Origin: a virus
Length of the DNA stretch: 64,000 nt
Strand: one strand, 5' to 3'
IMG/VR virus record: IMGVR_UViG_3300046330_000229
Location: 1 to 64,000 of that record
Position numbers and translations under genes: made by a program. Positions within the stretch are counted from its first letter, which is position 1, and each line of letters begins with the position of its first letter. Positions 1 through 64,000 of the stretch are shown in pieces. A model generated the notes under the pieces. That model worked only from the letters and a program-made list of their open reading frames with translations. It did no database searches and was not told where the DNA came from.

Positions 1-479
1 GCTTTACTTCCACCAGCCATAGCGTGACCAAAAGCATTACCAGCATCTAGCCACAAAGCTTTCTTCAACATACTGTCACGGTCGTCTTGTGCCGCAACTA
101 AAGAAGGGTCAACTGTACCACTAGCTGTAAGCTTAGAAAGAATTTCTTCCATAGAAGGTTGCTTTTGTACAGGAGCTTCTTCTTTTGGTAGTTCTAAAGG
201 TTTATCTTTAAATGCAAATGGTAGTGACGGTTTAATTTTAGAAGGCTGAGGTATTACATCAGCTTGTACGTTCAACGGCTGAGAAGAAAAGTCCAACGGT
301 TGCCCGCGTAAACGAGGAGATTCAATTAAATCAATAGCATTATTCATAGGTTCATCTGCTGCAATCTTATCTGAAGATAAGGCAGCTCCGACCATTTGAT
401 TCTCTTCTGGAGATTTAGAATAATCGTAGATAGCTTCTGGTGTTCCAGCTAATAGTTTTTTAATAAAATCGCTATTCAT
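1..479 (-). CDS. Partial virion-region protein (C-terminus beyond window)
   Basis: The reading frame is open on the minus strand from ATG at 479 to the left edge, about 159 residues, so the protein is truncated by the window. The ATG overlaps the stop of the upstream gene (TAATG), the usual coupling in this late operon. The visible part is hydrophilic and rich in Pro, Lys and Glu between about residues 65 and 115, then becomes Ala/Gly rich. No signal peptide or known domain is recognised. As the last visible gene after the nozzle and internal-protein block it may be another internal virion or ejection protein; this is inference from position only. Confidence 0.7.
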   Translation of the reverse strand, partial: MNSDFIKKLLAGTPEAIYDYSKSPEENQMVGAALSSDKIAADEPMNNAIDLIESPRLRGQPLDFSSQPLNVQADVIPQPSKIKPSLPFAFKDKPLELPKEEAPVQKQPSMEEILSKLTASGTVDPSLVAAQDDRDSMLKKALWLDAGNAFGHAMAGGSK

Positions 480-1516
480 TATGTCACCGGTTTCTTTTTC
501 TTGTCATCAGGATTATTAGCAATGTATGCAGCGGCACCTTTAGAAATACCATCAAAAACACCAGCAGTCATGGCGTTATCACGAGCTTGATTTTGAATTT
601 GATTGTTAGCAAAATTAACATTAGAATTAGTCATTCCACCAAGCTTAGTAACTTGATTACCAAATGCTGTATTTTTAGCGTTAGCATTTGCGTTTTGTTG
701 AGAATGCTGCATATTAGTGTTGTTATTTAAATTAGCTTGTCTATTGGTATTATTGTACTGTAAAGCGTTGTTGAATCTATCAACATTAGAATTACTAACA
801 TTAGCACGTTGTGATAAGTTGTTTAATTCTCTTGTATTTTTAGCGTTAGCTAAGTCAGCTTGTCTAGCATAGTCTGTATTTTCATATTGATTAGCCAATA
901 CGCCACCTTGTGATATAGCATCAAGAGAACGTTTAAGACCTTGTGCTTGCATGTCACGAGCTGCTTGTCCAGATGAATTTGCTGCACCTTGTGCGGCCAT
1001 CATACGTTGAGCAAGGGCCATATCAGAGTTACCAACTCCACGCATATCTTGGTTTTGTTGTAATTGTTTTAATTTAGAAGTCAAATCCGCTTCTGAAGAA
1101 GAACGTTGATTTTGTAAATCATTTAATTCATTAGCTGTAAATCCACCAGACGCTATTTTTTGTAACGTTTCTAGTGCTGACGTTTTAGCTTGTGCTAAAC
1201 GTGGATCTAAATTTACATTCTCGAGATTATCAGTCATAGATAATTGTTGAGCTTCGTCTTCTCTGTTAGCTATATCACCCGCATAATCGTATCTATTATA
1301 ATTAACCGCTAAATCATCAGCCGTAGGAGCAGTTAAAGCTGCCCATAGAGCTTGATTCTTGGCTAATTCTTCCGAACCGTCCTTATCGTCTCCGCCAGCT
1401 AGCCCGCCGAGTCCGCCTAAAACGCCACCAATAGCAGCGCCCCAAGGTCCAAATGCGGCACCAGTTGATGCTCCTGACGCAGCTCCCGCCATAGCTTTTT
1501 GTTCTTTTTTAGCCAT
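479..1516 (-). CDS. Putative internal virion protein, Asn/Gln/Ala rich
   Basis: 345 residues. Residues about 10-45 form a Gly/Ala-rich hydrophobic stretch (GAASGASTGAAFGPWGAA) of the kind seen in membrane-active ejection proteins. The rest is low-complexity Asn/Gln/Ala-rich sequence with helical, coiled-coil-like heptads and ends in a lysine run. It overlaps the next gene upstream by 8 bp. Position directly after the tail nozzle and next to another Gln/Asn-rich protein matches the internal core or ejectosome block of T7-like podoviruses, but sequence similarity to a named family is not evident to me. Confidence 0.65.
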   Translation of the reverse strand: MAKKEQKAMAGAASGASTGAAFGPWGAAIGGVLGGLGGLAGGDDKDGSEELAKNQALWAALTAPTADDLAVNYNRYDYAGDIANREDEAQQLSMTDNLENVNLDPRLAQAKTSALETLQKIASGGFTANELNDLQNQRSSSEADLTSKLKQLQQNQDMRGVGNSDMALAQRMMAAQGAANSSGQAARDMQAQGLKRSLDAISQGGVLANQYENTDYARQADLANAKNTRELNNLSQRANVSNSNVDRFNNALQYNNTNRQANLNNNTNMQHSQQNANANAKNTAFGNQVTKLGGMTNSNVNFANNQIQNQARDNAMTAGVFDGISKGAAAYIANNPDDKKKKPVT

Positions 1517-3236
1517 TAGTATTTCCTTTTAAAATTCTTAATAAATTGTTATATCCGATATTATTTGCATATTGATTAGCTTGATCTAAAACTTGAGAAC
1601 GGGCTTGATTTTCTGCTCTAGAGGCTACGCGACCGATTTCATTACCCCAATCGTTATTTATATTAGTGTTTGCATCGGACGCAGTATACGCAGCATTGTT
1701 TAAATTAGCAGCCACTTCATTTCTCAATCCGCTTGCTGATCCTCTTTGTTCTCCAGCGGACGTTCTTCTATTGATTAAATTGGAATTTAATATATCAGCT
1801 AAAGAAGCTTGTGCTTCCGAACCACTTACGGCCATTCCATCTGCGTTGTGACCAAAACCGTTCCAGCGCGAAAGCGTTTCATCCGCGCCGCCACTACCGA
1901 TAAATGATGATAATAAATCTTTTGTTCTAAAGTCTTCAGCTCTTTGTTTCAATGCGTCAGTTAAATATTGTTGACCAACTTGTTCTCCAGAAAATTTACT
2001 AGTTTGTCTTTCTACATTTTGATTTCCTAGTAATTTAGCTAGATCAGAGTATGCGTTTATATCAGACTGATTTAACACTTGACTTCTATCGTTAGCAGCT
2101 TCTTCTAGTAAACTGACATCCAGACCTTTATTCAAAGCTGAATACTCCGGCGCTCTAACTGTATTGAATAGTCTAACTCCGGAATAAGGATCAGTAGCGT
2201 CTACGGGTTGATTGTAAGCATTGGCATTGGCAGCACCTACGGTGTCTAGTCCCAAAAGGTTAGCAAATTCTGCTGTAGCACTATTTTCATCACGGAGAGT
2301 ATTGTATTGTGTATTTAAATCAGCAACACGCGCCTGTTTAGCAGTATTAAGATCCATAACTCGTTGATCTAAAACACTATCACGTTCTGCTTGCATAGCA
2401 TTCAAGCGGTCGTTCAAACTTTTCTCGTTTTGTAATTGAGTTTGAGTAAGTCCACCAATTTGATTTTGTATGTCAGCAGTTCTAGTTTTATCAGCTTGTA
2501 AACCGCTAACTTGTTCTTGTAAATTTCGGTTTACTTGATTTAGTGTACCAGATCTATCTTGCGACAATAAGGCATTGTCTAAATTCTTAACACCTAACCG
2601 TTGATTTTGTGTATTTAAAGCTTTCTCTAAAAGCTGTCCACGCTCACTAAAATTATTAACATTTTGTTGACGTTGTTTGTTTGTATCATAAGCTTTATAC
2701 GAAGCTTTTAAAGCATCTTGTGCTTCTTTTTCTGATTGCTCTTTTGTTTTCTGAGCTGTAGTGCTAAGAGATGTTCCAGCACTTTGTCCGGCATCAGCTA
2801 CGCCACGAAATTCATTTAATTTATTTTCATCAGCAGCTAAGGTTTGAGCGTAATTTTGTCCAGCTAAATTTGCTGAATACTGATTAACGTCATAAGCTTT
2901 TGCTGTAGGTGTAACAACTTGCGTTGTACCGCCATTTAAATTACTAGTGTAGTCTGCTGTTTTCGTGTTAAGTTGACCAAAGTTAGTATTAGCATCTGTA
3001 GCTTGTTTTACTTCGTTCTCTGTGTTACCTTTTAAACCTAAAGCTTCATTGCTTACAGTAGTTCCAACAGCATTAGCTAAACGTTGACCCGAACCTTTAT
3101 TTGCATTAAGATATTTTTGTAACGTTGACATATTAGAGCTTGACGCGACAGGTTGTGTCGTCTGTTGTGTCTGCTGTGGTGTAACATTACCACTGGAAAC
3201 ATTTCGATTTGCGTCTGCATTTGTGACTGTAGCCAA
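1509..3236 (-). CDS. Putative internal virion or ejection protein
   Basis: 575 residues, dominated by Gln, Asn, Ala, Thr and Ser, with long predicted helices and coiled-coil segments (about 180-330) and no signal peptide. It is the first gene after a late-type promoter motif at 3245-3266; the motif ends about 10 nt before the ATG and an AGAGG ribosome site lies between them. Composition is closely similar to the downstream 345-residue protein, so the two probably act together, for example as ejected core proteins. Function is inferred from gene order after the tail nozzle gene. Confidence 0.65.
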   Translation of the reverse strand: MATVTNADANRNVSSGNVTPQQTQQTTQPVASSSNMSTLQKYLNANKGSGQRLANAVGTTVSNEALGLKGNTENEVKQATDANTNFGQLNTKTADYTSNLNGGTTQVVTPTAKAYDVNQYSANLAGQNYAQTLAADENKLNEFRGVADAGQSAGTSLSTTAQKTKEQSEKEAQDALKASYKAYDTNKQRQQNVNNFSERGQLLEKALNTQNQRLGVKNLDNALLSQDRSGTLNQVNRNLQEQVSGLQADKTRTADIQNQIGGLTQTQLQNEKSLNDRLNAMQAERDSVLDQRVMDLNTAKQARVADLNTQYNTLRDENSATAEFANLLGLDTVGAANANAYNQPVDATDPYSGVRLFNTVRAPEYSALNKGLDVSLLEEAANDRSQVLNQSDINAYSDLAKLLGNQNVERQTSKFSGEQVGQQYLTDALKQRAEDFRTKDLLSSFIGSGGADETLSRWNGFGHNADGMAVSGSEAQASLADILNSNLINRRTSAGEQRGSASGLRNEVAANLNNAAYTASDANTNINNDWGNEIGRVASRAENQARSQVLDQANQYANNIGYNNLLRILKGNTNG

Positions 3237-3244
3237 GTTATACC

Positions 3245-3266
3245 TCTATATAATATATGTTAAATT
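3245..3266 (-). promoter_or_regulatory. Late-type promoter motif, copy 1
   Basis: Minus strand reads TTAACATATAT followed by TATATAGAGG, ending just before the ribosome site of the 575-residue gene. The same core is found before most late transcription units in the window. Confidence 0.6.
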
Positions 3267-3672
3267 AGGAGCCATAAAACACAATAGAAAGGTTATATTC
3301 TACATTAGGTAATAACCCTGTTATCTGCTTTATTGTTATAATATTACCACTCAAAGAATAGACTAAAAAGGGAGCACCCGCAAGCAAGGAATTGTCTCTA
3401 CTGGTCGCTGACAACACCTGTGCTCCGCTAAGACGACTTTTAAGGGTGTACTTTATCTGTCCACTAGTTATAGGTTGACCTAGAGCATCGACTTTAATAG
3501 TTATACTTGTAGTCATGGCTGATAAATTTTCAGCCAAAGTTATATTGTTATTAAATCCGCTATAAACTTGTTCTTGAAACAAATTGAACACAGTAGCTAG
3601 TTTTTCAATCAAAGGTTGTTGATCTACATCAAAATCTTCTTTAACTAGACGTTTAAAGGCTGTTATTTTCAT
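3265..3672 (-). CDS. Small virion-region protein of unknown function
   Basis: 135 residues, soluble, beta-rich in its C-terminal two thirds, no signal peptide. It sits between the 1389-residue nozzle-like gene (2 bp away) and the late motif that starts the next unit, so it is probably the last gene of the nozzle transcript. The N-terminus (about 1-45) is predicted helical with DVDQQPL and the remainder looks like an immunoglobulin-like or fibre-tip fold. It could be a small tail or adaptor component. No family is recognised. Confidence 0.6.
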   Translation of the reverse strand: MKITAFKRLVKEDFDVDQQPLIEKLATVFNLFQEQVYSGFNNNITLAENLSAMTTSITIKVDALGQPITSGQIKYTLKSRLSGAQVLSATSRDNSLLAGAPFLVYSLSGNIITIKQITGLLPNVEYNLSIVFYGS

Positions 3673-3674
3673 AA

Positions 3675-6600
3675 TTACCTTCTGTAAGCCCTGTTACTAG
3701 TGACTTCATATTCATAACTGATACCTAATATATTAAATTTCATAAAACAACTAGACTGGTAAACCCTAGCTCTAATATGACGACATCGCTGCTTTTGTCT
3801 AGGAATTAAAGTTCTTAGTGGGTAAGCTGTGCCATTACCGCCAAAAGCCGTATTACCAAACAAAGATCTACCAAAAGATCCGTCTCCGTCTAGTGTATAC
3901 TCCGTATTTTCAAAGTCTCCAGAAAGGTCCGAAGCATACCCTATAGTTAATTTATTAAGACTGTTTTGTTCAATCATAACAGATCCACCACTGACATGTT
4001 TTAGTAGAGAAGGGTCACCTAAAGTGTAAAACGACCAAATTATCTCAGACTTTATGCTCTTATAATGAACAAGGCTGCCGATGTAAAAGGGAGCTTTGTA
4101 TTGAATGTTTACAAAATTTTGAGAATAGTCAACATAGGTAATAATCATATCTAATTCTATCATACCTTCGGACTTAGTGTAATTAGAAAAGAACACTCCG
4201 TTAGAATTATTTAATGAATCAACTATAAGATTAAACTGAGTTTGCATGTCAAAATTAACACTAGAGTTATCGTAATAGTACTCTTCAGATAAAGTACCGT
4301 TGCCTGTGGATAATAAATCTACGACATCAGTTTTAAGTTGGAAAGAATTAGAAGTTACGTTTGTAATTCTATAAGTAACACCATCAACCAGTTCATTTGG
4401 AGCTATAGGAGCATTAGGTGCTGGTAGATTAACCGTATTAAAAGTTACAACATCACCATTAACAAATCCATGCTGTACAAAATTAATATAAGACGTGTTA
4501 AAATCTATATCCAATGCTAAATTAAAAGTGGCAACTTTAGCGCCTTTAGTTAATGTAGCTAATCCTATAGTTCCGCCCATTGGTTGCGTTAGAGCAAGAG
4601 GAGCTAGAGTTGTTAACTGGAAGCGATTAAGGGTATTATCTATGTTAGTTACTTGATAGTACTGTCCTGATGTTAAACCTGTAATCGGCGGCACACCAGC
4701 AGTATATTTAACCACTTCATTGTCATATAAATAATCGTTTAATCCTGGGTTGTATGTGATGTAATTAAGAGCAACGTTTACATCTGCTGGAGTTACAGCG
4801 ACGTTAACCTTGGACAAATCTTTAGTATTTAATTCTGTAACTAATTGAGATAGAGCGTTAATAAAGTCTGCTCCACCTACATCAGTCAATTTAGGAAATG
4901 TTTGACTAAAGTTAAGTTGTGGATCAAGTTTTAATCTTGAAACTAAATTATTATACTGAACAACAGTTAAATATTGCTCCTGCACCAAAGCGTCGCCTAT
5001 TTCCATATCAACAGAGTTATCAACGTACACTCGGTTTTGAGAAATACCCGCAGTAGCTCTGTCGTAAGATCTATCGGCGTAATCACGAGAAGTAAGCTTC
5101 TTTCGTTCTTGTTCCACAGCAGGAATGTCGTCAGTACCTAGATATAATTTATTTTGAGCACTAACAATACCACACACGGCTGATTTATCGAAAGATGTCC
5201 ATGTTTGAGTAAAAGTGTTGTATCTGTATGCAACTTTGGCTGTAACATTGTTTTCGGTTGTTACAACAAATATAAGATAAGATCTATCCGCTTCGTAACT
5301 AACACCAAACGTTGCTGTTGAAAAGTTCGTAAAATTCTCACTAGTAACACGGTTAAGTATGTTTTCAATAGGTCTAGAAATTACACCAACACCGGTCTCG
5401 GATATTGTAGACACACCTTGTGTTGTTAAACAGTATATCTGATTGTTCAATACAACAGCACTGTCGGGTGCTATAATTGTAGCTGAGTTATCAATTAAAT
5501 TTACAGTAAATGTCTGCTCATTTTCGCCAGTAAGACGATACACGCCTTCTTCTTTTAAAATGAATAAACTATCTTGCAAACCGATAATACGTTTGATCGC
5601 CTTATCTTGTGGACCAATTCTGAAAGCATTAACTGTAGGGACCGCTTCAGGTTGTTGTTCTTTAGAGAACATAAGCACATTGTTTCCAACATTATTAGTA
5701 GAACTTTGAGCAGAATCTAAGCTCGGATTAAAAGAGGGATTAGGAATAATAAATCCTGTACCTGTTATAACAAAAGGTGAATTAGAAAAGTTCTTCTCTT
5801 CTAAAAAGAATTGTCCAGGTAAACTAGTATCAGTAGATAGATAATAAGCATTCACTGCTGAAGACGGTGTAAATGTGATAGTTTTAACTAACGATTTAGC
5901 TGTATCTTCAATAGCAGCAGCAGGAGATGCGTAACTAGAAAGTCTAACAAAACCTAAAGCTGGATTTTCACCAAAACCATCTTGTGCTTTAAAAATACTA
6001 GTAAGAGAAGTACCTACTTGTGTAGCTGAAACAACGTCTGTTACGGCTCCACTTGTTGCTGTTGTAACAATTATTTCACTTGTTGGAATAGTAACAAAAC
6101 CATCTATACAACCGAAATCTCCAGTTAAATTAATAGCATCTTTGATCTTTTCTCTAACACTACTAGAGGTAGCTCCTGGAGAAAGGGCGGTCAAGTCTAT
6201 TTTAAATAGAACACGACCTGGAACAATAGGAGTAATATCTGCTATGTTTTTATTAAACCAAAAAGAATATTTAATTTTATCATCAATAGATGTTAAGTTG
6301 AAGTAGTCACCAGCAGTAACGTTGTCGTATTCTTTGTTAACTATATTAGTTATTTCAGGCTTACCAACAAAAAAGTATCTATTTATTTGTGAAGATTTAG
6401 TTACGGTAATATACGATCTGTACACAACGTAGTTTAATCCGAATAAAGCACTGTCAGCAGCTATCGTAACCGTTGTTGTTGTAATAGCTGTAACTTGATA
6501 CTGCCCGTCAACAGAAGTAGTATTAGCTAATGCTATATATTGACCCACAGTGACTCCATGACCTAATCCTAGTGTTATGGTTGCGGGATTACCCGAAGCT

Positions 6601-7844
6601 GCTGGAGCATCGATACCCGACTTAAATCCATCAAATCCAAGAAAAGTCATGTCTAATTTTTGTGTTGTTTTAGTATTAGCAAACCAAGCTCTGTTTTTAA
6701 ATTGACAAATGTCTTGTGATACTGGAGGACGACTATTGGCTTGTAATATTCCTTCGCCAGAAAATTCATTTGTGTAAAGTGGCACACCTGTGTCACGGAT
6801 GACTTCAGGAGTACTGTCTGTAACAGTAATTACAGTAGAGTAACCGTCATAAGGTACTTCTAAAACTAGACGCATCTCGTCGCCAGAACCGTTTACAACT
6901 TGAACATTAGTTCTATATACTTGATAAAAATAATCCGTAGTAATACCAGAAGGGACACCAAAAGATATATCAACATCAGCGTTAATCTGTGTTATGTTTT
7001 GAATTACAGCTCGTTCACTTGGAACACCTAATATAAGATTTTTATTAAAATCCTTAGTGCCCCATACTATTCGGTAAGCAACTTCAACATCATTGGCAGT
7101 AGGAGGGATAGGTCCCAAGAATCCACCAGATCCAGTGAAGTTTAAAGATAAATCCATACCTAGAGCTTGGATACCACCAGCATCAGATATAGCAAAATTA
7201 TTAAGCTGTGATACTTTTTTAATTCCAGTAGCCGTGGTCAAATACATGTTACTATTAAGCTCTATTGACTTAATACGTAAACGATCAACAACTTCATTAA
7301 CAGAATACTCACTAACTAAAGTAGCTCTACCGATACCTAGATTAATGGCAGGATTAGATAGAGAAGTAGCTATTTCAAACTCGTCTTTGTTTATTACATT
7401 TAATACAACAAATTCAGAAACTTCATTTATACCAGAAGGAAACGGGTAGAATTGTACACCAGACAAAGAGTAATCTCTTGTCTTAGTGAAAAATAATTTA
7501 GTACCAACAGCAAAACCATGGTCTACAATGTTAATATTAGTAGAAGGTGAAGCCAATTGAAAAAGTTTAGTACCCTTCATAATAGTAACATTTGCTGGAG
7601 TATTTAAATCCAAGAAACCTAAACTATTATCAAAATGAACAAACACTCTATCTTTATAGCTTAAAAGAGATTTAGCAAAATCAGGAAGGTCAGCAATTAC
7701 CCGCATACCGCGACGAGGCTCTAGTATATTGTCTCTATCTATAATAGTGTTAGAAGCAACGGTAAGGCTACCCTCTGGTGCGCTGGAGATGTAATTGGGA
7801 AAAGTCGAGAGACCTTTTGTTGTATTAATAGAGCTAGTAGCCAT
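3675..7844 (-). CDS. Very large tail nozzle / tail tube beta-propeller-like protein
   Basis: 1389 residues, the largest protein in the window. The N-terminus (about 1-80) has the pattern of podoviral nozzle proteins, with a strand-rich start and EPRRGMRV. A central segment near residues 720-870 carries propeller-like repeats (KEEGVYRLTG, LTTQGVSTISETGV, NTFTQTWTSF). Many further beta repeats with GLTSGQYYQVTN-type Ig-like modules follow. It lies directly downstream of the 444-residue adaptor, the order of tail tubular A then B in T7-like phages. It is much longer than the usual roughly 800 residues of T7 gp12, so it probably carries inserted Ig-like domains. The role as terminal tail tube is inference from fold pattern and order. 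Confidence 0.65.
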   Translation of the reverse strand: MATSSINTTKGLSTFPNYISSAPEGSLTVASNTIIDRDNILEPRRGMRVIADLPDFAKSLLSYKDRVFVHFDNSLGFLDLNTPANVTIMKGTKLFQLASPSTNINIVDHGFAVGTKLFFTKTRDYSLSGVQFYPFPSGINEVSEFVVLNVINKDEFEIATSLSNPAINLGIGRATLVSEYSVNEVVDRLRIKSIELNSNMYLTTATGIKKVSQLNNFAISDAGGIQALGMDLSLNFTGSGGFLGPIPPTANDVEVAYRIVWGTKDFNKNLILGVPSERAVIQNITQINADVDISFGVPSGITTDYFYQVYRTNVQVVNGSGDEMRLVLEVPYDGYSTVITVTDSTPEVIRDTGVPLYTNEFSGEGILQANSRPPVSQDICQFKNRAWFANTKTTQKLDMTFLGFDGFKSGIDAPAASGNPATITLGLGHGVTVGQYIALANTTSVDGQYQVTAITTTTVTIAADSALFGLNYVVYRSYITVTKSSQINRYFFVGKPEITNIVNKEYDNVTAGDYFNLTSIDDKIKYSFWFNKNIADITPIVPGRVLFKIDLTALSPGATSSSVREKIKDAINLTGDFGCIDGFVTIPTSEIIVTTATSGAVTDVVSATQVGTSLTSIFKAQDGFGENPALGFVRLSSYASPAAAIEDTAKSLVKTITFTPSSAVNAYYLSTDTSLPGQFFLEEKNFSNSPFVITGTGFIIPNPSFNPSLDSAQSSTNNVGNNVLMFSKEQQPEAVPTVNAFRIGPQDKAIKRIIGLQDSLFILKEEGVYRLTGENEQTFTVNLIDNSATIIAPDSAVVLNNQIYCLTTQGVSTISETGVGVISRPIENILNRVTSENFTNFSTATFGVSYEADRSYLIFVVTTENNVTAKVAYRYNTFTQTWTSFDKSAVCGIVSAQNKLYLGTDDIPAVEQERKKLTSRDYADRSYDRATAGISQNRVYVDNSVDMEIGDALVQEQYLTVVQYNNLVSRLKLDPQLNFSQTFPKLTDVGGADFINALSQLVTELNTKDLSKVNVAVTPADVNVALNYITYNPGLNDYLYDNEVVKYTAGVPPITGLTSGQYYQVTNIDNTLNRFQLTTLAPLALTQPMGGTIGLATLTKGAKVATFNLALDIDFNTSYINFVQHGFVNGDVVTFNTVNLPAPNAPIAPNELVDGVTYRITNVTSNSFQLKTDVVDLLSTGNGTLSEEYYYDNSSVNFDMQTQFNLIVDSLNNSNGVFFSNYTKSEGMIELDMIITYVDYSQNFVNIQYKAPFYIGSLVHYKSIKSEIIWSFYTLGDPSLLKHVSGGSVMIEQNSLNKLTIGYASDLSGDFENTEYTLDGDGSFGRSLFGNTAFGGNGTAYPLRTLIPRQKQRCRHIRARVYQSSCFMKFNILGISYEYEVTSNRAYRR

Positions 7845-7846
7845 GA

Positions 7847-9181
7847 CTATCTCCCTCGATAGATGTTGTTTTGTGTTCTCGTTATAAGCCCGTGTCTTGG
7901 TACAACCTTTAACGGAGAAGACTCTACGCGATTATCTATAAGACTTGCTGTCTTTGCTTCCATATCAGCAAGCTTAGCTGCTGCTGCTTGAAGACCCGTA
8001 TTGTCACCTAGAGACTCAAGACATCGCATTGCTGCACGTTGTGCTAGCATTGAGTGTAGTTCTATCGGTATTTGTGGTATAGTTGTTTCTTCGGGTAAAG
8101 CTATTACATCATTAATTTGTAATTTAGCTGGAATAGTAATAGTTCCAGCCTGATCAACTACCTGAATTACTGGTATAGTGTTAGTGATAGTAAAGTTATC
8201 GCCTACAGAAATACCAATACCGCCATTTTCGATAGCAAAACTATCCGAAGTTACTGCGGTCATGATTAGACGATTGTCCACGAAAGTACTATTGAATAGA
8301 TTAGATAAAGCGGTAATCACGTCAGCGTTAGAAGTGGCTGTTGTACAATTAACTCTGTAAATATTAGCATTAGGTACAATTGGTGCAGCAGAGGCAGTTA
8401 AGTCAATCCAGAAAACATTAAGTGTGTTTAGTCCGTTTGAATTATCTGTAACTGTAATATAAGAAGATGAAACTAAAGATGAAAATAAAGGTAAAGTTGA
8501 AGTTATCTTTTTAATAGTGCCGAATGTATAATTTAGGTTAGTGTCAGAAATATAGCCGTCTGGTGTAATTTCTTTAGCTACTAAACGGAAAGCTGATTTA
8601 CTTGATGTAATATCAAAATTCAACACATTTAAAAAACTCTCAGGCACTTTATCAACGGTAACTAGTCCGTTGTTTTTGTTAACATTAGTAACTACAGCAG
8701 CGTTGTTCTCGCTTACCATAGTGTTTGGTCGCATATAGTATGAAACAACAATAAAACCAGGAGCAGCCGAAACTGAACCAGATAAAACGATTTCATCGCC
8801 TTCTAAATAAAACGCACGTAATCCACCATTACCAATAAAACTATTGTAGTATGAATCTGAAATATCTTCTACAGCAATACGAGTCATTTCGTATTGATTT
8901 ACACCGTCAGAATATGAAACATCTCGTAATTTATTACCGATAGCACGACTAGGTATTTGGTAACGAGTAACGTTCTCTGATACAGGTATACGTTCTGTAA
9001 ATAGGAAATAGTCTTCATGATATTGCATGACATGCGGGACTACACCGAGATCCATTTCTTCATTAATAAAATAAAGAAAATCCTCTTCAAGAAAGGTATT
9101 TGTACTTTGTGGAATTGCGGCACGAAGTTTAATCGAATGGATTAACTTATTCGTACTTAACGTTTTATTATTGGTAGCCAT
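7847..9181 (-). CDS. Tail adaptor / tail tubular A-like protein
   Basis: 444 residues, 2 bp upstream of the nozzle-like gene. The N-terminus (about 1-60) with LRAAIPQSTNTFLEEDFLYF and a conserved-looking helical C-terminus (about 370-444, containing QRAAMRCLESLGD and ITRTQNNIYRGR) resemble head-to-tail adaptors that bind the portal. The middle (about 170-350) is a beta-rich insertion. T7 gp11 is only about 200 residues, so this is an enlarged version or a separate family. The assignment rests on gene order (adaptor then nozzle) and the end domains. Confidence 0.55.
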   Translation of the reverse strand: MATNNKTLSTNKLIHSIKLRAAIPQSTNTFLEEDFLYFINEEMDLGVVPHVMQYHEDYFLFTERIPVSENVTRYQIPSRAIGNKLRDVSYSDGVNQYEMTRIAVEDISDSYYNSFIGNGGLRAFYLEGDEIVLSGSVSAAPGFIVVSYYMRPNTMVSENNAAVVTNVNKNNGLVTVDKVPESFLNVLNFDITSSKSAFRLVAKEITPDGYISDTNLNYTFGTIKKITSTLPLFSSLVSSSYITVTDNSNGLNTLNVFWIDLTASAAPIVPNANIYRVNCTTATSNADVITALSNLFNSTFVDNRLIMTAVTSDSFAIENGGIGISVGDNFTITNTIPVIQVVDQAGTITIPAKLQINDVIALPEETTIPQIPIELHSMLAQRAAMRCLESLGDNTGLQAAAAKLADMEAKTASLIDNRVESSPLKVVPRHGLITRTQNNIYRGR

Positions 9182-9183
9182 TA

Positions 9184-9525
9184 CTACTCCTTAGCAAGAG
9201 TAGCTTTTTTCTCCGCTAATTTTGCCATTAATGCGTCAATTTCTTCAGGTGTTTCTACTGATTCTACGATGTCTTCTAGAGAATCTTCTGACTCTTCCAT
9301 TTCTTCCATCGGATTTTCAGCAACAACTTCCTGTGCCTTCTCTAGACCAGCTTCTAACGAAGCGTCATCGGGAGCAGATACAGTTACCTTCTTCATAGAC
9401 TTAACGTCATCAGACATTAAATCTCCGGCCATTTTACGCATATCTTTAATAGCTTTAAGCTTAGCTTCCTTTTCAATCGGATCTATGCTCTTTTTAGCTC
9501 CTAATATAGCTTTTAAATCGTTCAT
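9184..9525 (-). CDS. Small acidic protein
   Basis: 113 residues, strongly acidic in the second half with repeated Glu/Asp runs and predicted fully helical. The N-terminus is Lys rich. It lies downstream of a late-type motif at 9538-9559, separated by an AGGAG site, so it starts the unit that continues into the adaptor and nozzle genes. Such charged helical proteins in this position can be scaffold or assembly chaperones, but no specific family is recognised. Confidence 0.6.
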   Translation of the reverse strand: MNDLKAILGAKKSIDPIEKEAKLKAIKDMRKMAGDLMSDDVKSMKKVTVSAPDDASLEAGLEKAQEVVAENPMEEMEESEDSLEDIVESVETPEEIDALMAKLAEKKATLAKE

Positions 9526-9537
9526 CGTGCGGTCTCC

Positions 9538-9559
9538 TATATATAATATATGTTAAATT
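9538..9559 (-). promoter_or_regulatory. Late-type promoter motif, copy 2
   Basis: Core TTAACATATAT followed by TATATATAGGAG on the minus strand. It lies upstream of the 113-residue gene and just after the stop of the 75-residue gene. Confidence 0.6.
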
Positions 9560-9785
9560 AAGGTTGTTTCTTGTATATGTCTTTGCCGATAGTAATACCG
9601 CCAATATAACGTCTTAGTTTAGCTAATGTGCCAGCTTCATCAAACGCTTTGTCTACAGCATGTGTGCGAGCTTCTGGTTCTAAGTTATTGATTTCATTAG
9701 CTATAACAGGATCAAGTAATTCAGTAGGGTCGTATTTAGGATTAAAGTAGTCCTCTACGGTAGCTAGTTTTCGTTTTGAGTCCAT
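9558..9785 (-). CDS. Small conserved-looking late protein
   Basis: 75 residues, soluble and charged. It begins MDSKRKLATVEDYFNPKYDP and has a helical middle and a basic C-terminus. Its start overlaps the stop of the 98-residue membrane protein gene by one base. It lies between the fibre genes and the adaptor and nozzle unit. No domain is recognised; it may be a small virion or assembly factor. Confidence 0.5.
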   Translation of the reverse strand: MDSKRKLATVEDYFNPKYDPTELLDPVIANEINNLEPEARTHAVDKAFDEAGTLAKLRRYIGGITIGKDIYKKQP

Positions 9786-10081
9786 TATATAACTCCTGTA
9801 AATTTTAAGACTAAAGTTAATAACAATATACCGCAGATGCCTGTCATATTATATAGTCTATCAATCAGTTGTTGATTTAAAGGTTCAATCACAGTTTTTT
9901 CAACAATTTTGTCAATATACTGAATTTCTGCTGGTTTTTCGATGTATACAATCTTTTCAACTTCTACAGTTTGAATAGTAGGAACTTCAACAATCTTATC
10001 AATATACACTATTTTCTCAACAACTGCGTGTTGCTGTTTTAGTTCTGATTTTTTATGAATGCCCGATACCATCTTTGCCAT
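9785..10081 (-). CDS. Membrane-anchored repeat protein
   Basis: 98 residues. Residues about 20-68 are an internal repeat built on VEKIVYIDK, VEKIVYIEK and IQYIDKIVEK, which should form an extended or coiled structure. The C-terminus (about 78-97) is one hydrophobic transmembrane segment (GICGILLLTLVLKF), giving a tail-anchored topology. It lies 4 bp after the fibre gene. A single membrane helix plus an extended periplasm-length repeat would suit a spanin-like or lysis role, although the membrane anchor is at the C-terminus; this is speculation. Confidence 0.55.
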   Translation of the reverse strand: MAKMVSGIHKKSELKQQHAVVEKIVYIDKIVEVPTIQTVEVEKIVYIEKPAEIQYIDKIVEKTVIEPLNQQLIDRLYNMTGICGILLLTLVLKFTGVI

Positions 10082-10085
10082 AATA

Positions 10086-11327
10086 CTAGTACAATCTTCT
10101 GGCAGTTATACCAACTGTTAGACGAGCGTTAGCTGGTACAGTCATACCCATATAAGGCACAGCAAATACAGTAGTAGCTGAAGTTACGTTTACTATGATA
10201 GGCCCAACGTGCCCCATAGGATTAAATAGCGCAGATGATCCCAGGTAATATTGTACACCTAAAACACCTAAAACTATATTGTGAGAAATAATAGTTAAAT
10301 TTGGTGTTGCAGATAATAAAGTGGGAACCGTAGCATTGTCGGCACCGTTTGTACCAAAGATACCAAGACCTACTTCAGCGTATCCTGGACCAGTGCCATT
10401 ATTACCACCATCTACAGAAGCAAATAACTCCCAAGTACCTATAGGTAAAGTTATGGAATTACTAGTCATTTGAGAAAATACATTTGAAGCGGTTACAGCT
10501 TTAACGGCACTAGTATTGGTTACGATTACAGCTCCATCATTAGCGTAACTAACATCCCAAGGAGCGGCAGTAGTGTCCAAAGTACTTGTTTTTAATGTTA
10601 ACTGCATACTTGAATTTGGAGCCATAGCTTTAATTAAATTACCGCCGCTAGAGTTAACAGTTACAACTCCAGTACTTCTATTTTTAATCCACCACTGCAT
10701 ACCCGTTTGTATAGTGTTGTTAGCTGGCATAACTAAAGTTTGATTCGAAGTTCCGCTGAAAGTTTGTGTACCAAAGCTTGCGTTTGTTAACGTAGTCGTG
10801 ACACCAGAGGTCACCGTAGGGTTAATTTGAGGCGCAAAGTATCTGGCTACTAGCCCCGCCGTACCATTACGAGCGGCTACTGAAGATGCGTTGGCATTAG
10901 CTTGTGGAGTTATCCAAGTGGGCGCAGAACTTCCGTTAGCTTGTAAAATGTCACCATTATTACCTGAAGGAATACGAGACGGAGCACCTGCGGCAGCACC
11001 ATAGATCATATCGCCGATAGTAGTCATAGGATTTGTCATTTTAGCGTTTAATTGTGTTTGAATAGCAGAAGTTACTCCACTCAAGTACGCCAATTCTGTG
11101 TCGGTAGTCGCTGACACTGTAATAGTGCCCGAACCGTCAGAAGCTAAAGCTCTATTTGCTGTAAACGTAGGCAGTACTGAATCGTTAACCCACGCACCGT
11201 TAACGTATTTTTGAAAATTATTAACAGAAGTGTTATAAATAATCTCACCATTTTGTGGATTAGCTGGCTGACTAGATACAGCCGTTATAACTAACGACTG
11301 TTTTACTTTAAAGGAATTTTTTGACAT
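10086..11327 (-). CDS. Tail fibre / virion adhesin protein
   Basis: 413 residues. The N-terminus is a short adaptor (NGEIIYNTSVNNFQKYVNGA) typical of phage fibre proteins, followed by ELAYLSGVTSAIQTQLNAK, a common trimeric fibre repeat at about residues 82-100. The C-terminal half is beta-rich and Asn/Thr/Gly rich, as expected of a receptor-binding head. No chaperone or collar domain is seen. It is one of four fibre-type genes in a row, so the particle probably carries several fibres or tailspike parts. Confidence 0.7.
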   Translation of the reverse strand: MSKNSFKVKQSLVITAVSSQPANPQNGEIIYNTSVNNFQKYVNGAWVNDSVLPTFTANRALASDGSGTITVSATTDTELAYLSGVTSAIQTQLNAKMTNPMTTIGDMIYGAAAGAPSRIPSGNNGDILQANGSSAPTWITPQANANASSVAARNGTAGLVARYFAPQINPTVTSGVTTTLTNASFGTQTFSGTSNQTLVMPANNTIQTGMQWWIKNRSTGVVTVNSSGGNLIKAMAPNSSMQLTLKTSTLDTTAAPWDVSYANDGAVIVTNTSAVKAVTASNVFSQMTSNSITLPIGTWELFASVDGGNNGTGPGYAEVGLGIFGTNGADNATVPTLLSATPNLTIISHNIVLGVLGVQYYLGSSALFNPMGHVGPIIVNVTSATTVFAVPYMGMTVPANARLTVGITARRLY

Positions 11328-11340
11328 ATATCTTCATTCT

Positions 11341-11359
11341 CCAATATATATTTAATTTA
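11341..11359 (-). promoter_or_regulatory. Degenerate late-type motif
   Basis: Minus strand reads AATTAAATATATATTGGAG, which keeps the AT pattern and the trailing GGAG but lacks the AAC of the core. It lies immediately upstream of the 413-residue fibre gene. It may be a weak late promoter or simply AT-rich spacer. Confidence 0.25.
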
Positions 11360-11364
11360 GTTAA

Positions 11365-13017
11365 TTACAGTTGGTGAATTTCATATCGTAAATCAACCGA
11401 ATATGCTGTGCTATTGGTGATCTCTAAATTACCGCTGGCATTGATAGCAAAAGTTAAATCATCCATAGACACGTTAGTAGCTACGTATGTATCATTGATC
11501 GCAGCATTAGTGTTGTTACCGGCCGCTTCTTTAGCAATATGTAACGTTCCAACTTTACAATCATTTCCACCTGAAGCTCTAGAAGCTCTGTATTTAATTA
11601 CATAAAATCTACTTGAAGTAATCGACACAGTAGCAACGCCAGCAGCAGCTAAAGCTGTTGTACGATTAGACGTTAATAGTGCATTTAAATTTGTACCCGT
11701 GGCTAATTGAATATTACCTAGTCCAGCGATACGACCATTGTTTGCATTAACAGCGTCATATAAATCTAAACCAATACTATCCCAGTTTGCTGAAATAAAA
11801 GTGCCTTGTTGTAATTGTCTATTTTCAAAATCTACAGTTAATTGTCCCGAACTATTAGCAATAGTACCAGCAACCATATCAACAACCGCACTGCCGTTTG
11901 TAAGTGTCGCAGCGTGAACGTCTTTAATTTTATTAGCAGAACTACCAACATCTCTAGTGTTATTAGAACCAGGGATTAAATCTTGGTTAAACGCTACAGG
12001 AGAAGTTAAATTTGATAAAGTTACGTTTGCACCAGAACCTATACTAGCAATTTCACTTTGTACGAAAGCTGTTGTTGCTATTTGTGTTGTATTAGTAGCA
12101 GGAGCCGCTGTAGGGGCTGTAGGTGTGCCTGTTAAAGCCGGAGACGCAATATTAGCCTTCAAAGCTAGAGCTGTGTCTGTGTAATCTTTAGTAGCAGCAT
12201 CTTGTGCCGCAGTAGGATTAGTGACGTTAATAATTTTATTACTGTTAGCGTTAAAGTTGGCAGTCATCGCCACTGTGCCGTCAGCTTTTAAATACGGAGA
12301 CAAATCAACAGCAGATATTGCTCTAGCATTAGTAAAATAAAGGTTAGTCGCACCTTCGGCTAAATCATCTGTAGTTTTTGTTGCAAGCGTCGTGTTAAAT
12401 CTAGCTGTAGTGTAGTAAAAGTTAGTACCACCTTCAGCGATGTCATCTGTATCTAAAACAACAACACCAGTAAGTCCGTTTACAGACATTACAGCATTAG
12501 AATTAGAAGATTTTTGCCAAATAGCTCCGCTATACACAACCCAGTCGCCTACACTAAATACTTGAGATCCTGAACCTAAATCTTGTGTACCAGCAGTGTT
12601 AACGCGATAAACGTCACCAGCATTACCTGTGCCATCTGCTAAAGTAGGTGTATTAGTAGCAGCATCCCAGTTGCCTTTGTAATCCATAACAGAATTAGGT
12701 AATTGAGCAGCAGGAACTTTACCGCCAGCATCTAGAGTTGCAACACCGAGTGCCGCAGCTTTTTCAGATGTAGGAATGTAATTGGCTAAAGCCGCACTAG
12801 TGCTAACTAAAGCCCAGTTTGTCGTACTACCGTTATCTTGTTTGATGTATACGTTTTGCGTACCATCCTGCATATACATAGAACCGCTGACAGCATCAAC
12901 AGCCGATACGGTTGGATCAGCGTTGTTACCAGTTATGATCTGGATGTCAGACTCCTGAAAACGTAAAATCTTTTTTAAAAGTTTTACAGCACCTAAGTTA
13001 AAAATTGTACTAGCCAT
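11365..13017 (-). CDS. Tail fibre protein
   Basis: 550 residues. Several standard fibre modules are visible: YMQDGTQNVYIKQDNGS near residue 48; KVPAAQLPNSV near 98; two copies of a DD(I/L)AEG.TN.Y(Y/F)T.AR repeat near 191 and 217; and INVTNPTAAQDAATKDYTD near 263, a repeat that also occurs in the fibre at 21557-22684. The N-terminus (KLLKKILRFQESD) resembles that of the 694-residue fibre and may be a shared attachment segment. It probably forms a trimeric host-binding fibre. Confidence 0.75.
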   Translation of the reverse strand: MASTIFNLGAVKLLKKILRFQESDIQIITGNNADPTVSAVDAVSGSMYMQDGTQNVYIKQDNGSTTNWALVSTSAALANYIPTSEKAAALGVATLDAGGKVPAAQLPNSVMDYKGNWDAATNTPTLADGTGNAGDVYRVNTAGTQDLGSGSQVFSVGDWVVYSGAIWQKSSNSNAVMSVNGLTGVVVLDTDDIAEGGTNFYYTTARFNTTLATKTTDDLAEGATNLYFTNARAISAVDLSPYLKADGTVAMTANFNANSNKIINVTNPTAAQDAATKDYTDTALALKANIASPALTGTPTAPTAAPATNTTQIATTAFVQSEIASIGSGANVTLSNLTSPVAFNQDLIPGSNNTRDVGSSANKIKDVHAATLTNGSAVVDMVAGTIANSSGQLTVDFENRQLQQGTFISANWDSIGLDLYDAVNANNGRIAGLGNIQLATGTNLNALLTSNRTTALAAAGVATVSITSSRFYVIKYRASRASGGNDCKVGTLHIAKEAAGNNTNAAINDTYVATNVSMDDLTFAINASGNLEITNSTAYSVDLRYEIHQL

Positions 13018-13036
13018 CGTGAGATTCTCCTATGTA

Positions 13037-13540
13037 TTAAATGTTGCCTAAAGCGTTTATAATTAATTTACCATTTGAAATTGTGTTGACTAATGAACGA
13101 ACTGATACCCGAGATCCGGATAAAATAGTAATTTCTACCTCACCACCACCCAGCGGCAATGCGGCTACGTTCACTTCAGATCCAGGTGCGCCAACGCATA
13201 ACACCATATATTCTCCTATGTCTTCTATAATTTGCACTTTATATATAGTGCTAGACAAAGATGAAAATATCTGTACCGGAGTAGCTACAGTAATATTAGT
13301 TGCGGATGTATCAACTAGCGCCGATATTTGCTTTACTGTAATTGGTGTGGAACTAGACGACGCGGTATTAGATTCTATTTGAGTAAGAAGCGTGATTTGT
13401 GTATCTTGTTTCGCTTCAGTGGCCGCACCCACGGGAGGTGGAACGACAATAGAACCAGTAATTCGTAATGAATTAGTTACTTCATCAAAGACCTTTTTGA
13501 TGATATTTTCTTGATTTAGTAATGCTCCTGGTACGCTCAT
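13037..13540 (-). CDS. Short virion protein sharing its N-terminus with the large 24.5-26.8 kb fibre
   Basis: 167 residues. The first about 28 residues (PGALLNQENIIKKVFDEVT and SLR.T) closely match the start of the 762-residue protein at 24543-26831 (PGSMLNMENIIKKVFDHTT), so both probably dock on the same virion site. The rest is beta-rich with no receptor domain visible, followed directly by the next fibre gene. It may be a short decoration, an adaptor for the neighbouring fibres, or a truncated duplicate of the long protein. Confidence 0.65.
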   Translation of the reverse strand: MSVPGALLNQENIIKKVFDEVTNSLRITGSIVVPPPVGAATEAKQDTQITLLTQIESNTASSSSTPITVKQISALVDTSATNITVATPVQIFSSLSSTIYKVQIIEDIGEYMVLCVGAPGSEVNVAALPLGGGEVEITILSGSRVSVRSLVNTISNGKLIINALGNI

Positions 13541-13552
13541 GTTTTTGTTTCC

Positions 13553-15637
13553 TTATATATAATCTGGTAAAACTTTAATAATGTAGGTGACCGATGAATT
13601 GCTTGGTCTGGTTTCTAACACACCAGTAGAGCTAGTTGCACCTAAACTGCCACCACTAGCATCAATATTATCAGCATTACCAGGATTTACACCCTGGTTT
13701 GGAAATCCTAGCACGTTGTGAGTATGTGCTTGTATTGCTTGACTTTGGATAGATCCTACGAAAGTGTTTAATTCTGTAGATGGGTAGGAAACTGAATTAC
13801 CGTAACGTATTGATGTATATAAATCTGTTTCTAATGTAATAGTAATCGCTCCTGCTACCGTAAACAACACCGCGCCTACATTAGAGTAACATGCGTCCAG
13901 TGTATTAAATACAGAAAACTGTCCGAGATTTGTTGTAACATCAATAAAATAGTATCCATTAAGTCCGCCGCCTTGTACAAAAACTCTGTCACCAGTTTTC
14001 ACATTAGTCCAAGCGTTTACACCAACGCCACCGATAGCTTGTGAAGGTATTGCTGTTGGTAAAGAAAAACCAAAAGCTATACCTTGAACCGCGTAATACT
14101 CCGTACCGCCGCGTAGAAATTGTCCACGAAGATCAGGAAGTAGAACTTTTCCTACAGGTACAACTTGATTGTATTTTTTCCAATTTGTGCCAACTTTTTC
14201 ATTGTATATAGGAAAATCAGCAATATCTAATTCTCTACCATTACAATATTTATAGTCAGAAGGGATTTGAGATAGATCTCCAGCAAACGATTCTATCATA
14301 CCAACACGACTGATGTCAACTTTACCCATTAGTACAATTCGAGTAAACCCACCAATTAGAACCATTTGAAACTGAATCATTTTACCAGAAGCTAGAACAT
14401 AATCGTAATCACCAGGAACAGCTATTTCAAAGTCAGTTGTTGCACCGTTTGCGAAATTAACTAAAACAACATCTGCACCGGAATTATTATACAACGTTGC
14501 GGTGGTATTTAAATGCCCAGTATTAATAGATTTAACAACACCCGATAAAGCCGTTGTGATCGTATTTACGGGAGACGTACATGTTAGAGTAAAATCTACT
14601 AAGGTATATACGGCCTCTGATTGTAATTGTTCTAGAGGTTTAGTTAACGTTTTTATGGATGTTATAGTCTGATCATTGCCTGTAGTTAAAATTTCACTCT
14701 CAGCAGATAAGGGTCCTACTTTAAATTTAGAAGACAAAGCTGAGTCGTAAACCAAAGAACCGTAAGTTCCGGTACGTTCGACGGTAATACCGGCACCTTG
14801 TGAAGTAAGATCATTTCCACCATGATTTACAATAATATTAGGATCTTCTACTGTGAGATTTTGTGTGTTGATTGTTGTAGTTGTTCCGTTAACAGTAAGA
14901 TCGCCTTGTAATACAGTGTCTCCGTCAACAGTAAGATCATTACCTATAGTTGCGTCGTTAGTTACATCTAAATCGTTACCAATATTAACATTGTTAGTAG
15001 CTTCTACAAAGTTAACATTTAAAGTGTTGTATCGTAAAATAGCACTACCTAAATCGACATTAAGATCTATTCCTGGTAACAAATCTTCGTTTATAGCAGT
15101 AGGAGAAACTAAATTAGATAGTGTGACGTTAGCTGCTCCAGTGGCAACAATTAGTTCTACGTATGTACCGGCTTGGTTAATCCAAAATGTACTTGTAGTT
15201 GTATTGTAAATAATATCTCCAGCATTACCAGCCGGAGGAGTAAGTACTGGAAACGTTTTAACTGGAACACGAATAGAATTACCGTTGATGACTAACTCTT
15301 TTGTACCTAAGTCTAGCGTTGTCGCTGATACGTTAGTTGTGTGTGTAATTGAGGAGTCTACTATTTTATGAGTAGAAGCTTCTGATAATAATAATTTATT
15401 GTCCGTGGTATTTGTAAGTGAAACAGTTTTATTTGTTAGTACTTGAGGAGAGTCAGTGTCAATAAGAGTTGTAGTAGCATCGGGTAAAGTAATGACACGG
15501 TTAGCAGTTTGTGAAGATTGTAATACAGTATTAGTGTTAGATGTAGCACTATTAGAAACTGAAAGTTCTATAGACTTAGATTGATCTACTTCGTTAATTA
15601 TTCGTATTGCTTTTAAAAATCTCTTAATGCTTAACAT
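13553..15637 (-). CDS. Tail fibre with C-terminal collar-type domain
   Basis: 694 residues. The N-terminal third has fibre repeats such as VITLPDATTTLIDTDSPQVL and GNDLTVDGDTVLQGDLTVNG. From about residue 450 there is a phage tail-collar type domain (GMIESFAGD, DYKYCNGRELDI, LLPDLRGQFLRGG), with the downstream AHTH and ETRPSN motifs near residues 639 and 676 that close this family. This domain is known from short tail fibres such as T4 gp12 and many adhesins. It is the most complete receptor-binding candidate in the window. Confidence 0.85.
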   Translation of the reverse strand: MLSIKRFLKAIRIINEVDQSKSIELSVSNSATSNTNTVLQSSQTANRVITLPDATTTLIDTDSPQVLTNKTVSLTNTTDNKLLLSEASTHKIVDSSITHTTNVSATTLDLGTKELVINGNSIRVPVKTFPVLTPPAGNAGDIIYNTTTSTFWINQAGTYVELIVATGAANVTLSNLVSPTAINEDLLPGIDLNVDLGSAILRYNTLNVNFVEATNNVNIGNDLDVTNDATIGNDLTVDGDTVLQGDLTVNGTTTTINTQNLTVEDPNIIVNHGGNDLTSQGAGITVERTGTYGSLVYDSALSSKFKVGPLSAESEILTTGNDQTITSIKTLTKPLEQLQSEAVYTLVDFTLTCTSPVNTITTALSGVVKSINTGHLNTTATLYNNSGADVVLVNFANGATTDFEIAVPGDYDYVLASGKMIQFQMVLIGGFTRIVLMGKVDISRVGMIESFAGDLSQIPSDYKYCNGRELDIADFPIYNEKVGTNWKKYNQVVPVGKVLLPDLRGQFLRGGTEYYAVQGIAFGFSLPTAIPSQAIGGVGVNAWTNVKTGDRVFVQGGGLNGYYFIDVTTNLGQFSVFNTLDACYSNVGAVLFTVAGAITITLETDLYTSIRYGNSVSYPSTELNTFVGSIQSQAIQAHTHNVLGFPNQGVNPGNADNIDASGGSLGATSSTGVLETRPSNSSVTYIIKVLPDYI

Positions 15638-15643
15638 TTATAC

Positions 15644-16159
15644 CTACCGAATAATACTTGTTGTTTTAAATCTGATGTAACCTTCGTAATTAGAATCGCC
15701 TGGACCAGAAAGCTTATCACTGCTGTAGTATTTAACTTGTCCAGAATTATCAACATCAAAATACACTAAAGTTGGAACATCATTTACATCCGCAACGTTA
15801 GTTATTTCTCTAGTAATAGACCATTTATTTAAAGGATTAACTTCACTGTAATATAGAGTTAAAATACCATCTTCAGATGACTCACTAGTTAAAGCTGTTT
15901 TTCTATAGATGCGGTAAACTACTGTAGCCACTCGACAAAGTGTTTTATTAAAAATAAGACCTAAAACTGATTTAGCGTTAACTGAAGAAATGTTATTTTC
16001 AATTACAGATTGAGTTTCTGTTAGCGTACCAAGACCAGCAAAGCTGTCTAAAACTATAGTTACTTCTCTTGCCCAGTTAGTTACTTCTGATGCCCAATTT
16101 GGTTCCTTACCTGGATCGGGATAAGCAAAAATTTTAGAGTTAACTTTTAAATCACTCAT
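15644..16159 (-). CDS. Virion-region protein of unknown function
   Basis: 171 residues. The N-terminus contains WASEVTNWAREVTIVLDSFAG, a helical segment of the kind that starts several phage structural proteins. The C-terminal half is beta-rich and ends in a strand-like YEGYIRFKTTSIIR. It is the first gene of the fibre unit, 6 bp upstream of the collar-type fibre, and a late-type motif lies just upstream. It is plausibly a fibre attachment or base protein. Confidence 0.6.
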   Translation of the reverse strand: MSDLKVNSKIFAYPDPGKEPNWASEVTNWAREVTIVLDSFAGLGTLTETQSVIENNISSVNAKSVLGLIFNKTLCRVATVVYRIYRKTALTSESSEDGILTLYYSEVNPLNKWSITREITNVADVNDVPTLVYFDVDNSGQVKYYSSDKLSGPGDSNYEGYIRFKTTSIIR

Positions 16160-16165
16160 AGTACT

Positions 16166-16189
16166 CCTATATAATATATATGTTAAATC
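16166..16189 (-). promoter_or_regulatory. Late-type promoter motif, copy 3
   Basis: Core TTAACATATAT followed by ATTATATAGGAG on the minus strand, close upstream of the 171-residue gene that opens the fibre block. Confidence 0.6.
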
Positions 16190-16224
16190 GGCACTATCTT
16201 TATATAGCTAAATACTCGAGGTTA

Positions 16225-16626
16225 TTATGGATTAAACCAGATTGTTCCCTTGGGTTTATAAGACCCAAAAGCCTCTATCTGGAAGTGTTGCCAGCCACCT
16301 TGACGCGTTTCTAGCCATACACCAATAGATCTAAGCCATTCTTCGTTTTCCTTACACCAAGCATTGAGCTTACCGTCAGCATCAGCTACGTCGGCAGCTA
16401 GAGCACGTAAATGCTTAGATTTCATAGGTATTTTCTTTTTGTCTGTAATACCTTTTTCGCGATAAATCCGTAAGTGCTCGGATTCACTACGGAATCCTGA
16501 AGTTATACGCATAATCTTGCCATATTTAGCTCTAATTAAATTCATAATCTCTAATAATTTCAATAAGTTAGCTTCATACTCTTTTGGAATTTCAGCACCT
16601 TTTGTGATTTCTTCTCTAGTAATCAT
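16225..16626 (-). CDS. Endolysin, M15 family L,D/D,D-peptidase
   Basis: 133 residues, the size of small phage M15 peptidases. The zinc and catalytic pattern is complete: SGFRSESEH near residues 43-51, KHLRALAAD with His72 and Asp79, and WQHFQ with His114. These enzymes cleave peptidoglycan cross-links at the end of infection. There is no signal peptide, so a holin is needed for release; the 74-residue membrane protein at 23405-23629 is a candidate. It has its own late-type motif at 16640-16662 and an AAGG site 5 nt before the ATG. Confidence 0.88.
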   Translation of the reverse strand: MITREEITKGAEIPKEYEANLLKLLEIMNLIRAKYGKIMRITSGFRSESEHLRIYREKGITDKKKIPMKSKHLRALAADVADADGKLNAWCKENEEWLRSIGVWLETRQGGWQHFQIEAFGSYKPKGTIWFNP

Positions 16627-16633
16627 ATTATCC

Positions 16634-16662
16634 TTGACTCCCTATATAATATATGTTATATT
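16634..16662 (+). promoter_or_regulatory. Sigma70-type promoter for leaderless gene at 16669
   Basis: TTGACT at 16634, 17-bp spacer, TATATT at 16657, then 6 nt and ATG. It lies wholly on top of the opposite late-type motif that serves the endolysin. Confidence 0.6.
16640..16662 (-). promoter_or_regulatory. Late-type promoter motif, copy 4
   Basis: Variant core ATAACATATAT followed by TATATAGGGAG on the minus strand, upstream of the endolysin. The ending TATAGGGAG is strikingly like a T7-class promoter start. It overlaps the early promoter of the divergent plus-strand gene. Confidence 0.6.
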
Positions 16663-16668
16663 GTAAGA

Positions 16669-16896
16669 ATGGCACATAAAGGTAAATTTATAGGTGTGTA
16701 TACGTATAACAAACAGAAAAACAGATATATGGCATACTTAACTGAGGGCGAAACCGTCAAAATGTATTATGCTAGAGGTGAGGGTGTTACTATACATCTA
16801 AAAGTTTTAGAAAGTGGAACTTTGGTTACAACAAACTTAGATGTAGCAGTATTATACATGTTTGTTACAACGGGAGAGTTGTTTGATGCTGGATAA
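16669..16896 (+). CDS. Small array-A protein 1, leaderless
   Basis: 75 residues, small and aromatic rich (KFIGVYTYNKQKNRYMAYL). Its ATG lies exactly 6 nt after a -10 box, so the mRNA should have no leader. It opens a tight run of five tiny overlapping genes whose C-terminal ends look related: here VLYMFVTTGELF, compare VIRIMWWVMTGKIL and VIRKFWKMWTGNDI in genes 3 and 4. No known domain is recognised. The position as an early-type island beside the endolysin suggests an accessory or anti-host role. Confidence 0.6.
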   Translation: MAHKGKFIGVYTYNKQKNRYMAYLTEGETVKMYYARGEGVTIHLKVLESGTLVTTNLDVAVLYMFVTTGELFDAG

Positions 16897-17122
16897 AAAT
16901 AAGACATATTATGGTTGTTATATTAAAAAAAGGTATTATAAGGTGTTTTTTGAAAGAGGTACGTGGCACTCTCACGATACACAGTATACTGCATCTGAAA
17001 AAATAGACGAAGATGTTTTGGAACATAGTGTGACAACTAATCACTTTGTGATAATAACAAGCGATGAAAAGGTTTGGCGCACTTATATAGACGTTTTAGG
17101 AATCAAGTGCAAATGGTATTGA
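16886..17122 (+). CDS. Small array-A protein 2
   Basis: 78 residues from ATG 16886, chosen because GGGAGAG lies 8 nt upstream; an earlier in-frame start at 16862 has no such site. It overlaps gene 1 by 11 bp. It is rich in Tyr, Lys and His (TYYGCYIKKRYYKVFF) and predicted beta-stranded. The end (VWRTYIDVLG) is a weaker match to the C-terminal motif of the other members. Function unknown. Confidence 0.5.
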   Translation: MLDKNKTYYGCYIKKRYYKVFFERGTWHSHDTQYTASEKIDEDVLEHSVTTNHFVIITSDEKVWRTYIDVLGIKCKWY

Positions 17123-17334
17123 TGCGAATAAACAGAGGTCACAACTATGAGTATATAATAGATGATATAGATATAAATTATAACTATATACAGAGATATT
17201 ATGCTCTTACTGGTACACAGCGAAAATTACCGTATGACTTTTTTGCTATGGACTCTAAAAGATTTGAAATAGTAACAGAAGATGATAATGTTATTCGTAT
17301 AATGTGGTGGGTTATGACTGGTAAAATACTATGA
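17122..17334 (+). CDS. Small array-A protein 3
   Basis: 70 residues from ATG 17122, which overlaps the previous stop (TGATG). It is acidic and aromatic in the first half (YEYIIDDIDINYNYI) and ends with VIRIMWWVMTGKIL, the clearest form of the array C-terminal motif. It probably folds as a small beta domain with a short C-terminal helix. Function unknown. Confidence 0.5.
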   Translation: MRINRGHNYEYIIDDIDINYNYIQRYYALTGTQRKLPYDFFAMDSKRFEIVTEDDNVIRIMWWVMTGKIL

Positions 17335-17522
17335 TATTGTATAGATATATTGACGAGTTTTGGGTTGACGTTCAATGGGGCGAAGATTATAGCATGCGTT
17401 ACTACCAAGACGGCAAACACGTCCCTATCCATGTCAGCAATGTAACTTTGGCCGATTATAGTTGTGACAACAGGGATGTAATACGTAAATTTTGGAAAAT
17501 GTGGACAGGTAATGACATATAA
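17331..17522 (+). CDS. Small array-A protein 4
   Basis: 63 residues, started by ATGA overlap with gene 3. Motifs YRYIDEFWVDVQWGED and the end RDVIRKFWKMWTGNDI pair it with gene 3, suggesting tandem duplication followed by strong divergence. No known domain. Confidence 0.5.
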   Translation: MILYRYIDEFWVDVQWGEDYSMRYYQDGKHVPIHVSNVTLADYSCDNRDVIRKFWKMWTGNDI

Positions 17523-17733
17523 AATGTATAGAATTAATAATATTTTGTATGTAACATTACATGAAAATTCTGGTATGCACTCTATAGTTTGTTGTGTTCC
17601 AGGAAGTGTTCACTACAATCGTATCCAATTTGAATACCCAGATTATTTGTTAGAAAACGACGATTTAGTCAGCGAAGATCAGCCTAGTATAATTAAATAT
17701 ATAAAGTTATTTGGTAGAACTGATTTACTATAA
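17512..17733 (+). CDS. Small array-A protein 5
   Basis: 73 residues; the next in-frame ATG at 17524 would shorten it by four. It overlaps gene 4 by 11 bp. It contains two Cys in VCCVPGS and ends with IIKYIKLFGRTDLL, a divergent form of the shared C-terminal helix motif. Function unknown. Confidence 0.45.
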   Translation: MTYKMYRINNILYVTLHENSGMHSIVCCVPGSVHYNRIQFEYPDYLLENDDLVSEDQPSIIKYIKLFGRTDLL

Positions 17734-17768
17734 CACTGGCTCAATTAGACACAATTTTAATAAATATA

Positions 17769-17798
17769 TTGACAAGTGGTGATACTTTGTGGTAAGCT
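17769..17798 (+). promoter_or_regulatory. Sigma70-type promoter for leaderless HNH gene
   Basis: TTGACA at 17769, 18-bp spacer, TAAGCT at 17793, then 6 nt and ATG at 17805. Confidence 0.5.
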
Positions 17799-17804
17799 AA
17801 GTGT

Positions 17805-18683
17805 ATGAAAACGTGTACAGTATGCAAAGAAACAAAAGAATTAGATCAATTTCAAAAAAGATCTCATACAGGTAGGCATAGAACTGAGTGTAAAACTTGC
17901 AGAGATGCTTACAATAATACACGTAGAGCTAAGATTGCAGCTTCACCAAAGTTAGCCGTAGATTACAAATTATGCCCTTGTTGTAACACTACAAAGAATG
18001 CTAGTGAATTTGGTAAAGATAAAGCTAAGCTTGATGGACTGTCGCCCGTGTGTAAAATTTGTAGAAAGCCGCAAAGTAAGAAATACTATGAAAAACATAA
18101 AGATGTTATTCTTCCTAAACAAAAAGTGTACCATGAAAAAAACAGAGACAAACAATTGAAAACCCAGAAACTATATAGAATAAACAATGCTGAAGAAATA
18201 TCACTTAAAAAAAGTGTAAAAAGTAAAACTCCCGAATACAAAGCTAAGCAGAATAAGTATACAAAACACAGAAAAGCTACAGACCCCTTCTTTAAATGGA
18301 AGAAATTAATTAGAGGGTCAGTCGGATCAGCGTTACATGCTTACAAAAAACACGGAACTATGTCGTGCGTAAAGGATTTAGGGTGTGACATAGCTACTTT
18401 CGACAAACACATAGCAGATCAATACACTGCTGGTATGACTAAAGATCTACACGGTCGAGGTAGAGGTAAAATACATCTGGATCATATAATTCCTTTAGAC
18501 TTTCTAAAAGGAAAAGAAACTGACGAAGAAGCACATTTAGTTGTTTTAAATTATAGAAACTACAGGCCTCTATGGTGGAATGAAAATCAAGCAAAAAAGA
18601 ATAACATGCCTCAAAACTGGAAGTCTCTTTATGATACAATTTTAAAAGAATTAAAAAAAGACTTGACAAAAAAACAAAAATAA
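17805..18683 (+). CDS. HNH endonuclease with two N-terminal zinc fingers
   Basis: 292 residues. Two Cys4 fingers open the protein (CTVCKE with CKTC near 4-33, and CPCC with CKIC near 58-86), as in recombination endonuclease VII-like and many phage HNH proteins. A long basic helical linker follows (about 90-165). The C-terminal HNH core reads HLDHIIPL near residue 226 and NYRNYRPLWWNENQAKKN near 249-266. It probably cuts DNA as a free-standing homing endonuclease or nuclease. The ATG is 6 nt from a -10 box, so translation would be leaderless. Confidence 0.8.
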   Translation: MKTCTVCKETKELDQFQKRSHTGRHRTECKTCRDAYNNTRRAKIAASPKLAVDYKLCPCCNTTKNASEFGKDKAKLDGLSPVCKICRKPQSKKYYEKHKDVILPKQKVYHEKNRDKQLKTQKLYRINNAEEISLKKSVKSKTPEYKAKQNKYTKHRKATDPFFKWKKLIRGSVGSALHAYKKHGTMSCVKDLGCDIATFDKHIADQYTAGMTKDLHGRGRGKIHLDHIIPLDFLKGKETDEEAHLVVLNYRNYRPLWWNENQAKKNNMPQNWKSLYDTILKELKKDLTKKQK

Positions 18684-18691
18684 GGTAGTAT
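18663..18691 (+). promoter_or_regulatory. Sigma70-type promoter for leaderless gene at 18698
   Basis: TTGACA at 18663 (inside the end of the HNH gene), 17-bp spacer, TAGTAT at 18686, then 6 nt and ATG. Confidence 0.6.
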
Positions 18692-18697
18692 AATATT

Positions 18698-19015
18698 ATG
18701 AATAAAAAAGATAAAAAACAAATTATGAAGAAATTAGAAGCTAACTTACTAGAGTTACAAAAAAAAGTAGAGAACGTTGCTTGGGATCAGGCTAAAGCTA
18801 AAAGCAATCCTTACACTATAGGTAGAGAACTTTTTGACGAAGTTGAATCGATGATTTATTCTATGATAGAAAAAAATGAAAAACTTAATTCACCAATTGA
18901 AGACATAAATATGTTGATGTTGGGTTTTATGGACGAAGCGTTAGAGTGTTATATTGATATTCATGAAGAAGAAGACACACTAGCTAACGTGGCGGAGTAT
19001 ATTAAACAGAAATAA
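18698..19015 (+). CDS. Small helical protein, leaderless
   Basis: 105 residues, very rich in Lys and Glu and predicted fully helical with a coiled-coil N-terminus (KLEANLLELQKKVENV). It has its own promoter within the HNH gene and no leader. It closes the plus-strand island and is followed 5 bp later by a bidirectional terminator. No known domain. Confidence 0.6.
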   Translation: MNKKDKKQIMKKLEANLLELQKKVENVAWDQAKAKSNPYTIGRELFDEVESMIYSMIEKNEKLNSPIEDINMLMLGFMDEALECYIDIHEEEDTLANVAEYIKQK

Positions 19016-19045
19016 AAAAAGGAGCCTTTCGGCTCCCCTTTTACT
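19016..19045. terminator. Bidirectional rho-independent terminator
   Basis: A perfect hairpin GGAGCC-TTTC-GGCTCC (19021-19036) is flanked by a run of A on the left and CCTTTT on the right, so it can stop both the plus-strand island and the minus-strand capsid transcript that converge here. Confidence 0.85.
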
Positions 19046-19064
19046 AATATCATCTTAATTAAAA

Positions 19065-20297
19065 TTAAGAAACAACTAGATTTGTTACTAAGATCTGGCG
19101 ACCTGGCTTTATGCAAAGTACAGCTTGATCAGTATAAGCACGTAATTCAACACCAGCGTGTGAACTAAGCTCAAGTAAATACTTGTCAGCTTGTCCAGGG
19201 CGTTTGAAAGTTACGTCAGTAGAACCGATACGTCTCCAGTCATCTTTACAGATGATGAAAGCGTGACCTTGTTTAACGTGGATGTAAGGAACGATTTCAA
19301 CCATACCATTTTGTGAATGGAATTTGATTGTACGTGCTCCGTTTTCAGCTACGTTAGTTGAGTATGAACTGTCGTACATACGTAAAGCAGCTTGCTCAGT
19401 TAACAAGTCATCCCAGTGACCAGGATTACAAAGAACAGTTACGTCTTTATCTAATCCTTTTTCAACACCTTTAGTAATCGCTTGTTGGATTACAGAAAAT
19501 GACAATACATCTGGAGATGGTAAAGCGAATTGCGTACCTTCCCACAATTCATATTGTGCAGCATCGATACCGAACATTAATCCAGTATTTTCCATGATTT
19601 TCTTCATACCTAACATTTGCTTACCAAATGCACCTTGTGGGTACAATTTGTGACCAGCCGCGATACCAACGATACCAAGACCTTGAAGTGTTACGATCTT
19701 AGTGTTAAGATCTACACGTTGAATTGAGGCTGTACCAACAAGAGTTACACCATTGTACGCGTCAACTTTCATACCACGAGATCCAGCAAAAATACCAGCA
19801 GCAAATTCTGCATCAGTAATTTTGAATGAAGTCGCTGTAGGAGCTGGAGCAGCATCAACGATACCGATTCCATCTTGTCCGTATAGTAATTCTACTTCTA
19901 ATTTCTTATAAAGTGAATCCATCATGTTTTGAACAACAAACTTAGTTGTTTCTTCAAAAGCTTGCTCATCACCTTCAGAACGGAAAATAGATTCATACGA
20001 CATAGCCGCACGTAATACTAATTGGTAACCTTGAATAGTTGCTTGACGTACTTGTCCCGCTACTGCATCATTAAGAGCAAAAGCTCCGTCTTGTGAACCA
20101 GCGTATGTAATACCTTGTTCTAAGCCTAAAATGATGGCTTGGTTATATGATTCGCCTGTTTTTTTCTTTGGTAAGAAAGGAATCATTTCTGCTACTTTTT
20201 TGCCTACTGGGATAATGTTTTCTAAACGCTCCGCGTAAACTTTTTTGAAAAGACCATTAAACGTGTTAATGTCTCCTGCTCCTGGAAAATCTGCCAT
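19065..20297 (-). CDS. Major capsid protein
   Basis: 410 residues, the expected size of a HK97-fold major capsid protein. Typical features are the N-terminal NTFNGLFKKVYAERLENIIP, the long helix region around 90-140 (VLRAAMSYESIFRSEGDEQ), a beta-rich P-domain in the middle and a C-terminal LELSSHAGVELRAYTDQAV. It lies directly downstream of the scaffold gene, as usual. It has its own late-type motif at 20450-20469 and a long leader of about 150 nt that contains small hairpins, plus a terminator on either side, which fits high, separately controlled expression. Confidence 0.85.
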   Translation of the reverse strand: MADFPGAGDINTFNGLFKKVYAERLENIIPVGKKVAEMIPFLPKKKTGESYNQAIILGLEQGITYAGSQDGAFALNDAVAGQVRQATIQGYQLVLRAAMSYESIFRSEGDEQAFEETTKFVVQNMMDSLYKKLEVELLYGQDGIGIVDAAPAPTATSFKITDAEFAAGIFAGSRGMKVDAYNGVTLVGTASIQRVDLNTKIVTLQGLGIVGIAAGHKLYPQGAFGKQMLGMKKIMENTGLMFGIDAAQYELWEGTQFALPSPDVLSFSVIQQAITKGVEKGLDKDVTVLCNPGHWDDLLTEQAALRMYDSSYSTNVAENGARTIKFHSQNGMVEIVPYIHVKQGHAFIICKDDWRRIGSTDVTFKRPGQADKYLLELSSHAGVELRAYTDQAVLCIKPGRQILVTNLVVS

Positions 20298-20449
20298 TTT
20301 AAATCCTTATTTCTGTGTCTATGACACTATATTTTTATTTGTTTATTTAGGTATATGTACTATTTATACGCTTAGTGTTCTCTTGGTATCTCAGAGGCTA
20401 GTGCTTGTCCGAAAGCCGAAAAATATGACGTATTATTTTATACTATATA
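20298..20449 (-). promoter_or_regulatory. Long 5' leader of the capsid mRNA
   Basis: About 150 nt lie between the late motif and the capsid start, much more than the 10-20 nt leaders of other late genes. They hold a GTGTC-ATA-GACAC hairpin just upstream of the ribosome site and a CTCT/AGAG and a GCTT/AAGC stem further up. They may stabilise the abundant capsid mRNA. Confidence 0.4.
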
Positions 20450-20469
20450 TCTACTATATATGTTAAATC
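20450..20469 (-). promoter_or_regulatory. Late-type promoter motif, copy 5
   Basis: Core TTAACATATAT followed by AGTAGATATAT on the minus strand, placed between the scaffold terminator and the capsid leader. Confidence 0.6.
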
Positions 20470-20499
20470 TTAGTAAAAAGAGGGGTTTACCACCCCCCA
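20470..20499 (-). terminator. Terminator after the scaffold gene
   Basis: On the minus strand GGGG-TGGTAAA-CCCC is followed by TCTTTTT. The stem overlaps the last codons and the stop of the scaffold gene. It separates scaffold and capsid transcripts just before the capsid promoter motif. Confidence 0.6.
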
Positions 20500-21452
20500 A
20501 TGTCCTCAATCTTCACTTTTTTAGCTACAGGCTTAACTTCCGGCACTACTGCTTTAGCTACGCTATTCGTTGCTGCGTTAGCTGAAGTAGGTACTTTTTT
20601 AACCTTAGAGATCTTATGTTTACGATATTTATCTAAACGATCTTTACCTAAAAGCTTCTCTAATTTCTCTGGATCGCTGTGTTTATCTAGTAAACCCTTG
20701 AAATCATTATGTAATTTTGATTCTACGTAAGGCATAATGTCTTCAATTGTACAATCTTCCCAACCACCTTCAATAGCCGCTGACCAGATGTCGCTAACTC
20801 GACGCACAAAATACGGCTCTGCTGGAAAAGAACTAGCTTCTAGTGCTGTAATCATCTTAGTTTGGATCTCTTCGTAATTGCGACGTGTTGCCTCTTCTAG
20901 ACGAGCTTTACGAGTCTCTTCTTCCTTAGTCTTCTCTGATTCTTCGTAAGCTTTAAGTTTACGCTCATATTCTTCAATTTTCTTTTGTTCTGGAGTCTTA
21001 GACTCTTCTTCTAGATCTTGTAATAAGATTTGTTCAGCTAACTTACGAACATCGTGACCTAGTGCTGGATTACGTAAAACCTTCAAAGGGTCTTCTTGTA
21101 ACATCTTAACTAGTTGATCAGCTTGTGCTCGATATTGTTTAGCTTCTGAGAACTTCTCTTCTGAGGCCATAGCTTTTTGTACGTAAGACTTGATAGATTC
21201 TTCGTCATTCATATCAATTTCAACGGTTTTAGATTTACCGTTTACTTTAACTTCTAGAGATTTAATTGCTTTTTTAATCTCTTTAGCTTCTTCTTTACTG
21301 ACATCTTCTAGATCAATAGCTTCTAATTCAGCTAGATCCGCTTCTGCTGTAGCATTTGCCGGAGCTGTATTATTTGTTGATGTTTCTACTGGGGCGGGAG
21401 CGTTTGTAGCTGCTTGAGGCGTAGCTGTACCTTGACTGTTGTCTTCTGACAT
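20487..21452 (-). CDS. Head scaffolding protein
   Basis: 321 residues, acidic and highly charged. It has an Ala/Thr/Pro-rich start (about 1-45), long Glu/Lys-rich coiled-coil helices (about 60-200) and a Lys-rich C-terminal tail, the general pattern of phage scaffolds whose basic end binds the capsid protein. It sits directly upstream of the capsid gene. Its own late-type motif is at 21528-21547 with a leader of about 75 nt. Confidence 0.75.
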   Translation of the reverse strand: MSEDNSQGTATPQAATNAPAPVETSTNNTAPANATAEADLAELEAIDLEDVSKEEAKEIKKAIKSLEVKVNGKSKTVEIDMNDEESIKSYVQKAMASEEKFSEAKQYRAQADQLVKMLQEDPLKVLRNPALGHDVRKLAEQILLQDLEEESKTPEQKKIEEYERKLKAYEESEKTKEEETRKARLEEATRRNYEEIQTKMITALEASSFPAEPYFVRRVSDIWSAAIEGGWEDCTIEDIMPYVESKLHNDFKGLLDKHSDPEKLEKLLGKDRLDKYRKHKISKVKKVPTSANAATNSVAKAVVPEVKPVAKKVKIEDIGGW

Positions 21453-21527
21453 TGTATTTTCCTTTGTTCGTTCCTATACTTGATAGGGTACGGGTTTAAA
21501 GTGAGCATCCACAAAATGCGGGTAGTC

Positions 21528-21547
21528 TCATAAATATATGTTAATTT
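21528..21547 (-). promoter_or_regulatory. Late-type promoter motif, copy 6
   Basis: Core TTAACATATAT followed by TTATGAGAC on the minus strand, about 75 nt upstream of the scaffold start. Confidence 0.55.
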
Positions 21548-21556
21548 ACTTTCAAT

Positions 21557-22684
21557 TTAGTGTAGATCAATCCAAATAGATCCATCGTATACTTGTAATT
21601 TTGTAACTGTAGTGTTGAAAATAATCATACCACTTACTGCTGTTAGAGCATCTCTCACTAAGGTAGTCATATTGGGAGCAAGAAACGGTTTAGTATCTAT
21701 GTAATTTTTAGTAGCCGCGTCTTGCGGGTCTACCGGATTTGCCATATTCTTAATATTTTGATTATCTAAAGTTATTACATCTGAGAAAAAAGTAACACTA
21801 TTTGAAGCATTAAATTCAATATCACCATTTGGATAAATGCTAAAATCTGATGAAGTACTATTTACACTATCTAAAGAAAATGCAGCAACTTGAGTTAAAT
21901 CTACACTAAGACCTGAACTTAATCCGGTTCCAACAGTCGCTAAACTGATAGAACTAGGAGCATTTAAAATAGTACCAGTGTTAGCTCCATTAACAGATTG
22001 TAAAGAAATGGTATCAGAGCTATCGATATTCACATCACCGTTAGCATATATAGTTGTAGATGCAGAATTAGAGTTTACATCGTCAAATATATACATTGAC
22101 TGTTCTGTGGTAGTTGAATAATAACCAGACGCTCTTTGTAAAACAGTATTATTTGTCTCATGCTCTACAGTTGTAGGCTTTACATTAAAAAAAGTCGTAT
22201 CAGTTAAATCGGTCCTACCAATATTAACTTCTGTAGCATTTGTAGTACCTATTTGCAAAGGTGCTGCTGTAGATGAGTCTAAATCAGCGGACAGTAACAC
22301 GTCATTTAAAAATGTTTTTGCACCAGCAAGCTCTTGAGCGCCAGTAGTTACATAGCCTTCATCAGTCGCCGAAGCAGGAGTCATGCTAATATTAGGAGTT
22401 GTTGTTCCGTCAGTAACATTTACAGGTAGCGTAGCCGTGACTTCCGATACTGTACCAGAACCGCCCCCACCCGCACCGACTTCTTCCCAGTTTAAATCTA
22501 CATCGTCAGTAAGTTTTTTATATACATTACCGTCAGTTTTACACAAATATAACGAACCCTTTTTAGCTACAATAACTTCGTCTGTTGGAATTTTAATACC
22601 ACTTTCAATAGATAAATTAGTATCTTTAAATGTAAGCTGCCCTTTAATATTTGATATTTTTTTGTTAAATAAATTTTCTGACAT
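21557..22684 (-). CDS. Fibre-type virion protein
   Basis: 375 residues. A GAGGGGSG linker near residue 72 separates an adaptor-like N-terminus from repeats typical of phage fibres: GYVTTGAQELAGAKTF near 128, then repeats around 200-270 containing IYANGDVNIDSS and IYPNGDIEFNAS, and NIKNMANPVDPQDAATKNYI near 309, shared with the fibre at 11365-13017. A short C-terminal tip (DGSIWIDLH) ends it. It lies upstream of the scaffold, away from the main fibre block, so it may be a head decoration fibre rather than a tail fibre. Confidence 0.65.
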   Translation of the reverse strand: MSENLFNKKISNIKGQLTFKDTNLSIESGIKIPTDEVIVAKKGSLYLCKTDGNVYKKLTDDVDLNWEEVGAGGGGSGTVSEVTATLPVNVTDGTTTPNISMTPASATDEGYVTTGAQELAGAKTFLNDVLLSADLDSSTAAPLQIGTTNATEVNIGRTDLTDTTFFNVKPTTVEHETNNTVLQRASGYYSTTTEQSMYIFDDVNSNSASTTIYANGDVNIDSSDTISLQSVNGANTGTILNAPSSISLATVGTGLSSGLSVDLTQVAAFSLDSVNSTSSDFSIYPNGDIEFNASNSVTFFSDVITLDNQNIKNMANPVDPQDAATKNYIDTKPFLAPNMTTLVRDALTAVSGMIIFNTTVTKLQVYDGSIWIDLH

Positions 22685-22686
22685 AA

Positions 22687-23403
22687 TTAGTTTCCTTTTA
22701 TAAATGATTTTAGTTTTTCAAATCCAATAGGATTGTACACTTGATCGGCTACATCTTCTACTTGATCGTTGCCTATAAAATGTCCGCGATTGTAATATTC
22801 TGACACTTTAGGAAAATCATTATTAAGTATAGCTTCTTCTACCTGACCCGCGTCTACGTTAAATGTATTTTCTAAATGAGCTTTAACGGAAGGCGTGTCA
22901 GGATAAGGAATTTTAGTTTGTTCTCTAGGTAAAGTCATCTTATTTATATTATTAAGTAGAGGAGACAAACCCTTTTTACTATCACTAGCATGCTTCATTT
23001 CATGAATTACAGTAGATAACTGTTGATCTCTATTTAAGTCGGAATTAATACTTAGTGTGTCATTTTTGGGATCATACTCACCCATGCGAGTGTTACTTGA
23101 CATTTCTTTATATACAGGAGGCGATATATCAGCTTTTTTTGATAACATTTGAACTAATTTTTGATTAGTTGTGTTCGGATTTCTATCGTTAATTAATGCT
23201 TTTTGTAAATTATCCACACGAGAATTATAATAATCACTAGCTTTTCTATTCACAGCGTCCGCGTATATGTCGTCATTTAATGGAGTAGGCACTCTTTGTG
23301 GATTAAAATCCTTTTGTCTTTCGCCTAGACGCACTTTTAGAGCTTCTGTGTCCAACTGATCGTAATCCTCTCCTAATAATTCTTTAAGCATTTTATCTTG
23401 CAT
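22687..23403 (-). CDS. Putative zinc metallopeptidase-like virion protein
   Basis: 238 residues from ATG 23403, one base after the previous stop; the longer start at 23445 would overlap that gene. An HExxH zinc motif (VIHEMKHASD) lies near residue 133-142 in a helical context. The rest is hydrophilic with no signal peptide, so the protein is cytoplasmic or packaged. It could trim a virion protein, or be ejected to act on host proteins. No family is recognised. Confidence 0.6.
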   Translation of the reverse strand: MQDKMLKELLGEDYDQLDTEALKVRLGERQKDFNPQRVPTPLNDDIYADAVNRKASDYYNSRVDNLQKALINDRNPNTTNQKLVQMLSKKADISPPVYKEMSSNTRMGEYDPKNDTLSINSDLNRDQQLSTVIHEMKHASDSKKGLSPLLNNINKMTLPREQTKIPYPDTPSVKAHLENTFNVDAGQVEEAILNNDFPKVSEYYNRGHFIGNDQVEDVADQVYNPIGFEKLKSFIKGN

Positions 23404-23404
23404 A

Positions 23405-23629
23405 TTATTCAGCCTTGTTGTCTTTTTCAGCAAAACTTTGAGCAACCTTGCCAGTAAATGCCGCGCCTAAAAATACAGAAACTACTCCAACAACACTATC
23501 AACAGGTTGTTGTCTGTAAAGACATACTACGGTAATAAGACACGCAGATAGTACACAAACTAGACTTAAAAATCTAGTCATACTTAAATTTCCAGTATCC
23601 GACATAAGTGCTAAGAAGAAATTTTTCAT
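23405..23629 (-). CDS. Small membrane protein, holin candidate
   Basis: 74 residues with two hydrophobic segments (about 20-37, FLSLVCVLSACLITVVCL, and about 45-60) separated by a short turn, and a charged C-terminus (AEKDNKAE). This matches small two-segment holins. It lies within the late head operon away from the endolysin. The N-terminus LALMSDTGNLSMTR is seen in many phage small membrane proteins of this type. Confidence 0.55.
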   Translation of the reverse strand: MKNFFLALMSDTGNLSMTRFLSLVCVLSACLITVVCLYRQQPVDSVVGVVSVFLGAAFTGKVAQSFAEKDNKAE

Positions 23630-23630
23630 A

Positions 23631-23831
23631 CTAAACTGTTACAGTCATTCCCATTATTTGAGACAACTTCGTACATATAGTATTGATACCCCAGTGAGTA
23701 TCTATGGAAAGTAAATCTAATGATAAGACTTCTACTTTTAAATCTACAGATTTGCCTTGTACTGTATAGGTAACTTCGCAAGTTAGTTTGTTTGAGGACA
23801 CGACGTGTGTATATTTTGTTAATTTTCCCAT
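23631..23831 (-). CDS. Small hypothetical late protein
   Basis: 66 residues, soluble, beta-rich (SSNKLTCEVTYTVQGKSVDL), with no signal or membrane segment. It is tightly packed, 1 bp from the next gene, between a 174-residue gene and the holin candidate. Function unknown. Confidence 0.5.
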   Translation of the reverse strand: MGKLTKYTHVVSSNKLTCEVTYTVQGKSVDLKVEVLSLDLLSIDTHWGINTICTKLSQIMGMTVTV

Positions 23832-23848
23832 TTTTAATTTCCTTTGTA

Positions 23849-24373
23849 TTAAGTTGTTATTAAGTAGTAATCACCCTGATTGGCGCATTGCAAGTTGTTA
23901 TCGCTATATCTGTTACAAAGAGATGTAATAATAAAATCACAATCTAGACCTTGATTAAATGCGTAAAAGTATTTACTTTGAAATGCGTATCTTTGATCAA
24001 CTTTTACTTTAATAATTTTATTACTAAAAAGCTCTACACACTCTTCATACAAATCAACTAAATCGTAGGACGCTTGTATTCTACTAGTATTATCTCCACC
24101 AAAAGGTGCCGAAGGATTTTGGTCAATTACATACCTATCTATTGCATTACTTACTGGCTCCGGTTGTTGTGTAATACCTAAACTTGCTGTAGACAATAAA
24201 TCTTTTAAAATATCTATGATTTGTGTGTTTTGAATTGATTGTAAATACTCTGTGTAATAAAATAGAACGTCCCCTGGGTTTAGTGTACCCTCTTCCATTC
24301 TAGTTTTAATGTCCTCGTACATTTTAACAGCGTCTTTGTGATATTGGTATAATTCTCTCGGTTGTGCTGCCAT
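23849..24373 (-). CDS. Hypothetical late protein
   Basis: 174 residues, mostly helical in the first half (YQYHKDAVKMYEDIKTRMEE) and mixed in the second. Three Cys lie toward the C-terminus. Its ATG directly follows the stop of the 55-residue gene. It belongs to the portal-to-scaffold transcript and may be an assembly factor. No known domain is recognised. Confidence 0.55.
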   Translation of the reverse strand: MAAQPRELYQYHKDAVKMYEDIKTRMEEGTLNPGDVLFYYTEYLQSIQNTQIIDILKDLLSTASLGITQQPEPVSNAIDRYVIDQNPSAPFGGDNTSRIQASYDLVDLYEECVELFSNKIIKVKVDQRYAFQSKYFYAFNQGLDCDFIITSLCNRYSDNNLQCANQGDYYLITT

Positions 24374-24541
24374 CTAAATACCCTCTTCTTCTTGTAAAAT
24401 TATAGTACTAAAACCATCAAAGTGTTCTATAGAATATTCAACTTCTTCTATTTTTGTAAAAGAATCTAAAGCTTCTCTATTCACAGAACTCATTAATAAA
24501 ACCCTATCACCATTTGGTAAAACTTCAAATAAACTATACAT
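24374..24541 (-). CDS. Very short late protein
   Basis: 55 residues beginning MYSLFEVLPNGDRVLL and ending in QEEEGI. It fills an otherwise empty gap exactly: the ATG starts one base after the 762-residue gene's stop and its own stop abuts the ATG of the 174-residue gene. The exact fit and lack of other frames support a real gene. Beta-rich, soluble, function unknown. Confidence 0.55.
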   Translation of the reverse strand: MYSLFEVLPNGDRVLLMSSVNREALDSFTKIEEVEYSIEHFDGFSTIILQEEEGI

Positions 24542-24542
24542 A

Positions 24543-26831
24543 TTAAAACCCTTTCAGTAAAACATAACCAGGAGTAACTCCGACACCGGCAGTACTTACT
24601 CTTGCTCTAATTAATTGTGTTTGAACGTCGACTATAGTAACCTGTACTGTACTAGACGCCACAGCAGTTAGCGGCGTGCCTAGAACGTACCAAGAAGCGC
24701 CCATATCGTCAGAACCTTCGAGTTGTAGCTCTGGTGGCGTTGTTACAATCGCACCTACGTTAAAAACCAACTGAACATTAGACGCATTGTGAACTCTTAG
24801 TGAAGGAGTTGTAGCATTTGGTGTAGTTAAAACAACGCTTCTGTTTATTATTTGGCTTATTCTACTAGAAAGGGAACCGCTGCCTTGTAGTCTTTGAATT
24901 TGTCGAGTAAAAGAAGGTGTAGTACCGCTGATAGTCTGAACATATCTGACCTGACCTACAGCCGCGAACTCGGGAGTAAAATACTGACCGGTAGTAGTAA
25001 TTCTAGGCATGTCGTATATTCTAGTCCAAGAAACCCCGCCATCATAAGACTGCTCTATACCTAAATCATAGGTAGGTAAAGTCCCCGATACTGCGGAAAT
25101 ATTTAATACTAATTGGAAAGTAGTACCGAACGTAGGTGTAACGCCTGCGGTAGTTGTCGTGGTAGTGACAGCAGCAAGTGTTGTGTCCTGTATTCTACCA
25201 GGTATAGCCAGATTCGCAGCAGTAACACCTGTCACAGAAGACACGGTAGTAATAGTACCGGAAGCAACCGTTACGGTAGAGGAACCTCCGCCAACAAACA
25301 CGCTATTTGTAGTGAAGGGAGCTTGTTTTGTTATAGTTCTAGTGTTTACTGTACCAGTAGAAGCCGAAGCCATTCTAATTCTAAAATACTGAGCCATTAT
25401 AGGAAAATTGTATATAGTTTCTGTAGTACCTATACCGATAGCGCTAACTGACGTTGCAAGCGACGTAGATGCTGAGTTTTGAACGGGTAAAACTATACCA
25501 GAAGTTTGAGCCGGATCTCCGGTTTGTTCTACAGCAAATGTCCCAGATGCGACGCTACCTCTAATGCTAAAACTTACAGAGTTCATACCCTTAGCATCAA
25601 TCCATCCAGTAGTCGATACTACACCTGTCATCAAATTTGTGTTTATAGCGGGAGTAGCTAATGTTTGTGTAAATAATTGTCCGTCTTCTGTTTTTGTTGG
25701 TATTGTTGATTGATTTGAAGCAATAACAACTGGAGTAGAAGTTATCATAGGCGCTTGGCCTAAGTTTGGAGTTTTAATATCAATACTATTTACAGAGGTG
25801 GCGGTATTTGAAGTATTTGTTGCTATTCCACTGGATATAGAAGCATTAGTACTGTCAGAAACAACCAACGCTTCTCCGTTAAAAACAGCCTCTCTGTACT
25901 CATTATTATCTACGTCAAACCCTCCAATTTTAACAAAGTCTACGCCAGGGTCAGGACCAATAGTACCGGTAGTAGCGGTGACCGTAGGCATAACGGTAGG
26001 TTGAACGTCTAACGGCTTAATTTCATCTATAGTATCTTGTGTTAAACTAAATTCACCAGTTAGAGAATTAGACACTTCAACAATTTGATGACCTTTGGAA
26101 TTTAAAATAATCTCAGATTGATCTCCATCAGTTAAAGTTGGCGGAGTTTGTTTATACACACCACCTACTAATTGATCCACGGATGCTGCCCCTATATTCG
26201 TACCCGCTGCTGCAATTGTAGAGTATGTAGTCCCTGATACAACTTGAGTATAAGATTCTATAGTAGTTAGAATATTAGTTTGAGCTTGTTGTTCAGTTAA
26301 AGTTGCTGCACCTGTTGGTAACGGCAAAGATGTTGTTGATACGGGGACCGGAGTGGCTCTTAGTTGTGTATTAGTTAAAGGTCCTGTTACAGCAATCGGC
26401 GAAGTTAACTTTGAATCAATGGAAGCCAGTGAAGCGTTTCCAGTTGTTTGTAGTGCTGAAGTAGATGCGCCTATCGGTAGAGGTAAAGATAATGCTGATA
26501 TAGGAATAGGATTTCCCGAGTCATTCCCAATTTCAACTTCACCAGGAATTGTTACTGGACCCGTGATGTTCACAACGGCAGCGCCTAGATCTACAGGTAT
26601 TCTACCTAGTACGGGAGTAACGCCCATAATATTTGTGTTAATAGATCCATCAGGATTAACAGTCATTAAGTCGCCGGTGATTCTGTCACCAATAGCAATA
26701 CTATCATCCGAGGCGTCAATTGTTACAGTAAAAGCTCCTCCTGAAGTAGTACGAAGTGAGTCAGTAGTATGATCAAACACCTTTTTTATGATGTTTTCCA
26801 TATTTAACATTGATCCTGGTATTGAAGCCAT
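24543..26831 (-). CDS. Large fibre / virion surface protein
   Basis: 762 residues. The N-terminal about 28 residues (PGSMLNMENIIKKVFDHTT) match the 167-residue protein at 13037-13540, indicating a common docking element. The middle has Ser/Thr-rich repeats of the kind LSLPLPIGAST and TSLPLPTGAATL, and the C-terminal part (about 520-762) is beta-rich and Ig-like. It lies right after the portal gene, an unusual place for a tail fibre, so it may be a head or neck fibre. Confidence 0.6.
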   Translation of the reverse strand: MASIPGSMLNMENIIKKVFDHTTDSLRTTSGGAFTVTIDASDDSIAIGDRITGDLMTVNPDGSINTNIMGVTPVLGRIPVDLGAAVVNITGPVTIPGEVEIGNDSGNPIPISALSLPLPIGASTSALQTTGNASLASIDSKLTSPIAVTGPLTNTQLRATPVPVSTTSLPLPTGAATLTEQQAQTNILTTIESYTQVVSGTTYSTIAAAGTNIGAASVDQLVGGVYKQTPPTLTDGDQSEIILNSKGHQIVEVSNSLTGEFSLTQDTIDEIKPLDVQPTVMPTVTATTGTIGPDPGVDFVKIGGFDVDNNEYREAVFNGEALVVSDSTNASISSGIATNTSNTATSVNSIDIKTPNLGQAPMITSTPVVIASNQSTIPTKTEDGQLFTQTLATPAINTNLMTGVVSTTGWIDAKGMNSVSFSIRGSVASGTFAVEQTGDPAQTSGIVLPVQNSASTSLATSVSAIGIGTTETIYNFPIMAQYFRIRMASASTGTVNTRTITKQAPFTTNSVFVGGGSSTVTVASGTITTVSSVTGVTAANLAIPGRIQDTTLAAVTTTTTTAGVTPTFGTTFQLVLNISAVSGTLPTYDLGIEQSYDGGVSWTRIYDMPRITTTGQYFTPEFAAVGQVRYVQTISGTTPSFTRQIQRLQGSGSLSSRISQIINRSVVLTTPNATTPSLRVHNASNVQLVFNVGAIVTTPPELQLEGSDDMGASWYVLGTPLTAVASSTVQVTIVDVQTQLIRARVSTAGVGVTPGYVLLKGF

Positions 26832-26844
26832 TTATATCTCCTGA

Positions 26845-28815
26845 TTACTGTCTTGGTGGTTGGATGTTAGGATTCATCTGTAAAGATGGATCTACTGCCG
26901 GAGCTTCTGGTACAGGTCCGGTGTTATCTGGTTCACTCATTGGTCCAGCTTCAGGAGACATTTGTCCCTGTACGTTCTGACCACCCTGTTCCGGTGGAGG
27001 TTGCATGCCAGCAAGACTAGGGATTTTTAAAATACTTAACAATCCTGGGTCTGTTGTTTTCATAAGATCGACATGCTCTAAAATATGTTGATAAACTAAA
27101 TCAGCAACTTCACCTTCGCGTAAATCTGGATCAGCAATCACAGCTTGATGTTCTAAAATATGCTGTACGTGATCATCTAAGGCAATAGCTCTAACTGGAA
27201 CACCTAACATCATCTTTTCATTTTCAGATAAAGCTAAAATAGTATGACGTTGAGTTGGATCGATCATTACATCTAGTCTTCCTGATGTAAGTACCGTTAA
27301 ATAGTCAGCAGGATTTTTGATGATACCGTATTGCAACATATCTGTAGCAATTTGAGCACGTCCTGCGTGAGTTTGAGACAACGGATTGGCAACTTCAACA
27401 GTGACGCGATTGATTTTATCTAGATCGTCACCAACAAATTGTTTCTCAATATAATTTTTATTAGCTAATCCACCAAGCATAACGATGCGAGGAGTGTTTG
27501 CAAATGTTTTCAATAAATTAATTACACCAGTTCCAACATCTTCCATCAAACGTATATATTGTTGCTGAAGACCTGACATGTATTGTAAAGATGTAGATTG
27601 AACTAGAGCTAAAGCTGTACCTGAACGTAAAGATGCTTCTGGATTTCCTCTGGTTACAGAAGATACTCCAGAGATTGTTTCCATTTGTGTCTCTAACGTT
27701 TTAGCGAAATTAAATACTTCTGCTGGAGTGTTAGTGAAGTTGATAGGAACTGGAGCTTCGTTACCTTCAATGATGTTTAATCCACCTTCTAAAGATTTAG
27801 GCATAATATCAGATCCGCGTTTAACGAAAATACTTTGCACAGCAAATGCTGATTGATTAGAAAGAATAGCAGAGTATGTAGCATTTAACGCATCTTGAAT
27901 TTGTAGTAAAGGAAACATCGGAGAGTAACCAAAAGATGTACCCATAACGTCACGAGCTGCAACACGGTAAATTGGTAAACCTGGATACGGATTAGCCATG
28001 TCCATTAACGTTGTTGTATCATCTACGAACAATAAATAACGACCATCAGGCATAGCGTCTGTTTTTTTATGAATAAATTCATATACAGCAATGTCATCTG
28101 TTCTATTTTCAGAGAATAAGTCCATACCATAATTAAAGTAATCGTCTGCTGGACGAACGTTCTTAATTTTCTCAGCTTGATCAGGGTATTTAGCCATTAG
28201 GTCATATTTGTTTTTAAATGTACGGCATAAAACCCAGTCGTGTTCTTCTGACGAACGATTAACATCAAACATAACATTGAAAGGTGTAATATTACGAAAT
28301 TCAATATCACCTTCTTTAGTTTCAACGCCAGTTTCATCATCAATATCATAAACAGCACCAAGTGTAGCATTCCATTCCATTTTAATGTAACCAGTACCTA
28401 AAATAAGAGCAGATTCAACAGCCTTAGACAAATACTTCTCTAAGTTTTTTTCTCTCATGTAATATTCAAGAAGAGAGGCAGCTAATTTGGATTGAATAAT
28501 AGATTTACTGTCAGAATTAGAAGCTTTAGCAGCAAATGCCGGCTTATTAGCTGTAATCATGACGTGCATGTGTTGAGCAATATTACAATAGTGATTAATG
28601 TCTATTTTAGTAAGCTCGCCTTGTTCGCCACCAAAAGAAATTTTGTGTCCGTCTGAACCACTAAACATTCCATGATAAGCTAAATACGAACGTTGTATTG
28701 TATCGAAGTAGTTATTAGAATATAACCCTTTGTACCAGTCATTAGCTCGACGAAGCAAATCCGATGCTGTCGTATCCGAGTCCTGGGCTGCGAAGTACTT
28801 GTTTGAATCTGACAT
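26845..28815 (-). CDS. Portal protein
   Basis: 656 residues, within the range of large podoviral portals. The N-terminal helix-rich part (about 20-120), the ALILGTGYIKMEWNATLG strand-helix near 140, the long helix of the stem near 310-430 (including GNPEASLRSGTALALVQS) and a Pro/Gln/Glu-rich C-terminus fit portal proteins. It lies directly after the terminase large subunit, the classical order. It forms the DNA entry channel of the head. Its own late-type motif is at 28828-28848. Confidence 0.85.
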   Translation of the reverse strand: MSDSNKYFAAQDSDTTASDLLRRANDWYKGLYSNNYFDTIQRSYLAYHGMFSGSDGHKISFGGEQGELTKIDINHYCNIAQHMHVMITANKPAFAAKASNSDSKSIIQSKLAASLLEYYMREKNLEKYLSKAVESALILGTGYIKMEWNATLGAVYDIDDETGVETKEGDIEFRNITPFNVMFDVNRSSEEHDWVLCRTFKNKYDLMAKYPDQAEKIKNVRPADDYFNYGMDLFSENRTDDIAVYEFIHKKTDAMPDGRYLLFVDDTTTLMDMANPYPGLPIYRVAARDVMGTSFGYSPMFPLLQIQDALNATYSAILSNQSAFAVQSIFVKRGSDIMPKSLEGGLNIIEGNEAPVPINFTNTPAEVFNFAKTLETQMETISGVSSVTRGNPEASLRSGTALALVQSTSLQYMSGLQQQYIRLMEDVGTGVINLLKTFANTPRIVMLGGLANKNYIEKQFVGDDLDKINRVTVEVANPLSQTHAGRAQIATDMLQYGIIKNPADYLTVLTSGRLDVMIDPTQRHTILALSENEKMMLGVPVRAIALDDHVQHILEHQAVIADPDLREGEVADLVYQHILEHVDLMKTTDPGLLSILKIPSLAGMQPPPEQGGQNVQGQMSPEAGPMSEPDNTGPVPEAPAVDPSLQMNPNIQPPRQ

Positions 28816-28827
28816 ATATACACATCC

Positions 28828-28848
28828 TTATATTATATATGTTAAATT
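28828..28848 (-). promoter_or_regulatory. Late-type promoter motif, copy 7
   Basis: Core TTAACATATAT followed by AATATAAGGATG on the minus strand, between terminase stop and portal start. Confidence 0.6.
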
Positions 28849-28849
28849 A

Positions 28850-30373
28850 CTAGCGTTTACGGCCTCTAAGTTTAGGGGTAAACAGCTCCTTGGCAAAAGT
28901 CTCAAATGGGGTCTTATTTGCGTCTTGCGGGTTCTGATTATAGAAGTAATTAGAGTTATAACCTTCTGATGGGTTAGGGTTTTTCTGAAAATTGACGTTA
29001 CGACACAAGTACATAAGTGCAGCTATACCATCGTAGTGACCTTTATCGGGACTACGAGAGAAACTAGTCTTGGCTTTGTTCCAAGTACCTGATTTTAAAT
29101 GCTTTATTAGGTTTACACACTTAGGATCTATGATGATTTTCTCCGATTTTATCAACATTCGCATGTTATTAAGGGCACCATCGAAGTTATCCTTGGCTGT
29201 AGGCATAAAAGTAAGATTGTGCTTTACTGACAAATCTTGTAATAAGATCAAATTATTGTTATCCGCCACTCTCAAATGTGGTTTATTGGGTTCACCTAGC
29301 TGAAAGTTGAAATAACTAGCTAGTTCCTTGTTTTTAACCTCTAAGGCTAAATTATCAGTAAGCATTGACTTTCCTGATAGCACTAGTTCGTCTTTTATAA
29401 CTAGTTTTGCATTTTGGAAATCATATAAAGCGAAAATAACAAAAGTTAAATCTTTAAAACCAATATCCATAGATACGTAACCATCATAGTGCTGAGGGTT
29501 AATCCACGGTTTGATAATTTTATCTCGTAAAGCTTCGTTTGTAAACTCAGGCACAACGCAATTATCTTCATCGACAACAATGTTACACAAATACTCTCGT
29601 TGAAAAGAAGAAGACTCTAAACCACCAATAGGTGCTGCTATTTCTTTAGCAATATACTCGCGTGTGTCTGTGTAACCGCTATCGATAGCATCGTTATCCA
29701 TACGTTCATTGTCGTAAATAGTATATTTAATTAGTTTATCATTAAATTCGTAATCATTCATGTACTTAATGAAATCATGATCATTAGTTTTAGATGGAGT
29801 TGAAGCCATTAGGATTTTTTTACCCTTTGTACCTGTACCTCGAGTGATAGTTGGTAGCAAAATAGACTTGATGATGTATTCTAAGTCATGACAGAAGCCC
29901 GCCTCATCAACGATACACAGATCTGCGGAGATACCACGTACCTTTTCAGCATTACCCTTTTCAGTACCAGCCAGATGTATCTCCGAACCATTCATTTCAA
30001 AGACAATCTTACCTTCATTAGCTTTATATTTAATTTTATCACGAATATTCTTTGGACAGTCTTCCAAAATAGCTCTGAAATTAGGCAAAACTACGGTCTT
30101 AAGATCTTTTGCTGTAGGAGCAAGGTATTTAACAATAGCGTTAGGTTTTTTTAGACACAATTCAATAGCTGTAGTCAATAAAGCGAAGGTTTTACCCCAT
30201 GCACGAGAACAAGCAACTACCATAATCTTATCGGTGCTATTATGTAGCTTATTGTACATATCTTTTTGTGTTCTATGCAATTTATAAGTTAAATTAGGAA
30301 TAGCCCAAAGCTTAGCAATTGCTGCTGCCTTAGAAATAGCAGGACTATTCTTTTCTGGTGGCTGCTGCGACAA
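28850..30373 (-). CDS. terL: Terminase large subunit
   Basis: 507 residues. ATPase: Walker A SRAWGKT at 56-62, Walker B DLCIVDEAGF at 151-160 with catalytic Glu157, and coupling motif MASTPS near 189-194. Nuclease: RNase H-type acidic residues Asp303 (SMDIGF), Asp371 (VADNN) and Asp448 (GHYDGI). It packages DNA into the prohead through the portal. It overlaps the preceding 137-residue gene by 29 bp; that gene is the small-subunit candidate. Confidence 0.92.
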   Translation of the reverse strand: MSQQPPEKNSPAISKAAAIAKLWAIPNLTYKLHRTQKDMYNKLHNSTDKIMVVACSRAWGKTFALLTTAIELCLKKPNAIVKYLAPTAKDLKTVVLPNFRAILEDCPKNIRDKIKYKANEGKIVFEMNGSEIHLAGTEKGNAEKVRGISADLCIVDEAGFCHDLEYIIKSILLPTITRGTGTKGKKILMASTPSKTNDHDFIKYMNDYEFNDKLIKYTIYDNERMDNDAIDSGYTDTREYIAKEIAAPIGGLESSSFQREYLCNIVVDEDNCVVPEFTNEALRDKIIKPWINPQHYDGYVSMDIGFKDLTFVIFALYDFQNAKLVIKDELVLSGKSMLTDNLALEVKNKELASYFNFQLGEPNKPHLRVADNNNLILLQDLSVKHNLTFMPTAKDNFDGALNNMRMLIKSEKIIIDPKCVNLIKHLKSGTWNKAKTSFSRSPDKGHYDGIAALMYLCRNVNFQKNPNPSEGYNSNYFYNQNPQDANKTPFETFAKELFTPKLRGRKR

Positions 30374-30758
30374 GATCTACCTCACTGACATCACGAAAAT
30401 CAACGTTAGTTGTGTTTTCTGTGGGTTGAGAACGAATCAATCTTAAATTCTTAATCAATAAATCTAATTTTTTAACATCATTGATGTCTAGTTCTCTAGT
30501 TTTAGACCGTTCTTTAAGAATACCAATTTGTTCTACACAAATTAGTTCTTCTTCGTTACCGTGTCCACCAATAATTAATGATGGGTTGTTTTTTAATAAA
30601 TCATTTGCGTGTTCTAATTGCTTTTTTAACTGTTCGCATTCACGCATAAACTTTTCAAGCAGCTCTTGTTGTTTTTGTACAAACTCTTTCACGTCTTTAG
30701 GTTTAGATTTTTCGAGAAACTCCTTACGAAGTTCTTCGATACTAATTATATTAGACAT
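30345..30758 (-). CDS. Candidate small terminase or packaging partner
   Basis: 137 residues, helical with a coiled coil (about 25-55, KQQELLEKFMRECEQLKKQL) and a second helical unit with SKTRELDINDVKKLDLLIKN near 85-104. Soluble. The gene is directly upstream of terL and overlaps it, the usual place of terS, and the coiled-coil oligomerisation pattern fits. No DNA-binding domain is evident to me, so the call rests on context. Confidence 0.45.
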   Translation of the reverse strand: MSNIISIEELRKEFLEKSKPKDVKEFVQKQQELLEKFMRECEQLKKQLEHANDLLKNNPSLIIGGHGNEEELICVEQIGILKERSKTRELDINDVKKLDLLIKNLRLIRSQPTENTTNVDFRDVSEVDLVAAATRKE

Positions 30759-31030
30759 TAGAAGTACCGTTGATTCTCTTTAGGTAGCGGTTTTAAGTTA
30801 TTTTTTACAGCAATACCACTAAGAGTGTCTCGCATTTGCTCTAACTCAGCCTTAACTTGTTGATCTAACGGTTTAATAGCTTTACTGTCTAAGTATTTAC
30901 TATAAGCGTAAAGTCCTGTAAGGCTTATACCAAATATAGCCATAGGGAACGATGCGTCAGCAAACAACATACGTATAGAAATTAGACAAATCAAAGCCAA
31001 AGATACATTAATTTTTTTAATATGATCCAT
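30758..31030 (-). CDS. Small membrane protein, first gene of packaging operon
   Basis: 90 residues from ATG 31030, preferred over ATG 31036 because the AAGG site sits 6-7 nt before it. Two hydrophobic segments lie near 8-25 and 28-45, followed by a charged helical C-terminus. It is the first gene after the late motif at 31128-31148, and its stop overlaps the next start. Function unknown; a membrane role at lysis or packaging is possible. Confidence 0.5.
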   Translation of the reverse strand: MDHIKKINVSLALICLISIRMLFADASFPMAIFGISLTGLYAYSKYLDSKAIKPLDQQVKAELEQMRDTLSGIAVKNNLKPLPKENQRYF

Positions 31031-31127
31031 AAACATCCTTATTTTTAGATAACATGAACTTTTCGTGCGTCTATATTGCTTATAAGCATTGTGATAACGT
31101 CACATTACGCGTACTTCGTCTTCTACT

Positions 31128-31148
31128 ATCTACTATATATGTTAAATA
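31128..31148 (-). promoter_or_regulatory. Late-type promoter motif, copy 8
   Basis: Core TTAACATATAT followed by AGTAGATAG on the minus strand. The leader of about 100 nt holds a perfect TGCTTA/TAAGCA palindrome and a TGTGA-CGTTA-TCACA hairpin. It is back to back with the early promoter at 31154. Confidence 0.6.
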
Positions 31149-31153
31149 AACAC

Positions 31154-31182
31154 TTGACAAAGCTTAAATTATATGATACAGT
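31154..31182 (+). promoter_or_regulatory. Sigma70-type promoter for the first early block
   Basis: TTGACA at 31154, 17-bp spacer, TACAGT at 31177. An AAGGAG ribosome site 8 nt before the TTG start follows in the leader. Confidence 0.7.
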
Positions 31183-31212
31183 GTAATAAACATAAAACAA
31201 GGAGATGGAATT

Positions 31213-32031
31213 TTGAACAAAGCTATTATTATCGGAGTATTAGGAGTAACGTTACTCGCGGGCACTGTTGTAGTCAGTGGAAACTCGTCAACACCAGAAG
31301 TATCAACAACATTAATTAATGTACCGCAGTTAGGTGGAACTGAAACTTCCAGCAAGCCTGGATCACAAGAGGGAACTGTAGTACCAACCACAGTAAGCGT
31401 TACAAAAATTAGCGTGGATTCATCAGCGGTGTTGAAATTTAATGTCCCAGTCGTAACTGAATCAGTAGATATTGCTATTGACTTCTTATCCAAGTCAACT
31501 GCTGATAAGATCTATTTAGAATTAGACAGTCCTGGCGGTAGTGTGGTTGACGGTGCACGTTTAATTGAGTACATTAAACATTCTAAAAAGAATATCTACA
31601 CGGTGTGTAACAATTTTTGCGCGTCTATGGCGTTTCATATTTTTCAAACAGGCAAAGAGCGTCTTTTAGTTGACAAAGCTATTTTGATGGCGCATCCTGC
31701 GTCTGGTGGCGCACAGGGTACTTTAGAAAATATGAGTGAACAGTTAAAAATGTTCCGACTATACGTTGATCGGATGGACGCTGATGTTGCTAAGCGTGCT
31801 AAAATTGACTACAGTGTATTTAAAACTATGGTGGCTAACAATTTATGGGTAGAAACTCCTGAAGCTCTTGCTCTATCTCTTGCTGACAAAGTTGTACACT
31901 TAGAAGTTAATTATTCTGGATTTTCTGGAGATCGAGAATCGGTAACGGATGTTATGCAGATTATGCGCGATAAAAAATTATGGAATGATCGCATTTCTAA
32001 TATTAAAGGTTATCAGTTCATTTTAAAATAG
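31213..32031 (+). CDS. Exported ClpP/SppA-like serine protease
   Basis: 272 residues from a TTG start with a strong AAGGAG site. Residues about 4-20 form a signal peptide or membrane anchor (AIIIGVLGVTLLAGTVVV), so the protease part should face the periplasm. The crotonase-type protease fold shows LELDSPGGSVVDGARL near 100-117, the nucleophile Ser in CASMAFHIF near 138 and His in LMAHPASG near 159. The third acidic residue of ClpP is not obvious (NNLWVETPEA), so activity may differ. It opens the early operon. Confidence 0.7.
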   Translation: MNKAIIIGVLGVTLLAGTVVVSGNSSTPEVSTTLINVPQLGGTETSSKPGSQEGTVVPTTVSVTKISVDSSAVLKFNVPVVTESVDIAIDFLSKSTADKIYLELDSPGGSVVDGARLIEYIKHSKKNIYTVCNNFCASMAFHIFQTGKERLLVDKAILMAHPASGGAQGTLENMSEQLKMFRLYVDRMDADVAKRAKIDYSVFKTMVANNLWVETPEALALSLADKVVHLEVNYSGFSGDRESVTDVMQIMRDKKLWNDRISNIKGYQFILK

Positions 32032-32050
32032 TTTTTGACGGGATGTGATC

Positions 32051-32305
32051 GTGAACATAGCTGGTAATGTAAATAAATTAAAAGCGATATCTGAAAAACT
32101 CAACATGATAGACATCTCTCTATCATGTCCCGTTGTTACCTCACAAGCATATAGAACGCAAGTGTCATTACAGTATGATTACTTTATGGAATTTATAGGA
32201 TTGTACGAAGATACGCAAAATTATCTAGACGAACAAGAACAGACGTTGGATATTCGTAGATATAAAAAAGAATTAAATCAATTTTGGAGAATGTATGAAA
32301 TTTAA
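32051..32305 (+). CDS. Small helical early protein
   Basis: 84 residues from GTG 32051, with GGGA 7-8 nt upstream; an in-frame GTG at 32045 would add two residues. It is helical with acidic DEQEQTLDIRRYKKEL near the end. It overlaps the next gene by 11 bp. No known domain. Confidence 0.5.
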   Translation: MNIAGNVNKLKAISEKLNMIDISLSCPVVTSQAYRTQVSLQYDYFMEFIGLYEDTQNYLDEQEQTLDIRRYKKELNQFWRMYEI

Positions 32306-32819
32306 AGTTGGAGACGTTGTTACAGCAAAGGACTACGGCATTGAAGCTGGGTATGTTTTGACTTCTTTCATGGACGGTTCATCTGAAGTTTATGAAATTA
32401 AAACTACTAACGGGTCTATGTATTTTGATGGCAACACCTTAAGTCTATACACTCCTCCTATGATAGAAATCACAGATACGAACACTTCTGAAGGTGTTAA
32501 ATTTGACCAAGGTAAGCCTGATTTAACCGACATTCCTTTAGAGGCTATGTGGGAAATGGGAAAAGCTTTTACCTACGGTCAGAAAAAGTACGGCAAATCA
32601 AACTATCGCAAAGGTATGTTGGTTTCTAGACAACTTGCTGCAGCAATACGACATGTGTATCAGCACTTAGACGGAGAGACTATTGATCCCGAATCTTCTG
32701 CTTTTCATCTCGGGCACGCGTTGGCTAGTATTTCAATGGCTATTTATAATTTAAAAAACAACCCACATTTAGACGACAGGTTTCCTGGGGATTTGAAAAA
32801 ACATGAAACAAGTAAATAA
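32295..32819 (+). CDS. dATP/dGTP diphosphohydrolase-like protein (MazG-like, DUF5664 type)
   Basis: 174 residues. A short N-terminal KOW/SH3-like segment (about 1-55, KFKVGDVVTAKDYG) precedes an all-helical core with the DUF5664 signature: KFDQGKPDLTDIPLEAM, then FTYGQKKYGKSNYRKG, RQLAAAIRHVYQHLDG and ESSAFHLGHALASISMA. This family hydrolyses dATP/dGTP in some phages, including those with modified adenine. In this window it stands with ribonucleotide reductase and a Mom-like protein, so it may shape the dNTP pool. Which substrate it uses cannot be read from the sequence. Confidence 0.7.
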   Translation: MKFKVGDVVTAKDYGIEAGYVLTSFMDGSSEVYEIKTTNGSMYFDGNTLSLYTPPMIEITDTNTSEGVKFDQGKPDLTDIPLEAMWEMGKAFTYGQKKYGKSNYRKGMLVSRQLAAAIRHVYQHLDGETIDPESSAFHLGHALASISMAIYNLKNNPHLDDRFPGDLKKHETSK

Positions 32820-33009
32820 ATTTATTAAGTTCTGGAACGTTGTTCTGTTATTTATCCCATTTTACTTAGCATTTGCTGTACATAGTCCTACCAAAGTTGC
32901 ATACATTAACAATACGATATGTTCATATCTTTATGTTATAAGTGCTTTTATTTTAAATGAAGTAATTCTTAATATAGCATTATCAATTAGGAGTATTTTT
33001 GGATCTTAA
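32803..33009 (+). CDS. Small two-segment membrane protein
   Basis: 68 residues with hydrophobic segments near 9-27 and 38-58 and little else. It overlaps both neighbours. It may associate with the inner membrane; function unknown. Confidence 0.5.
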   Translation: MKQVNKFIKFWNVVLLFIPFYLAFAVHSPTKVAYINNTICSYLYVISAFILNEVILNIALSIRSIFGS

Positions 33010-33253
33010 AGGTAAATTCATTAAACACGAACTGAGTATGGACGTTTGTTACAAAGTACTTAACGATGATGAAAACGACGTACTGGTTGACGCATGGAAT
33101 ATGGGTCAAACATCAGCGTATCCTATTGGTGAAACTTTTACACTAGTGAAGAATTTGCTTGACAAAAAATGGTTTGTGTGTGATAATGATAAGTATATAT
33201 TAGATAATAATCTTTCTTTTTCGGAGGCAAAATGGACGCGATTAGGTACGTAG
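32999..33253 (+). CDS. Small early protein
   Basis: 84 residues from TTG 32999 with AGGAG about 8 nt upstream. It is soluble, with beta strands (GKFIKHELSMDVCYKVL) and resembles in layout the 70-residue protein at 33674 (short N-terminal beta barrel-like unit). Function unknown. Confidence 0.5.
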   Translation: MDLKGKFIKHELSMDVCYKVLNDDENDVLVDAWNMGQTSAYPIGETFTLVKNLLDKKWFVCDNDKYILDNNLSFSEAKWTRLGT

Positions 33254-33672
33254 CTATTAAACTTGAAACAGGACTTAACGGTTTTGTTGATACTATTCAA
33301 AACACTTTATGTGATATGATGGGTATTAACGAGACGCCTGTAATAGATAATGAAATTAAAAAAACATACAGATTGAATCGTATTATTTCTTATTTTAAAG
33401 GTAACATTGATTCTCAGTACATTCTTAAAACGGATAAGGACGAAGCAACGTTATACACTAGCGAACTAGATACATCTTGGTGGAAAGCAAAAACTCCTTT
33501 AATGAAAGTAAAATCTAACGGAAATGGCATTACCGTAACACATAGACCTGGAGATGTTAGAAGTAAATTTAAAAAATTCGAACTAAATTATGCTGACGCT
33601 GAATATCTATTAATTCTGTTAAAATCTTTAGATTATGGTCAACACACTAAGCACAGAAAGATCGAGTACTAG
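33232..33672 (+). CDS. Early protein of unknown function
   Basis: 146 residues. The ATG is preceded by a good GGAGG site within the previous gene. The N-terminal 45 residues are helical, then mixed alpha/beta with SELDTSWWKAKTPLMKVK. The gene is packed tightly against both neighbours. Not recognised. Confidence 0.55.
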   Translation: MDAIRYVAIKLETGLNGFVDTIQNTLCDMMGINETPVIDNEIKKTYRLNRIISYFKGNIDSQYILKTDKDEATLYTSELDTSWWKAKTPLMKVKSNGNGITVTHRPGDVRSKFKKFELNYADAEYLLILLKSLDYGQHTKHRKIEY

Positions 33673-33673
33673 T

Positions 33674-33886
33674 ATGAAGTTCGAGATAAATAAGATGTAT
33701 AAAAATCTTTATAAAGATGAAAAAATGGCATTCATTGTTGACGAAGTTTTAGGTCAAGGTGCTAACGGATCAGATCTAGTAGTGACGTGGTATCAACAAA
33801 CTGATAACGGTAGATACATTAGCATAGGTATTGATGGAGAATTTCATATTCCCAAAGATAGCGTTATGTATTATATGGAAATTTAA
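33674..33886 (+). CDS. Small early protein
   Basis: 70 residues from ATG 33674, just after the previous stop; an upstream ATG at 33635 would overlap and lacks a ribosome site. Beta-rich, SH3/KOW-like layout (MKFEINKMYKNLYKDEKM). It overlaps the next ATG by TAATG. Function unknown. Confidence 0.5.
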   Translation: MKFEINKMYKNLYKDEKMAFIVDEVLGQGANGSDLVVTWYQQTDNGRYISIGIDGEFHIPKDSVMYYMEI

Positions 33887-34203
33887 TGTTTAATAATAAG
33901 CGGTTTATACAAACAGTAGTTGATTTTATTAAAGCACATCCGCTTTCTTTATCTATGTATGCAGAAGATGTTACTAGAGACGGCATAAAAAATGAAAATA
34001 CAAAAATTAGAATTTTATCAAACGATGACGATAGAGACCTCTACATAATACTAACCGTAGATTTTTCAGGTAACATAGTACAGGTCAACGGGGTGGATAT
34101 TGACTTACAATTTGTGACAGAACTTCAGTCATTAATAGAAGAGTCTGTTATAAATAAATACCAAGTAATTGAGAAACTTAATAGAATAGGAGCTTTAGAA
34201 TGA
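33886..34203 (+). CDS. Early protein of unknown function
   Basis: 105 residues, alternating strands and helices (IRILSNDDDRDLYIILTVDF), soluble and acidic. TAATG coupled to the previous gene and ATGA coupled to the next. Not recognised. Confidence 0.5.
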   Translation: MFNNKRFIQTVVDFIKAHPLSLSMYAEDVTRDGIKNENTKIRILSNDDDRDLYIILTVDFSGNIVQVNGVDIDLQFVTELQSLIEESVINKYQVIEKLNRIGALE

Positions 34204-34406
34204 AATGCACAGCTTTTGATAGATTTAAAAAAAGACTACAAATTGAAGTATTAGACGGCGCAGAAGAGACCGTTATCACACAAACTGTAGGCGGGCGCGA
34301 TTACAACGTTACATTTATTCTTCAGTTTTACGATATGAAACAAAAGCCTATTTACGTAGAAAAAAAACGAGAACCTGCGGACGGACAGAAAGACAAAAAT
34401 GATTAA
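34200..34406 (+). CDS. Small early protein
   Basis: 68 residues, charged, C-terminus rich in Lys, Glu and Asp (EKKREPADGQKDKND). Starts by ATGA overlap with the previous gene. Not recognised. Confidence 0.45.
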   Translation: MKCTAFDRFKKRLQIEVLDGAEETVITQTVGGRDYNVTFILQFYDMKQKPIYVEKKREPADGQKDKND

Positions 34407-34620
34407 ATATACATTAATTTTTACTTTACTTTATAGTAACCACTCTACGGCTGAAACGTGGAATTATAAAAACGGCATGAGCATTACAGCAAAAGATTAT
34501 AAATCTGCCGCAAAAGAGTGCTACAGAAAACTTACTGGCGGTAAATACGTAGGCGAAGAAGCTTCGCTAAATATTATCGATTTGTGTGTAAACCCTAAAT
34601 CCTTTCAAGGAGTAAAGTAA
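34399..34620 (+). CDS. Small exported protein
   Basis: 73 residues with an N-terminal signal-peptide-like segment (MIKYTLIFTLLYSNHSTAET), giving a mature part of about 54 residues. Two Cys (KECYRKL and DLCVNP) could form a disulphide in the periplasm. It lies one base before the AAA ATPase start. Function unknown. Confidence 0.5.
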   Translation: MIKYTLIFTLLYSNHSTAETWNYKNGMSITAKDYKSAAKECYRKLTGGKYVGEEASLNIIDLCVNPKSFQGVK

Positions 34621-34621
34621 C

Positions 34622-35584
34622 ATGTCTAGTGTATTTCAAAAACATTCCGGTAAATATTTATTGGCTAGCAAATCTGAGATATTTGAGGAACTTCCATCTG
34701 ACGTATATACCGTACAAAACACACGTGAAGGTGTATTCTTTACACCATTAAAAATTCAAAAAGATTCTTTAATCCGCGTACCAAATTCTATCACTGATGA
34801 AGTTGTGTCTTTTATTGAAAACTTTACAAAACAAGAAACAAAAGAACGATATAAACAGTGTAAAATTACACACAAAACTGCGGTATTGTTACACGGAACT
34901 GCTGGATCAGGTAAGTCTGGAACATTAAATCTAATTATAGATGATATAGTAAGAACCGGCGGCATTGTTCTTTTTGACACTGATCCTAAGTTAGTTGCAG
35001 CCATTTTACCCGCTTTACGCGAACAAAATCCTGAAAAACTTATTTGTGTGGTGTATGAAGAGTTTGATGAATGGTTGCAGTCAAGTCAATCCACTATTAA
35101 TTCTTTTCTTGACGGACAATTAAGCGTTAATAATATGGTAGTGTTAGCCACTACAAATTATTTATCGCGCATTCCTAGTAGGATTAAAAATAGACCATCG
35201 CGATTTCAACTAGTGAAAGAAATTGGCGTACCGTCTGCTGAATTTAGACAAGAATGGTTATCTCGCAAGCTAGAAGAAATTGGTCAATCTGATAAGTTGG
35301 CGGAAATGGTACAAGTATCTGACGGTATGGTTGTGGATCAAATGAAAGATTTAATTGTATCACACATCGCTTTGCAGATTCCTTTGCACGAGGTGGTGAA
35401 AAAGTTACAGGACATGTCTTCTAACGCAGCAGGCATGGACGACTACAATGACTTCGAAACGCAGAAGCATATAAATGCTTCAAATGAACGTTTTAAGCTA
35501 GAAAAGGTTTTTAAAGCTCTTTCTGTACCTAATATAGTGTCTTTGTCATCTCAAAATGAACCAGAAGAGCCTACGGATTGGTAG
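34622..35584 (+). CDS. AAA ATPase 1
   Basis: 320 residues. Walker A GTAGSGKS at 92-99, Walker B-like ICVVYEEFDE at 141-150 (Tyr-Glu-Glu instead of the usual Asp-Glu), sensor 1 VVLATTNY near 174, and an arginine motif NRPSRFQL near 190. A second AAA protein of similar plan stands at 49640-50662, which suggests an ancient duplication. It immediately precedes the MoxR-VWA pair with its own promoter. It could be a remodelling ATPase, but the substrate is unknown. Confidence 0.75.
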   Translation: MSSVFQKHSGKYLLASKSEIFEELPSDVYTVQNTREGVFFTPLKIQKDSLIRVPNSITDEVVSFIENFTKQETKERYKQCKITHKTAVLLHGTAGSGKSGTLNLIIDDIVRTGGIVLFDTDPKLVAAILPALREQNPEKLICVVYEEFDEWLQSSQSTINSFLDGQLSVNNMVVLATTNYLSRIPSRIKNRPSRFQLVKEIGVPSAEFRQEWLSRKLEEIGQSDKLAEMVQVSDGMVVDQMKDLIVSHIALQIPLHEVVKKLQDMSSNAAGMDDYNDFETQKHINASNERFKLEKVFKALSVPNIVSLSSQNEPEEPTDW

Positions 35585-35599
35585 AATTAAAAATAATAC

Positions 35600-35628
35600 T
35601 TGACAAACCATAAAAAGTAGTTTATTCT
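35600..35628 (+). promoter_or_regulatory. Sigma70-type promoter for the MoxR-VWA operon
   Basis: TTGACA at 35600, 17-bp spacer, TATTCT at 35623, about 35 nt before the MoxR start. Confidence 0.65.
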
Positions 35629-35662
35629 AAGTTAAACAAACAAAGAAGTAGGAGTACCTTCG

Positions 35663-36730
35663 ATGAATATTAAAGAATTAAAACAGTTTTTACCATACGC
35701 ATTAACAGTGAAAGCTTCCGTTATGATTAACGGTTTACACGGCATTGGTAAGTCTCAGCTAGTAAAACAATTTGCTGACGAGAATGGATTAGATTTTATC
35801 GACATCCGATTATCACAAATTGATGCTACAGATTTGATCGGTTTACCTGATGTGTCAGGTGAAACTACTAAATTCAAGCCGCCAGCTTGGTTACCTCAAG
35901 ACCCAAATTCTAAAGGTATTTTATTTCTAGACGAATTATTTCGCGGTCGTCGTGACGTATTACAGGCTGTCTTTCAATTAGTACTAGACAGAAAGACCGC
36001 TTCTTATTGTCTACCTGAAGGATGGCACGTTGTGTCAGCGAACAATCCCTCGACTGACGACTACGACGTAACTAACGTATTTGACGCTGCACTATTAGAC
36101 CGTTTCTTACATATTAAACTTGAGCCAACAAAAGCTGAATGGTTTGATTACGTAAAGAAAGATGAATCAGTTGATCAGATGTTTGTTGAATACCTACAAA
36201 CACAAGAAGGTATGATTGAAGACTCCACACTAAAAGCTGCTGACTTTAAACGTAAACCTTCACGCCGATCTAATCACTTGGCTGGGCGCTTATTAAAAAC
36301 AGGACTACCTTCAAATCTAATGATCGAAGCTATTGCCGGACTTGTTGGTATCGAATCAGCCATCGCTTTTGATGCTTATAAAAAAGATAACGAAACTGCC
36401 CCGTTTAAACCAGAAGAAATCTTAACTAAACTTAAAGATATTAAAGATAAAGTAGTTAAGTATGCTGACATGGAAAAGGGTAGACATGACGTACTAACTG
36501 TGTCTTTAGACAACTTACGTATGGCTATTGAACAAAAGCAGCCTACAGTTAAACAAACCGACAATCTAGTTGTTTTCTTAAAACTTATTCCTAAAGATAT
36601 GTCTGTTGGATTTGTTCGAACACTTGCTGTAAGTAATATTAAAGAAGTTACGGCATACTGTTTAGAAGTATTGTTCAAACACCCAGACATTGATGAAGCA
36701 TTAGGTTTACCAGCAAAAGAGAAAGCTTAG
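35663..36730 (+). CDS. MoxR-family AAA ATPase
   Basis: 355 residues. Walker A GLHGIGKS at 24-31, Walker B GILFLDE at 85-91, sensor 1 SANNP near 125-129 and arginine finger LLDRF with Arg147. MoxR ATPases act as chaperones that load or activate VWA-domain partners; the next gene, 8 bp away, encodes such a partner. The pair has its own promoter. The cellular target in a phage setting is not known. Confidence 0.85.
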   Translation: MNIKELKQFLPYALTVKASVMINGLHGIGKSQLVKQFADENGLDFIDIRLSQIDATDLIGLPDVSGETTKFKPPAWLPQDPNSKGILFLDELFRGRRDVLQAVFQLVLDRKTASYCLPEGWHVVSANNPSTDDYDVTNVFDAALLDRFLHIKLEPTKAEWFDYVKKDESVDQMFVEYLQTQEGMIEDSTLKAADFKRKPSRRSNHLAGRLLKTGLPSNLMIEAIAGLVGIESAIAFDAYKKDNETAPFKPEEILTKLKDIKDKVVKYADMEKGRHDVLTVSLDNLRMAIEQKQPTVKQTDNLVVFLKLIPKDMSVGFVRTLAVSNIKEVTAYCLEVLFKHPDIDEALGLPAKEKA

Positions 36731-36738
36731 TACTTAAT

Positions 36739-37917
36739 ATGAAAAATAATCCATTAACTGACACAGTGTCGTCTATGTTATCCGAATTTCCATACTACGC
36801 ACAACTGCTGTTGTGTATGGATAGACGATTAACAGACCAAGTACCGATTGCTGGAGTATCCTTCAAACACGGTCGAGTTACTTTACACATTAACCCTAAT
36901 ACGTTTAATACGCTAACACCGTCACAACGTAAAGGGGTTTTATTACACGAATGTTGTCATATTATTTATAATCATTTCGGTAGATTTGAATTAAATAACA
37001 AAACTAACATTGCTACTGATCGCGTAATTAATGAAATAGTTAATAAGGTGTACTACGATAGTATTCCCGATGTATTAAATGTAGAAGGTATTGGTGACGT
37101 TAGACCGATTACGCCGCTTAATTTTAAAAGCTATTTAAAACCTAATACTCCAGTTCTTGAATTTCAACCAGCAGAGTATTATTTAAGTCTTCTTAATACA
37201 GAAGGTAACGGTAAAGCTGACGAGCCTCAAGAATTTAATTTTGATGATCATTCTGGTATGGATTCAGAAGGTGACGGAGCGGGATCAGCAAATGAAGTGA
37301 TTAAACAACAAATTCGTGCTATTTTAAATAAAGCTAAGGAAAAAACTAAAGCTATGGCTGGCAATATTCCTTCAGATGTTCTACTAGCCTTAGATGCTAT
37401 GAATAATGATACGCTGCCGTGGAATGCTGTACTACGTAAATTTATTGATAAAGCTACAGACGTTGTTCTTGATGGATCTAGAAAAAAAAGAAATAGACGC
37501 ACAGGCTTACTAGCTCCAGGAATTATTAAAGAGCCTAAGTTAAAAATTGGTGTAGCTATGGATACATCTGGTAGTGTTAGTGACGATTTTATTTCTGCAT
37601 TTTTAGGAGAACTAGATAAAATTTACGGTACAGGTATTACTGATATCCGTGTAACTTTTGGTGATACAGTACCGAACGATGTTGTACAATATAAGCCTAG
37701 AACTAAAATGAACATGTCTGGACGTGGCGGTACGTTATTTCAACCATTCTTGGATAAGTTAAATGACGAAGATGTTGATGTAATTGTTTACTTCACTGAT
37801 GGCGATAATTATGATACTATTCAAACAAAAATTCCCGTGTTATGGTGTCTATGTCCTAACTATTCAATACCTAAAGGCGCTAAAGAGCGCGACTGTGTGA
37901 AGATGAAACTTGGCTAG
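36739..37917 (+). CDS. VWA-domain metallopeptidase-like partner of MoxR (DUF2201 type)
   Basis: 392 residues. The N-terminal unit carries a zinc peptidase-like HECCH motif at 70-74 in helix GVLLHECCHIIYNHFGRF. A charged linker (about 155-205) follows. The C-terminal VWA domain has the metal-ion site DTSGS with Asp275, Ser277 and Ser279, and TDGD near 354. This architecture pairs with MoxR ATPases in many bacteria and phages. Such couples are known from general surveys as chaperone or quality-control modules, but its substrate here cannot be told. Confidence 0.8.
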   Translation: MKNNPLTDTVSSMLSEFPYYAQLLLCMDRRLTDQVPIAGVSFKHGRVTLHINPNTFNTLTPSQRKGVLLHECCHIIYNHFGRFELNNKTNIATDRVINEIVNKVYYDSIPDVLNVEGIGDVRPITPLNFKSYLKPNTPVLEFQPAEYYLSLLNTEGNGKADEPQEFNFDDHSGMDSEGDGAGSANEVIKQQIRAILNKAKEKTKAMAGNIPSDVLLALDAMNNDTLPWNAVLRKFIDKATDVVLDGSRKKRNRRTGLLAPGIIKEPKLKIGVAMDTSGSVSDDFISAFLGELDKIYGTGITDIRVTFGDTVPNDVVQYKPRTKMNMSGRGGTLFQPFLDKLNDEDVDVIVYFTDGDNYDTIQTKIPVLWCLCPNYSIPKGAKERDCVKMKLG

Positions 37918-38068
37918 TGATACATCTTTACATTTTTATGTACAACAGATAGGTGTTACGCCTATGTCCGAATTATTAGAGCAAATTAAAAGATACCGAC
38001 TATGGAGAGAAGGTATGTCAAAGATTACTTCTTTGTATTTTACTGACGGAAGGTTTAAAAATGAATAG
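37910..38068 (+). CDS. Short array-B protein, overlooked IGxxP member
   Basis: 52 residues from TTG 37910; the next possible starts are TTA-type or ATG 37964, which would lose the motif. It contains QQIGVTPMSELLEQIKRY, the same IGxxP(M) motif with following amphipathic helix as the downstream family. It overlaps the VWA gene by 8 bp and the next gene by 8 bp. The absence of an ATG or GTG start makes the exact 5' end uncertain; a short remnant is possible. Confidence 0.4.
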   Translation: MASDTSLHFYVQQIGVTPMSELLEQIKRYRLWREGMSKITSLYFTDGRFKNE

Positions 38069-38393
38069 TACAACAACGGCTATATGTAGTAAAATTGAAG
38101 AGATTATCGGTACATTTAAAAGTAAAATCCGAACAGCAGAAGCTTTAATGAAAGTGTTGGAGACGTTATCTCTTTATGAAGTTGGGATTGATAAAAATTC
38201 ACACAGACTATATCATTTTAAATATAAACTTATTAATGACGTGAGTAGTAATGAAGTACAATTTAAGATTGTAGCATTTCCTATTGACGCTTTAATGGGA
38301 GAACAAGATAGAGTATTATCAGTTGATGACTTACAAAATAATTACTTACCCTACTCTGTTAGTACAAGACAGGTGTTACCGGATAAAAAATGA
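38061..38393 (+). CDS. Early protein of unknown function
   Basis: 110 residues. Helical N-terminus (KIEEIIGTFKSKIRTAEALM) and mixed C-terminal half. The sharp IGxxP motif is not seen, so it may not belong to the paralogue array although it lies inside it. It overlaps the next gene by 4 bp (ATGA). Not recognised. Confidence 0.5.
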   Translation: MNSTTTAICSKIEEIIGTFKSKIRTAEALMKVLETLSLYEVGIDKNSHRLYHFKYKLINDVSSNEVQFKIVAFPIDALMGEQDRVLSVDDLQNNYLPYSVSTRQVLPDKK

Positions 38394-38584
38394 AAATAGA
38401 CCTTGGAGTACTGGACACACCTTATATATACATAATTCCTTATATGTTAGGTAAAACTTCTATTACTTGGTGTTTTATTTACCAAAACGCTATTATAAAG
38501 GCTAACACAGATGTGTGTGTTTCTAGTACAAGATTCTGGCGCTTAACTGAGATACTGTCTAAAAGATTTGGAATTGTTATATAA
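38390..38584 (+). CDS. Array-B protein, divergent member
   Basis: 64 residues. The segment PYMLGKTSITWCFIYQNAI and the end RFWRLTEILSKRFGIVI match the position and pattern of the neighbours (short hydrophobic LGKxP-type motif, aromatic helix, then basic C-terminal helix), but the Pro is replaced. Function unknown. Confidence 0.45.
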   Translation: MKIDLGVLDTPYIYIIPYMLGKTSITWCFIYQNAIIKANTDVCVSSTRFWRLTEILSKRFGIVI

Positions 38585-38817
38585 TGAGACATTGGACAAG
38601 TAGATTCTTGCATAGAGAAAATAGTGCTAGCCACGTTTTTATATTTAAAATTCTATGTTTTTATTTAGGCAAAGTTCCTTTAAAATATTTGTCTGTGTAC
38701 ATAGAGATGTTGTGTAGAATAAGTTTTTCACAAGAAGTGGAATTTCTTAGGTATAGTAAAATAGACCAATACCTAGATAAAAGGCTTGTTAGACAATACG
38801 GGAGACATAATGTTTAA
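38584..38817 (+). CDS. Array-B protein, sub-type 1
   Basis: 77 residues starting by TAATG. It has YLGKVPLKYLSVYIEMLCRI (IGxxP variant plus amphipathic helix) and the C-terminal basic helix YSKIDQYLDKRLVRQYG. This C-terminus matches the next two genes, defining one sub-type. Function unknown. Confidence 0.5.
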   Translation: MRHWTSRFLHRENSASHVFIFKILCFYLGKVPLKYLSVYIEMLCRISFSQEVEFLRYSKIDQYLDKRLVRQYGRHNV

Positions 38818-39043
38818 GGTGGGTAAGTGGACAAAGTACGCAACACAGCCTGATATCATTACCACACACGTACTAGGTAACTTAACTAAACACATAGGCA
38901 TTATGCCGATGGTAACTTTAACTAAATATGTAGAATTTATGTACCGTATAAAATTCGATAGGACTGTTTCAGCAGCTAGATACTACCGTCTTCGCCCTTA
39001 CTTACTAAGACGAATTACTAGACAATACGGAGTAATTCGGTGA
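38810..39043 (+). CDS. Array-B protein, sub-type 1
   Basis: 77 residues from ATG 38810 with GGGAG 5 nt upstream. It has KHIGIMPMVTLTKYVEFMYR and the C-terminal YYRLRPYLLRRITRQYG, clearly homologous to the previous gene. Very basic. Function unknown. Confidence 0.5.
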   Translation: MFKVGKWTKYATQPDIITTHVLGNLTKHIGIMPMVTLTKYVEFMYRIKFDRTVSAARYYRLRPYLLRRITRQYGVIR

Positions 39044-39267
39044 ATAATTTGAATAATTATACCTACGCTACGTTTTTTAATAGAAACTACCTATGTATAG
39101 CTTTGATGAAAAGAATCGGACAAATGCCCATGCGTTTTATACTACTATATACAAAAGCTTTGTATCATTCATGGAATAACTATATGTATTTAAAAACTGG
39201 TCCAGTTGGTAAGTATGACCGTTTATGTGAATGGTTAATGAAACGATATAACATAAGGTTTAGATAA
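39040..39267 (+). CDS. Array-B protein, sub-type 1
   Basis: 75 residues from GTG 39040, overlapping the previous stop. It has KRIGQMPMRFILLYTKALYH and KYDRLCEWLMKRYNIRF. A third copy of the same layout. Function unknown. Confidence 0.5.
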   Translation: MNNLNNYTYATFFNRNYLCIALMKRIGQMPMRFILLYTKALYHSWNNYMYLKTGPVGKYDRLCEWLMKRYNIRFR

Positions 39268-39498
39268 ATGGTCAGGTACGAATTTTTTATAGAAAGTGAA
39301 TTTACTGTACGACACCTTCGGACCGCAGTGGGTGTGATTCCTTGTAGAGTTATAGCCTTTTGGATTAATCTTATATGGAACACTTATTGCGATAGCTCAA
39401 GACAAATGACATACTTGAGATATAATAAATTGTGCGACCGAGTGATTAAACGTTATCCGCAAATTTTTGTTGACAAACCTACCTATTCTATGATATAG
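39268..39498 (+). CDS. Array-B protein, sub-type 1
   Basis: 76 residues. It has TAVGVIPCRVIAFWINLIWN and a C-terminal RYNKLCDRVIKRYPQIF. It starts directly after the previous stop. Function unknown. Confidence 0.5.
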   Translation: MVRYEFFIESEFTVRHLRTAVGVIPCRVIAFWINLIWNTYCDSSRQMTYLRYNKLCDRVIKRYPQIFVDKPTYSMI

Positions 39499-39499
39499 T
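39470..39499 (+). promoter_or_regulatory. Sigma70-type promoter inside the array
   Basis: TTGACA at 39470, 18-bp spacer, TATAGT at 39494, inside the end of the preceding gene; it serves the 124-residue gene. Confidence 0.5.
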
Positions 39500-39523
39500 G
39501 ATAGTATACCGCAAGGAGTTATA

Positions 39524-39898
39524 GTGAAAGATTTAGTGATGCCTAGGCTGTTAAAAGTTGTCGATATTTCAGCACCAGATAGACGTAACAGGATATATAC
39601 AAAAGTGCACATGTTCATGATGGACAGCGACCATTTTTTACGCCTAGCTAACTCGTTTAACTATGGTGAAATTTCAGCACTGGAGTGCCGAGTGGGTGTG
39701 TGCGTTAAACATCCCGACGATGACCATAATCCCAATTATAGCCAAGAGTTGGCCGAGTCTAGGTATAAGAAAATCTTATCTCGCATATTACATATCCTTA
39801 GTACCCCGAGCGAAGTTGTTATACAAACCGAGCATTACAGAATCGAGTATAGCCGGCTCGATCACTCATTATTCGTATCAGCTACCTCGCCATTATGA
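39524..39898 (+). CDS. Early protein of unknown function
   Basis: 124 residues from GTG 39524 with AAGGAG 6-8 nt upstream and its own promoter. Mixed helix and strand, with acidic PDDDHNPNYSQEL near 63-75. It does not carry the IGxxP motif, so it interrupts the tandem family. Not recognised. Confidence 0.55.
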   Translation: MKDLVMPRLLKVVDISAPDRRNRIYTKVHMFMMDSDHFLRLANSFNYGEISALECRVGVCVKHPDDDHNPNYSQELAESRYKKILSRILHILSTPSEVVIQTEHYRIEYSRLDHSLFVSATSPL

Positions 39899-40096
39899 GT
39901 GGCCGCCCTCGTTAAAATTTGACGCAATACAGGCCGCTCTAATAATAACTTTTCGTCTACAAAACATAATACTCTAACACATATCTAAGGTTATTAGTTT
40001 TAGGGCATTAATAACCAAAAATGACTATTAACTTTTGCCTTACAGGATATATAAATAGTGCTTCAAATCGAATATAACAGCAACAGAAGAAAAGAC
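39899..40096. other. Intergenic spacer with palindrome and flanking repeat
   Basis: The gap lacks a convincing gene. It holds a perfect GGTTATTA/TAATAACC inverted repeat (39989-40014) and the first copy of the 12-bp repeat AGGTTATTAGTT (39988-39999), whose second copy is just after the array at 42029-42040. Confidence 0.5.
39988..39999. repeat. 12-bp direct repeat, left copy
   Basis: AGGTTATTAGTT, identical to 42029-42040. The two copies bracket the second half of the IGxxP gene array. Confidence 0.45.
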
Positions 40097-40125
40097 TTGA
40101 CTTTATACTCTGTGTGTGGTATTGT
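40097..40125 (+). promoter_or_regulatory. Sigma70-type promoter for leaderless array-B gene
   Basis: TTGACT at 40097, 17-bp spacer, TATTGT at 40120, then 6 nt and ATG at 40132. Confidence 0.55.
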
Positions 40126-40131
40126 TATTAT

Positions 40132-40416
40132 ATGAGCGCGTACAATATACCAAAAGCTGTGTTAGAACGGGTACTTAGCGGATTAGGGGTGGCCCCTTCT
40201 GCAAATATTGCACGCCTTTTATGTGCTTTGGAATGTTACTATACAACCTCTTACGAGTCGGATTCTGAGTTATTTGATGAAGTGGCTACCCTCAATATTA
40301 AAGAAAGACTAAGAAAGTTCTACCCAACAAAGGACTATTCTCAGATTTACTATTACGAAGAAGCTCGGGTTACAAAACTTAACATAGAAAAGTTATTAGA
40401 TGAAGCAGCCGTATGA
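40132..40416 (+). CDS. Array-B protein, sub-type 2, leaderless
   Basis: 94 residues from ATG 40132, 6 nt after the -10 box; an upstream in-frame GTG at 40114 lies inside the promoter. It has SGLGVAPSANIARLLCALE, the IGxxP-type motif, then an acidic and aromatic C-terminal half. It opens a chain of eight overlapping genes to 42024. Function unknown. Confidence 0.5.
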   Translation: MSAYNIPKAVLERVLSGLGVAPSANIARLLCALECYYTTSYESDSELFDEVATLNIKERLRKFYPTKDYSQIYYYEEARVTKLNIEKLLDEAAV

Positions 40417-40666
40417 TGCTATTGTCAAACAGGCCTTCACTGACTATATAGGAGTGGCTCCTATGTCTGCTATTTTAGCCTACATAGACGATTATTTAAT
40501 AGTTACATGGAAACATTTCGGCTGGGTTACTGTTGAAAATCCCACACCAAGCTTATATAAGGCAGCGTCGGCAGTGTCTAGACATATAGACATACACGGT
40601 ATAGAACATCGATATGACGCAACCAACGCTAAGTGGATAGCTTATATTAGACAGGAGCAGATATGA
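40400..40666 (+). CDS. Array-B protein, sub-type 2
   Basis: 88 residues. It has DYIGVAPMSAILAYIDDYL and a beta-strand C-terminal half ending in a DATNAKWIAYIR-type strand. It overlaps the previous gene by 17 bp. Function unknown. Confidence 0.5.
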   Translation: MKQPYDAIVKQAFTDYIGVAPMSAILAYIDDYLIVTWKHFGWVTVENPTPSLYKAASAVSRHIDIHGIEHRYDATNAKWIAYIRQEQI

Positions 40667-40926
40667 CGTACGAATTGAATCATGAAGCCCGTCGAATAAT
40701 ACTATCTCTTATTGGAGTAGCTCCTATGGAAGTTATTAATTTACATTTATCAAATCTTGAAACTAGGACACCAGCACGAAGTTATCGATGGGCACTTATA
40801 CGTGAATATGACCATATTAGGATGTACCCAACTATTGATAATGTTTGTCTTTTAGGTGATGACGGCAGATGTTATTATTACAATAAATATCAAGAGTATA
40901 TGACTGTATGGGAAGCTACAATATGA
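40663..40926 (+). CDS. Array-B protein, sub-type 2
   Basis: 87 residues, started by ATGA. It has SLIGVAPMEVINLHLSNLE and a C-terminal LLGDDGRCYYYNKYQEYMTVW, a pattern (L..DG..Y/YI....W) repeated in the next genes. Function unknown. Confidence 0.5.
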   Translation: MTYELNHEARRIILSLIGVAPMEVINLHLSNLETRTPARSYRWALIREYDHIRMYPTIDNVCLLGDDGRCYYYNKYQEYMTVWEATI

Positions 40927-41165
40927 CAGTGAGACACCACATATCATCCTTTATCGGTATTGTACCCATGGAACTGATAACGAAGTCATTACTTCATTAC
41001 GGAGGGTGCCATTATGACATCGGGGCCGCGTGGGTGCTACATCCTAAAAATAAGACCGTTAAGCTCTATAGAGCAGCCAATAGCGATTTACACTTAAGTA
41101 CTGACGGTGAGATATACATAAGTGATAGATGGGCCTTATTTAGATTAAACAGGATTTCTTTATGA
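40923..41165 (+). CDS. Array-B protein, sub-type 2
   Basis: 80 residues from ATG 40923 (ATGA). It has SFIGIVPMELITKSLLHYG and a C-terminal LHLSTDGEIYISDRWALF. Same layout as the neighbours. Function unknown. Confidence 0.5.
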   Translation: MTVRHHISSFIGIVPMELITKSLLHYGGCHYDIGAAWVLHPKNKTVKLYRAANSDLHLSTDGEIYISDRWALFRLNRISL

Positions 41166-41410
41166 ATAAAGATATAGGCTATCTAGTTGAAAACATTGGT
41201 ATAATACCTACAAAGGTTATTACATTAGCTATTAAAAAAGAACTACGGCGTTGTGACACAAATCGTGGACATTGGTCGGAAACAGCAGAACCGAGTACAT
41301 ATTGGCCCGTTATGTACTCAGAAGAGATATATTACATTGACGAACAAGGTGAGTTCTATTATACAGCATTTGATGGGTCATGGCAGATATGGAGAGAGTC
41401 TCGTGACTAA
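41162..41410 (+). CDS. Array-B protein, sub-type 2
   Basis: 82 residues, started by ATGA. It has ENIGIIPTKVITLAIKKEL and C-terminal YYIDEQGEFYYTAFDGSWQIW. Same layout. Function unknown. Confidence 0.5.
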   Translation: MNKDIGYLVENIGIIPTKVITLAIKKELRRCDTNRGHWSETAEPSTYWPVMYSEEIYYIDEQGEFYYTAFDGSWQIWRESRD

Positions 41411-41675
41411 AGAAGAGTTTGTAGAACTAGTGGGTATTATGCCTTCAAACGAGCTATTACTGTGCTGGGAGCGTTCTACTGACGAACGGAATGAAAGACT
41501 ACGCACAGGCAGGTCTACCGGCTACGCGTGGACTGAAATGGACGGACTACCTATGTGTACGTTATATCGAGTTAATCGTAACTGGTTGTACGGATCTGAT
41601 GGTAATTGCTATATATTAGATGTATCAGAAGAGGTAGGCCTGGAAGTGTGGCATATATGGGAGAAAGTGTCATGA
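41403..41675 (+). CDS. Array-B protein, sub-type 2
   Basis: 90 residues from GTG 41403, overlapping the previous gene by 8 bp. It has ELVGIMPSNELLLCWERS and a C-terminal NWLYGSDGNCYILDVSEEV with W. Same layout. Function unknown. Confidence 0.45.
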   Translation: MTKEEFVELVGIMPSNELLLCWERSTDERNERLRTGRSTGYAWTEMDGLPMCTLYRVNRNWLYGSDGNCYILDVSEEVGLEVWHIWEKVS

Positions 41676-41941
41676 CAATAGCTCAAACTATAATGCAAGG
41701 ACTGGGAATTATGCCTACAAAGGTTATAGCTAATCTATTAAAAGAATACAAGGGTGTTGGTGACTACAAAGTACACACCGTATTATGGAGGCGTGCTGGT
41801 AGTAAAAATAACAAACATAAATTCTTATGTAAAGGACATAGTACTAGTTATTACCACGATGTGTATACAAATGGTAAGAGATTGTATTTAGACACAACTG
41901 GAGGAATGTTCCTTATTCCTAATACGGAGAAACAAGCCTAA
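41672..41941 (+). CDS. Array-B protein, sub-type 2
   Basis: 89 residues from ATG 41672 (ATGA). It has QGLGIMPTKVIANLLKEYKG and C-terminal RLYLDTTGGMFLIPNTE. Basic centre (KNNKHKFLCKGH). Function unknown. Confidence 0.5.
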   Translation: MTIAQTIMQGLGIMPTKVIANLLKEYKGVGDYKVHTVLWRRAGSKNNKHKFLCKGHSTSYYHDVYTNGKRLYLDTTGGMFLIPNTEKQA

Positions 41942-42024
41942 TGACAATACGAGATGTGATAGCTTCCAGCATAGGGGTTATACCCGCCCACAATGTTAAA
42001 GAGTTATTAGCTTATAATGATTGA
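41941..42024 (+). CDS. Array-B protein, truncated last member
   Basis: Only 27 residues: MTIRDVIASSIGVIPAHNVK then a stop after the first helix. The start is TAATG coupled. The IGxxP motif and helix are intact but the C-terminal domain is missing, as if the array was cut at its downstream end. It may be a remnant rather than a functional gene. Confidence 0.4.
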   Translation: MTIRDVIASSIGVIPAHNVKELLAYND

Positions 42025-42800
42025 ACTGAGGTTATTAGTTATATAGTGCTTAGCGAGCTAGTGAGACTGTCACCACGGCCCATCGCGTATACACCTCCTA
42101 CCCCCCTATATGCAAACTACATGCCAACTCTCCCCTTGCAAGAACTATACCAACGTATTGTTTTGATACATGGTATGATACTTGCACTCTTCAATATTCA
42201 TGCCTACTATATTTATATACATCCAGCATTGTATGTGCATTGACCATTGTCAGTGTCCTATAGACGTATAGCGACTCTATCTACAGAGGAGCTATATGTT
42301 TGTGTATGTATCTATTATCTTTTAACTATAGACTTATTACAGCGTGTAATGATGTTGTGCATTCTGGTATATATATTGCAGAGTGTGTATTCTTTATGTG
42401 TTATATATTCGATATGGTTGTGTTAGATCGTATATGTTTGTTATAAGGCGTGTTTGTGTGTCTATTCATTTATACCTACATATAACCACTATCTATCTAT
42501 ATCTTGTCAACCTTTATTTATTTTGGATACACCTCTAGATTATTAGGAGTCAATCCGTTTATTACAATGTATCTTTTGGATATCAAGGTTGTACATAAGG
42601 TACGATATACTTCAGATATTCGATACGATATTCTAATAATACGCATCTTATATATACTAGAGTAGTTGTCCGCCTGTCCCTTATTTACAGCTAGGGATTA
42701 GGTGCTCTCTGTTAGCTTAGTCCGATCTTAGCCTTGATTTTTACTCTTAGCCTCAAATAGTTCTTATCGTATTGTTTACGGTCTAGCTCTAGTTATCTTG
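42025..42800. other. Long region without convincing genes
   Basis: About 775 bp after the array. No reading frame with a supported start, good composition or coupling is seen; one 65-codon frame near 42046-42243 is weak. From about 42300 to 42480 the plus strand is very rich in T and G with little C. The second AGGTTATTAGTT copy lies at 42029-42040. The late-type motif at 42801-42821 points into this region from the right on the minus strand. Possible roles: replication origin, non-coding RNA, or decayed array genes. Confidence 0.45.
42029..42040. repeat. 12-bp direct repeat, right copy
   Basis: AGGTTATTAGTT, identical to 39988-39999. Confidence 0.45.
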
Positions 42801-42821
42801 TCTTACTATATATGTTAACCG
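42801..42821 (-). promoter_or_regulatory. Late-type promoter motif, copy 9 (orphan)
   Basis: Core TTAACATATAT followed by AGTAAGAC on the minus strand. Unlike the other copies it has no gene downstream within about 750 bp, and its core overlaps the stop codon of the small minus-strand gene. Confidence 0.5.
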
Positions 42822-43024
42822 TGCTTAGTTACATGGATTATGTAATGTCTAGCTGCGGATAAAATATCTTTTGGATATCCTTTTTTATTATTTGAATGTT
42901 CAGCAATGTGCGGTGCGAGCTTTAAGCAAAATTCTATATCGTTTCTTAATAACGCTAACTCAAAAGCTTGATCTACATTAGTCTGTATTTTTCTATTCTT
43001 ATATCGTTTTCTTTTTACTGTCAT
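42815..43024 (-). CDS. Small basic protein, near-leaderless, alone on the minus strand
   Basis: 69 residues from ATG 43024. A GTG at 43042 would place the start inside the -10 box, so it is rejected. The N-terminus is strongly basic (KRKRYKNRKIQT), followed by helical QAFELALLRNDIEFCLKL. A sigma70-type promoter (43034-43062) leaves only about 3 nt of leader. It is the only minus-strand gene in the early arm, diverging from the 43255 gene, which would fit a small regulator. No domain is recognised. Confidence 0.55.
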   Translation of the reverse strand: MTVKRKRYKNRKIQTNVDQAFELALLRNDIEFCLKLAPHIAEHSNNKKGYPKDILSAARHYIIHVTKHG

Positions 43025-43033
43025 AATCTCATT

Positions 43034-43062
43034 ACTATACACTATATTTTGTACACTGTCAA
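43034..43062 (-). promoter_or_regulatory. Minus-strand sigma70-type promoter
   Basis: TTGACA at 43062-43057, 17-bp spacer, TATAGT at 43039-43034, followed by 9 nt and the ATG at 43024. Confidence 0.6.
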
Positions 43063-43142
43063 GTAAATAATCACTAATGCCGATAAGTGAATAACTACAT
43101 TATGTTAGCCGTTTTCTAATATCTTTATTTAAAATATATGCT

Positions 43143-43157
43143 TATAAGTTTTACACT
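43143..43157. repeat. 15-bp direct repeat, left copy
   Basis: TATAAGTTTTACACT, identical to 45745-45759. Both copies lie in intergenic spacers upstream of early gene blocks. Candidate operator. Confidence 0.4.
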
Positions 43158-43188
43158 GTCAGATAGCCGCTTGTGCTTTAAATTACAC

Positions 43189-43217
43189 TTGACACGGCAC
43201 TACGATTGCAATACACT
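43189..43217 (+). promoter_or_regulatory. Sigma70-type promoter
   Basis: TTGACA at 43189, 17-bp spacer, TACACT at 43212. It serves the gene at 43255 after a leader of about 30 nt with AAAAGGA. Confidence 0.6.
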
Positions 43218-43254
43218 TAATCAAGATGCTCAAACATAACAAAAGGATAAAACA

Positions 43255-43710
43255 ATGAAATATTACTCAAGATCAAATATGTACAAGTCAGGTCAGAACT
43301 TAGTCCTAAACATGAATAACATGGTTGCAACGTCTTACGAATGGTATACATTAGCTAAGCAATTGAATAATGGCACAATGCTATTAAATATTTATAACTA
43401 TTCAAGTACAACGGTAAGACATTATTACAAGATGCGTAAACAGTTAACGAGCTTAGGTCTTGACATAATTGAGATTGAAGCGCCAAAAGGTCTACAAGAC
43501 TTAACTAGTGCTGTCAACTTATACAAGCGTTATATCACTGACTTGGAATCTGCCATTGATAAAAAGGGTAGCCGGTCGAGCACTAACGCAGTGCGTAGCG
43601 AGCTTATAAAGACATACAAGGAAAAAATACACTTTATTACTAGCATTCAATTTATGGAATCTAAACCCTCGCCAATTGAACGAGTTATGTATAACATGGA
43701 CGGTAAGTAA
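43255..43710 (+). CDS. Early protein of unknown function
   Basis: 151 residues with its own promoter and AAAGGA site. Helical in the second half with a basic KKGSRSSTNAVRSELIKTYK stretch near 102-121. First gene of the block that leads to the transglycosylase. Not recognised. Confidence 0.55.
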   Translation: MKYYSRSNMYKSGQNLVLNMNNMVATSYEWYTLAKQLNNGTMLLNIYNYSSTTVRHYYKMRKQLTSLGLDIIEIEAPKGLQDLTSAVNLYKRYITDLESAIDKKGSRSSTNAVRSELIKTYKEKIHFITSIQFMESKPSPIERVMYNMDGK

Positions 43711-43711
43711 C

Positions 43712-43942
43712 ATGAGAAAACTATATAAATACAGTGAATTAGATCAGCGAGGTAAAGCTCGAGCCGCGCAATGTTATCAACACGGCTTAAAAGAGAACAA
43801 GTTCTTTTCTGATGATGACATACCGGATATATTAGTGTGCTACGAATTATGTCTCGACACTGACGAGGTGTCAGCTTATGATGTAAATGGTGAACTATTA
43901 GAATTAACTGAAGCTGAAGAAACAATATTTTTTAAGGACTAG
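43712..43942 (+). CDS. Small acidic early protein
   Basis: 76 residues from ATG 43712, one base after the previous stop. N-terminus KYSELDQRGKARAAQCYQHG is a helical motif, and the rest is strongly acidic (ELLELTEAEETIFFKD). Such acidic small proteins can mimic DNA or inhibit host factors; that is only a guess from charge. No known domain. Confidence 0.5.
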   Translation: MRKLYKYSELDQRGKARAAQCYQHGLKENKFFSDDDIPDILVCYELCLDTDEVSAYDVNGELLELTEAEETIFFKD

Positions 43943-43945
43943 GTT

Positions 43946-44434
43946 ATGAAACGACTAGCTTTAATTTTGATTGCAGCATTGCCTTTGTCACTGTCTTATA
44001 TTGATACACCGTCACAGCCTCGCAGTAACGAGTATGACATTATTCGAGAGCTTGTCTTGTCTCAATCTATGACACCGCATGACGAGGCTATTAAGGCCAT
44101 AGTTAAGGCCTCTAAAATATACAGCCTTGACAGTCGTGAGCTTACTGCCATTGCTGTCATTGAAAGTAGTTTCAATCCTAGAGTACGTACTATGACGAAT
44201 CATAATGGTACACAAGACGTAGGTATGTTTCAAATAAACACTATCAATCATGTTACTTGTAAAGGTCTAGATCTGTCAGACGTTAGCGACAATGCTTTAT
44301 GTGCTGCGAAGCTTTTATCTAAACACAAGGAAAGTCGTTCTGACTACTTAGGCGTTTATCATTCTAAGACACAAGATAAAAAAATGAAATATATTCAAAA
44401 AATAACTAAAGTACTTGCTAACACTAGCCGATAG
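43946..44434 (+). CDS. Secreted lytic transglycosylase (SLT domain)
   Basis: 162 residues. Signal peptide about 1-19 (RLALILIAALPLSLSY), mature part with SLT fold: catalytic Glu73 in AIAVIESSFNP, then GTQDVGMFQINTIN near 88-101 and a C-terminal KLLSKHKES helix. It cleaves the peptidoglycan glycan strand from the periplasm. It is transcribed with early-type genes, not with the late lysis gene, so it more likely modifies the wall early or helps exported proteins than causes final lysis. Confidence 0.82.
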   Translation: MKRLALILIAALPLSLSYIDTPSQPRSNEYDIIRELVLSQSMTPHDEAIKAIVKASKIYSLDSRELTAIAVIESSFNPRVRTMTNHNGTQDVGMFQINTINHVTCKGLDLSDVSDNALCAAKLLSKHKESRSDYLGVYHSKTQDKKMKYIQKITKVLANTSR

Positions 44435-44440
44435 GTATAG
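44425..44440 (+). promoter_or_regulatory. Possible middle promoter, TAGCCGATA type, copy 1
   Basis: TAGCCGATAGGTATAG, about 25 nt upstream of the gene at 44466. Similar strings occur at 46683-46697 and, in part, 43079-43090. Confidence 0.35.
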
Positions 44441-44465
44441 TATAACAGTAACAAAGGACGCTTAA

Positions 44466-44711
44466 ATGAAAAAAGACTTAGAATTAGAATATAACTCATT
44501 CAAATATGATACAGACCGAGGTGAAATGTTAGTCATTGACGTTTTAAATAATGATGGTAAATTCAGCGAGTACGCTCTTAATCGTCACACTGGACTAAAA
44601 ATCATATTAAGTCAATATGTATCATCTAGAGACTACAACGACATTATGATTATGGCTGAAAAATTTGAATATGAGTCGGGCGATAAAGATTATTTTGACA
44701 AACACGGATAA
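44466..44711 (+). CDS. Small early protein
   Basis: 81 residues, acidic, mixed helix and strand (LEYNSFKYDTDRGEMLVIDV), with an ACAAAGGAC site before the ATG. Function unknown. Confidence 0.5.
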   Translation: MKKDLELEYNSFKYDTDRGEMLVIDVLNNDGKFSEYALNRHTGLKIILSQYVSSRDYNDIMIMAEKFEYESGDKDYFDKHG

Positions 44712-44723
44712 TAGTAATATACT
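44695..44723 (+). promoter_or_regulatory. Sigma70-type promoter
   Basis: TTGACA at 44695, 17-bp spacer, TATACT at 44718. It serves the short gene at 44743 and those after it. Confidence 0.6.
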
Positions 44724-44742
44724 AATAAAAAAGGAATAAAAA

Positions 44743-44871
44743 ATGGAATACTTACCACTAGCATTATTTTTAGCACTAGCGCCTATCTTGTGGATAGCAA
44801 TGATTTTAAATGAAGCTGATATCAAGCGACAAGATGATGAATTGAATAAAATCAATGGCTGGGCTGAATAA
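44743..44871 (+). CDS. Very short membrane protein 1
   Basis: 42 residues with one hydrophobic segment (PLALFLALAPILWIAMIL, about 5-22) and a charged C-terminal tail. AAGGA site upstream and own promoter. TAATG overlap to the next gene. Function unknown. Confidence 0.5.
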   Translation: MEYLPLALFLALAPILWIAMILNEADIKRQDDELNKINGWAE

Positions 44872-44960
44872 TGATAAAACTACTTATATGCGGCGGCTTA
44901 TTATTTTACGGCCATTGGATCATTGCCTTAATAGTATTATTTTTTGTAACAATTGACTAA
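44871..44960 (+). CDS. Very short membrane protein 2
   Basis: 29 residues, almost entirely one hydrophobic helix (LLICGGLLFYGHWIIALIVL) ending in TID. Translationally coupled (TAATG) to the previous mini-membrane protein. The two could form a membrane pair; this is inference. Confidence 0.4.
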   Translation: MIKLLICGGLLFYGHWIIALIVLFFVTID

Positions 44961-44978
44961 TTAACAAAGGACTAGAAA

Positions 44979-45128
44979 ATGAAATATGTAATTAAAGACA
45001 GAAACGATAAACAAGTGTTTGACGTAACATTCACCGACTTCAATCTTGCTGAAATATTTTTATGTGACACTTTAAAGCATAATTACGAGCGCACTAGATC
45101 ATGGTACTTTATCGTTGAGGCTGCCTAG
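44979..45128 (+). CDS. Short early protein
   Basis: 49 residues (MKYVIKDRNDKQVFDVTF start). AAAGGAC site upstream. Predicted strand-helix-strand. It ends one base before the ATG of the SET gene. Function unknown. Confidence 0.5.
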   Translation: MKYVIKDRNDKQVFDVTFTDFNLAEIFLCDTLKHNYERTRSWYFIVEAA

Positions 45129-45129
45129 T

Positions 45130-45510
45130 ATGACTCATATAACATACAGCGAGCAATATGGTCGAGAGGTAACGAGTCTTAAGCTTATTCCAAAGGGCAC
45201 TATCGTTGCCTTGTGTGAGCTTTTGGTCTTGTCTGAACAAGATACAAAAACGGTAGACAGTACAGATCTTAAGTATTACGTTTTTAAATATAACGAGACA
45301 CAAGATTGCTTAGTTATGGGCGAAGGTGAAATATTCAATCATAGTGATACGCCTAACACTGAATACAAACTTGTCCAGCATGAGGGCAGATCTAAAATGC
45401 AATTTACTGCACTAGATGATATTCCAGCCGGCACTCAACTATTTACGGACTACAATGCTGATATTAAGGTCAATACAAACGACTATGTACAAAAGAATAT
45501 GGTCGGATAG
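45130..45510 (+). CDS. SET-domain protein
   Basis: 126 residues from ATG 45130, with GAGG at 45117-45120; a TTG at 45115 would overlap the preceding gene. The SET fold motifs are visible: GEIFNHSDTPNTEY near 73-86 (NHSxxPN type, binding of S-adenosylmethionine) and DDIPAGTQLFTDYN near 101-114 (GxxLxxDY type). SET enzymes methylate lysine in proteins. It is short, so it should be a minimal domain. Substrate unknown; a host DNA-binding or translation protein is possible. Confidence 0.75.
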   Translation: MTHITYSEQYGREVTSLKLIPKGTIVALCELLVLSEQDTKTVDSTDLKYYVFKYNETQDCLVMGEGEIFNHSDTPNTEYKLVQHEGRSKMQFTALDDIPAGTQLFTDYNADIKVNTNDYVQKNMVG

Positions 45511-45512
45511 TC

Positions 45513-45668
45513 GTGTACAGTGTTATTATTTTTGCAATCTTTACAGGGGCTAGTATTGTTTTAGTCCCCTTGTGTCTTTTAGACGAGTCTTACAAGTGGG
45601 CTTTTTTGTTTTCCGTATCATTTTTAGTCAGTTTATTTATTACTTGCTTCGAGCTGTCTAGGCTCTAG
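45513..45668 (+). CDS. Small two-segment membrane protein
   Basis: 51 residues from GTG 45513, directly after the SET gene stop. Two hydrophobic segments (VIIFAIFTGASIVLVPLCLL and WAFLFSVSFLVSLFITCF) with a short charged turn between them. Function unknown. Confidence 0.45.
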   Translation: MYSVIIFAIFTGASIVLVPLCLLDESYKWAFLFSVSFLVSLFITCFELSRL

Positions 45669-45700
45669 TCATTCATACAAAAGTTCTACATAGTCATAAC

Positions 45701-45740
45701 GGCTTGAATTTATTAATGTTTTACTACTAAAGCCTTTTTT
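45701..45740 (+). terminator. Possible terminator after the SET block
   Basis: GGCTT and AAGCC (45701-45705 and 45730-45734) enclose a 24-nt loop and are followed by TTTTTT. The stem is short, so this is only probable. Confidence 0.4.
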
Positions 45741-45744
45741 CGTA

Positions 45745-45759
45745 TATAAGTTTTACACT
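45745..45759. repeat. 15-bp direct repeat, right copy
   Basis: TATAAGTTTTACACT, identical to 43143-43157. Confidence 0.4.
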
Positions 45760-45852
45760 CAAATATTTTTAGTTTTCAATGTTTTCAAGTACTTAGGCTA
45801 TGGCATACCGACTGCATATAGTATATGTATCAACTAAACAAAGGACTAAAAA

Positions 45853-46071
45853 ATGCAAATAATTCAAATAAGTTTTATAAAAAATGGTGTGTGGTTAGCT
45901 TCACACTATACTACTAATAAACATGATATGTCGTTGACTCCTGATAAGTCGTTGATAAGTCTTTTTGGTACGCATTCATTACCGACTCCGTATCCTGACT
46001 ACACTTGCCCGCACGAGGTTGCTGAAATGATTCAGAATAAAAACCCACAAGCTATAGTTGAGGTTGTCTAA
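45853..46071 (+). CDS. Small early protein
   Basis: 72 residues with AAAGGAC site upstream. It has a short strand-rich N-terminus (IIQISFIKNGVWLASHYT) and ends with CPHEVAEMIQNKNPQAI. Function unknown. Confidence 0.5.
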   Translation: MQIIQISFIKNGVWLASHYTTNKHDMSLTPDKSLISLFGTHSLPTPYPDYTCPHEVAEMIQNKNPQAIVEVV

Positions 46072-46072
46072 T

Positions 46073-46654
46073 ATGAGAAAATACGCTAATACAGAAAAAT
46101 CAAGTGACAATATCGAGACTGTAATCGGACTTAAAGAAGCTCTAGAGGAGTTCATGGACTCCGTAAAAGAAAATGTCAATCCTTTTAGTGACGCATTCAC
46201 TAATGAAGTGAATGAACTGCCTTGGGAGTCTTGCAGCGGCTTCATAGCACATAATCATAACAGGGGCGGTCTTGACTTTATATCAATCGAAAGTATTGAC
46301 CGACTTGTAGGCAGCGGCGAGCACATGGGATTGAAAATCTCAAACTGGGTCAATGAACAATACGACGAGACTTATAAAAACGTAGTTACTGAAAACCCTT
46401 CATTAGAAACTGACAGCAATGCGTTTTACGAGGCCTTAGACTCTAGTTTTTGTTCTGATTATGATACAGTAGCATTCCGTGTACGCGCTATGTATGAGGG
46501 CAGCGGTTTACTTGTGGTGCATGTTGGATATGACAAGGACGCACCTTATTTTCGATGGTCTTGTAAAGCGCATCAAGAGATTGAAATTAAATTCAAGACA
46601 ATTGCTGGACTTAAAAGAAAATTAAAGGCTTTAATAAAAAAGATTGAAGTTTAG
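46073..46654 (+). CDS. Early protein of unknown function
   Basis: 193 residues from ATG 46073, one base after the previous stop. Acidic helical N-terminus (about 1-45), mixed middle and basic helical C-terminus (GLKRKLKALIKKIEV). Contains SGFIAHNHNRGGLDFI near 55-70. Not recognised. Confidence 0.55.
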   Translation: MRKYANTEKSSDNIETVIGLKEALEEFMDSVKENVNPFSDAFTNEVNELPWESCSGFIAHNHNRGGLDFISIESIDRLVGSGEHMGLKISNWVNEQYDETYKNVVTENPSLETDSNAFYEALDSSFCSDYDTVAFRVRAMYEGSGLLVVHVGYDKDAPYFRWSCKAHQEIEIKFKTIAGLKRKLKALIKKIEV

Positions 46655-46682
46655 TAAAATAAAACTAAAGTATTTTAAAACG

Positions 46683-46697
46683 TAGCCGATAAGTATA
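46683..46697 (+). promoter_or_regulatory. Possible middle promoter, TAGCCGATA type, copy 2
   Basis: TAGCCGATAAGTATA, about 15 nt upstream of the gene at 46713. Confidence 0.35.
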
Positions 46698-46712
46698 TCA
46701 AGAGGTAAAAAA

Positions 46713-46874
46713 ATGAAAATTTCAAAAGAATTACAAACTGAATATAAAAGACTAACAAGACTCAATAAAGCTATGATTAAAGCCGTTTTAAATTTTAATG
46801 ATTTTGATTCTTATGTTTTAAGTATCAAGGATAGTCTAGAGCGTATTGAACAGATTAAAAAAGGAGTAAAATAA
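46713..46874 (+). CDS. Short coiled-coil protein
   Basis: 53 residues, wholly helical (KELQTEYKRLTRLNKAMIK) with an AGAGG site upstream. It ends one base before the next ATG. Function unknown. Confidence 0.5.
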   Translation: MKISKELQTEYKRLTRLNKAMIKAVLNFNDFDSYVLSIKDSLERIEQIKKGVK

Positions 46875-46875
46875 T

Positions 46876-47130
46876 ATGTATAAAATTGAGACAAACTTAA
46901 CTGAAACACCTTACGTCAATCAAATATGTGTAAGACTTAACGCTTTAAAAGGCATATACGGATTATGTCAACTAGAATCTTGTCTTGCTGTAATCCTAGC
47001 CGGTCAATCGTCTAAACAAGTAATTTTAGCAAGACATATACATAACCTTGTGTTAAGCTATGACAAGACAGATATAAACGACGCACTATATATCATGTGC
47101 TTATTACAAAATACACAAGAGGTTGCATAG
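46876..47130 (+). CDS. Small helical early protein
   Basis: 84 residues with three Cys in the first half and helical segments (CLAVILAGQSSKQVILARHI). Function unknown. Confidence 0.45.
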   Translation: MYKIETNLTETPYVNQICVRLNALKGIYGLCQLESCLAVILAGQSSKQVILARHIHNLVLSYDKTDINDALYIMCLLQNTQEVA

Positions 47131-47132
47131 TT

Positions 47133-47333
47133 ATGTACAAAAGAAAAACACAAGACGAATATATTTTATTAGGTAACTACGGCTACGGTCATGGTTATGA
47201 GGAGTTAACTGCGGAAAGTAGTCGCATTGAAATTAGACAGCGCCTAAAAGAATATAAAGAAAACGACTCTTATGCTTTAGACTTTAAAATAATTAAAAAA
47301 CGCGTGAAAATTGAAACTAATGAGGTAACTTAA
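47133..47333 (+). CDS. Small early protein
   Basis: 66 residues from ATG 47133 (AGAGG about 10 nt upstream; the longer frame from 47097 overlaps the previous gene). N-terminus KRKTQDEYILLGNYGYGHGY, basic C-terminus. Function unknown. Confidence 0.45.
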   Translation: MYKRKTQDEYILLGNYGYGHGYEELTAESSRIEIRQRLKEYKENDSYALDFKIIKKRVKIETNEVT

Positions 47334-47334
47334 C

Positions 47335-47466
47335 ATGAAAACAGCATATGATTTTTTAATGAAACTGTACGATGATATGACTAATGACGAAAATAGAGAC
47401 GAGCAGCTTTATTCAGAATTAGAATCAACACTAGTCACACTTAAAAATGAAATGGACGGACTTTAA
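47335..47466 (+). CDS. Short acidic early protein
   Basis: 43 residues, acidic and helical (LMKLYDDMTNDENRDEQLYS). Starts one base after the previous stop and fills the gap to the next gene. Function unknown. Confidence 0.45.
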   Translation: MKTAYDFLMKLYDDMTNDENRDEQLYSELESTLVTLKNEMDGL

Positions 47467-47467
47467 T

Positions 47468-47788
47468 ATGGAAAAACAATTTTATACAAAAACCGGTCAA
47501 CTAACAGACTACGCACTAGCGTGCGGATATATGCAGACCTTTGAAGCATTAGACGAGCGCCTTTGTTTATATAAAGAACACAATGCGTATCATGTAAAAA
47601 TGACAAGCAATGTATCAAGAGTCTGGGAGGTGTTCGACACGTTAACAGAGGCTAGACAGTTTTATAAAAAAGAATATCTAAAGCTTGAACTAGCAAGATT
47701 AAATTCAAGACTAGGCTTTACAGCAAATTGTGACTTGTTATATAAAAAGATTGATAAAATAGAAAAAACTTTAAAAGGAATGAACTAG
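47468..47788 (+). CDS. Small early protein
   Basis: 106 residues from ATG 47468. It has a beta-rich middle (HNAYHVKMTSNVSRVWEVFD) and helical C-terminus (KIDKIEKTLKGMN). Function unknown. Confidence 0.5.
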   Translation: MEKQFYTKTGQLTDYALACGYMQTFEALDERLCLYKEHNAYHVKMTSNVSRVWEVFDTLTEARQFYKKEYLKLELARLNSRLGFTANCDLLYKKIDKIEKTLKGMN

Positions 47789-47789
47789 T

Positions 47790-48119
47790 ATGATGAAATA
47801 TCAAGTAGATATTGAATTTAGGTATACGACAAAAAATGATGACGACGAAACTGATTATCATTTTAAAACTTGTGTTATAGGCATATACAACACACTAGAC
47901 GATGCTGTACAAGCTGGAAACATTATGCTTGAGTCACAACTAGAGACTAGGTTTAAATTAAATGAACATTGGAACGTAAAGGAACGGTTTTCTAAAAATA
48001 ATGTCTTAATAAGTGAACTAGCATATTTAAGGACACCATTTCAATTTTTTGCTAGAATTAAGCCGTTACACTTTACAGATGTTGGTGAAGCTGTTGAAAA
48101 TATACTAGGACTTAAATAG
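47790..48119 (+). CDS. Small early protein
   Basis: 109 residues. The start region (ATGATGAAATATC) is nearly identical to that of the next gene, suggesting duplication of the start region. It has an acidic TTKNDDDETDYHF segment near 14-26. Function unknown. Confidence 0.5.
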   Translation: MMKYQVDIEFRYTTKNDDDETDYHFKTCVIGIYNTLDDAVQAGNIMLESQLETRFKLNEHWNVKERFSKNNVLISELAYLRTPFQFFARIKPLHFTDVGEAVENILGLK

Positions 48120-48120
48120 T

Positions 48121-48351
48121 ATGATGAAATATGCAATATACTTCTATGACAAAAAAGGTAACAATATAAAAATCATATCGAGACATAAAACTATTTCAAG
48201 CGCAATGAAAAAACGAGCAAAAGGCGGCTCTAGACTTGAGGATATTGCAGCATCTATGGTAGGTCTTGAATATGTATTTTTTAAAATAGACACAATGCAA
48301 GATTTATTAGAAAAACCTTATAACATAACTTATTTTAGAGGAGTGAAGTAA
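48121..48351 (+). CDS. Small basic early protein
   Basis: 76 residues, basic (SAMKKRAKGGSR), with helix-strand layout. Same start context as the preceding gene. Function unknown. Confidence 0.45.
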   Translation: MMKYAIYFYDKKGNNIKIISRHKTISSAMKKRAKGGSRLEDIAASMVGLEYVFFKIDTMQDLLEKPYNITYFRGVK

Positions 48352-48352
48352 T

Positions 48353-48592
48353 ATGTCAAAATTGCAATGGAATATGCGGACTTCTGTCAGCGATCAGATT
48401 CCTTTTTTTGTTAACAACGACTATCTAGTGCCCTATATTATTCGTCTTAACTCAAACAATACATATACAGTATACGACACGCGTCGCTATGGCTCGCGTC
48501 AAGACTTTAATTTTTTTGGATACAGCGTTGTGTCTGTACATAAAAGTCTAGTTCAAGCTAAACGTAAGGTTAGCATTTTAAATAAAGGCTAG
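48353..48592 (+). CDS. Small early protein
   Basis: 79 residues, beta-rich and aromatic (NTYTVYDTRRYGSRQDFNFF) with a basic C-terminal helix. Function unknown. Confidence 0.45.
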   Translation: MSKLQWNMRTSVSDQIPFFVNNDYLVPYIIRLNSNNTYTVYDTRRYGSRQDFNFFGYSVVSVHKSLVQAKRKVSILNKG

Positions 48593-48594
48593 TC

Positions 48595-49041
48595 ATGTTT
48601 TACTATGTAACAAACACTATGCTATTTATATCAGGATTGATCTTGATATCACAAGGTTGCGCAAAAAAAGAGCCTGAAATGTTCGATCAATATCTTGTGA
48701 CTTTCCAAGTCGAGGCCATAAACAGAGGCATTGATATTCAGCGCATGAGACTGCCTACTATGCACATATACGACCGCTTTCCTGACAGTCTAGGCAATAC
48801 GCTAGGATATTGTAGGCGAGGGGACGGCGTGCCCTCTGTACATATAAGCTTGTATCAATGGAATAAAATGACAGCCGGCTGTAAAGAACGACATATTTTT
48901 CATGAACTAGGTCATTGCGTGCTGAACAAAGGTCATACAGAGGGCGGCTTTTCAATCATGACTACATATCAGCAATGGAATTGTTCATTTTACGAAAATA
49001 ATAGAACGGCGAGCCTAGATGATTTATTTGAGAGGAAATAG
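48595..49041 (+). CDS. Exported lipoprotein with metzincin-like metalloprotease motif
   Basis: 148 residues. Signal peptide and lipobox end at Cys22 (LILISQGC), so the protein is anchored in the host envelope. The zinc motif HELGHCVLNKGH at 103-114 gives His103, Glu104, His107 and His114, followed by a Met (FSIM, Met122) that could form the Met-turn. Spacing of the third His is one residue longer than in classical metzincins. Predicted periplasmic or outer-membrane peptidase, made early; target unknown. Confidence 0.7.
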   Translation: MFYYVTNTMLFISGLILISQGCAKKEPEMFDQYLVTFQVEAINRGIDIQRMRLPTMHIYDRFPDSLGNTLGYCRRGDGVPSVHISLYQWNKMTAGCKERHIFHELGHCVLNKGHTEGGFSIMTTYQQWNCSFYENNRTASLDDLFERK

Positions 49042-49046
49042 ATAAG

Positions 49047-49259
49047 ATGAAATTTAAAAATATAAATGAACTATATGACAGATACGAATATTTAAAAGTT
49101 ATGGCAGACAGAAAATCAGCGTGGAATAAGGAATCAATATCTTATGATCTTAATATTCAAAAACTAAGACAGTACGCTTTTGAGTTACGCTGTACACTTA
49201 AAGACTTAACACCTAGCGAGCAAGTTTTATTGGTCAACATAACAGAAAGTAATAGGTAG
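49047..49259 (+). CDS. Small helical early protein
   Basis: 70 residues, helical and charged (NELYDRYEYLKVMADRKSAW). Function unknown. Confidence 0.5.
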   Translation: MKFKNINELYDRYEYLKVMADRKSAWNKESISYDLNIQKLRQYAFELRCTLKDLTPSEQVLLVNITESNR

Positions 49260-49263
49260 TATA

Positions 49264-49476
49264 ATGAATCATATACAGTGGCTTTATTCGCAATTAAAAG
49301 ATCATGGTCAAGCGACGCAACGTGACTATCTGAATCATGTACCCGAGTCAATATCACGCAACGACGCTCTGCTATGGTTGTATAAACTAGAAAAGAAAAG
49401 ACTAGTTATGATTGACTATACTAAGAAAAATCCAGTGTTCTATCTACGCGAATACACTGGGGAATATTCAAATTAA
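49264..49476 (+). CDS. Small protein with winged-helix-like layout
   Basis: 70 residues. The pattern helix (WLYSQLKDHGQATQRDYLNHV), helix (SISRNDALLWLYKLEKKRLV) and a final strand-like wing (YTKKNPVFYLREY) resembles a small winged-helix DNA-binding domain. It could be a transcription regulator; the call is a structural guess only. Confidence 0.45.
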   Translation: MNHIQWLYSQLKDHGQATQRDYLNHVPESISRNDALLWLYKLEKKRLVMIDYTKKNPVFYLREYTGEYSN

Positions 49477-49490
49477 CGCGTAAAGGGGTC

Positions 49491-49519
49491 TTGCGGAATT
49501 TTAAATTTTGGGGTATACT
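49491..49519 (+). promoter_or_regulatory. Sigma70-type promoter
   Basis: TTGCGG at 49491, 17-bp spacer, TATACT at 49514. It precedes a leader of about 115 nt before the AAA gene at 49640. Confidence 0.5.
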
Positions 49520-49639
49520 TAACCATACCCTCGAAATAAAAAACTTTTTACCTCTAAGAGACTTTTATATTTTGAAAGTGAAAATCAAAGCCAGAAATTA
49601 CGAATTGACCCTAAGTCCCCCATATACAAAGGATGCAGC

Positions 49640-50662
49640 ATGAAAATAGTTAAGTGTAAAGAATCAGCGAAAAGCCACTACGGAAGATCGGTTTTGTTTT
49701 ACAATCCAACAAAAGGTTTGTATAGTTTTAATTCTGGTATAAAATTGGCCGTCTTGCAAGTAAACACAACCCAATTGATCAGTTTACGATCTGGAGAAGA
49801 TCAATACTTAGACCAAATAAGTAAAGAGTTAGGGGTAGACAGAAGCAATTTTATTATTGAAGAACAATTTGTTGAAGACGTGTCAGTTAATCACGCAGGT
49901 GAACACACTCATTTAGTTAGTGTAATTAAAACGGAGAACACTTCACTACCTTTTGGTACATATAAGCTTGTAACTATTAATCATACCGATTATTTGAAGC
50001 CTATTAAAATGGATAGTACTATTATTAAAGTTGGTGACAATCGTATTCACAACGAGGTGGCGGGATTCTTTAAAGATGCGCCAGTAGGACGCAGAAACAA
50101 AAAGGGTATCCTTGCTTATGGTAGGCCAGGCAACGGTAAGACCAGCGACATCATGCAGTTAGACGCATTAGCTAAGACTGAAGGGTTCTACGTTCTTATT
50201 CCACAAGATATGATTATTTTACAAGACTTTGCTGAAGTGTTTAAGAATAAAAATACTGTAGTCATTTTAGAAGAGACTACACAAATGCTGGAACGCGGGG
50301 CTTTAGAGAGCATTCTTAGCTTCCTTGACGGTGAGTATTCATGGGACAACTGTGTTACAGTGTGTACAACCAACTATCCTGATGACTTCCCTTCTAATAT
50401 TATCGATAGACCTGGACGCATTGATACGTTTATTGAGTATAAGAATCCAAGCAGCGAGGAAATTACAGCATTGGTACTGAAGTTCGGATTACCTGCTGAC
50501 GACGCATTACCGCTTCAAGGTAAAGACTTGTCCTTTGATTACGTGTCACATGTGTGTAGTATAGCTAAACAAACTGGTGAGCCTGTCAGCAAGGTTTACA
50601 ATGATATGAAAGATCGTCGTAAGTTCTTATCTGAAACATTCAAAGGGAAGATGGGTTTATAA
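49640..50662 (+). CDS. AAA ATPase 2
   Basis: 340 residues. Residues about 1-130 form a separate, beta-rich N-domain. The ATPase has Walker A GRPGNGKT at 161-168, Walker B VVILEE at 207-212, sensor 1 CTTNY near 239 and arginine motif IDRPGRID near 250. It resembles AAA ATPase 1 at 34622 in order and motifs, but with a different N-domain. It heads a small operon with a helix-turn-helix-like gene and the Mom-like gene. Confidence 0.75.
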   Translation: MKIVKCKESAKSHYGRSVLFYNPTKGLYSFNSGIKLAVLQVNTTQLISLRSGEDQYLDQISKELGVDRSNFIIEEQFVEDVSVNHAGEHTHLVSVIKTENTSLPFGTYKLVTINHTDYLKPIKMDSTIIKVGDNRIHNEVAGFFKDAPVGRRNKKGILAYGRPGNGKTSDIMQLDALAKTEGFYVLIPQDMIILQDFAEVFKNKNTVVILEETTQMLERGALESILSFLDGEYSWDNCVTVCTTNYPDDFPSNIIDRPGRIDTFIEYKNPSSEEITALVLKFGLPADDALPLQGKDLSFDYVSHVCSIAKQTGEPVSKVYNDMKDRRKFLSETFKGKMGL

Positions 50663-50663
50663 T

Positions 50664-51005
50664 ATGAAGCTAACTGAAAAAGAACAACAAGAAGTGTCGG
50701 CTATTCTACGCAACACACAATCGGTATCACCTATCGTAACAAGTATGTACGACGAAACAATTGAATGCAATCCCGAGCTTAGACTATTACGTAAGAAGTT
50801 GTACAAGGCTATTGCGTTTAGTAAGCCAACGTATGGGAGACATACCAACCATTTCCGTAACGTTGACATGACCCTGGACTACATCTTTAACGATATGAAA
50901 TATTATGAACTGAGTAAGAAGTACAAAGTATGCCGGACTTTAGTTAGCGTTACAATAGCTAGAACTGTATCTGACTTAAAGAAAGAAATACTTGAGCACA
51001 TTTAA
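50664..51005 (+). CDS. Putative DNA-binding helical protein
   Basis: 113 residues. The C-terminal part (about 65-110) has LDYIFNDMKYYELSKKYKVC and RTLVSVTIARTVSDL, a pattern like a helix-turn-helix of a sigma region 4 or small regulator. It overlaps the Mom-like gene by 14 bp, so a regulatory or accessory role in DNA modification is possible. The identification is uncertain. Confidence 0.5.
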   Translation: MKLTEKEQQEVSAILRNTQSVSPIVTSMYDETIECNPELRLLRKKLYKAIAFSKPTYGRHTNHFRNVDMTLDYIFNDMKYYELSKKYKVCRTLVSVTIARTVSDLKKEILEHI

Positions 51006-51552
51006 TCTATACAAAATTATAGCTAGAACAAGTGCTAATCATCCTCTGATTAAAAAATTCATCAGCAAACATCACTATATCGGTACTCTTAGTCGCGGTA
51101 ATCAGTATGTGTATTGTTTGGGTATAGGTAACAAATTAGTAGGGGTGGCTATCTACGGTACTCCGGTTGGAACATATTGTAGTCAAAAATACGGAAACGT
51201 AATAGAACTTAAACGCTTCGCATTGTCTCCGGAATGTCCTAAGAACACAGGCTCGTGGTTTCTAGCTAAATGTCATAAGCTATTACCCAAAGGTCTGTCA
51301 GTTCTATCGTACTGTGATCCTAGCGCCGGACACGAAGGCACCCTATATCGTGCGGCTAACTTTATGTATCTAGGTAAACAAAAACACCCATCTTTTATGA
51401 TTAAAGTAAAAGGAGAGAAAAAACTATACCCAGCTAGTGTTATGTACAGATCAAAGAAAACAGGAGCTAGACTTAAACTATTGAAACAGCAAGGATTAGC
51501 CAAACAAGTTACAGCACCCTCTAAACACATATTCATATACAAAAGAACTTAG
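50992..51552 (+). CDS. Mom-like GNAT-fold DNA modification protein
   Basis: 186 residues from TTG 50992, overlapping the previous gene by 14 bp; there is no ATG near the 5' end. The Mom-family pattern is clear: KFISKHHYIGTLSRG near 22-36, YCLGIGNKLVGVAIYG, VIELKRFALSPECPKNTGSW near 69-88, and VLSYCDPSAGHEGTLYRAAN near 105-124. Mu Mom converts adenine to a carbamoylmethyl form that blocks many restriction enzymes. This phage therefore may modify its DNA to evade host defence, although the chemistry in this copy is unproven. Confidence 0.75.
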   Translation: MSTFNLYKIIARTSANHPLIKKFISKHHYIGTLSRGNQYVYCLGIGNKLVGVAIYGTPVGTYCSQKYGNVIELKRFALSPECPKNTGSWFLAKCHKLLPKGLSVLSYCDPSAGHEGTLYRAANFMYLGKQKHPSFMIKVKGEKKLYPASVMYRSKKTGARLKLLKQQGLAKQVTAPSKHIFIYKRT

Positions 51553-51919
51553 ACGATACACCGAGCAATCCATAACATAACACTGGTTACATTAGGAGTC
51601 TTCTTGTGTAGCTATTCTTTCCCAGTGTTTACTTCAGCTAGCCATAAGTCTTTGTGCATTACAGCACCATAGATTAATGTCTTCTCGTCTTTGCTATCTC
51701 GTTACGTTACCCTATTTAAGTTCGGGCACTTCTCTTGACCTAGCAAGCTCACACTCGTATATCGTCTGAACGTTGTCTCTTGATTTGTTCTCGGTATTAT
51801 CGATAGCACAAACCCAGGTTTTCATTTCCTGCCATATACTGAAACAACTTCCATGCGCTTATCGTTACATAAGCCGTGCCTTGTTTAAAGAGCGGTAGGC
51901 GTTGCATGCTCTGTGTATC
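51553..51919 (-). other. Region transcribed by a minus-strand promoter, no clear gene
   Basis: A perfect sigma70-type promoter (51920-51948, minus) points into this 367-bp stretch. The minus strand is purine rich, like coding strands elsewhere, but only short frames exist, the best being 37 codons at 51712-51825 with no convincing ribosome site. A stem of AACACTGG with CCAGTGTT (about 51583-51632), a GCTTAT/ATAAGC hairpin (51857-51874) and an AGAGC/GCTCT stem are present. It may be a non-coding RNA or a decayed gene. Confidence 0.4.
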
Positions 51920-51948
51920 AATATAACACAAAATGTAGCAATTGTCAA
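51920..51948 (-). promoter_or_regulatory. Minus-strand sigma70-type promoter without clear gene
   Basis: TTGACA at 51948-51943, exact 17-bp spacer, TATATT at 51925-51920. It is back to back with the plus-strand promoter at 51957 and drives RNA leftwards across the gap after the Mom-like gene. Confidence 0.55.
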
Positions 51949-51956
51949 ATAAAATC

Positions 51957-51985
51957 TTGACATTACGTTAAATCTATGTTAAAAT
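51957..51985 (+). promoter_or_regulatory. Sigma70-type promoter for the ClpP-like gene
   Basis: TTGACA at 51957, 17-bp spacer, TAAAAT at 51980, about 9 nt before the first possible ATG at 51995 and 24 nt before ATG 52010. Confidence 0.6.
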
Positions 51986-52009
51986 GGATAAATTATGGAG
52001 TTAAACCAA

Positions 52010-52591
52010 ATGACAATACAATTACCAAGTCCGTATATATGGGTTACAGAGTTTAACGATCAAGCTGTTCAAAAGTTCTTTGACCAGTTTACACAAATGG
52101 AATCAGATCCTACCATTGAGGTCATCACCGTTGTGATAGATAGTTTTGGCGGACAAGCTTACTCTATGTTTGCTATGCGCGATTTAATCAAAACTAGTAA
52201 GAAGCCGGTTTCAACTGTAGCTCTAGGTAAGGCCATGAGCTGCGGGGCGTGGTTGTTAGCTGCCGGTACAAAAGGACTACGTTACATTTCACCTAGTACT
52301 CATGTCATGATTCACCAGATCTCTTCAGGTGCGGCTGGTAAACTAGAGGACATGAAAGTGGATTTAAATCACAGCACAGATTTGAGTGTGCAAGCTTTTA
52401 ATTTGTTAGCCAGTGATATTGGTATGCCGGTCAATAAACTTAAAGCTTTAGTTAAGGGTGAAACTAATTCCGATCTTTACTTAACACCTAAAGAGTGCTT
52501 GAAGATGAAGATTGTTGATTTTATAGATATACCTCGTATGGCATTTATTCCACCTATGCAAACATTAACCACTAATGTTAAGAGACGATAA
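52010..52591 (+). CDS. Cytosolic ClpP-family protease
   Basis: 193 residues from ATG 52010, which has GGAG 9 nt upstream; ATG 51995 is the alternative with almost no leader. No signal peptide. ClpP signatures: VIDSFGGQAYSMFAMRDL near 45-62, nucleophile Ser in GKAMSCGAW near 81, His in HVMIHQISSG near 106 and a likely acidic residue in ETNSDLYLTPKE. It could degrade host proteins or help host ClpX or ClpA in the cell, unlike the exported ClpP-like protein at 31213. It is coupled (TAATG) to array C. Confidence 0.78.
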   Translation: MTIQLPSPYIWVTEFNDQAVQKFFDQFTQMESDPTIEVITVVIDSFGGQAYSMFAMRDLIKTSKKPVSTVALGKAMSCGAWLLAAGTKGLRYISPSTHVMIHQISSGAAGKLEDMKVDLNHSTDLSVQAFNLLASDIGMPVNKLKALVKGETNSDLYLTPKECLKMKIVDFIDIPRMAFIPPMQTLTTNVKRR

Positions 52592-52881
52592 TGGATAGAC
52601 CTTGGGTACATATTAAAAATACCCAAGATACATACCGAACTTTATACAGGCTTTTGTACTTGGGGTTTGATGTTGTTGTTGAGTATACGATGAAACATAA
52701 TAGCAAAGGACACCTTTTTAATTTTTATTGTAACTACCATTGTATTTCCGGCCGAGTTAGAATGGTTGCTAATGTTAAAGTTTACTCTGAGGATTTTGAT
52801 AGTTTTAATGAAGATGTATATAGTAGTTTTATAAGAAAAGAATCAGATAGACTCCATCCAGAAGGTGCGATAGTTTGTTAA
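52591..52881 (+). CDS. Array-C protein 1
   Basis: 96 residues. The segment TYRTLYRLLYLGFDVVVEYT shares a helix-then-strand pattern (LxxLGxDxhhhxh) with the next two genes. It has a beta-rich middle and acidic C-terminus. TAATG coupled to the ClpP-like gene. Function unknown. Confidence 0.5.
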   Translation: MDRPWVHIKNTQDTYRTLYRLLYLGFDVVVEYTMKHNSKGHLFNFYCNYHCISGRVRMVANVKVYSEDFDSFNEDVYSSFIRKESDRLHPEGAIVC

Positions 52882-53141
52882 ATTTAAGGTACACCAGAAC
52901 TAATGAAAAACTCATACCTTGGTTGTTTAAACTAGGGTGCGATGATATACATTTACATTTTACTACACATACTATAAATTTTACTGTATGTTTACACATA
53001 CACGACACCGATTCTAGTATGATGTTTAAAGATACTTTTAGAGTAAAAAATCCGGATACGGCAGTTAGCGATGCTTTAAAGCACATGACAAGGATTTATA
53101 TATTTTTATCAATTGATGACATAAAATATTGCGATGAATAA
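52875..53141 (+). CDS. Array-C protein 2
   Basis: 88 residues from TTG 52875. The segment KLIPWLFKLGCDDIHLHFTT corresponds to the first member's helix and strand. It overlaps its neighbours by 7 and 8 bp. Function unknown. Confidence 0.45.
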   Translation: MLNLRYTRTNEKLIPWLFKLGCDDIHLHFTTHTINFTVCLHIHDTDSSMMFKDTFRVKNPDTAVSDALKHMTRIYIFLSIDDIKYCDE

Positions 53142-53454
53142 ATATATATCAATTACTTATCAAAACGAACATACAATTAACACAATCAGGCTGTTACATT
53201 ATGTAGGTATTGATAAAATTGAGCTATGCTTTTATATAAAAAATAGCAACACAAGAGTTTATATAGAAACTAGACGACTAACCTCGGAAATATATCCGTT
53301 TGGCTTTGAAGCTCACGGCGGCGAGCTTATTGGATGTCGGGGCACAGAAGTCGATTTTAAGAATTGTGCGTATGACACTATAACTAAAACTACCCGCATG
53401 TCTCCATCAAACTTCGACGAACTGGTTCAAACTGATCCGATTTTTCTTTTATAA
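53134..53454 (+). CDS. Array-C protein 3
   Basis: 106 residues. The segment HTINTIRLLHYVGIDKIELCF matches members 1 and 2. It has a longer C-terminal part with GFEAHGGELIGCRGTEVDFK. Function unknown. Confidence 0.45.
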   Translation: MNKYISITYQNEHTINTIRLLHYVGIDKIELCFYIKNSNTRVYIETRRLTSEIYPFGFEAHGGELIGCRGTEVDFKNCAYDTITKTTRMSPSNFDELVQTDPIFLL

Positions 53455-53465
53455 TAAAATAAGTA

Positions 53466-53494
53466 TTGACATATTAATTCTTTTATGTTAAACT
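53466..53494 (+). promoter_or_regulatory. Sigma70-type promoter
   Basis: TTGACA at 53466, 17-bp spacer, TAAACT at 53489, followed by AAGGAG before ATG 53515. An in-frame ATG at 53485 lies inside this promoter and is not used. Confidence 0.65.
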
Positions 53495-53514
53495 GTATAC
53501 AACAAGGAGACAAT

Positions 53515-54501
53515 ATGAAATATATGTATATGATTCTAACTTTAGCTATTGCGGGATGTTCTGTGGAGCGTTCATTAGAGGCTACGGTAACAGCAGTTAA
53601 CGGTACGTCTTGTTCTGTGGCACCAGAATACGCCGTAGATGAAAGCGAAGAAGTTACTTCAACTTCATTAAAACAAATCGGAGCCAGAATTTCCTGTACA
53701 GACGGAAGTTACTCCATCGTTTTAAACGGAGAAAAGGGTGTTGACGGTATTCAAGGTGAAGCCGGACAAAGCTGTCAAGCTTCACGTAGCAGAGGATCTA
53801 ATCACGTAACCCTTCAATGTCCCAATCAGCGCCCATTACACATTTCTGATGGAGAAGATGGTACTAGTTGTTCTTCTGTAAGATTACGTAATTCGGTACA
53901 GATTAAATGCGGTAATCGTATTACTTATGTATACGATGGTGACGACGGGCACTCTGTTGTGACACAAACTCAACCAGCATCTACTAGAGAATGTCTAACA
54001 AGCGGTACGAGATTAGATTTATACATGGATCGAGACGACAGTTTATCAGTTACACGCTCGGATTCTTATTTAAGTTCTGTAATTACTTGTAACGGACTAA
54101 ACGGCCTTCAAGGTGTAGCTGGTCCCATTGGGCCGCAAGGATTGACTGGTTCTGTCGGCGCTACAGGGACAACTGGTGCTGTTGGACCTCAAGGTTTGAC
54201 TGGAACCGCTGGACCGGTTGGCCCTCAAGGTCCCATTGGACCACAGGGCATTCAAGGTCCTTCTGGTACAAACTCAGGAGCCACCATAACAAATTACGGA
54301 TCAAATTCGTGTACTAGGATTACTGGAACAAACAGTTATGTAAAACCGACTGGATCTAATAATATAGGATTATACACAACTTCTAATTGTGCGTCAAATT
54401 CTAAATTTGCTGAAGTATCTCAAGGTGAAGCGTATTGGGTGTCGTCTACGTCTTTAGGTACTTGGGTTGACGGTTGTTTACGAGTAATCACTTTTAACTA
54501 A
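53515..54501 (+). CDS. Exported lipoprotein with collagen-like Gly-X-Y repeats
   Basis: 328 residues from ATG 53515. Signal peptide with lipobox ending at Cys15 (LTLAIAGC). The N-terminal two thirds have three modules with a DG.DG core and paired Cys (GEKGVDGIQGEAGQSC, SDGEDGTSCSS, DGDDGHSVV). Residues about 194-255 are a collagen-like Gly-X-Y tract (GPIGPQGLTGSVGATGTTGA and so on), then a globular Cys-containing end. The protein should stand on the host surface as a trimer. An early surface protein could block other phages or bind host material. Function unproven. Confidence 0.7.
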   Translation: MKYMYMILTLAIAGCSVERSLEATVTAVNGTSCSVAPEYAVDESEEVTSTSLKQIGARISCTDGSYSIVLNGEKGVDGIQGEAGQSCQASRSRGSNHVTLQCPNQRPLHISDGEDGTSCSSVRLRNSVQIKCGNRITYVYDGDDGHSVVTQTQPASTRECLTSGTRLDLYMDRDDSLSVTRSDSYLSSVITCNGLNGLQGVAGPIGPQGLTGSVGATGTTGAVGPQGLTGTAGPVGPQGPIGPQGIQGPSGTNSGATITNYGSNSCTRITGTNSYVKPTGSNNIGLYTTSNCASNSKFAEVSQGEAYWVSSTSLGTWVDGCLRVITFN

Positions 54502-54512
54502 TAGGGGTATAT

Positions 54513-55025
54513 ATGAATAAATATTTAATTACAACACTAACTTTAACAGCGGCAGCTTTAATCTTACTTGTGGGAGCAACCTCTTCAGCAGCTTCATGCG
54601 AATATGACCGAAAGATGGTAACAGAGCCAGTAGAATATTCGGTAAACAAAGGACTACCTTCACATTTAAAGGGAGCGACGATCACTATTACATTATCTGA
54701 CGGTAAAAGTTCAACGGTCTCGGCTGAAAAGTTTATGGTAGTACCGCGAGTACAACGTACAATAGTAGGTGAGAATAAGCTTATTATTGTTAAAAAAACA
54801 TGTCAAGATGATTTAAATAAGAACACCCTTATGATTGAAGGTCGTCACGACATTAAGAATGTTGTTACAGAGAAGCAAGGACTATCGGCACACACTTACG
54901 CTGAAAAAGAACTAATTCCTGGAATTGACTACTATCGTCGTCAGATTTTAGACACACCCATCGGCGCTGGAATCGGCATAGATACTAATGCTACACCTAA
55001 AGTGTTTTTAGGCATTGATTTCTAA
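54513..55025 (+). CDS. Exported protein of unknown function
   Basis: 170 residues with a signal peptide or membrane anchor (about 5-27, LITTLTLTAAALILLVGATS), then a periplasmic-looking, beta-rich mature part. It ends with IDTPI..GIGIDTNATPKVFLGIDF, a glycine-rich strand pattern. It directly follows the collagen lipoprotein (12 bp) and may work with it. Not recognised. Confidence 0.55.
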   Translation: MNKYLITTLTLTAAALILLVGATSSAASCEYDRKMVTEPVEYSVNKGLPSHLKGATITITLSDGKSSTVSAEKFMVVPRVQRTIVGENKLIIVKKTCQDDLNKNTLMIEGRHDIKNVVTEKQGLSAHTYAEKELIPGIDYYRRQILDTPIGAGIGIDTNATPKVFLGIDF

Positions 55026-55030
55026 TATTT

Positions 55031-55100
55031 GCGGGAGTCATCAACAAATAGACTGAATATGTTGCGGAACACGTTCTCTAGATGGCTCTCGCTTTTTCTT
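55031..55100 (+). terminator. Long-stem terminator with large loop
   Basis: GCGGGAGTCATC (55031-55042) pairs with GATGGCTCTCGC (55081-55092) as a 12-bp stem with two G-U pairs and a 38-nt loop, followed by TTTTTCTT. It ends the lipoprotein operon just before the next promoter. The outer stem sequence resembles that of the RNA at 56203. Confidence 0.65.
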
Positions 55101-55109
55101 AAATATCAC

Positions 55110-55138
55110 TTGACAATAGTGCGGTTTTGTGTTATCTT
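55110..55138 (+). promoter_or_regulatory. Sigma70-type promoter
   Basis: TTGACA at 55110, 17-bp spacer, TATCTT at 55133, then AGAGGA before ATG 55158. Confidence 0.6.
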
Positions 55139-55157
55139 TAATTAACAAAGAGGAACT

Positions 55158-55298
55158 ATGAAAAAATTAATGTACAACGTTGAGTTTGATCAGATGGGTA
55201 TTTTAATTAAACGACACGGCATGTGGTTAATTGACATAGGATTTGTTACAGGCAATAGAGCCTACACGCCTAAGTGGATTGAAATAGGGGTATTATGA
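55158..55298 (+). CDS. Short early protein
   Basis: 46 residues (MKKLMYNVEFDQMGILIK start), mixed strand and helix, with AGAGGA site. Stop and next start overlap (ATGA). Function unknown. Confidence 0.5.
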   Translation: MKKLMYNVEFDQMGILIKRHGMWLIDIGFVTGNRAYTPKWIEIGVL

Positions 55299-55483
55299 TT
55301 GTTGAATTATTGTTATTTTATATGTGCTTAGTAATGACAGGAGCACTTTCTATCTATCTGAGAAACAAAGCCCCTTCCCCCTGTAGTGAATGCGGAGACA
55401 CAGTAAAAACAACAGGTTACGACAATATTAATGGAACTACCATTAAAGTTAAAGTGTGTAGAAACTGCAAAAAGAGGCAATAA
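55295..55483 (+). CDS. Small membrane-anchored zinc-ribbon protein
   Basis: 62 residues. One N-terminal hydrophobic segment (about 2-20) followed by two CxxC pairs (PCSECG and CRNCKK) that should bind zinc on the cytoplasmic or periplasmic side. It may recruit DNA or protein to the membrane. Function unknown. Confidence 0.5.
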   Translation: MIVELLLFYMCLVMTGALSIYLRNKAPSPCSECGDTVKTTGYDNINGTTIKVKVCRNCKKRQ

Positions 55484-55668
55484 TGAAATTTAAAGGCGTA
55501 TTGATTACTGACATTGACGGCACTAAATTAATTAGACAATACACAAAAGATGGCGAATTTATAGATTATAAGATTAATAACAGCAGTCTTATTATTGAAG
55601 TTAACGATAAGACCGCTACTACTAGAGTGGATGAAGACGGTCAGCATTGGATTGAAGAGTTAATATAA
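55483..55668 (+). CDS. Small early protein
   Basis: 61 residues, beta-rich (VLITDIDGTKLIRQYTKDGE), ending with VDEDGQHWIEELI. Its start overlaps the previous stop. Function unknown. Confidence 0.45.
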   Translation: MKFKGVLITDIDGTKLIRQYTKDGEFIDYKINNSSLIIEVNDKTATTRVDEDGQHWIEELI

Positions 55669-55675
55669 ATAGTTC

Positions 55676-55704
55676 TTGACAATAGAGGTAGTTTAGTGTA
55701 TACT
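55676..55704 (+). promoter_or_regulatory. Sigma70-type promoter for leaderless gene at 55711
   Basis: TTGACA at 55676, 17-bp spacer, TATACT at 55699, then 6 nt and ATG. Confidence 0.65.
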
Positions 55705-55710
55705 GATAAT

Positions 55711-55962
55711 ATGACTAATGATGATTTGTACTACATAGCTCGGCATCTTGTTGATAATATGGACACTTTGTTTTCTAACTACGTGGAAGCTAAAACACCC
55801 GTTGGAATAAAAGAGTACATTCAAGCACGGACTGCTACGGACTTAAACCACAAATATACTAGTCGTCAAATTCAAGAAGCTTTTGAAAGTACTAAAATAA
55901 AAACTCTAATGGAGTTCTACCTAATGGAAGATGATTATGACAAAAAGAATAGTATACATTAA
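55711..55962 (+). CDS. Small early protein, leaderless
   Basis: 83 residues from ATG 55711, 6 nt after the -10 box; the frame's upstream ATG at 55696 lies in the promoter. It is helical and acidic with YYIARHLVDNMDTLFSNYVE. Function unknown. Confidence 0.5.
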   Translation: MTNDDLYYIARHLVDNMDTLFSNYVEAKTPVGIKEYIQARTATDLNHKYTSRQIQEAFESTKIKTLMEFYLMEDDYDKKNSIH

Positions 55963-56197
55963 AAACCAAGATGGATCTTTAAAATCCAAAGGTGAAATTA
56001 GAAACAAGTTTGGTCACGGTTTTGTTGTGGCTGTAATTTCTACAGGCAGAGCAGCAGTGATTACCAGTTCTGACAGCACTATTACACAGCTAACGCTTAC
56101 TGCTACTAGTTTCCATAAAATTAAAATCAAGATCAAAAAGACTCTAACCGAACTTGGTTGTGAGTTTGAGCCTGAAGTTAGAAAACCTAGAAAATAA
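55937..56197 (+). CDS. Small basic early protein
   Basis: 86 residues from ATG 55937 with GGAAG 6 nt upstream (ATG 55931 is a close alternative). Very basic, with strands and KIKIKIKKTLTELGCEFE near the C-terminus, possibly nucleic-acid binding. It ends just before the structured RNA. Function unknown. Confidence 0.5.
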   Translation: MTKRIVYIKNQDGSLKSKGEIRNKFGHGFVVAVISTGRAAVITSSDSTITQLTLTATSFHKIKIKIKKTLTELGCEFEPEVRKPRK

Positions 56198-56202
56198 TGT
56201 TT

Positions 56203-56396
56203 GCGAGAGCCGTGTGGAAAGCTGTGGCGCGTGCGGACGAAAGTCTACGAACCACTAGAGACATACATACTTAGATTGAGCTAAGTAGCAATGGGTTTAC
56301 GTAACAACGGCTCGTAATACGTTGTTTATGAGTACAGGGTAAGAGGCTGTACACCTTTACTGCAAGTCATAGTAGCGTATGACCTCTCACTTTTTT
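56203..56396 (+). ncRNA. Structured RNA or leader upstream of nrdB
   Basis: A 194-nt stretch has five exact hairpins in a row: GAC-GAAA-GTC (56236-56245), ACTTAG/CTAAGT (56269-56286), AACAACG/CGTTGTT (56303-56326), GTACAG/CTGTAC (56332-56352) and GTCATA/TATGAC (56366-56383). An outer GAGAG/CTCTC pair (56205-56209 with 56384-56388) and a final T6 tract would close it. It ends about 14 nt before nrdB. It may be a processed small RNA with terminator, or a regulatory leader of the reductase genes. Confidence 0.55.
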
Positions 56397-56410
56397 AAAC
56401 AAAGGACACC

Positions 56411-57364
56411 ATGTTAAGAGACACCAGAGAAGAATTTAGACCCTTTGAATATCCAGAATTTGAAGCAATACATACAAAACTTATGTCTGGATTTTGGCAC
56501 CCTTTTGAAATTACTTTAAGTGACGACGTGTCTGATTATAAAACTAAACTATCCAATGATGAACGTGAAATTATCAATAGAATTTTAAAGAATTTTGTTC
56601 AGGCAGAAATTCACATTTCTAATTTTTGGGGAGATCGAGTAGCTGAGAATTTTAAAAAGCCCGAAATACAAAATGTAGCTAGATATATTGCGGGCCAAGA
56701 AACCATTCACGCCGTAGGGTACGACTTATTAAACACAACGTTAGGACTTCAGGATTATGATAAATTAAAAGAAGACAAAGCGTTGTATGCTAGAATTGCA
56801 ATTTTAATCAATAAAAGAGCGAAGACAAACGACAACATACTGAAAGAACTATTTTTATACTCTGTAATGGGAGAAGGTGTTTCCCTTTTCAGCAGCTTTC
56901 TCACTATTTTTGCTTTTACTAAAAAGAACATGCTCAAAGGTGTAGGACAAATTGTAAGCTGGAGCACGTTAGACGAACAGGCTCATGCGGACGTAGGTTG
57001 TTTACTGTTCAATACATTTAAAAAAGAGTACAATTTATTTACCGCTGAAATGAAAGAAGAGTTGTACGCTTTATCTAAAGAAGTGGTTCAAATTGAATTG
57101 AATTTAGTTGACAGAGTGTTTGACGGAGTTACTACTGATGTCATCAATCCTACTCATATTAAAAATTATATTCACGATAAAGCTAATAAACAATTAAAAA
57201 AAGTAGGCCTTAATAAAACATTCAAAGTGGATAAAGAAATGTTGAAAGAAACTGAATTTTTTGATATAGTGATTAACGGAGCCTCTGTACAGGACTTTTT
57301 TTCTAGCAAAGAAACGAATTACTCTAAAGGAATTTTAACATTTAACGATGACACCTGGAAATAA
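56411..57364 (+). CDS. nrdB: Ribonucleotide reductase small subunit (class Ia-type)
   Basis: 317 residues. The di-iron ligands and tyrosyl radical are present: Glu66 (NFVQAEIH), Glu97, His100 and Tyr104 (GQETIHAVGYDLL), Glu155 (GEGVSLF), Glu189 and His192 (LDEQAHAD). It makes the radical for reduction of ribonucleotides by NrdA. The C-terminus is strongly acidic, as needed for binding NrdA. AAAGGAC site upstream, behind the structured RNA. The stop overlaps the start region of nrdA. Confidence 0.9.
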   Translation: MLRDTREEFRPFEYPEFEAIHTKLMSGFWHPFEITLSDDVSDYKTKLSNDEREIINRILKNFVQAEIHISNFWGDRVAENFKKPEIQNVARYIAGQETIHAVGYDLLNTTLGLQDYDKLKEDKALYARIAILINKRAKTNDNILKELFLYSVMGEGVSLFSSFLTIFAFTKKNMLKGVGQIVSWSTLDEQAHADVGCLLFNTFKKEYNLFTAEMKEELYALSKEVVQIELNLVDRVFDGVTTDVINPTHIKNYIHDKANKQLKKVGLNKTFKVDKEMLKETEFFDIVINGASVQDFFSSKETNYSKGILTFNDDTWK

Positions 57365-57365
57365 C

Positions 57366-59069
57366 ATGACACTACAAGAACTAAAAGATAAAGACTTGGC
57401 TCCTCAATTTATGACAGAAGAGTCATATAATACATTACGTAACGGTTATCTGTTAGATGAAGAAACTCCTCGCGATATGTACCAAAGAGTTGCTGACTTT
57501 TCAGCTAAGAACTATAAAAATCCAAAAGATTATGCGAAAGATTTCTTTGATGCTATGTGGAACAACTGGTTATGCGCAGCAACTCCGGTGTTAAGTAACG
57601 CAAACACAAAGAATTTACAAATATCCTGCTACTCAGGAACTTCAGCAAATAAAATGTCCGGTATAATGAATCATCTTAAAGAAGCAGCTATGCTTACAAA
57701 ATATGGTGGAGGTTGTGGTAGCAGCTTCGATTTATTAAAACCCGAAGGTGGAGACATAGTACCGTTCTTAAAGATGCTAGAGTCGGTTGTCGATGGAGTT
57801 AAGCAAGGAAAAGCTCGTCGAGGCGCGGTAGCAAGCTATTTAAATATTACACACGTAGACGCTGAACAATTCATCAATATTAGAAGTCAAACTGGAGACT
57901 TATCTAGAAAATGTCATTCAGTAGCATTTCATAACGCTATCACCATTGACGATCAGATTATGAATGAAATTACAACCAGTAGCGGAAAATATAGAAATAT
58001 GTGGAACCAGATAATGACACAGAGATCTGAAACTGGTGAACCTTACATCATGTTTACCGGTAATGCAAATAAAAATTGCCCAGATGAATATGAAGGAACT
58101 ATTACTCAAAGCAATTTATGTAGTGAGATTATGGCTCCAGTAAGTCCGGAAGAAACGTTTGTATGCTGCTTGTCTTCTTTAAACTTAGCCAGATATGACG
58201 AATGGAAGTCTCATAAGTTTTTAAATACAAGTCTATCTTTAGTTGAGTTGTCTATTTATTTCTTAGATAGTGTCATTACTAATTTTGTAAAGCAAACTGA
58301 AAATATGGAAGGTTTAGAAAATGCTCGACGTTTTGCCGAACGACACAGAATGTTAGGACTAGGGGTCCTTGGGTGGCATACGCTACTTCAGTCTAAATTA
58401 ATTCCTTTCGAGTCATTTCAAGCTATGCAATTAAATAATGAAGTGTTTAAAATGATTAGAGAACAAGCATATAAAGCTAGTGACGATTTAGCTATAATGT
58501 TCGAACCGTGCATCGTTAACGGTAAACGTCGCAATACAGCACTGTTAGCTATCGCACCAACTATGAGTAATAGTCTTATATCCGGCGGAGTGTCTCAAGG
58601 TATAGAACCTTTAACAGCTAATCTATTTAGCCAAAAAGCATCAAAAGGAACGTTCATCAAAAAGAACCGGCAGTTATTGGGTATTCTACAATCAAAAGGA
58701 TTAGACACTACTGAAGTATGGGAGCAGATAAATAAAGATCGCGGTAGTGTAAAAAACGTAAAACAATTGAGTGATGAAGAAAAGCAAGTATTTCTAACAG
58801 CGAGAGAGATTAATCAGTACGCTCTGGTACAACAAGCCTCACAACGTCAAAAATACATAGATCAGGCTCAAAGTCTTAATTTATTTTTTAGCACACCGAC
58901 TAACGCTACAGAAGGCAAACTTGTGGCTAAGTATATCAACGACGTACATTTAGAGGCGTGGCGGTCTGGCGTTAAAAGTCTGTATTACTTAAAAACCGAA
59001 AGCCCGCTCAAAGGTGACACCGTGTTTATTGATAAAGAAGATGGTAGCTGTAAAGCGTGTGAAGGTTGA
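57366..59069 (+). CDS. nrdA: Ribonucleotide reductase large subunit
   Basis: 567 residues from ATG 57366, which has GGA 6-7 nt before it; ATG 57348 would overlap nrdB. Core residues: redox Cys88 (QISCYSG), radical triad NLCSE with Asn250, Cys252 and Glu254, redox Cys267 (VCCLSSLNL), radical-path tyrosines 540-541 (SLYYLK) and the C-terminal CKAC for reduction by a thioredoxin or glutaredoxin. It lacks the N-terminal ATP cone, so it may not be shut off by dATP. It supplies dNTPs for phage DNA synthesis. Confidence 0.92.
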   Translation: MTLQELKDKDLAPQFMTEESYNTLRNGYLLDEETPRDMYQRVADFSAKNYKNPKDYAKDFFDAMWNNWLCAATPVLSNANTKNLQISCYSGTSANKMSGIMNHLKEAAMLTKYGGGCGSSFDLLKPEGGDIVPFLKMLESVVDGVKQGKARRGAVASYLNITHVDAEQFINIRSQTGDLSRKCHSVAFHNAITIDDQIMNEITTSSGKYRNMWNQIMTQRSETGEPYIMFTGNANKNCPDEYEGTITQSNLCSEIMAPVSPEETFVCCLSSLNLARYDEWKSHKFLNTSLSLVELSIYFLDSVITNFVKQTENMEGLENARRFAERHRMLGLGVLGWHTLLQSKLIPFESFQAMQLNNEVFKMIREQAYKASDDLAIMFEPCIVNGKRRNTALLAIAPTMSNSLISGGVSQGIEPLTANLFSQKASKGTFIKKNRQLLGILQSKGLDTTEVWEQINKDRGSVKNVKQLSDEEKQVFLTAREINQYALVQQASQRQKYIDQAQSLNLFFSTPTNATEGKLVAKYINDVHLEAWRSGVKSLYYLKTESPLKGDTVFIDKEDGSCKACEG

Positions 59070-59081
59070 TGAAAATATCTG

Positions 59082-59110
59082 TTGACTTTATTTAAATTGT
59101 GTGTAATACT
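59082..59110 (+). promoter_or_regulatory. Sigma70-type promoter
   Basis: TTGACT at 59082, 17-bp spacer, AATACT at 59105, then AGAGG before ATG 59128. Confidence 0.45.
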
Positions 59111-59127
59111 CTATAAAAGAGGTAAAT

Positions 59128-59274
59128 ATGCAATATGCTAGATACAATACATACAATCTATTAGAGTCTCAATATGGTATTAAGATTACCAAAAGACGAT
59201 ATATCAAAGATAAGAGTTTGATAGTAGCGTTCTTTTTTAATACAAAAAGTTACGTTTTTACATTTAACGCTTGA
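59128..59274 (+). CDS. Short early protein
   Basis: 48 residues (MQYARYNTYNLLESQYG start), basic and aromatic. Its stop lies within the -35 box of the next promoter. Function unknown. Confidence 0.45.
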   Translation: MQYARYNTYNLLESQYGIKITKRRYIKDKSLIVAFFFNTKSYVFTFNA

Positions 59275-59299
59275 CAATAACCCGAACATGTGATATGGT
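59271..59299 (+). promoter_or_regulatory. Sigma70-type promoter for leaderless subtilase gene
   Basis: TTGACA at 59271, 17-bp spacer, TATGGT at 59294, then 6 nt and ATG at 59306. Confidence 0.65.
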
Positions 59300-59305
59300 A
59301 TATAA

Positions 59306-59989
59306 ATGAAGTTATTTTTATTATTATTAATGACCCCTATGGTGTGTTTTACTCAAGCACAGTATGAACTTGTGTATAATAAAAAAGCATCTATCAGATT
59401 AGCTGTTCTAGATAGTGGCGTGGATCATAATTACTTATCGGGTGTAAAGTTGTGCGATAATCCTTTTCAAGATATGACGGGATCAGGCATTCGGGATGAA
59501 TTTGGTCACGGATCTAATATTCTAAAGTTAGCAACTAAAGATTTAGAAAATGTAGATTATTGTGTTACAATTATAAAGATTTTTACAAAGTCTACCGACA
59601 ACAGTATTTATTCCATCATAAAAGGTTTAATATACGCTAGAAATAATAATTTTACAGTAGCCAACCTTTCTTTTGGTGGTGTAAATAGCGAAATTGATTT
59701 AGAAAAACAGTTGATAACAGAAATGCTAGACTTAGGTGTTAAACTATTTGTAGCCGCCGGTAATGAGCGTACTAACTTAAGTAAAACGCATTGTAACTAC
59801 TTTCCAGCATGTTATGACGATCGAATTATTTCCGTAGGAAGCACAACCGGAACATACAGTAATTACGGTCCTTATATAAAAGCATGGAACGACGGAACTG
59901 ACATCACAGCCGGCGGTCATAAAATGAGCGGAACTTCACAGGCAACGGCTATAGAGACAAATAAGTTTCTTAAGTCGTTTGGGAGATAG
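59306..59989 (+). CDS. Secreted subtilisin-like protease (S8)
   Basis: 227 residues. Signal peptide about 1-18 (FLLLLMTPMVCFTQAQ). Complete S8 triad: Asp36 (LAVLDSGVDH), His68 (FGHGSN) and Ser211 (MSGTSQAT), with the oxyanion Asn153 (AAGNE). The domain is minimal, about 210 residues, with no prodomain. Made early and exported, so it should act in the periplasm or outside. The gene has its own promoter and would be leaderless. Confidence 0.85.
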   Translation: MKLFLLLLMTPMVCFTQAQYELVYNKKASIRLAVLDSGVDHNYLSGVKLCDNPFQDMTGSGIRDEFGHGSNILKLATKDLENVDYCVTIIKIFTKSTDNSIYSIIKGLIYARNNNFTVANLSFGGVNSEIDLEKQLITEMLDLGVKLFVAAGNERTNLSKTHCNYFPACYDDRIISVGSTTGTYSNYGPYIKAWNDGTDITAGGHKMSGTSQATAIETNKFLKSFGR

Positions 59990-59991
59990 TC

Positions 59992-61077
59992 ATGAGAATG
60001 AGTCACAGTTCCCGTGGTAAATATGCAACGTGTCCATATTCTTACTATTTACACTATATTAAAAAAATTCGTCCAAACTGGACATCTTCAGCACTTCTGT
60101 TTGGCGATGCTTTAGATAAAGCTATTAATGAACTACTTTTAAAAACAGACAACCTTCCCTATGAAACATTCTTGAAAGGATGGACTAATGGATTTATCAA
60201 CAAAAAGCCCGTCTATCTACCAACGAGCGAAAGCCTTTTATACGCAAATAAAGATTACAATTCTAACTTACTTACAAAAGACGATTACGACGAAATTGAT
60301 AAAAGAGTTAAGAGCGGAGAACTTGAGGATCATGAATACGGAGAACTTGTTGACAGAAAAAAACAATTCGGTTGGGAAAAGTTAAGCACCCAACAAAAAC
60401 GTTACTTTAATTTTGTAAATTGGCTGTGTATGAAAAACAAAGCAAAATACATATTAGAAGGTTATGAAAAACAGATTCTACCGAAACTAACAAAGATCCA
60501 TGCTGTACAAAAAGAGTTTAACGTTGACAATGGTCAAGGTGACTCATTAACTGGATTTATAGATCTTATAGCTGACGTAGAAGGTCATGGAACGGTAATA
60601 CTAGACAACAAATCATCGGCGCGGCTGTATGACTGGGATTCGCCTAGCAAAAGCCCGCAGCTAGCCTTATATGAGCACATTGAAGGATCAACATACCAAA
60701 CGTCTAAGGTCGGCTTCATCGTAATGTTGAAGCAATTAAAAGACAATAAACAGAAGACGTGCAAATCGTGCGGTCATGTAGGACAAGGTACGCATAAAAC
60801 TTGCGATAACGTAGTCAATACAAAACGATGCGGCGGCGAGTGGGATGAAGTTATTAAACTAGAAGCTGACTTTCAGTTCTTAGTTCAAGAAGTAGATAAA
60901 TCTTTTGGTAATATGACTATGGAAAGTATGGACGAAACGGCACAAGCAATTAACGCTAATATTTTTCCTAAAAACTTAAGCAGTTGTTACGATTCTTTTG
61001 GATCAGACTGTATCTATCTAAAGTATTGCTTATCTTCGTGTAAAAATAAAACAGGATTAACAGAGGAAACAGAATGA
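59992..61077 (+). CDS. PD-(D/E)XK nuclease, Cas4/RecB-like with Cys clusters
   Basis: 361 residues. GGGAG before ATG 59992. Nuclease core: TGFIDLIADV with Asp191, ILDNKSS with Asp205 and Lys207, and the following SPQLALYE. A Cas4-like iron-sulphur cluster is possible from Cys14 (YATCPYSYY) and Cys340, Cys346 and Cys350. A separate Cys4 knuckle (Cys257, Cys260, Cys271 and Cys280) probably binds zinc. It likely trims DNA ends in recombination, together with the ERF protein downstream. Confidence 0.8.
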   Translation: MRMSHSSRGKYATCPYSYYLHYIKKIRPNWTSSALLFGDALDKAINELLLKTDNLPYETFLKGWTNGFINKKPVYLPTSESLLYANKDYNSNLLTKDDYDEIDKRVKSGELEDHEYGELVDRKKQFGWEKLSTQQKRYFNFVNWLCMKNKAKYILEGYEKQILPKLTKIHAVQKEFNVDNGQGDSLTGFIDLIADVEGHGTVILDNKSSARLYDWDSPSKSPQLALYEHIEGSTYQTSKVGFIVMLKQLKDNKQKTCKSCGHVGQGTHKTCDNVVNTKRCGGEWDEVIKLEADFQFLVQEVDKSFGNMTMESMDETAQAINANIFPKNLSSCYDSFGSDCIYLKYCLSSCKNKTGLTEETE

Positions 61078-61295
61078 AGTACGAATATTCAACGCCTATG
61101 AAAACAATCGAATACGATTTATTATCTCAAAAAGAACAACAAAGTCCTGCTATTATACTTAATAGTGGTAGTATTTATAGTATAGATGCTTCTCTTGATA
61201 CAAGTTGGCTTGATAATATCTCTGGTAAAATTATAGAGGATGCAGTAAAAAAATTCGAAGAACGTATGAAAGGTGGTAATTCGTGGGATCGATAG
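61074..61295 (+). CDS. Small early protein
   Basis: 73 residues, soluble and acidic with SGSIYSIDASLDTSW near 32-46. ATGA coupled to the nuclease gene. Function unknown. Confidence 0.45.
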   Translation: MKYEYSTPMKTIEYDLLSQKEQQSPAIILNSGSIYSIDASLDTSWLDNISGKIIEDAVKKFEERMKGGNSWDR

Positions 61296-61510
61296 GATTA
61301 TTAACAATAATGGCAATGCTTACGGCACAAGGTGAGCCTTGGCCTGAAACACTAAAAACTAACTCAGTCACTATTGTGTGTAAAGATATAAAAGCTGTTG
61401 TAAGTAAAACCGGATATAAATACTCAGGTGTAATGGTTAAACAAGACGTGTATATGACTGAATTAAACTCTGATGAACTATCAGATTTAATAGTAAAGCG
61501 TTGTTATTAG
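61283..61510 (+). CDS. Small exported protein
   Basis: 75 residues from GTG 61283. Signal-peptide-like start (GLLTIMAMLTAQGEPWP), then a mature part with two Cys and NSVTIVCKDIKAVV. It may act in the periplasm. Function unknown. Confidence 0.45.
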   Translation: MGSIGLLTIMAMLTAQGEPWPETLKTNSVTIVCKDIKAVVSKTGYKYSGVMVKQDVYMTELNSDELSDLIVKRCY

Positions 61511-61782
61511 TGCAAGAGTTGTTAGTTATTTTTTCTTGTATGAACAACGTAGGATGCCAAGAGGCGTACTCCGCATATTACCAGTACAATCCTCAAGTTA
61601 TTGCTGACATTAAACTGCTGGAGAAAAGTTATAAAGATGCTGCGGGTCCAGTGATTACTAATTACGGACTACCCGTTGTGTCAGCACTAATTACTAACAA
61701 AATTAATTTAAGTCTTGACAAAAACTTATTTTTAGAGTATAATCAAGAAAACTATAAAATTATATTTAGGAGATCCTTTTAA
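61510..61782 (+). CDS. Small early protein
   Basis: 90 residues from GTG 61510, overlapping the previous stop (TAGTG). It has a hydrophobic start and two Cys in the first 20 residues, which could mark an exported protein. Its 3' end carries the next promoter. Function unknown. Confidence 0.45.
   Translation: MQELLVIFSCMNNVGCQEAYSAYYQYNPQVIADIKLLEKSYKDAAGPVITNYGLPVVSALITNKINLSLDKNLFLEYNQENYKIIFRRSF
61715..61743 (+). promoter_or_regulatory. Consensus sigma70-type promoter
   Basis: TTGACA at 61715, 17-bp spacer, TATAAT at 61738, with a GGAG site before ATG 61782. It serves the recombination block. Confidence 0.75.
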
Positions 61783-62156
61783 TGGCTAACAAAAAAGAAA
61801 CAGACGAATTACTACGATTACTAGAAGAACAAAAAGAGTTGGAGATCTTAAAGAAATCTAAATCTCTAAAAGAAACTATTGATAAAGCTGAAAAAGAAGC
61901 TAAACAAACCGTTAAATTTACTGGAGTAATGGTTGGTAAAACTGAGAAAACTATTAAAAGTAACGTCACGGACGAATTAGTTAACATTAAAAAATACGAA
62001 GTGTACGAATTAACAATTGATGGTAACGATAAAATTACAAGCAAACAACTGATTCATTCGGAATCAAACGAAGCGGTTGCGTTTAGTAAAGCTACACAAC
62101 ATTTAACAAGCTCTTACATGAAGGGCACAAAATTTAAAACAAAGAAGGAACAATAA
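61782..62156 (+). CDS. Coiled-coil early protein
   Basis: 124 residues. Charged coiled coil in the first half (LLRLLEEQKELEILKKSKSL), then strand-rich. First gene after the consensus promoter and followed by the HNH-AP2 gene. It may be a recombination accessory protein. Not recognised. Confidence 0.5.
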   Translation: MANKKETDELLRLLEEQKELEILKKSKSLKETIDKAEKEAKQTVKFTGVMVGKTEKTIKSNVTDELVNIKKYEVYELTIDGNDKITSKQLIHSESNEAVAFSKATQHLTSSYMKGTKFKTKKEQ

Positions 62157-62157
62157 A

Positions 62158-62700
62158 GTGTTAAAACCTTCCGGTCGCCCCAGATCCTTTAATAAATGGG
62201 AAATTTCTGGAGATACAGCATACGCTAGTCTTAGACACGGTGTCGTTGTTATTTCTAAAGCTTCCCTTGATTTGGTTCAGGCTTATAGATGGTTCACTAA
62301 ACTAGCTAAACCGTCAAACGCGGCTTATGTTTACACGCACCTTTACGGAAATAAAAAAACAACAATTCATAGAATGATTATGGGAATAACGGATTCTAAA
62401 ATTTTAGTGGATCATAAAAATAGAAACACTTTAGATAATACTATAGAAAATCTAAGAATTGCTTCTAAAGCTCAGAATAACATAAATACTAAAAAACGTA
62501 AAAATTGTAGAAGTATATATAAAGGTGTCACGATTAGACCTTCGGGTAGATACGGATGTTATATTTCGTTTGATAAGAAAATGATCTGTCTTGGTACTTT
62601 TGATCTAGAAGAGGACGCAGCTTTAGCTTATAATATAAAAGCTGAAGAGTTATACGGTGAATACGCAAATTTAAATAAAATAAAAAGGAGAACTAAATGA
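62158..62700 (+). CDS. HNH homing endonuclease with AP2 domain
   Basis: 180 residues from GTG 62158 with AAGGAA site. HNH core: TIHRMIMG near 63-70, LVDHKNRNTLDNTIENLRIA near 80-99 and SKAQNNINTKK. AP2-type DNA-binding domain near 119-170 (YKGVTIRPSGRYGCYISFD and LEEDAALAYN). Free-standing phage endonucleases of this type spread by cutting DNA lacking the insertion. It is inserted between the coiled-coil gene and the ERF gene, which it may have invaded. Confidence 0.85.
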   Translation: MLKPSGRPRSFNKWEISGDTAYASLRHGVVVISKASLDLVQAYRWFTKLAKPSNAAYVYTHLYGNKKTTIHRMIMGITDSKILVDHKNRNTLDNTIENLRIASKAQNNINTKKRKNCRSIYKGVTIRPSGRYGCYISFDKKMICLGTFDLEEDAALAYNIKAEELYGEYANLNKIKRRTK

Positions 62701-63248
62701 TTAAATTGTTACAAAAACTAAGCAAAGTAAAAGCGAAAATGGGTGCGGTAGCTAAAACCTCGGATAATCCATATTTCAAGAGTAAATATGCCGACCTCAA
62801 TTCACATCTAGAAGCAATCGAGCCTCTACTACAGGAAAATGGTTTGTTTTTAACACAACCTTGTGAAATTGTTGGTGGAAAGAACGTAGTTTCTACTCGG
62901 GTGTATGATGTCGAAACCGGCGAATCTATCAGTTCTTCTTTAGAACTTCTAGTTAAAGATGTGGACATGCAGAAATTAGGATCGGCAGTTACTTATGCCC
63001 GTCGATACACGCTTTCTGCTATTTTTGGAATGAAAGCTGAAGACGATGACGCAAATGTTGTGTCAGGCAAAGTTACACAAAAACAACCTTCATCGTTCAT
63101 CACTAAAGTTAAAACAGAATTACAGCCTATTTCTGCGGTTGAGAACGTAACAGTTTCACACAGCAGTCCTCCAGCTAAAACTACAATGGGATCATTTAAG
63201 CGTCCAGCTCCAGCAGCGAAAGTTGCTACTAGCGGAGATGAGTTATAA
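62697..63248 (+). CDS. erf: ERF-family single-strand annealing protein
   Basis: 183 residues. The ERF pattern is visible: MGAVAKTSDNPYFKSKYADL near 16-35, HLEAIEPLLQENGLFLTQP, DVETGESISSSLEL, QKLGSAVTYARRYTLSAIFG near 97-116. It anneals homologous single strands in phage recombination, probably with the Cas4/RecB-like nuclease. The C-terminal third is Pro/Lys/Ala rich and flexible. ATGA coupled to the homing nuclease gene. Confidence 0.85.
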   Translation: MIKLLQKLSKVKAKMGAVAKTSDNPYFKSKYADLNSHLEAIEPLLQENGLFLTQPCEIVGGKNVVSTRVYDVETGESISSSLELLVKDVDMQKLGSAVTYARRYTLSAIFGMKAEDDDANVVSGKVTQKQPSSFITKVKTELQPISAVENVTVSHSSPPAKTTMGSFKRPAPAAKVATSGDEL

Positions 63249-63424
63249 TGACTGAATTTTCATTGGGAGTATTTATATCACTAATTACGTTTGTGTTAAT
63301 TAGTTTAACCTCCGCAGCTACTTCTGCCTTAATATTTCAGGTATTAGCCGGCGTAGCTGTAGGACACTTGAGTGTTAAACTTTCTAAAACTATTTTAAAA
63401 AGGACAAAAAATGAGCGAAAATAA
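63248..63424 (+). CDS. Small membrane protein
   Basis: 58 residues with two hydrophobic segments (SLGVFISLITFVLISLTS and ALIFQVLAGVAVGH) and a basic C-terminal tail (KTILKRTKNERK). TAATG overlap with erf; the end overlaps the next gene by 14 bp. Function unknown. Confidence 0.5.
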   Translation: MTEFSLGVFISLITFVLISLTSAATSALIFQVLAGVAVGHLSVKLSKTILKRTKNERK

Positions 63425-63812
63425 TCCAAAGTTAGAAGTGACAGATGAAGAAATTGAAGCAGTAAGCGGTATTGACGAAGATACAGCAGATCTGTACGCA
63501 GCAGCAATGATGTATAATGGCGGTACAGTAGAAAAGGCTTTGATTCAAATCAACAAACTACAGGCTCCACAAGGCGGCGTGGAACAGTTAAACATTATGT
63601 TAAAATCTCTGTTGTGTGCTTTAATCACAGACGAGACGTTTAATTATAATAAGTTTAAAAATGTTAAATTAAAAGAGTTACACAAAACTATGTTTGACTT
63701 ACTAAAAGCAAAAGCAATCATTAGCGCTGACATTCGTAAGCGTGTTCGTTCAGGTGATACAGCGGAGCCTATTAGTCAAGAAGAAAAAGAAAGTATTTTA
63801 AAGAGGATTTAA
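63411..63812 (+). CDS. Early protein of unknown function
   Basis: 133 residues. Acidic N-terminus (EVTDEEIEAVSGIDEDTADL), helical core and Lys-rich C-terminus with RKRVRSGDT. AAAAGGAC site. In the recombination region; it may be a helper of replication or recombination. Not recognised. Confidence 0.5.
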   Translation: MSENNPKLEVTDEEIEAVSGIDEDTADLYAAAMMYNGGTVEKALIQINKLQAPQGGVEQLNIMLKSLLCALITDETFNYNKFKNVKLKELHKTMFDLLKAKAIISADIRKRVRSGDTAEPISQEEKESILKRI

Positions 63813-64000
63813 TGGTTAATATCACTAAATATTTAAAAGGTAGTGTTCCACATTTCGAGAGAGTATTAATTGATGCACAAAATGCTCTTTCATCACAGGA
63901 AGTACCAGAAGAAGTTCGATTGGAATTAGCAGAAACAGTAGTTTTTGTTAATAATATTTTAAAAGAAATTGCGGAATTACCCGCACAAGAAACAAACGGA
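63812..64000 (+). CDS. Partial helical protein (runs off the right edge)
   Basis: At least 63 residues, open from ATG 63812 to the right edge. The start overlaps the previous stop (TAATG), with AGAGGA upstream. Helical and acidic (QEVPEEVRLELAETVVFVNN). Function unknown. Confidence 0.6.
   Translation, partial: MVNITKYLKGSVPHFERVLIDAQNALSSQEVPEEVRLELAETVVFVNNILKEIAELPAQETNG

What the first reader, a model, noticed from the sequence alone, without database searches (positions are those of the whole stretch)
37910..42024. Tandem array of about fourteen small paralogues built on an IGxxP motif
At least thirteen genes share a short hydrophobic motif (for example IGVAPM, IGIIPT, VGVIPC, LGIMPT) followed by an amphipathic helix. 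Two sub-types differ in the C-terminal half: a basic helix with RxxRQYG or KRY (38.6-39.5 kb), or a beta unit with DGxxYY and Trp (40.1-41.9 kb). They are packed by TAATG and ATGA coupling and diverge strongly in sequence but keep the motif, the pattern of a family under diversifying pressure, such as anti-defence or host-range factors. I know of no described family with this layout. Function is inference.
Basis: partly seen in the sequence, partly recalled or inferred. Interest (0 to 1): 0.9.

Follow-up and report, generated by a model that had tools for sequence, protein, structure and literature searches.

The report
Phage array of motif-sharing small proteins
An uncultured 82-kb phage carries a tandem run of thirteen tiny, strongly diverged sister genes that keep one short shared motif, and several related phages carry their own, differently worded sets of small proteins with a shared short tag, which looks like one docking tag fitted to many variable infection proteins, though what the tag binds is unknown.

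Summary
Between 37,910 and 42,024 lie 16 tightly packed ORFs; 13 carry [ILV]-G-x-[ILVAMT]-P (composition shuffles: mean 0.15, maximum 3 in 20,000). The conserved unit is about 26 residues, helix-IGxxP-helix. It is conserved as protein (six different codons at aliphatic columns that are 13/13 conserved). Independently predicted models of the two subtypes show the same element. Downstream halves fall into a basic-helix subtype (38.4-39.5 kb) and a beta subtype (40.1-41.9 kb). Neighbours resemble each other most (p=0.004), so the array grew by tandem duplication. It follows a MoxR ATPase and a metallopeptidase-VWA gene. No relative was found in Pfam, PHROGs, PADLOC, PDB, named phages, or about 75 IMG/VR relatives. 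An RNA-hairpin origin was tested and not supported.

Unexpected: related phages hold their own multi-copy small proteins sharing a different short motif: TRLARK in 23 proteins of one phage (at either end of the protein), C-terminal SxLxxEL, SKLIxALL, SPLLRxIYE and TPLMEALL in others, often near the same MoxR-VWA pair. I read the motif as a phage-specific docking module on variable, probably host-directed proteins. That function is inferred. Diversifying selection and anti-defence activity were not shown.

The parts
35663..36730 (+). MoxR-type AAA+ ATPase (AAA_5), upstream neighbour
   Evidence: PF07728 E 4.7e-7; phrog_1297 E 1.6e-59; diverged homologue next to the VWA gene in G003
36739..37917 (+). 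Metallopeptidase-VWA protein (DUF2201_N + DUF2201, HExxH = HECCH); its end overlaps the first array ORF
   Evidence: PF13203 E 2.1e-15, PF09967 E 2.1e-10
37910..38068 (+). a1: motif ORF, 52 aa, IGVTPM; TTG start overlaps the VWA stop (start uncertain, in-frame ATG at 37964 possible)
   Evidence: leave-one-out E 0.012
38061..38393 (+). Interspersed ORF without the motif, 110 aa, no relative
38390..38584 (+). a2: probable derived member, motif lost, subtype A C-terminal half
   Evidence: C-terminal z 6.1 with 38810
38584..38817 (+). a3: subtype A, LGKVPL
   Evidence: C-terminal z 11.3 with 38810
38810..39043 (+). a4: subtype A, IGIMPM, basic C-terminal helix ending RQYG
   Evidence: structure model pLDDT 63; leave-one-out E 0.0047
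39040..39267 (+). a5: subtype A, IGQMPM
   Evidence: leave-one-out E 0.027
39268..39498 (+). a6: subtype A, VGVIPC
   Evidence: C-terminal z 5.5 with 39040; blastp E 8e-6 with 39040
39470..39499 (+). Promoter-like site (TTGACA-18-TATAGT, TG before the second hexamer) between the blocks
   Evidence: 11 of 12 matches; promoter-like sites as a class are not above chance in this region
39524..39898 (+). Interspersed ORF without the motif, 124 aa, no relative
39985..40002 (+). Left copy of an 18-nt direct repeat (89%) flanking the subtype B block; resembles the family's TKVIT-coding DNA, possible remnant
   Evidence: D11
40132..40416 (+). b0: LGVAPS, atypical subtype B (GTG start at 40114 possible)
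40400..40666 (+). b1: subtype B, IGVAPM
   Evidence: leave-one-out E 1.8e-4
40663..40926 (+). b2: subtype B, IGVAPM, DGRCYYY
   Evidence: leave-one-out E 3.6e-4; structure model pLDDT 61
40923..41165 (+). b3: subtype B, IGIVPM, DGEIYI
   Evidence: leave-one-out E 0.001
41162..41410 (+). b4: subtype B, IGIIPTKVI, GEFYYT
   Evidence: leave-one-out E 7.1e-4
41403..41675 (+). b5: subtype B, VGIMPS, DGNCYI
   Evidence: C-terminal z 4.8 with b2, 3.6 with b3
41672..41941 (+). b6: LGIMPTKVI, beta unit diverged
   Evidence: leave-one-out E 5.9e-5
41941..42024 (+). b7: truncated 27-aa member, IGVIPA
   Evidence: N-terminal match to b3, E 6e-4
42026..42043 (+). Right copy of the 18-nt direct repeat flanking the subtype B block
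   Evidence: D11

Best explanation
A lineage-specific tandem family of small phage proteins built from a shared N-terminal helix-IGxxP-helix module of about 26 residues and a variable C-terminal half. Shown: the family, its protein-level conservation, its two subtypes, tandem growth, packed translation, and its place after a MoxR/VWA-peptidase pair. Inferred: the shared module docks every member to one common partner (a phage or host hub, or another member), and the variable half binds different host targets, so the array is a toolkit of host-takeover or counter-defence proteins that grows and decays by duplication. Related phages appear to do the same with other short tags.
For: Motif excess, genome-wide profile and leave-one-out, two aliphatic positions 13/13 conserved with six codons each, the same element in two independent models and in hhalign, two C-terminal subtypes and tandem pattern, overlapping genes. 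Parallel sets in relatives: TRLA 22 observed vs 0.06 expected in one phage, SxLxxEL 15 vs 0.58, PLxxxI[YFW] 9 vs 0.14; the TRLARK module sits near the C-terminus of most and near the N-terminus of three small proteins of the same phage, so it is portable. Bodies differ while the tag is kept. Published precedent for one conserved tag on diverse anti-restriction proteins: T-even internal proteins (PMC3012670, PMC9391042).
Against: No partner, expression or phenotype is known. IGxxP differs from the relatives' tags: N-terminal, inside a predicted two-helix unit, in one tandem array. I could not show that it is homologous to them. C-terminal halves within each subtype are still related, so targets may not differ. 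No defence or counter-defence family matches.
Confidence: 0.42

Rival explanations
1. The array products are adaptors, substrates or cargo of the adjacent MoxR + metallopeptidase-VWA chaperone; the motif is the peptide its VWA or peptidase domain recognises.
For: The first member overlaps the VWA stop codon. In G003, G060 and G062 tagged small genes also start directly after the VWA gene. All six near-complete genomes with the VWA gene have a top motif above their own shuffles, though weakly in G061. The literature proposes that VWA domains in MoxR-vWA systems bind peptides (PMC7159879) and that phage MoxR-vWA-peptidase pairs act in virion assembly (PMC7824862).
Against: G005 shows the SxLxxEL tag with no VWA found (its record is a 60-kb fragment). 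Tagged genes are also spread far from the VWA gene. Many named phages carry the VWA gene, and whether they have such families was not examined. The sampling was not independent.
Confidence: 0.16
2. They are virion-packaged proteins injected with the genome; the shared module is a capsid-targeting signal, as in T4 internal proteins.
For: Same logic: one conserved short targeting sequence on diverse small proteins (PMC3012670, PMC9391042).
Against: The array lies with early-type genes on the opposite strand from the structural block. No cleavage of the module is evident. Tags of relatives sit mostly at the C-terminus.
Confidence: 0.1
3. They are small DNA- or RNA-binding regulators; helix-IGxxP-helix is a diverged helix-turn-helix and subtype A's basic helix contacts nucleic acid.
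For: The spacing hydrophobic-G-hydrophobic-x-P before a helix resembles helix-turn-helix segments (own knowledge); subtype A is basic (+3 to +12).
Against: The invariant aliphatic lies at G+7, not G+6; no small residue at G-4; the models put a short strand pair, not a tight turn, at the motif; subtype B is mostly acidic; no Pfam helix-turn-helix match.
Confidence: 0.1
4. Decaying duplicates with little function, kept by recombination.
For: A motif-less copy, a 27-aa end member, possible remnants at 39985 and 42026, and low coding scores.
Against: G, P and two aliphatic positions are conserved in 13/13 while their codons vary, which needs purifying selection; frames stay open and overlapping.
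Confidence: 0.08

Closest known systems
T-even phage internal proteins (IPI, IPII, IPIII) with a capsid-targeting sequence
   Same: Small, highly diverse proteins that share one short conserved sequence; IPI blocks the GmrSD nuclease and IPIII is needed on one E. coli strain (PMC3012670, PMC9391042)
   Different: Sequence similarity was not tested directly; no known packaging, no mapped cleavage, here an array of thirteen in the non-structural region, and the module is a predicted two-helix unit
MoxR-vWA (RavA-ViaA-like) chaperone pairs of phages and of conflict systems
   Same: The adjacent genes are a MoxR AAA+ ATPase and a metallopeptidase-VWA fusion like that described in jumbo phages (PMC7824862)
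   Different: The array proteins are not VMAP, iSTAND or FtsH components (no Pfam or PADLOC match); an array of small paralogues after the pair is not described in the passages I read
Lineage-specific expansions of small proteins in large phages, such as about 35 zinc-ribbon copies in Bacillus phage G (PMC7824862)
   Same: Many copies of one small domain in a single phage
   Different: No zinc ribbon; a tandem array here (the layout in phage G was not checked); unrelated sequence

Membership tests
T4-type internal proteins | Shared targeting sequence on diverse small proteins | tested here: inconclusive
   A shared N-terminal module exists but was not compared with the T4 sequence and its role is unknown
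T4-type internal proteins | Presence in the virion and cleavage by the prohead protease | not testable with these tools
   Needs virion proteomics
Helix-turn-helix regulators | Canonical spacing, small residue at G-4 and hydrophobic at G+6 | tested here: not met
   Invariant aliphatic at G+7, no small residue at G-4; no Pfam match
MoxR-vWA ternary conflict systems | MoxR AAA+ ATPase next to a VWA protein | tested here: met
   AAA_5 and DUF2201/VWA at 35663-37917
MoxR-vWA ternary conflict systems | Third core component (VMAP, iSTAND, FtsH or beta-propeller) | tested here: not met
   Array proteins match none in Pfam or PADLOC; an AAA (PF00004) ATPase lies upstream at 34622-35584, not identified as FtsH
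Known phage or defence protein families | Profile match in PHROGs, Pfam or PADLOC | tested here: not met
   No convincing match for any member scanned (the 27-aa member was not scanned); best was E 0.0028, below its Pfam cut-off
Lineage-specific tags of related phages (SxLxxEL, TRLARK and others) | Short motif shared by many small proteins of one phage | tested here: met
   IG..PM log-likelihood ratio 27.6 against 9-12 in shuffles
Lineage-specific tags of related phages (SxLxxEL, TRLARK and others) | Sequence homology and mostly C-terminal position | tested here: not met
   IGxxP is N-terminal and its profile finds nothing in relatives

The most novel reading that the evidence does not exclude
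A clade of about 80-kb phages marks 10 to 25 otherwise diverse small early proteins per genome with one phage-specific peptide tag (IGxxP, TRLARK, SxLxxEL, SKLIxALL, SPLLRxIYE or TPLMEALL) that directs them to a common phage machine, possibly the MoxR-VWA-peptidase, and the tag changes between lineages together with its reader.
Probability: 0.2. Interest if true: 0.88.

Novelty: new variant of a known kind. Interest (0 to 1): 0.62.

Why it matters
Most small early phage genes have no known function and are studied one at a time. A motif shared by a dozen or more of them in one genome gives a single handle: find what the motif binds and a whole class of phage infection proteins becomes testable at once. 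Different phages of the same clade use different motifs, so tag and reader could be paired by comparative genomics. Nothing like the IGxxP family was found in Pfam, PHROGs, PADLOC, PDB or named phages.

Tried and rejected
1) RNA or DNA hairpin behind the motif: GGN...CCN can pair, and several copies form 4-7 bp stems, but synonymous-codon shuffles give similar stability (87 of 500 as stable or more). 2) Motif as an internal Shine-Dalgarno plus start codon (AGGxG...ATG in IGVAPM): explains at most the six copies with Met after Pro, not the invariant aliphatic and Pro; rejected as the main cause. 3) C-terminal tags of relatives as mere overlap with the next gene's start: about half overlap a start, but codons vary and several have no overlapping gene. 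4) F-box or RNase (barnase, Sa2) folds: appear only among non-significant structure matches, best E about 0.16 or worse. 5) Relatives of the array by motif patterns and a triple-motif DNA pattern in IMG/VR: none. 6) Host by polymerase alignment in GTDB genomes: none. 7) Rfam: none.
Full report
What the window is. The window is bases 1-64000 of an 82,265-base IMG/VR virus record. It has no nucleotide match among named phages for the stretches tested (array region and bases 1-25000). Terminase and portal are closest to a phage of Silvanigrella aquatica (28.6% and 26.9% identity) and the DNA polymerase to a Flavobacterium phage (43%), so the host is not settled. By polymerase the nearest IMG/VR relatives are about 55-63% identical.

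The observation. I re-read the ORFs. Sixteen ORFs are packed from 37910 to 42024 with overlaps of 1, 4, 8 and 17 nt and one real gap at 39899-40131. Thirteen carry [ILV]G.[ILVAMT]P; shuffled proteins average 0.15 and never exceed 3 in 20,000 trials. The motif is absent from other small + strand ORFs of the window, apart from one chance-like match at 50761. A 26-residue profile returns exactly the 13 frames, but it was built from them; in leave-one-out 8 of 13 beat every other frame of the genome and 5 do not. A profile from the upstream group alone ranks four downstream members above any non-member, and hhalign aligns the two groups on the motif (E 1.4e-4).

It is conserved as protein. Column by column, the residue before G and the residue four after P are aliphatic in all 13 copies and use six different codons each; G uses four codons and P three. 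Helix-like hydrophobic spacing continues on both sides. Two other readings were tested. Codon shuffles do not support a nucleic-acid hairpin. An internal ribosome-binding site plus ATG fits only the copies with Met after Pro.

Structure and subtypes. AlphaFold2 models from the two subtypes separately are of modest confidence (pLDDT 61 and 63) but both give helix, a short strand pair at IGxxP, helix; then five strands in subtype B or a long basic helix in subtype A. Structure libraries give no significant match. C-terminal halves are related within subtype A (mean z 3.7) and weakly within B (1.2) but not between them (-0.2). Similarity falls with distance along the array (Spearman -0.36, p = 0.004), as expected for tandem duplication. 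A motif-less copy at 38390, a 27-aa end copy and an 18-nt direct repeat flanking block B suggest ongoing birth and death.

Neighbourhood. Immediately upstream are a MoxR AAA+ ATPase and a DUF2201 metallopeptidase-VWA protein; the first array ORF overlaps the VWA stop codon. Such pairs are known in phages and have been proposed to act in virion assembly (PMC7824862); in bacterial conflict systems the VWA is proposed to bind a peptide of a partner (PMC7159879).

Relatives. The array profile finds nothing in some 75 related records or in their sequence held here, nor do pattern scans of IMG/VR. These searches are not exhaustive, and the very nearest records may be left out by the tool. But the relatives hold an analogous surprise. 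G003 has about 15 small proteins with a C-terminal SPLLRxIYE-like motif; G058 has 16 with SxLxxEL at the very end; G060 about ten with SKLIxALL; L040 seven with TPLMEALL-like tails; and G062 has 23 with TRLARK(M/L)(Y/F)P, mostly followed by a short DG-containing end, near the C-terminus in twenty and near the N-terminus in three. In an unbiased motif scan, own, G003, G058 and G062 exceed their shuffles by far, G060 and G005 clearly, G061 only slightly; G004, G047 and G057 do not and G016 hardly. All six genomes found to have the VWA gene are among the positives; G005 (a 60-kb fragment without it) is also positive. I treat the VWA link as a lead only, because four of these genomes were fetched through the VWA gene.

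How it most likely works. The pattern of one invariant short module with variable bodies, many copies, tandem growth and an early-type location suggests a common docking module and variable host-directed halves. The best-studied parallel is the internal proteins of T-even phages, described as diverse defence proteins sharing only a capsid-targeting sequence (PMC3012670), one of which is needed on a particular E. coli strain (PMC9391042). That is a likeness of logic, not membership. I cannot say whether IGxxP is homologous to the relatives' tags; position and sequence differ.

Verdict. The family is real and apparently undescribed in the libraries searched. 'Diversifying pressure' and 'anti-defence' are plausible but untested. 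The wider tag phenomenon is the more interesting result and deserves its own study.

Noticed in passing
L167-L171 (G062), e.g. record positions 28986-33757 and 36705-55325: 23 small proteins share a portable TRLARK(M/L)(Y/F)P module, mostly followed by a DG-containing end; near the C-terminus in twenty and near the N-terminus in three (13003, 15052, 53019); many bodies look SH3-like by eye.
   Followed up: partly
L176-L180 (G058), L172-L175 (G061), L029-L031 (G005): Many unrelated-looking small proteins end in SxLxxEL plus one residue at the C-terminus.
   Followed up: partly
L019-L023 (G003), L162-L166 (G060), L040: Other lineages use SPLLRxIYE, SKLIxALL and TPLMEALL tails on small proteins; about half of the G003 tails overlap the next gene's start.
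   Followed up: partly
window 39985-40002 and 42026-42043: An 18-nt direct repeat (89%) flanks the subtype B block and resembles the TKVIT-coding DNA of members; possible gene remnants.
   Followed up: partly
window 38790-38812 and 39020-39042: The DNA for the conserved C-terminal RQYG (AGACAATACGG(G)AG) doubles as the Shine-Dalgarno site of the next gene.
   Followed up: yes
window 42025-43254: About 1.2 kb without convincing + strand genes; one small basic ORF on the minus strand (42815-43042) has an 11-of-12 promoter-like site just upstream (43062-43034).
   Followed up: no
window 52010-52591: By eye, a ClpP-like protease gene in the early-type region (no profile search run).
   Followed up: no
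window 34622-35584: A second AAA ATPase (PF00004, E 1.6e-6) upstream of the MoxR-VWA pair.
   Followed up: no
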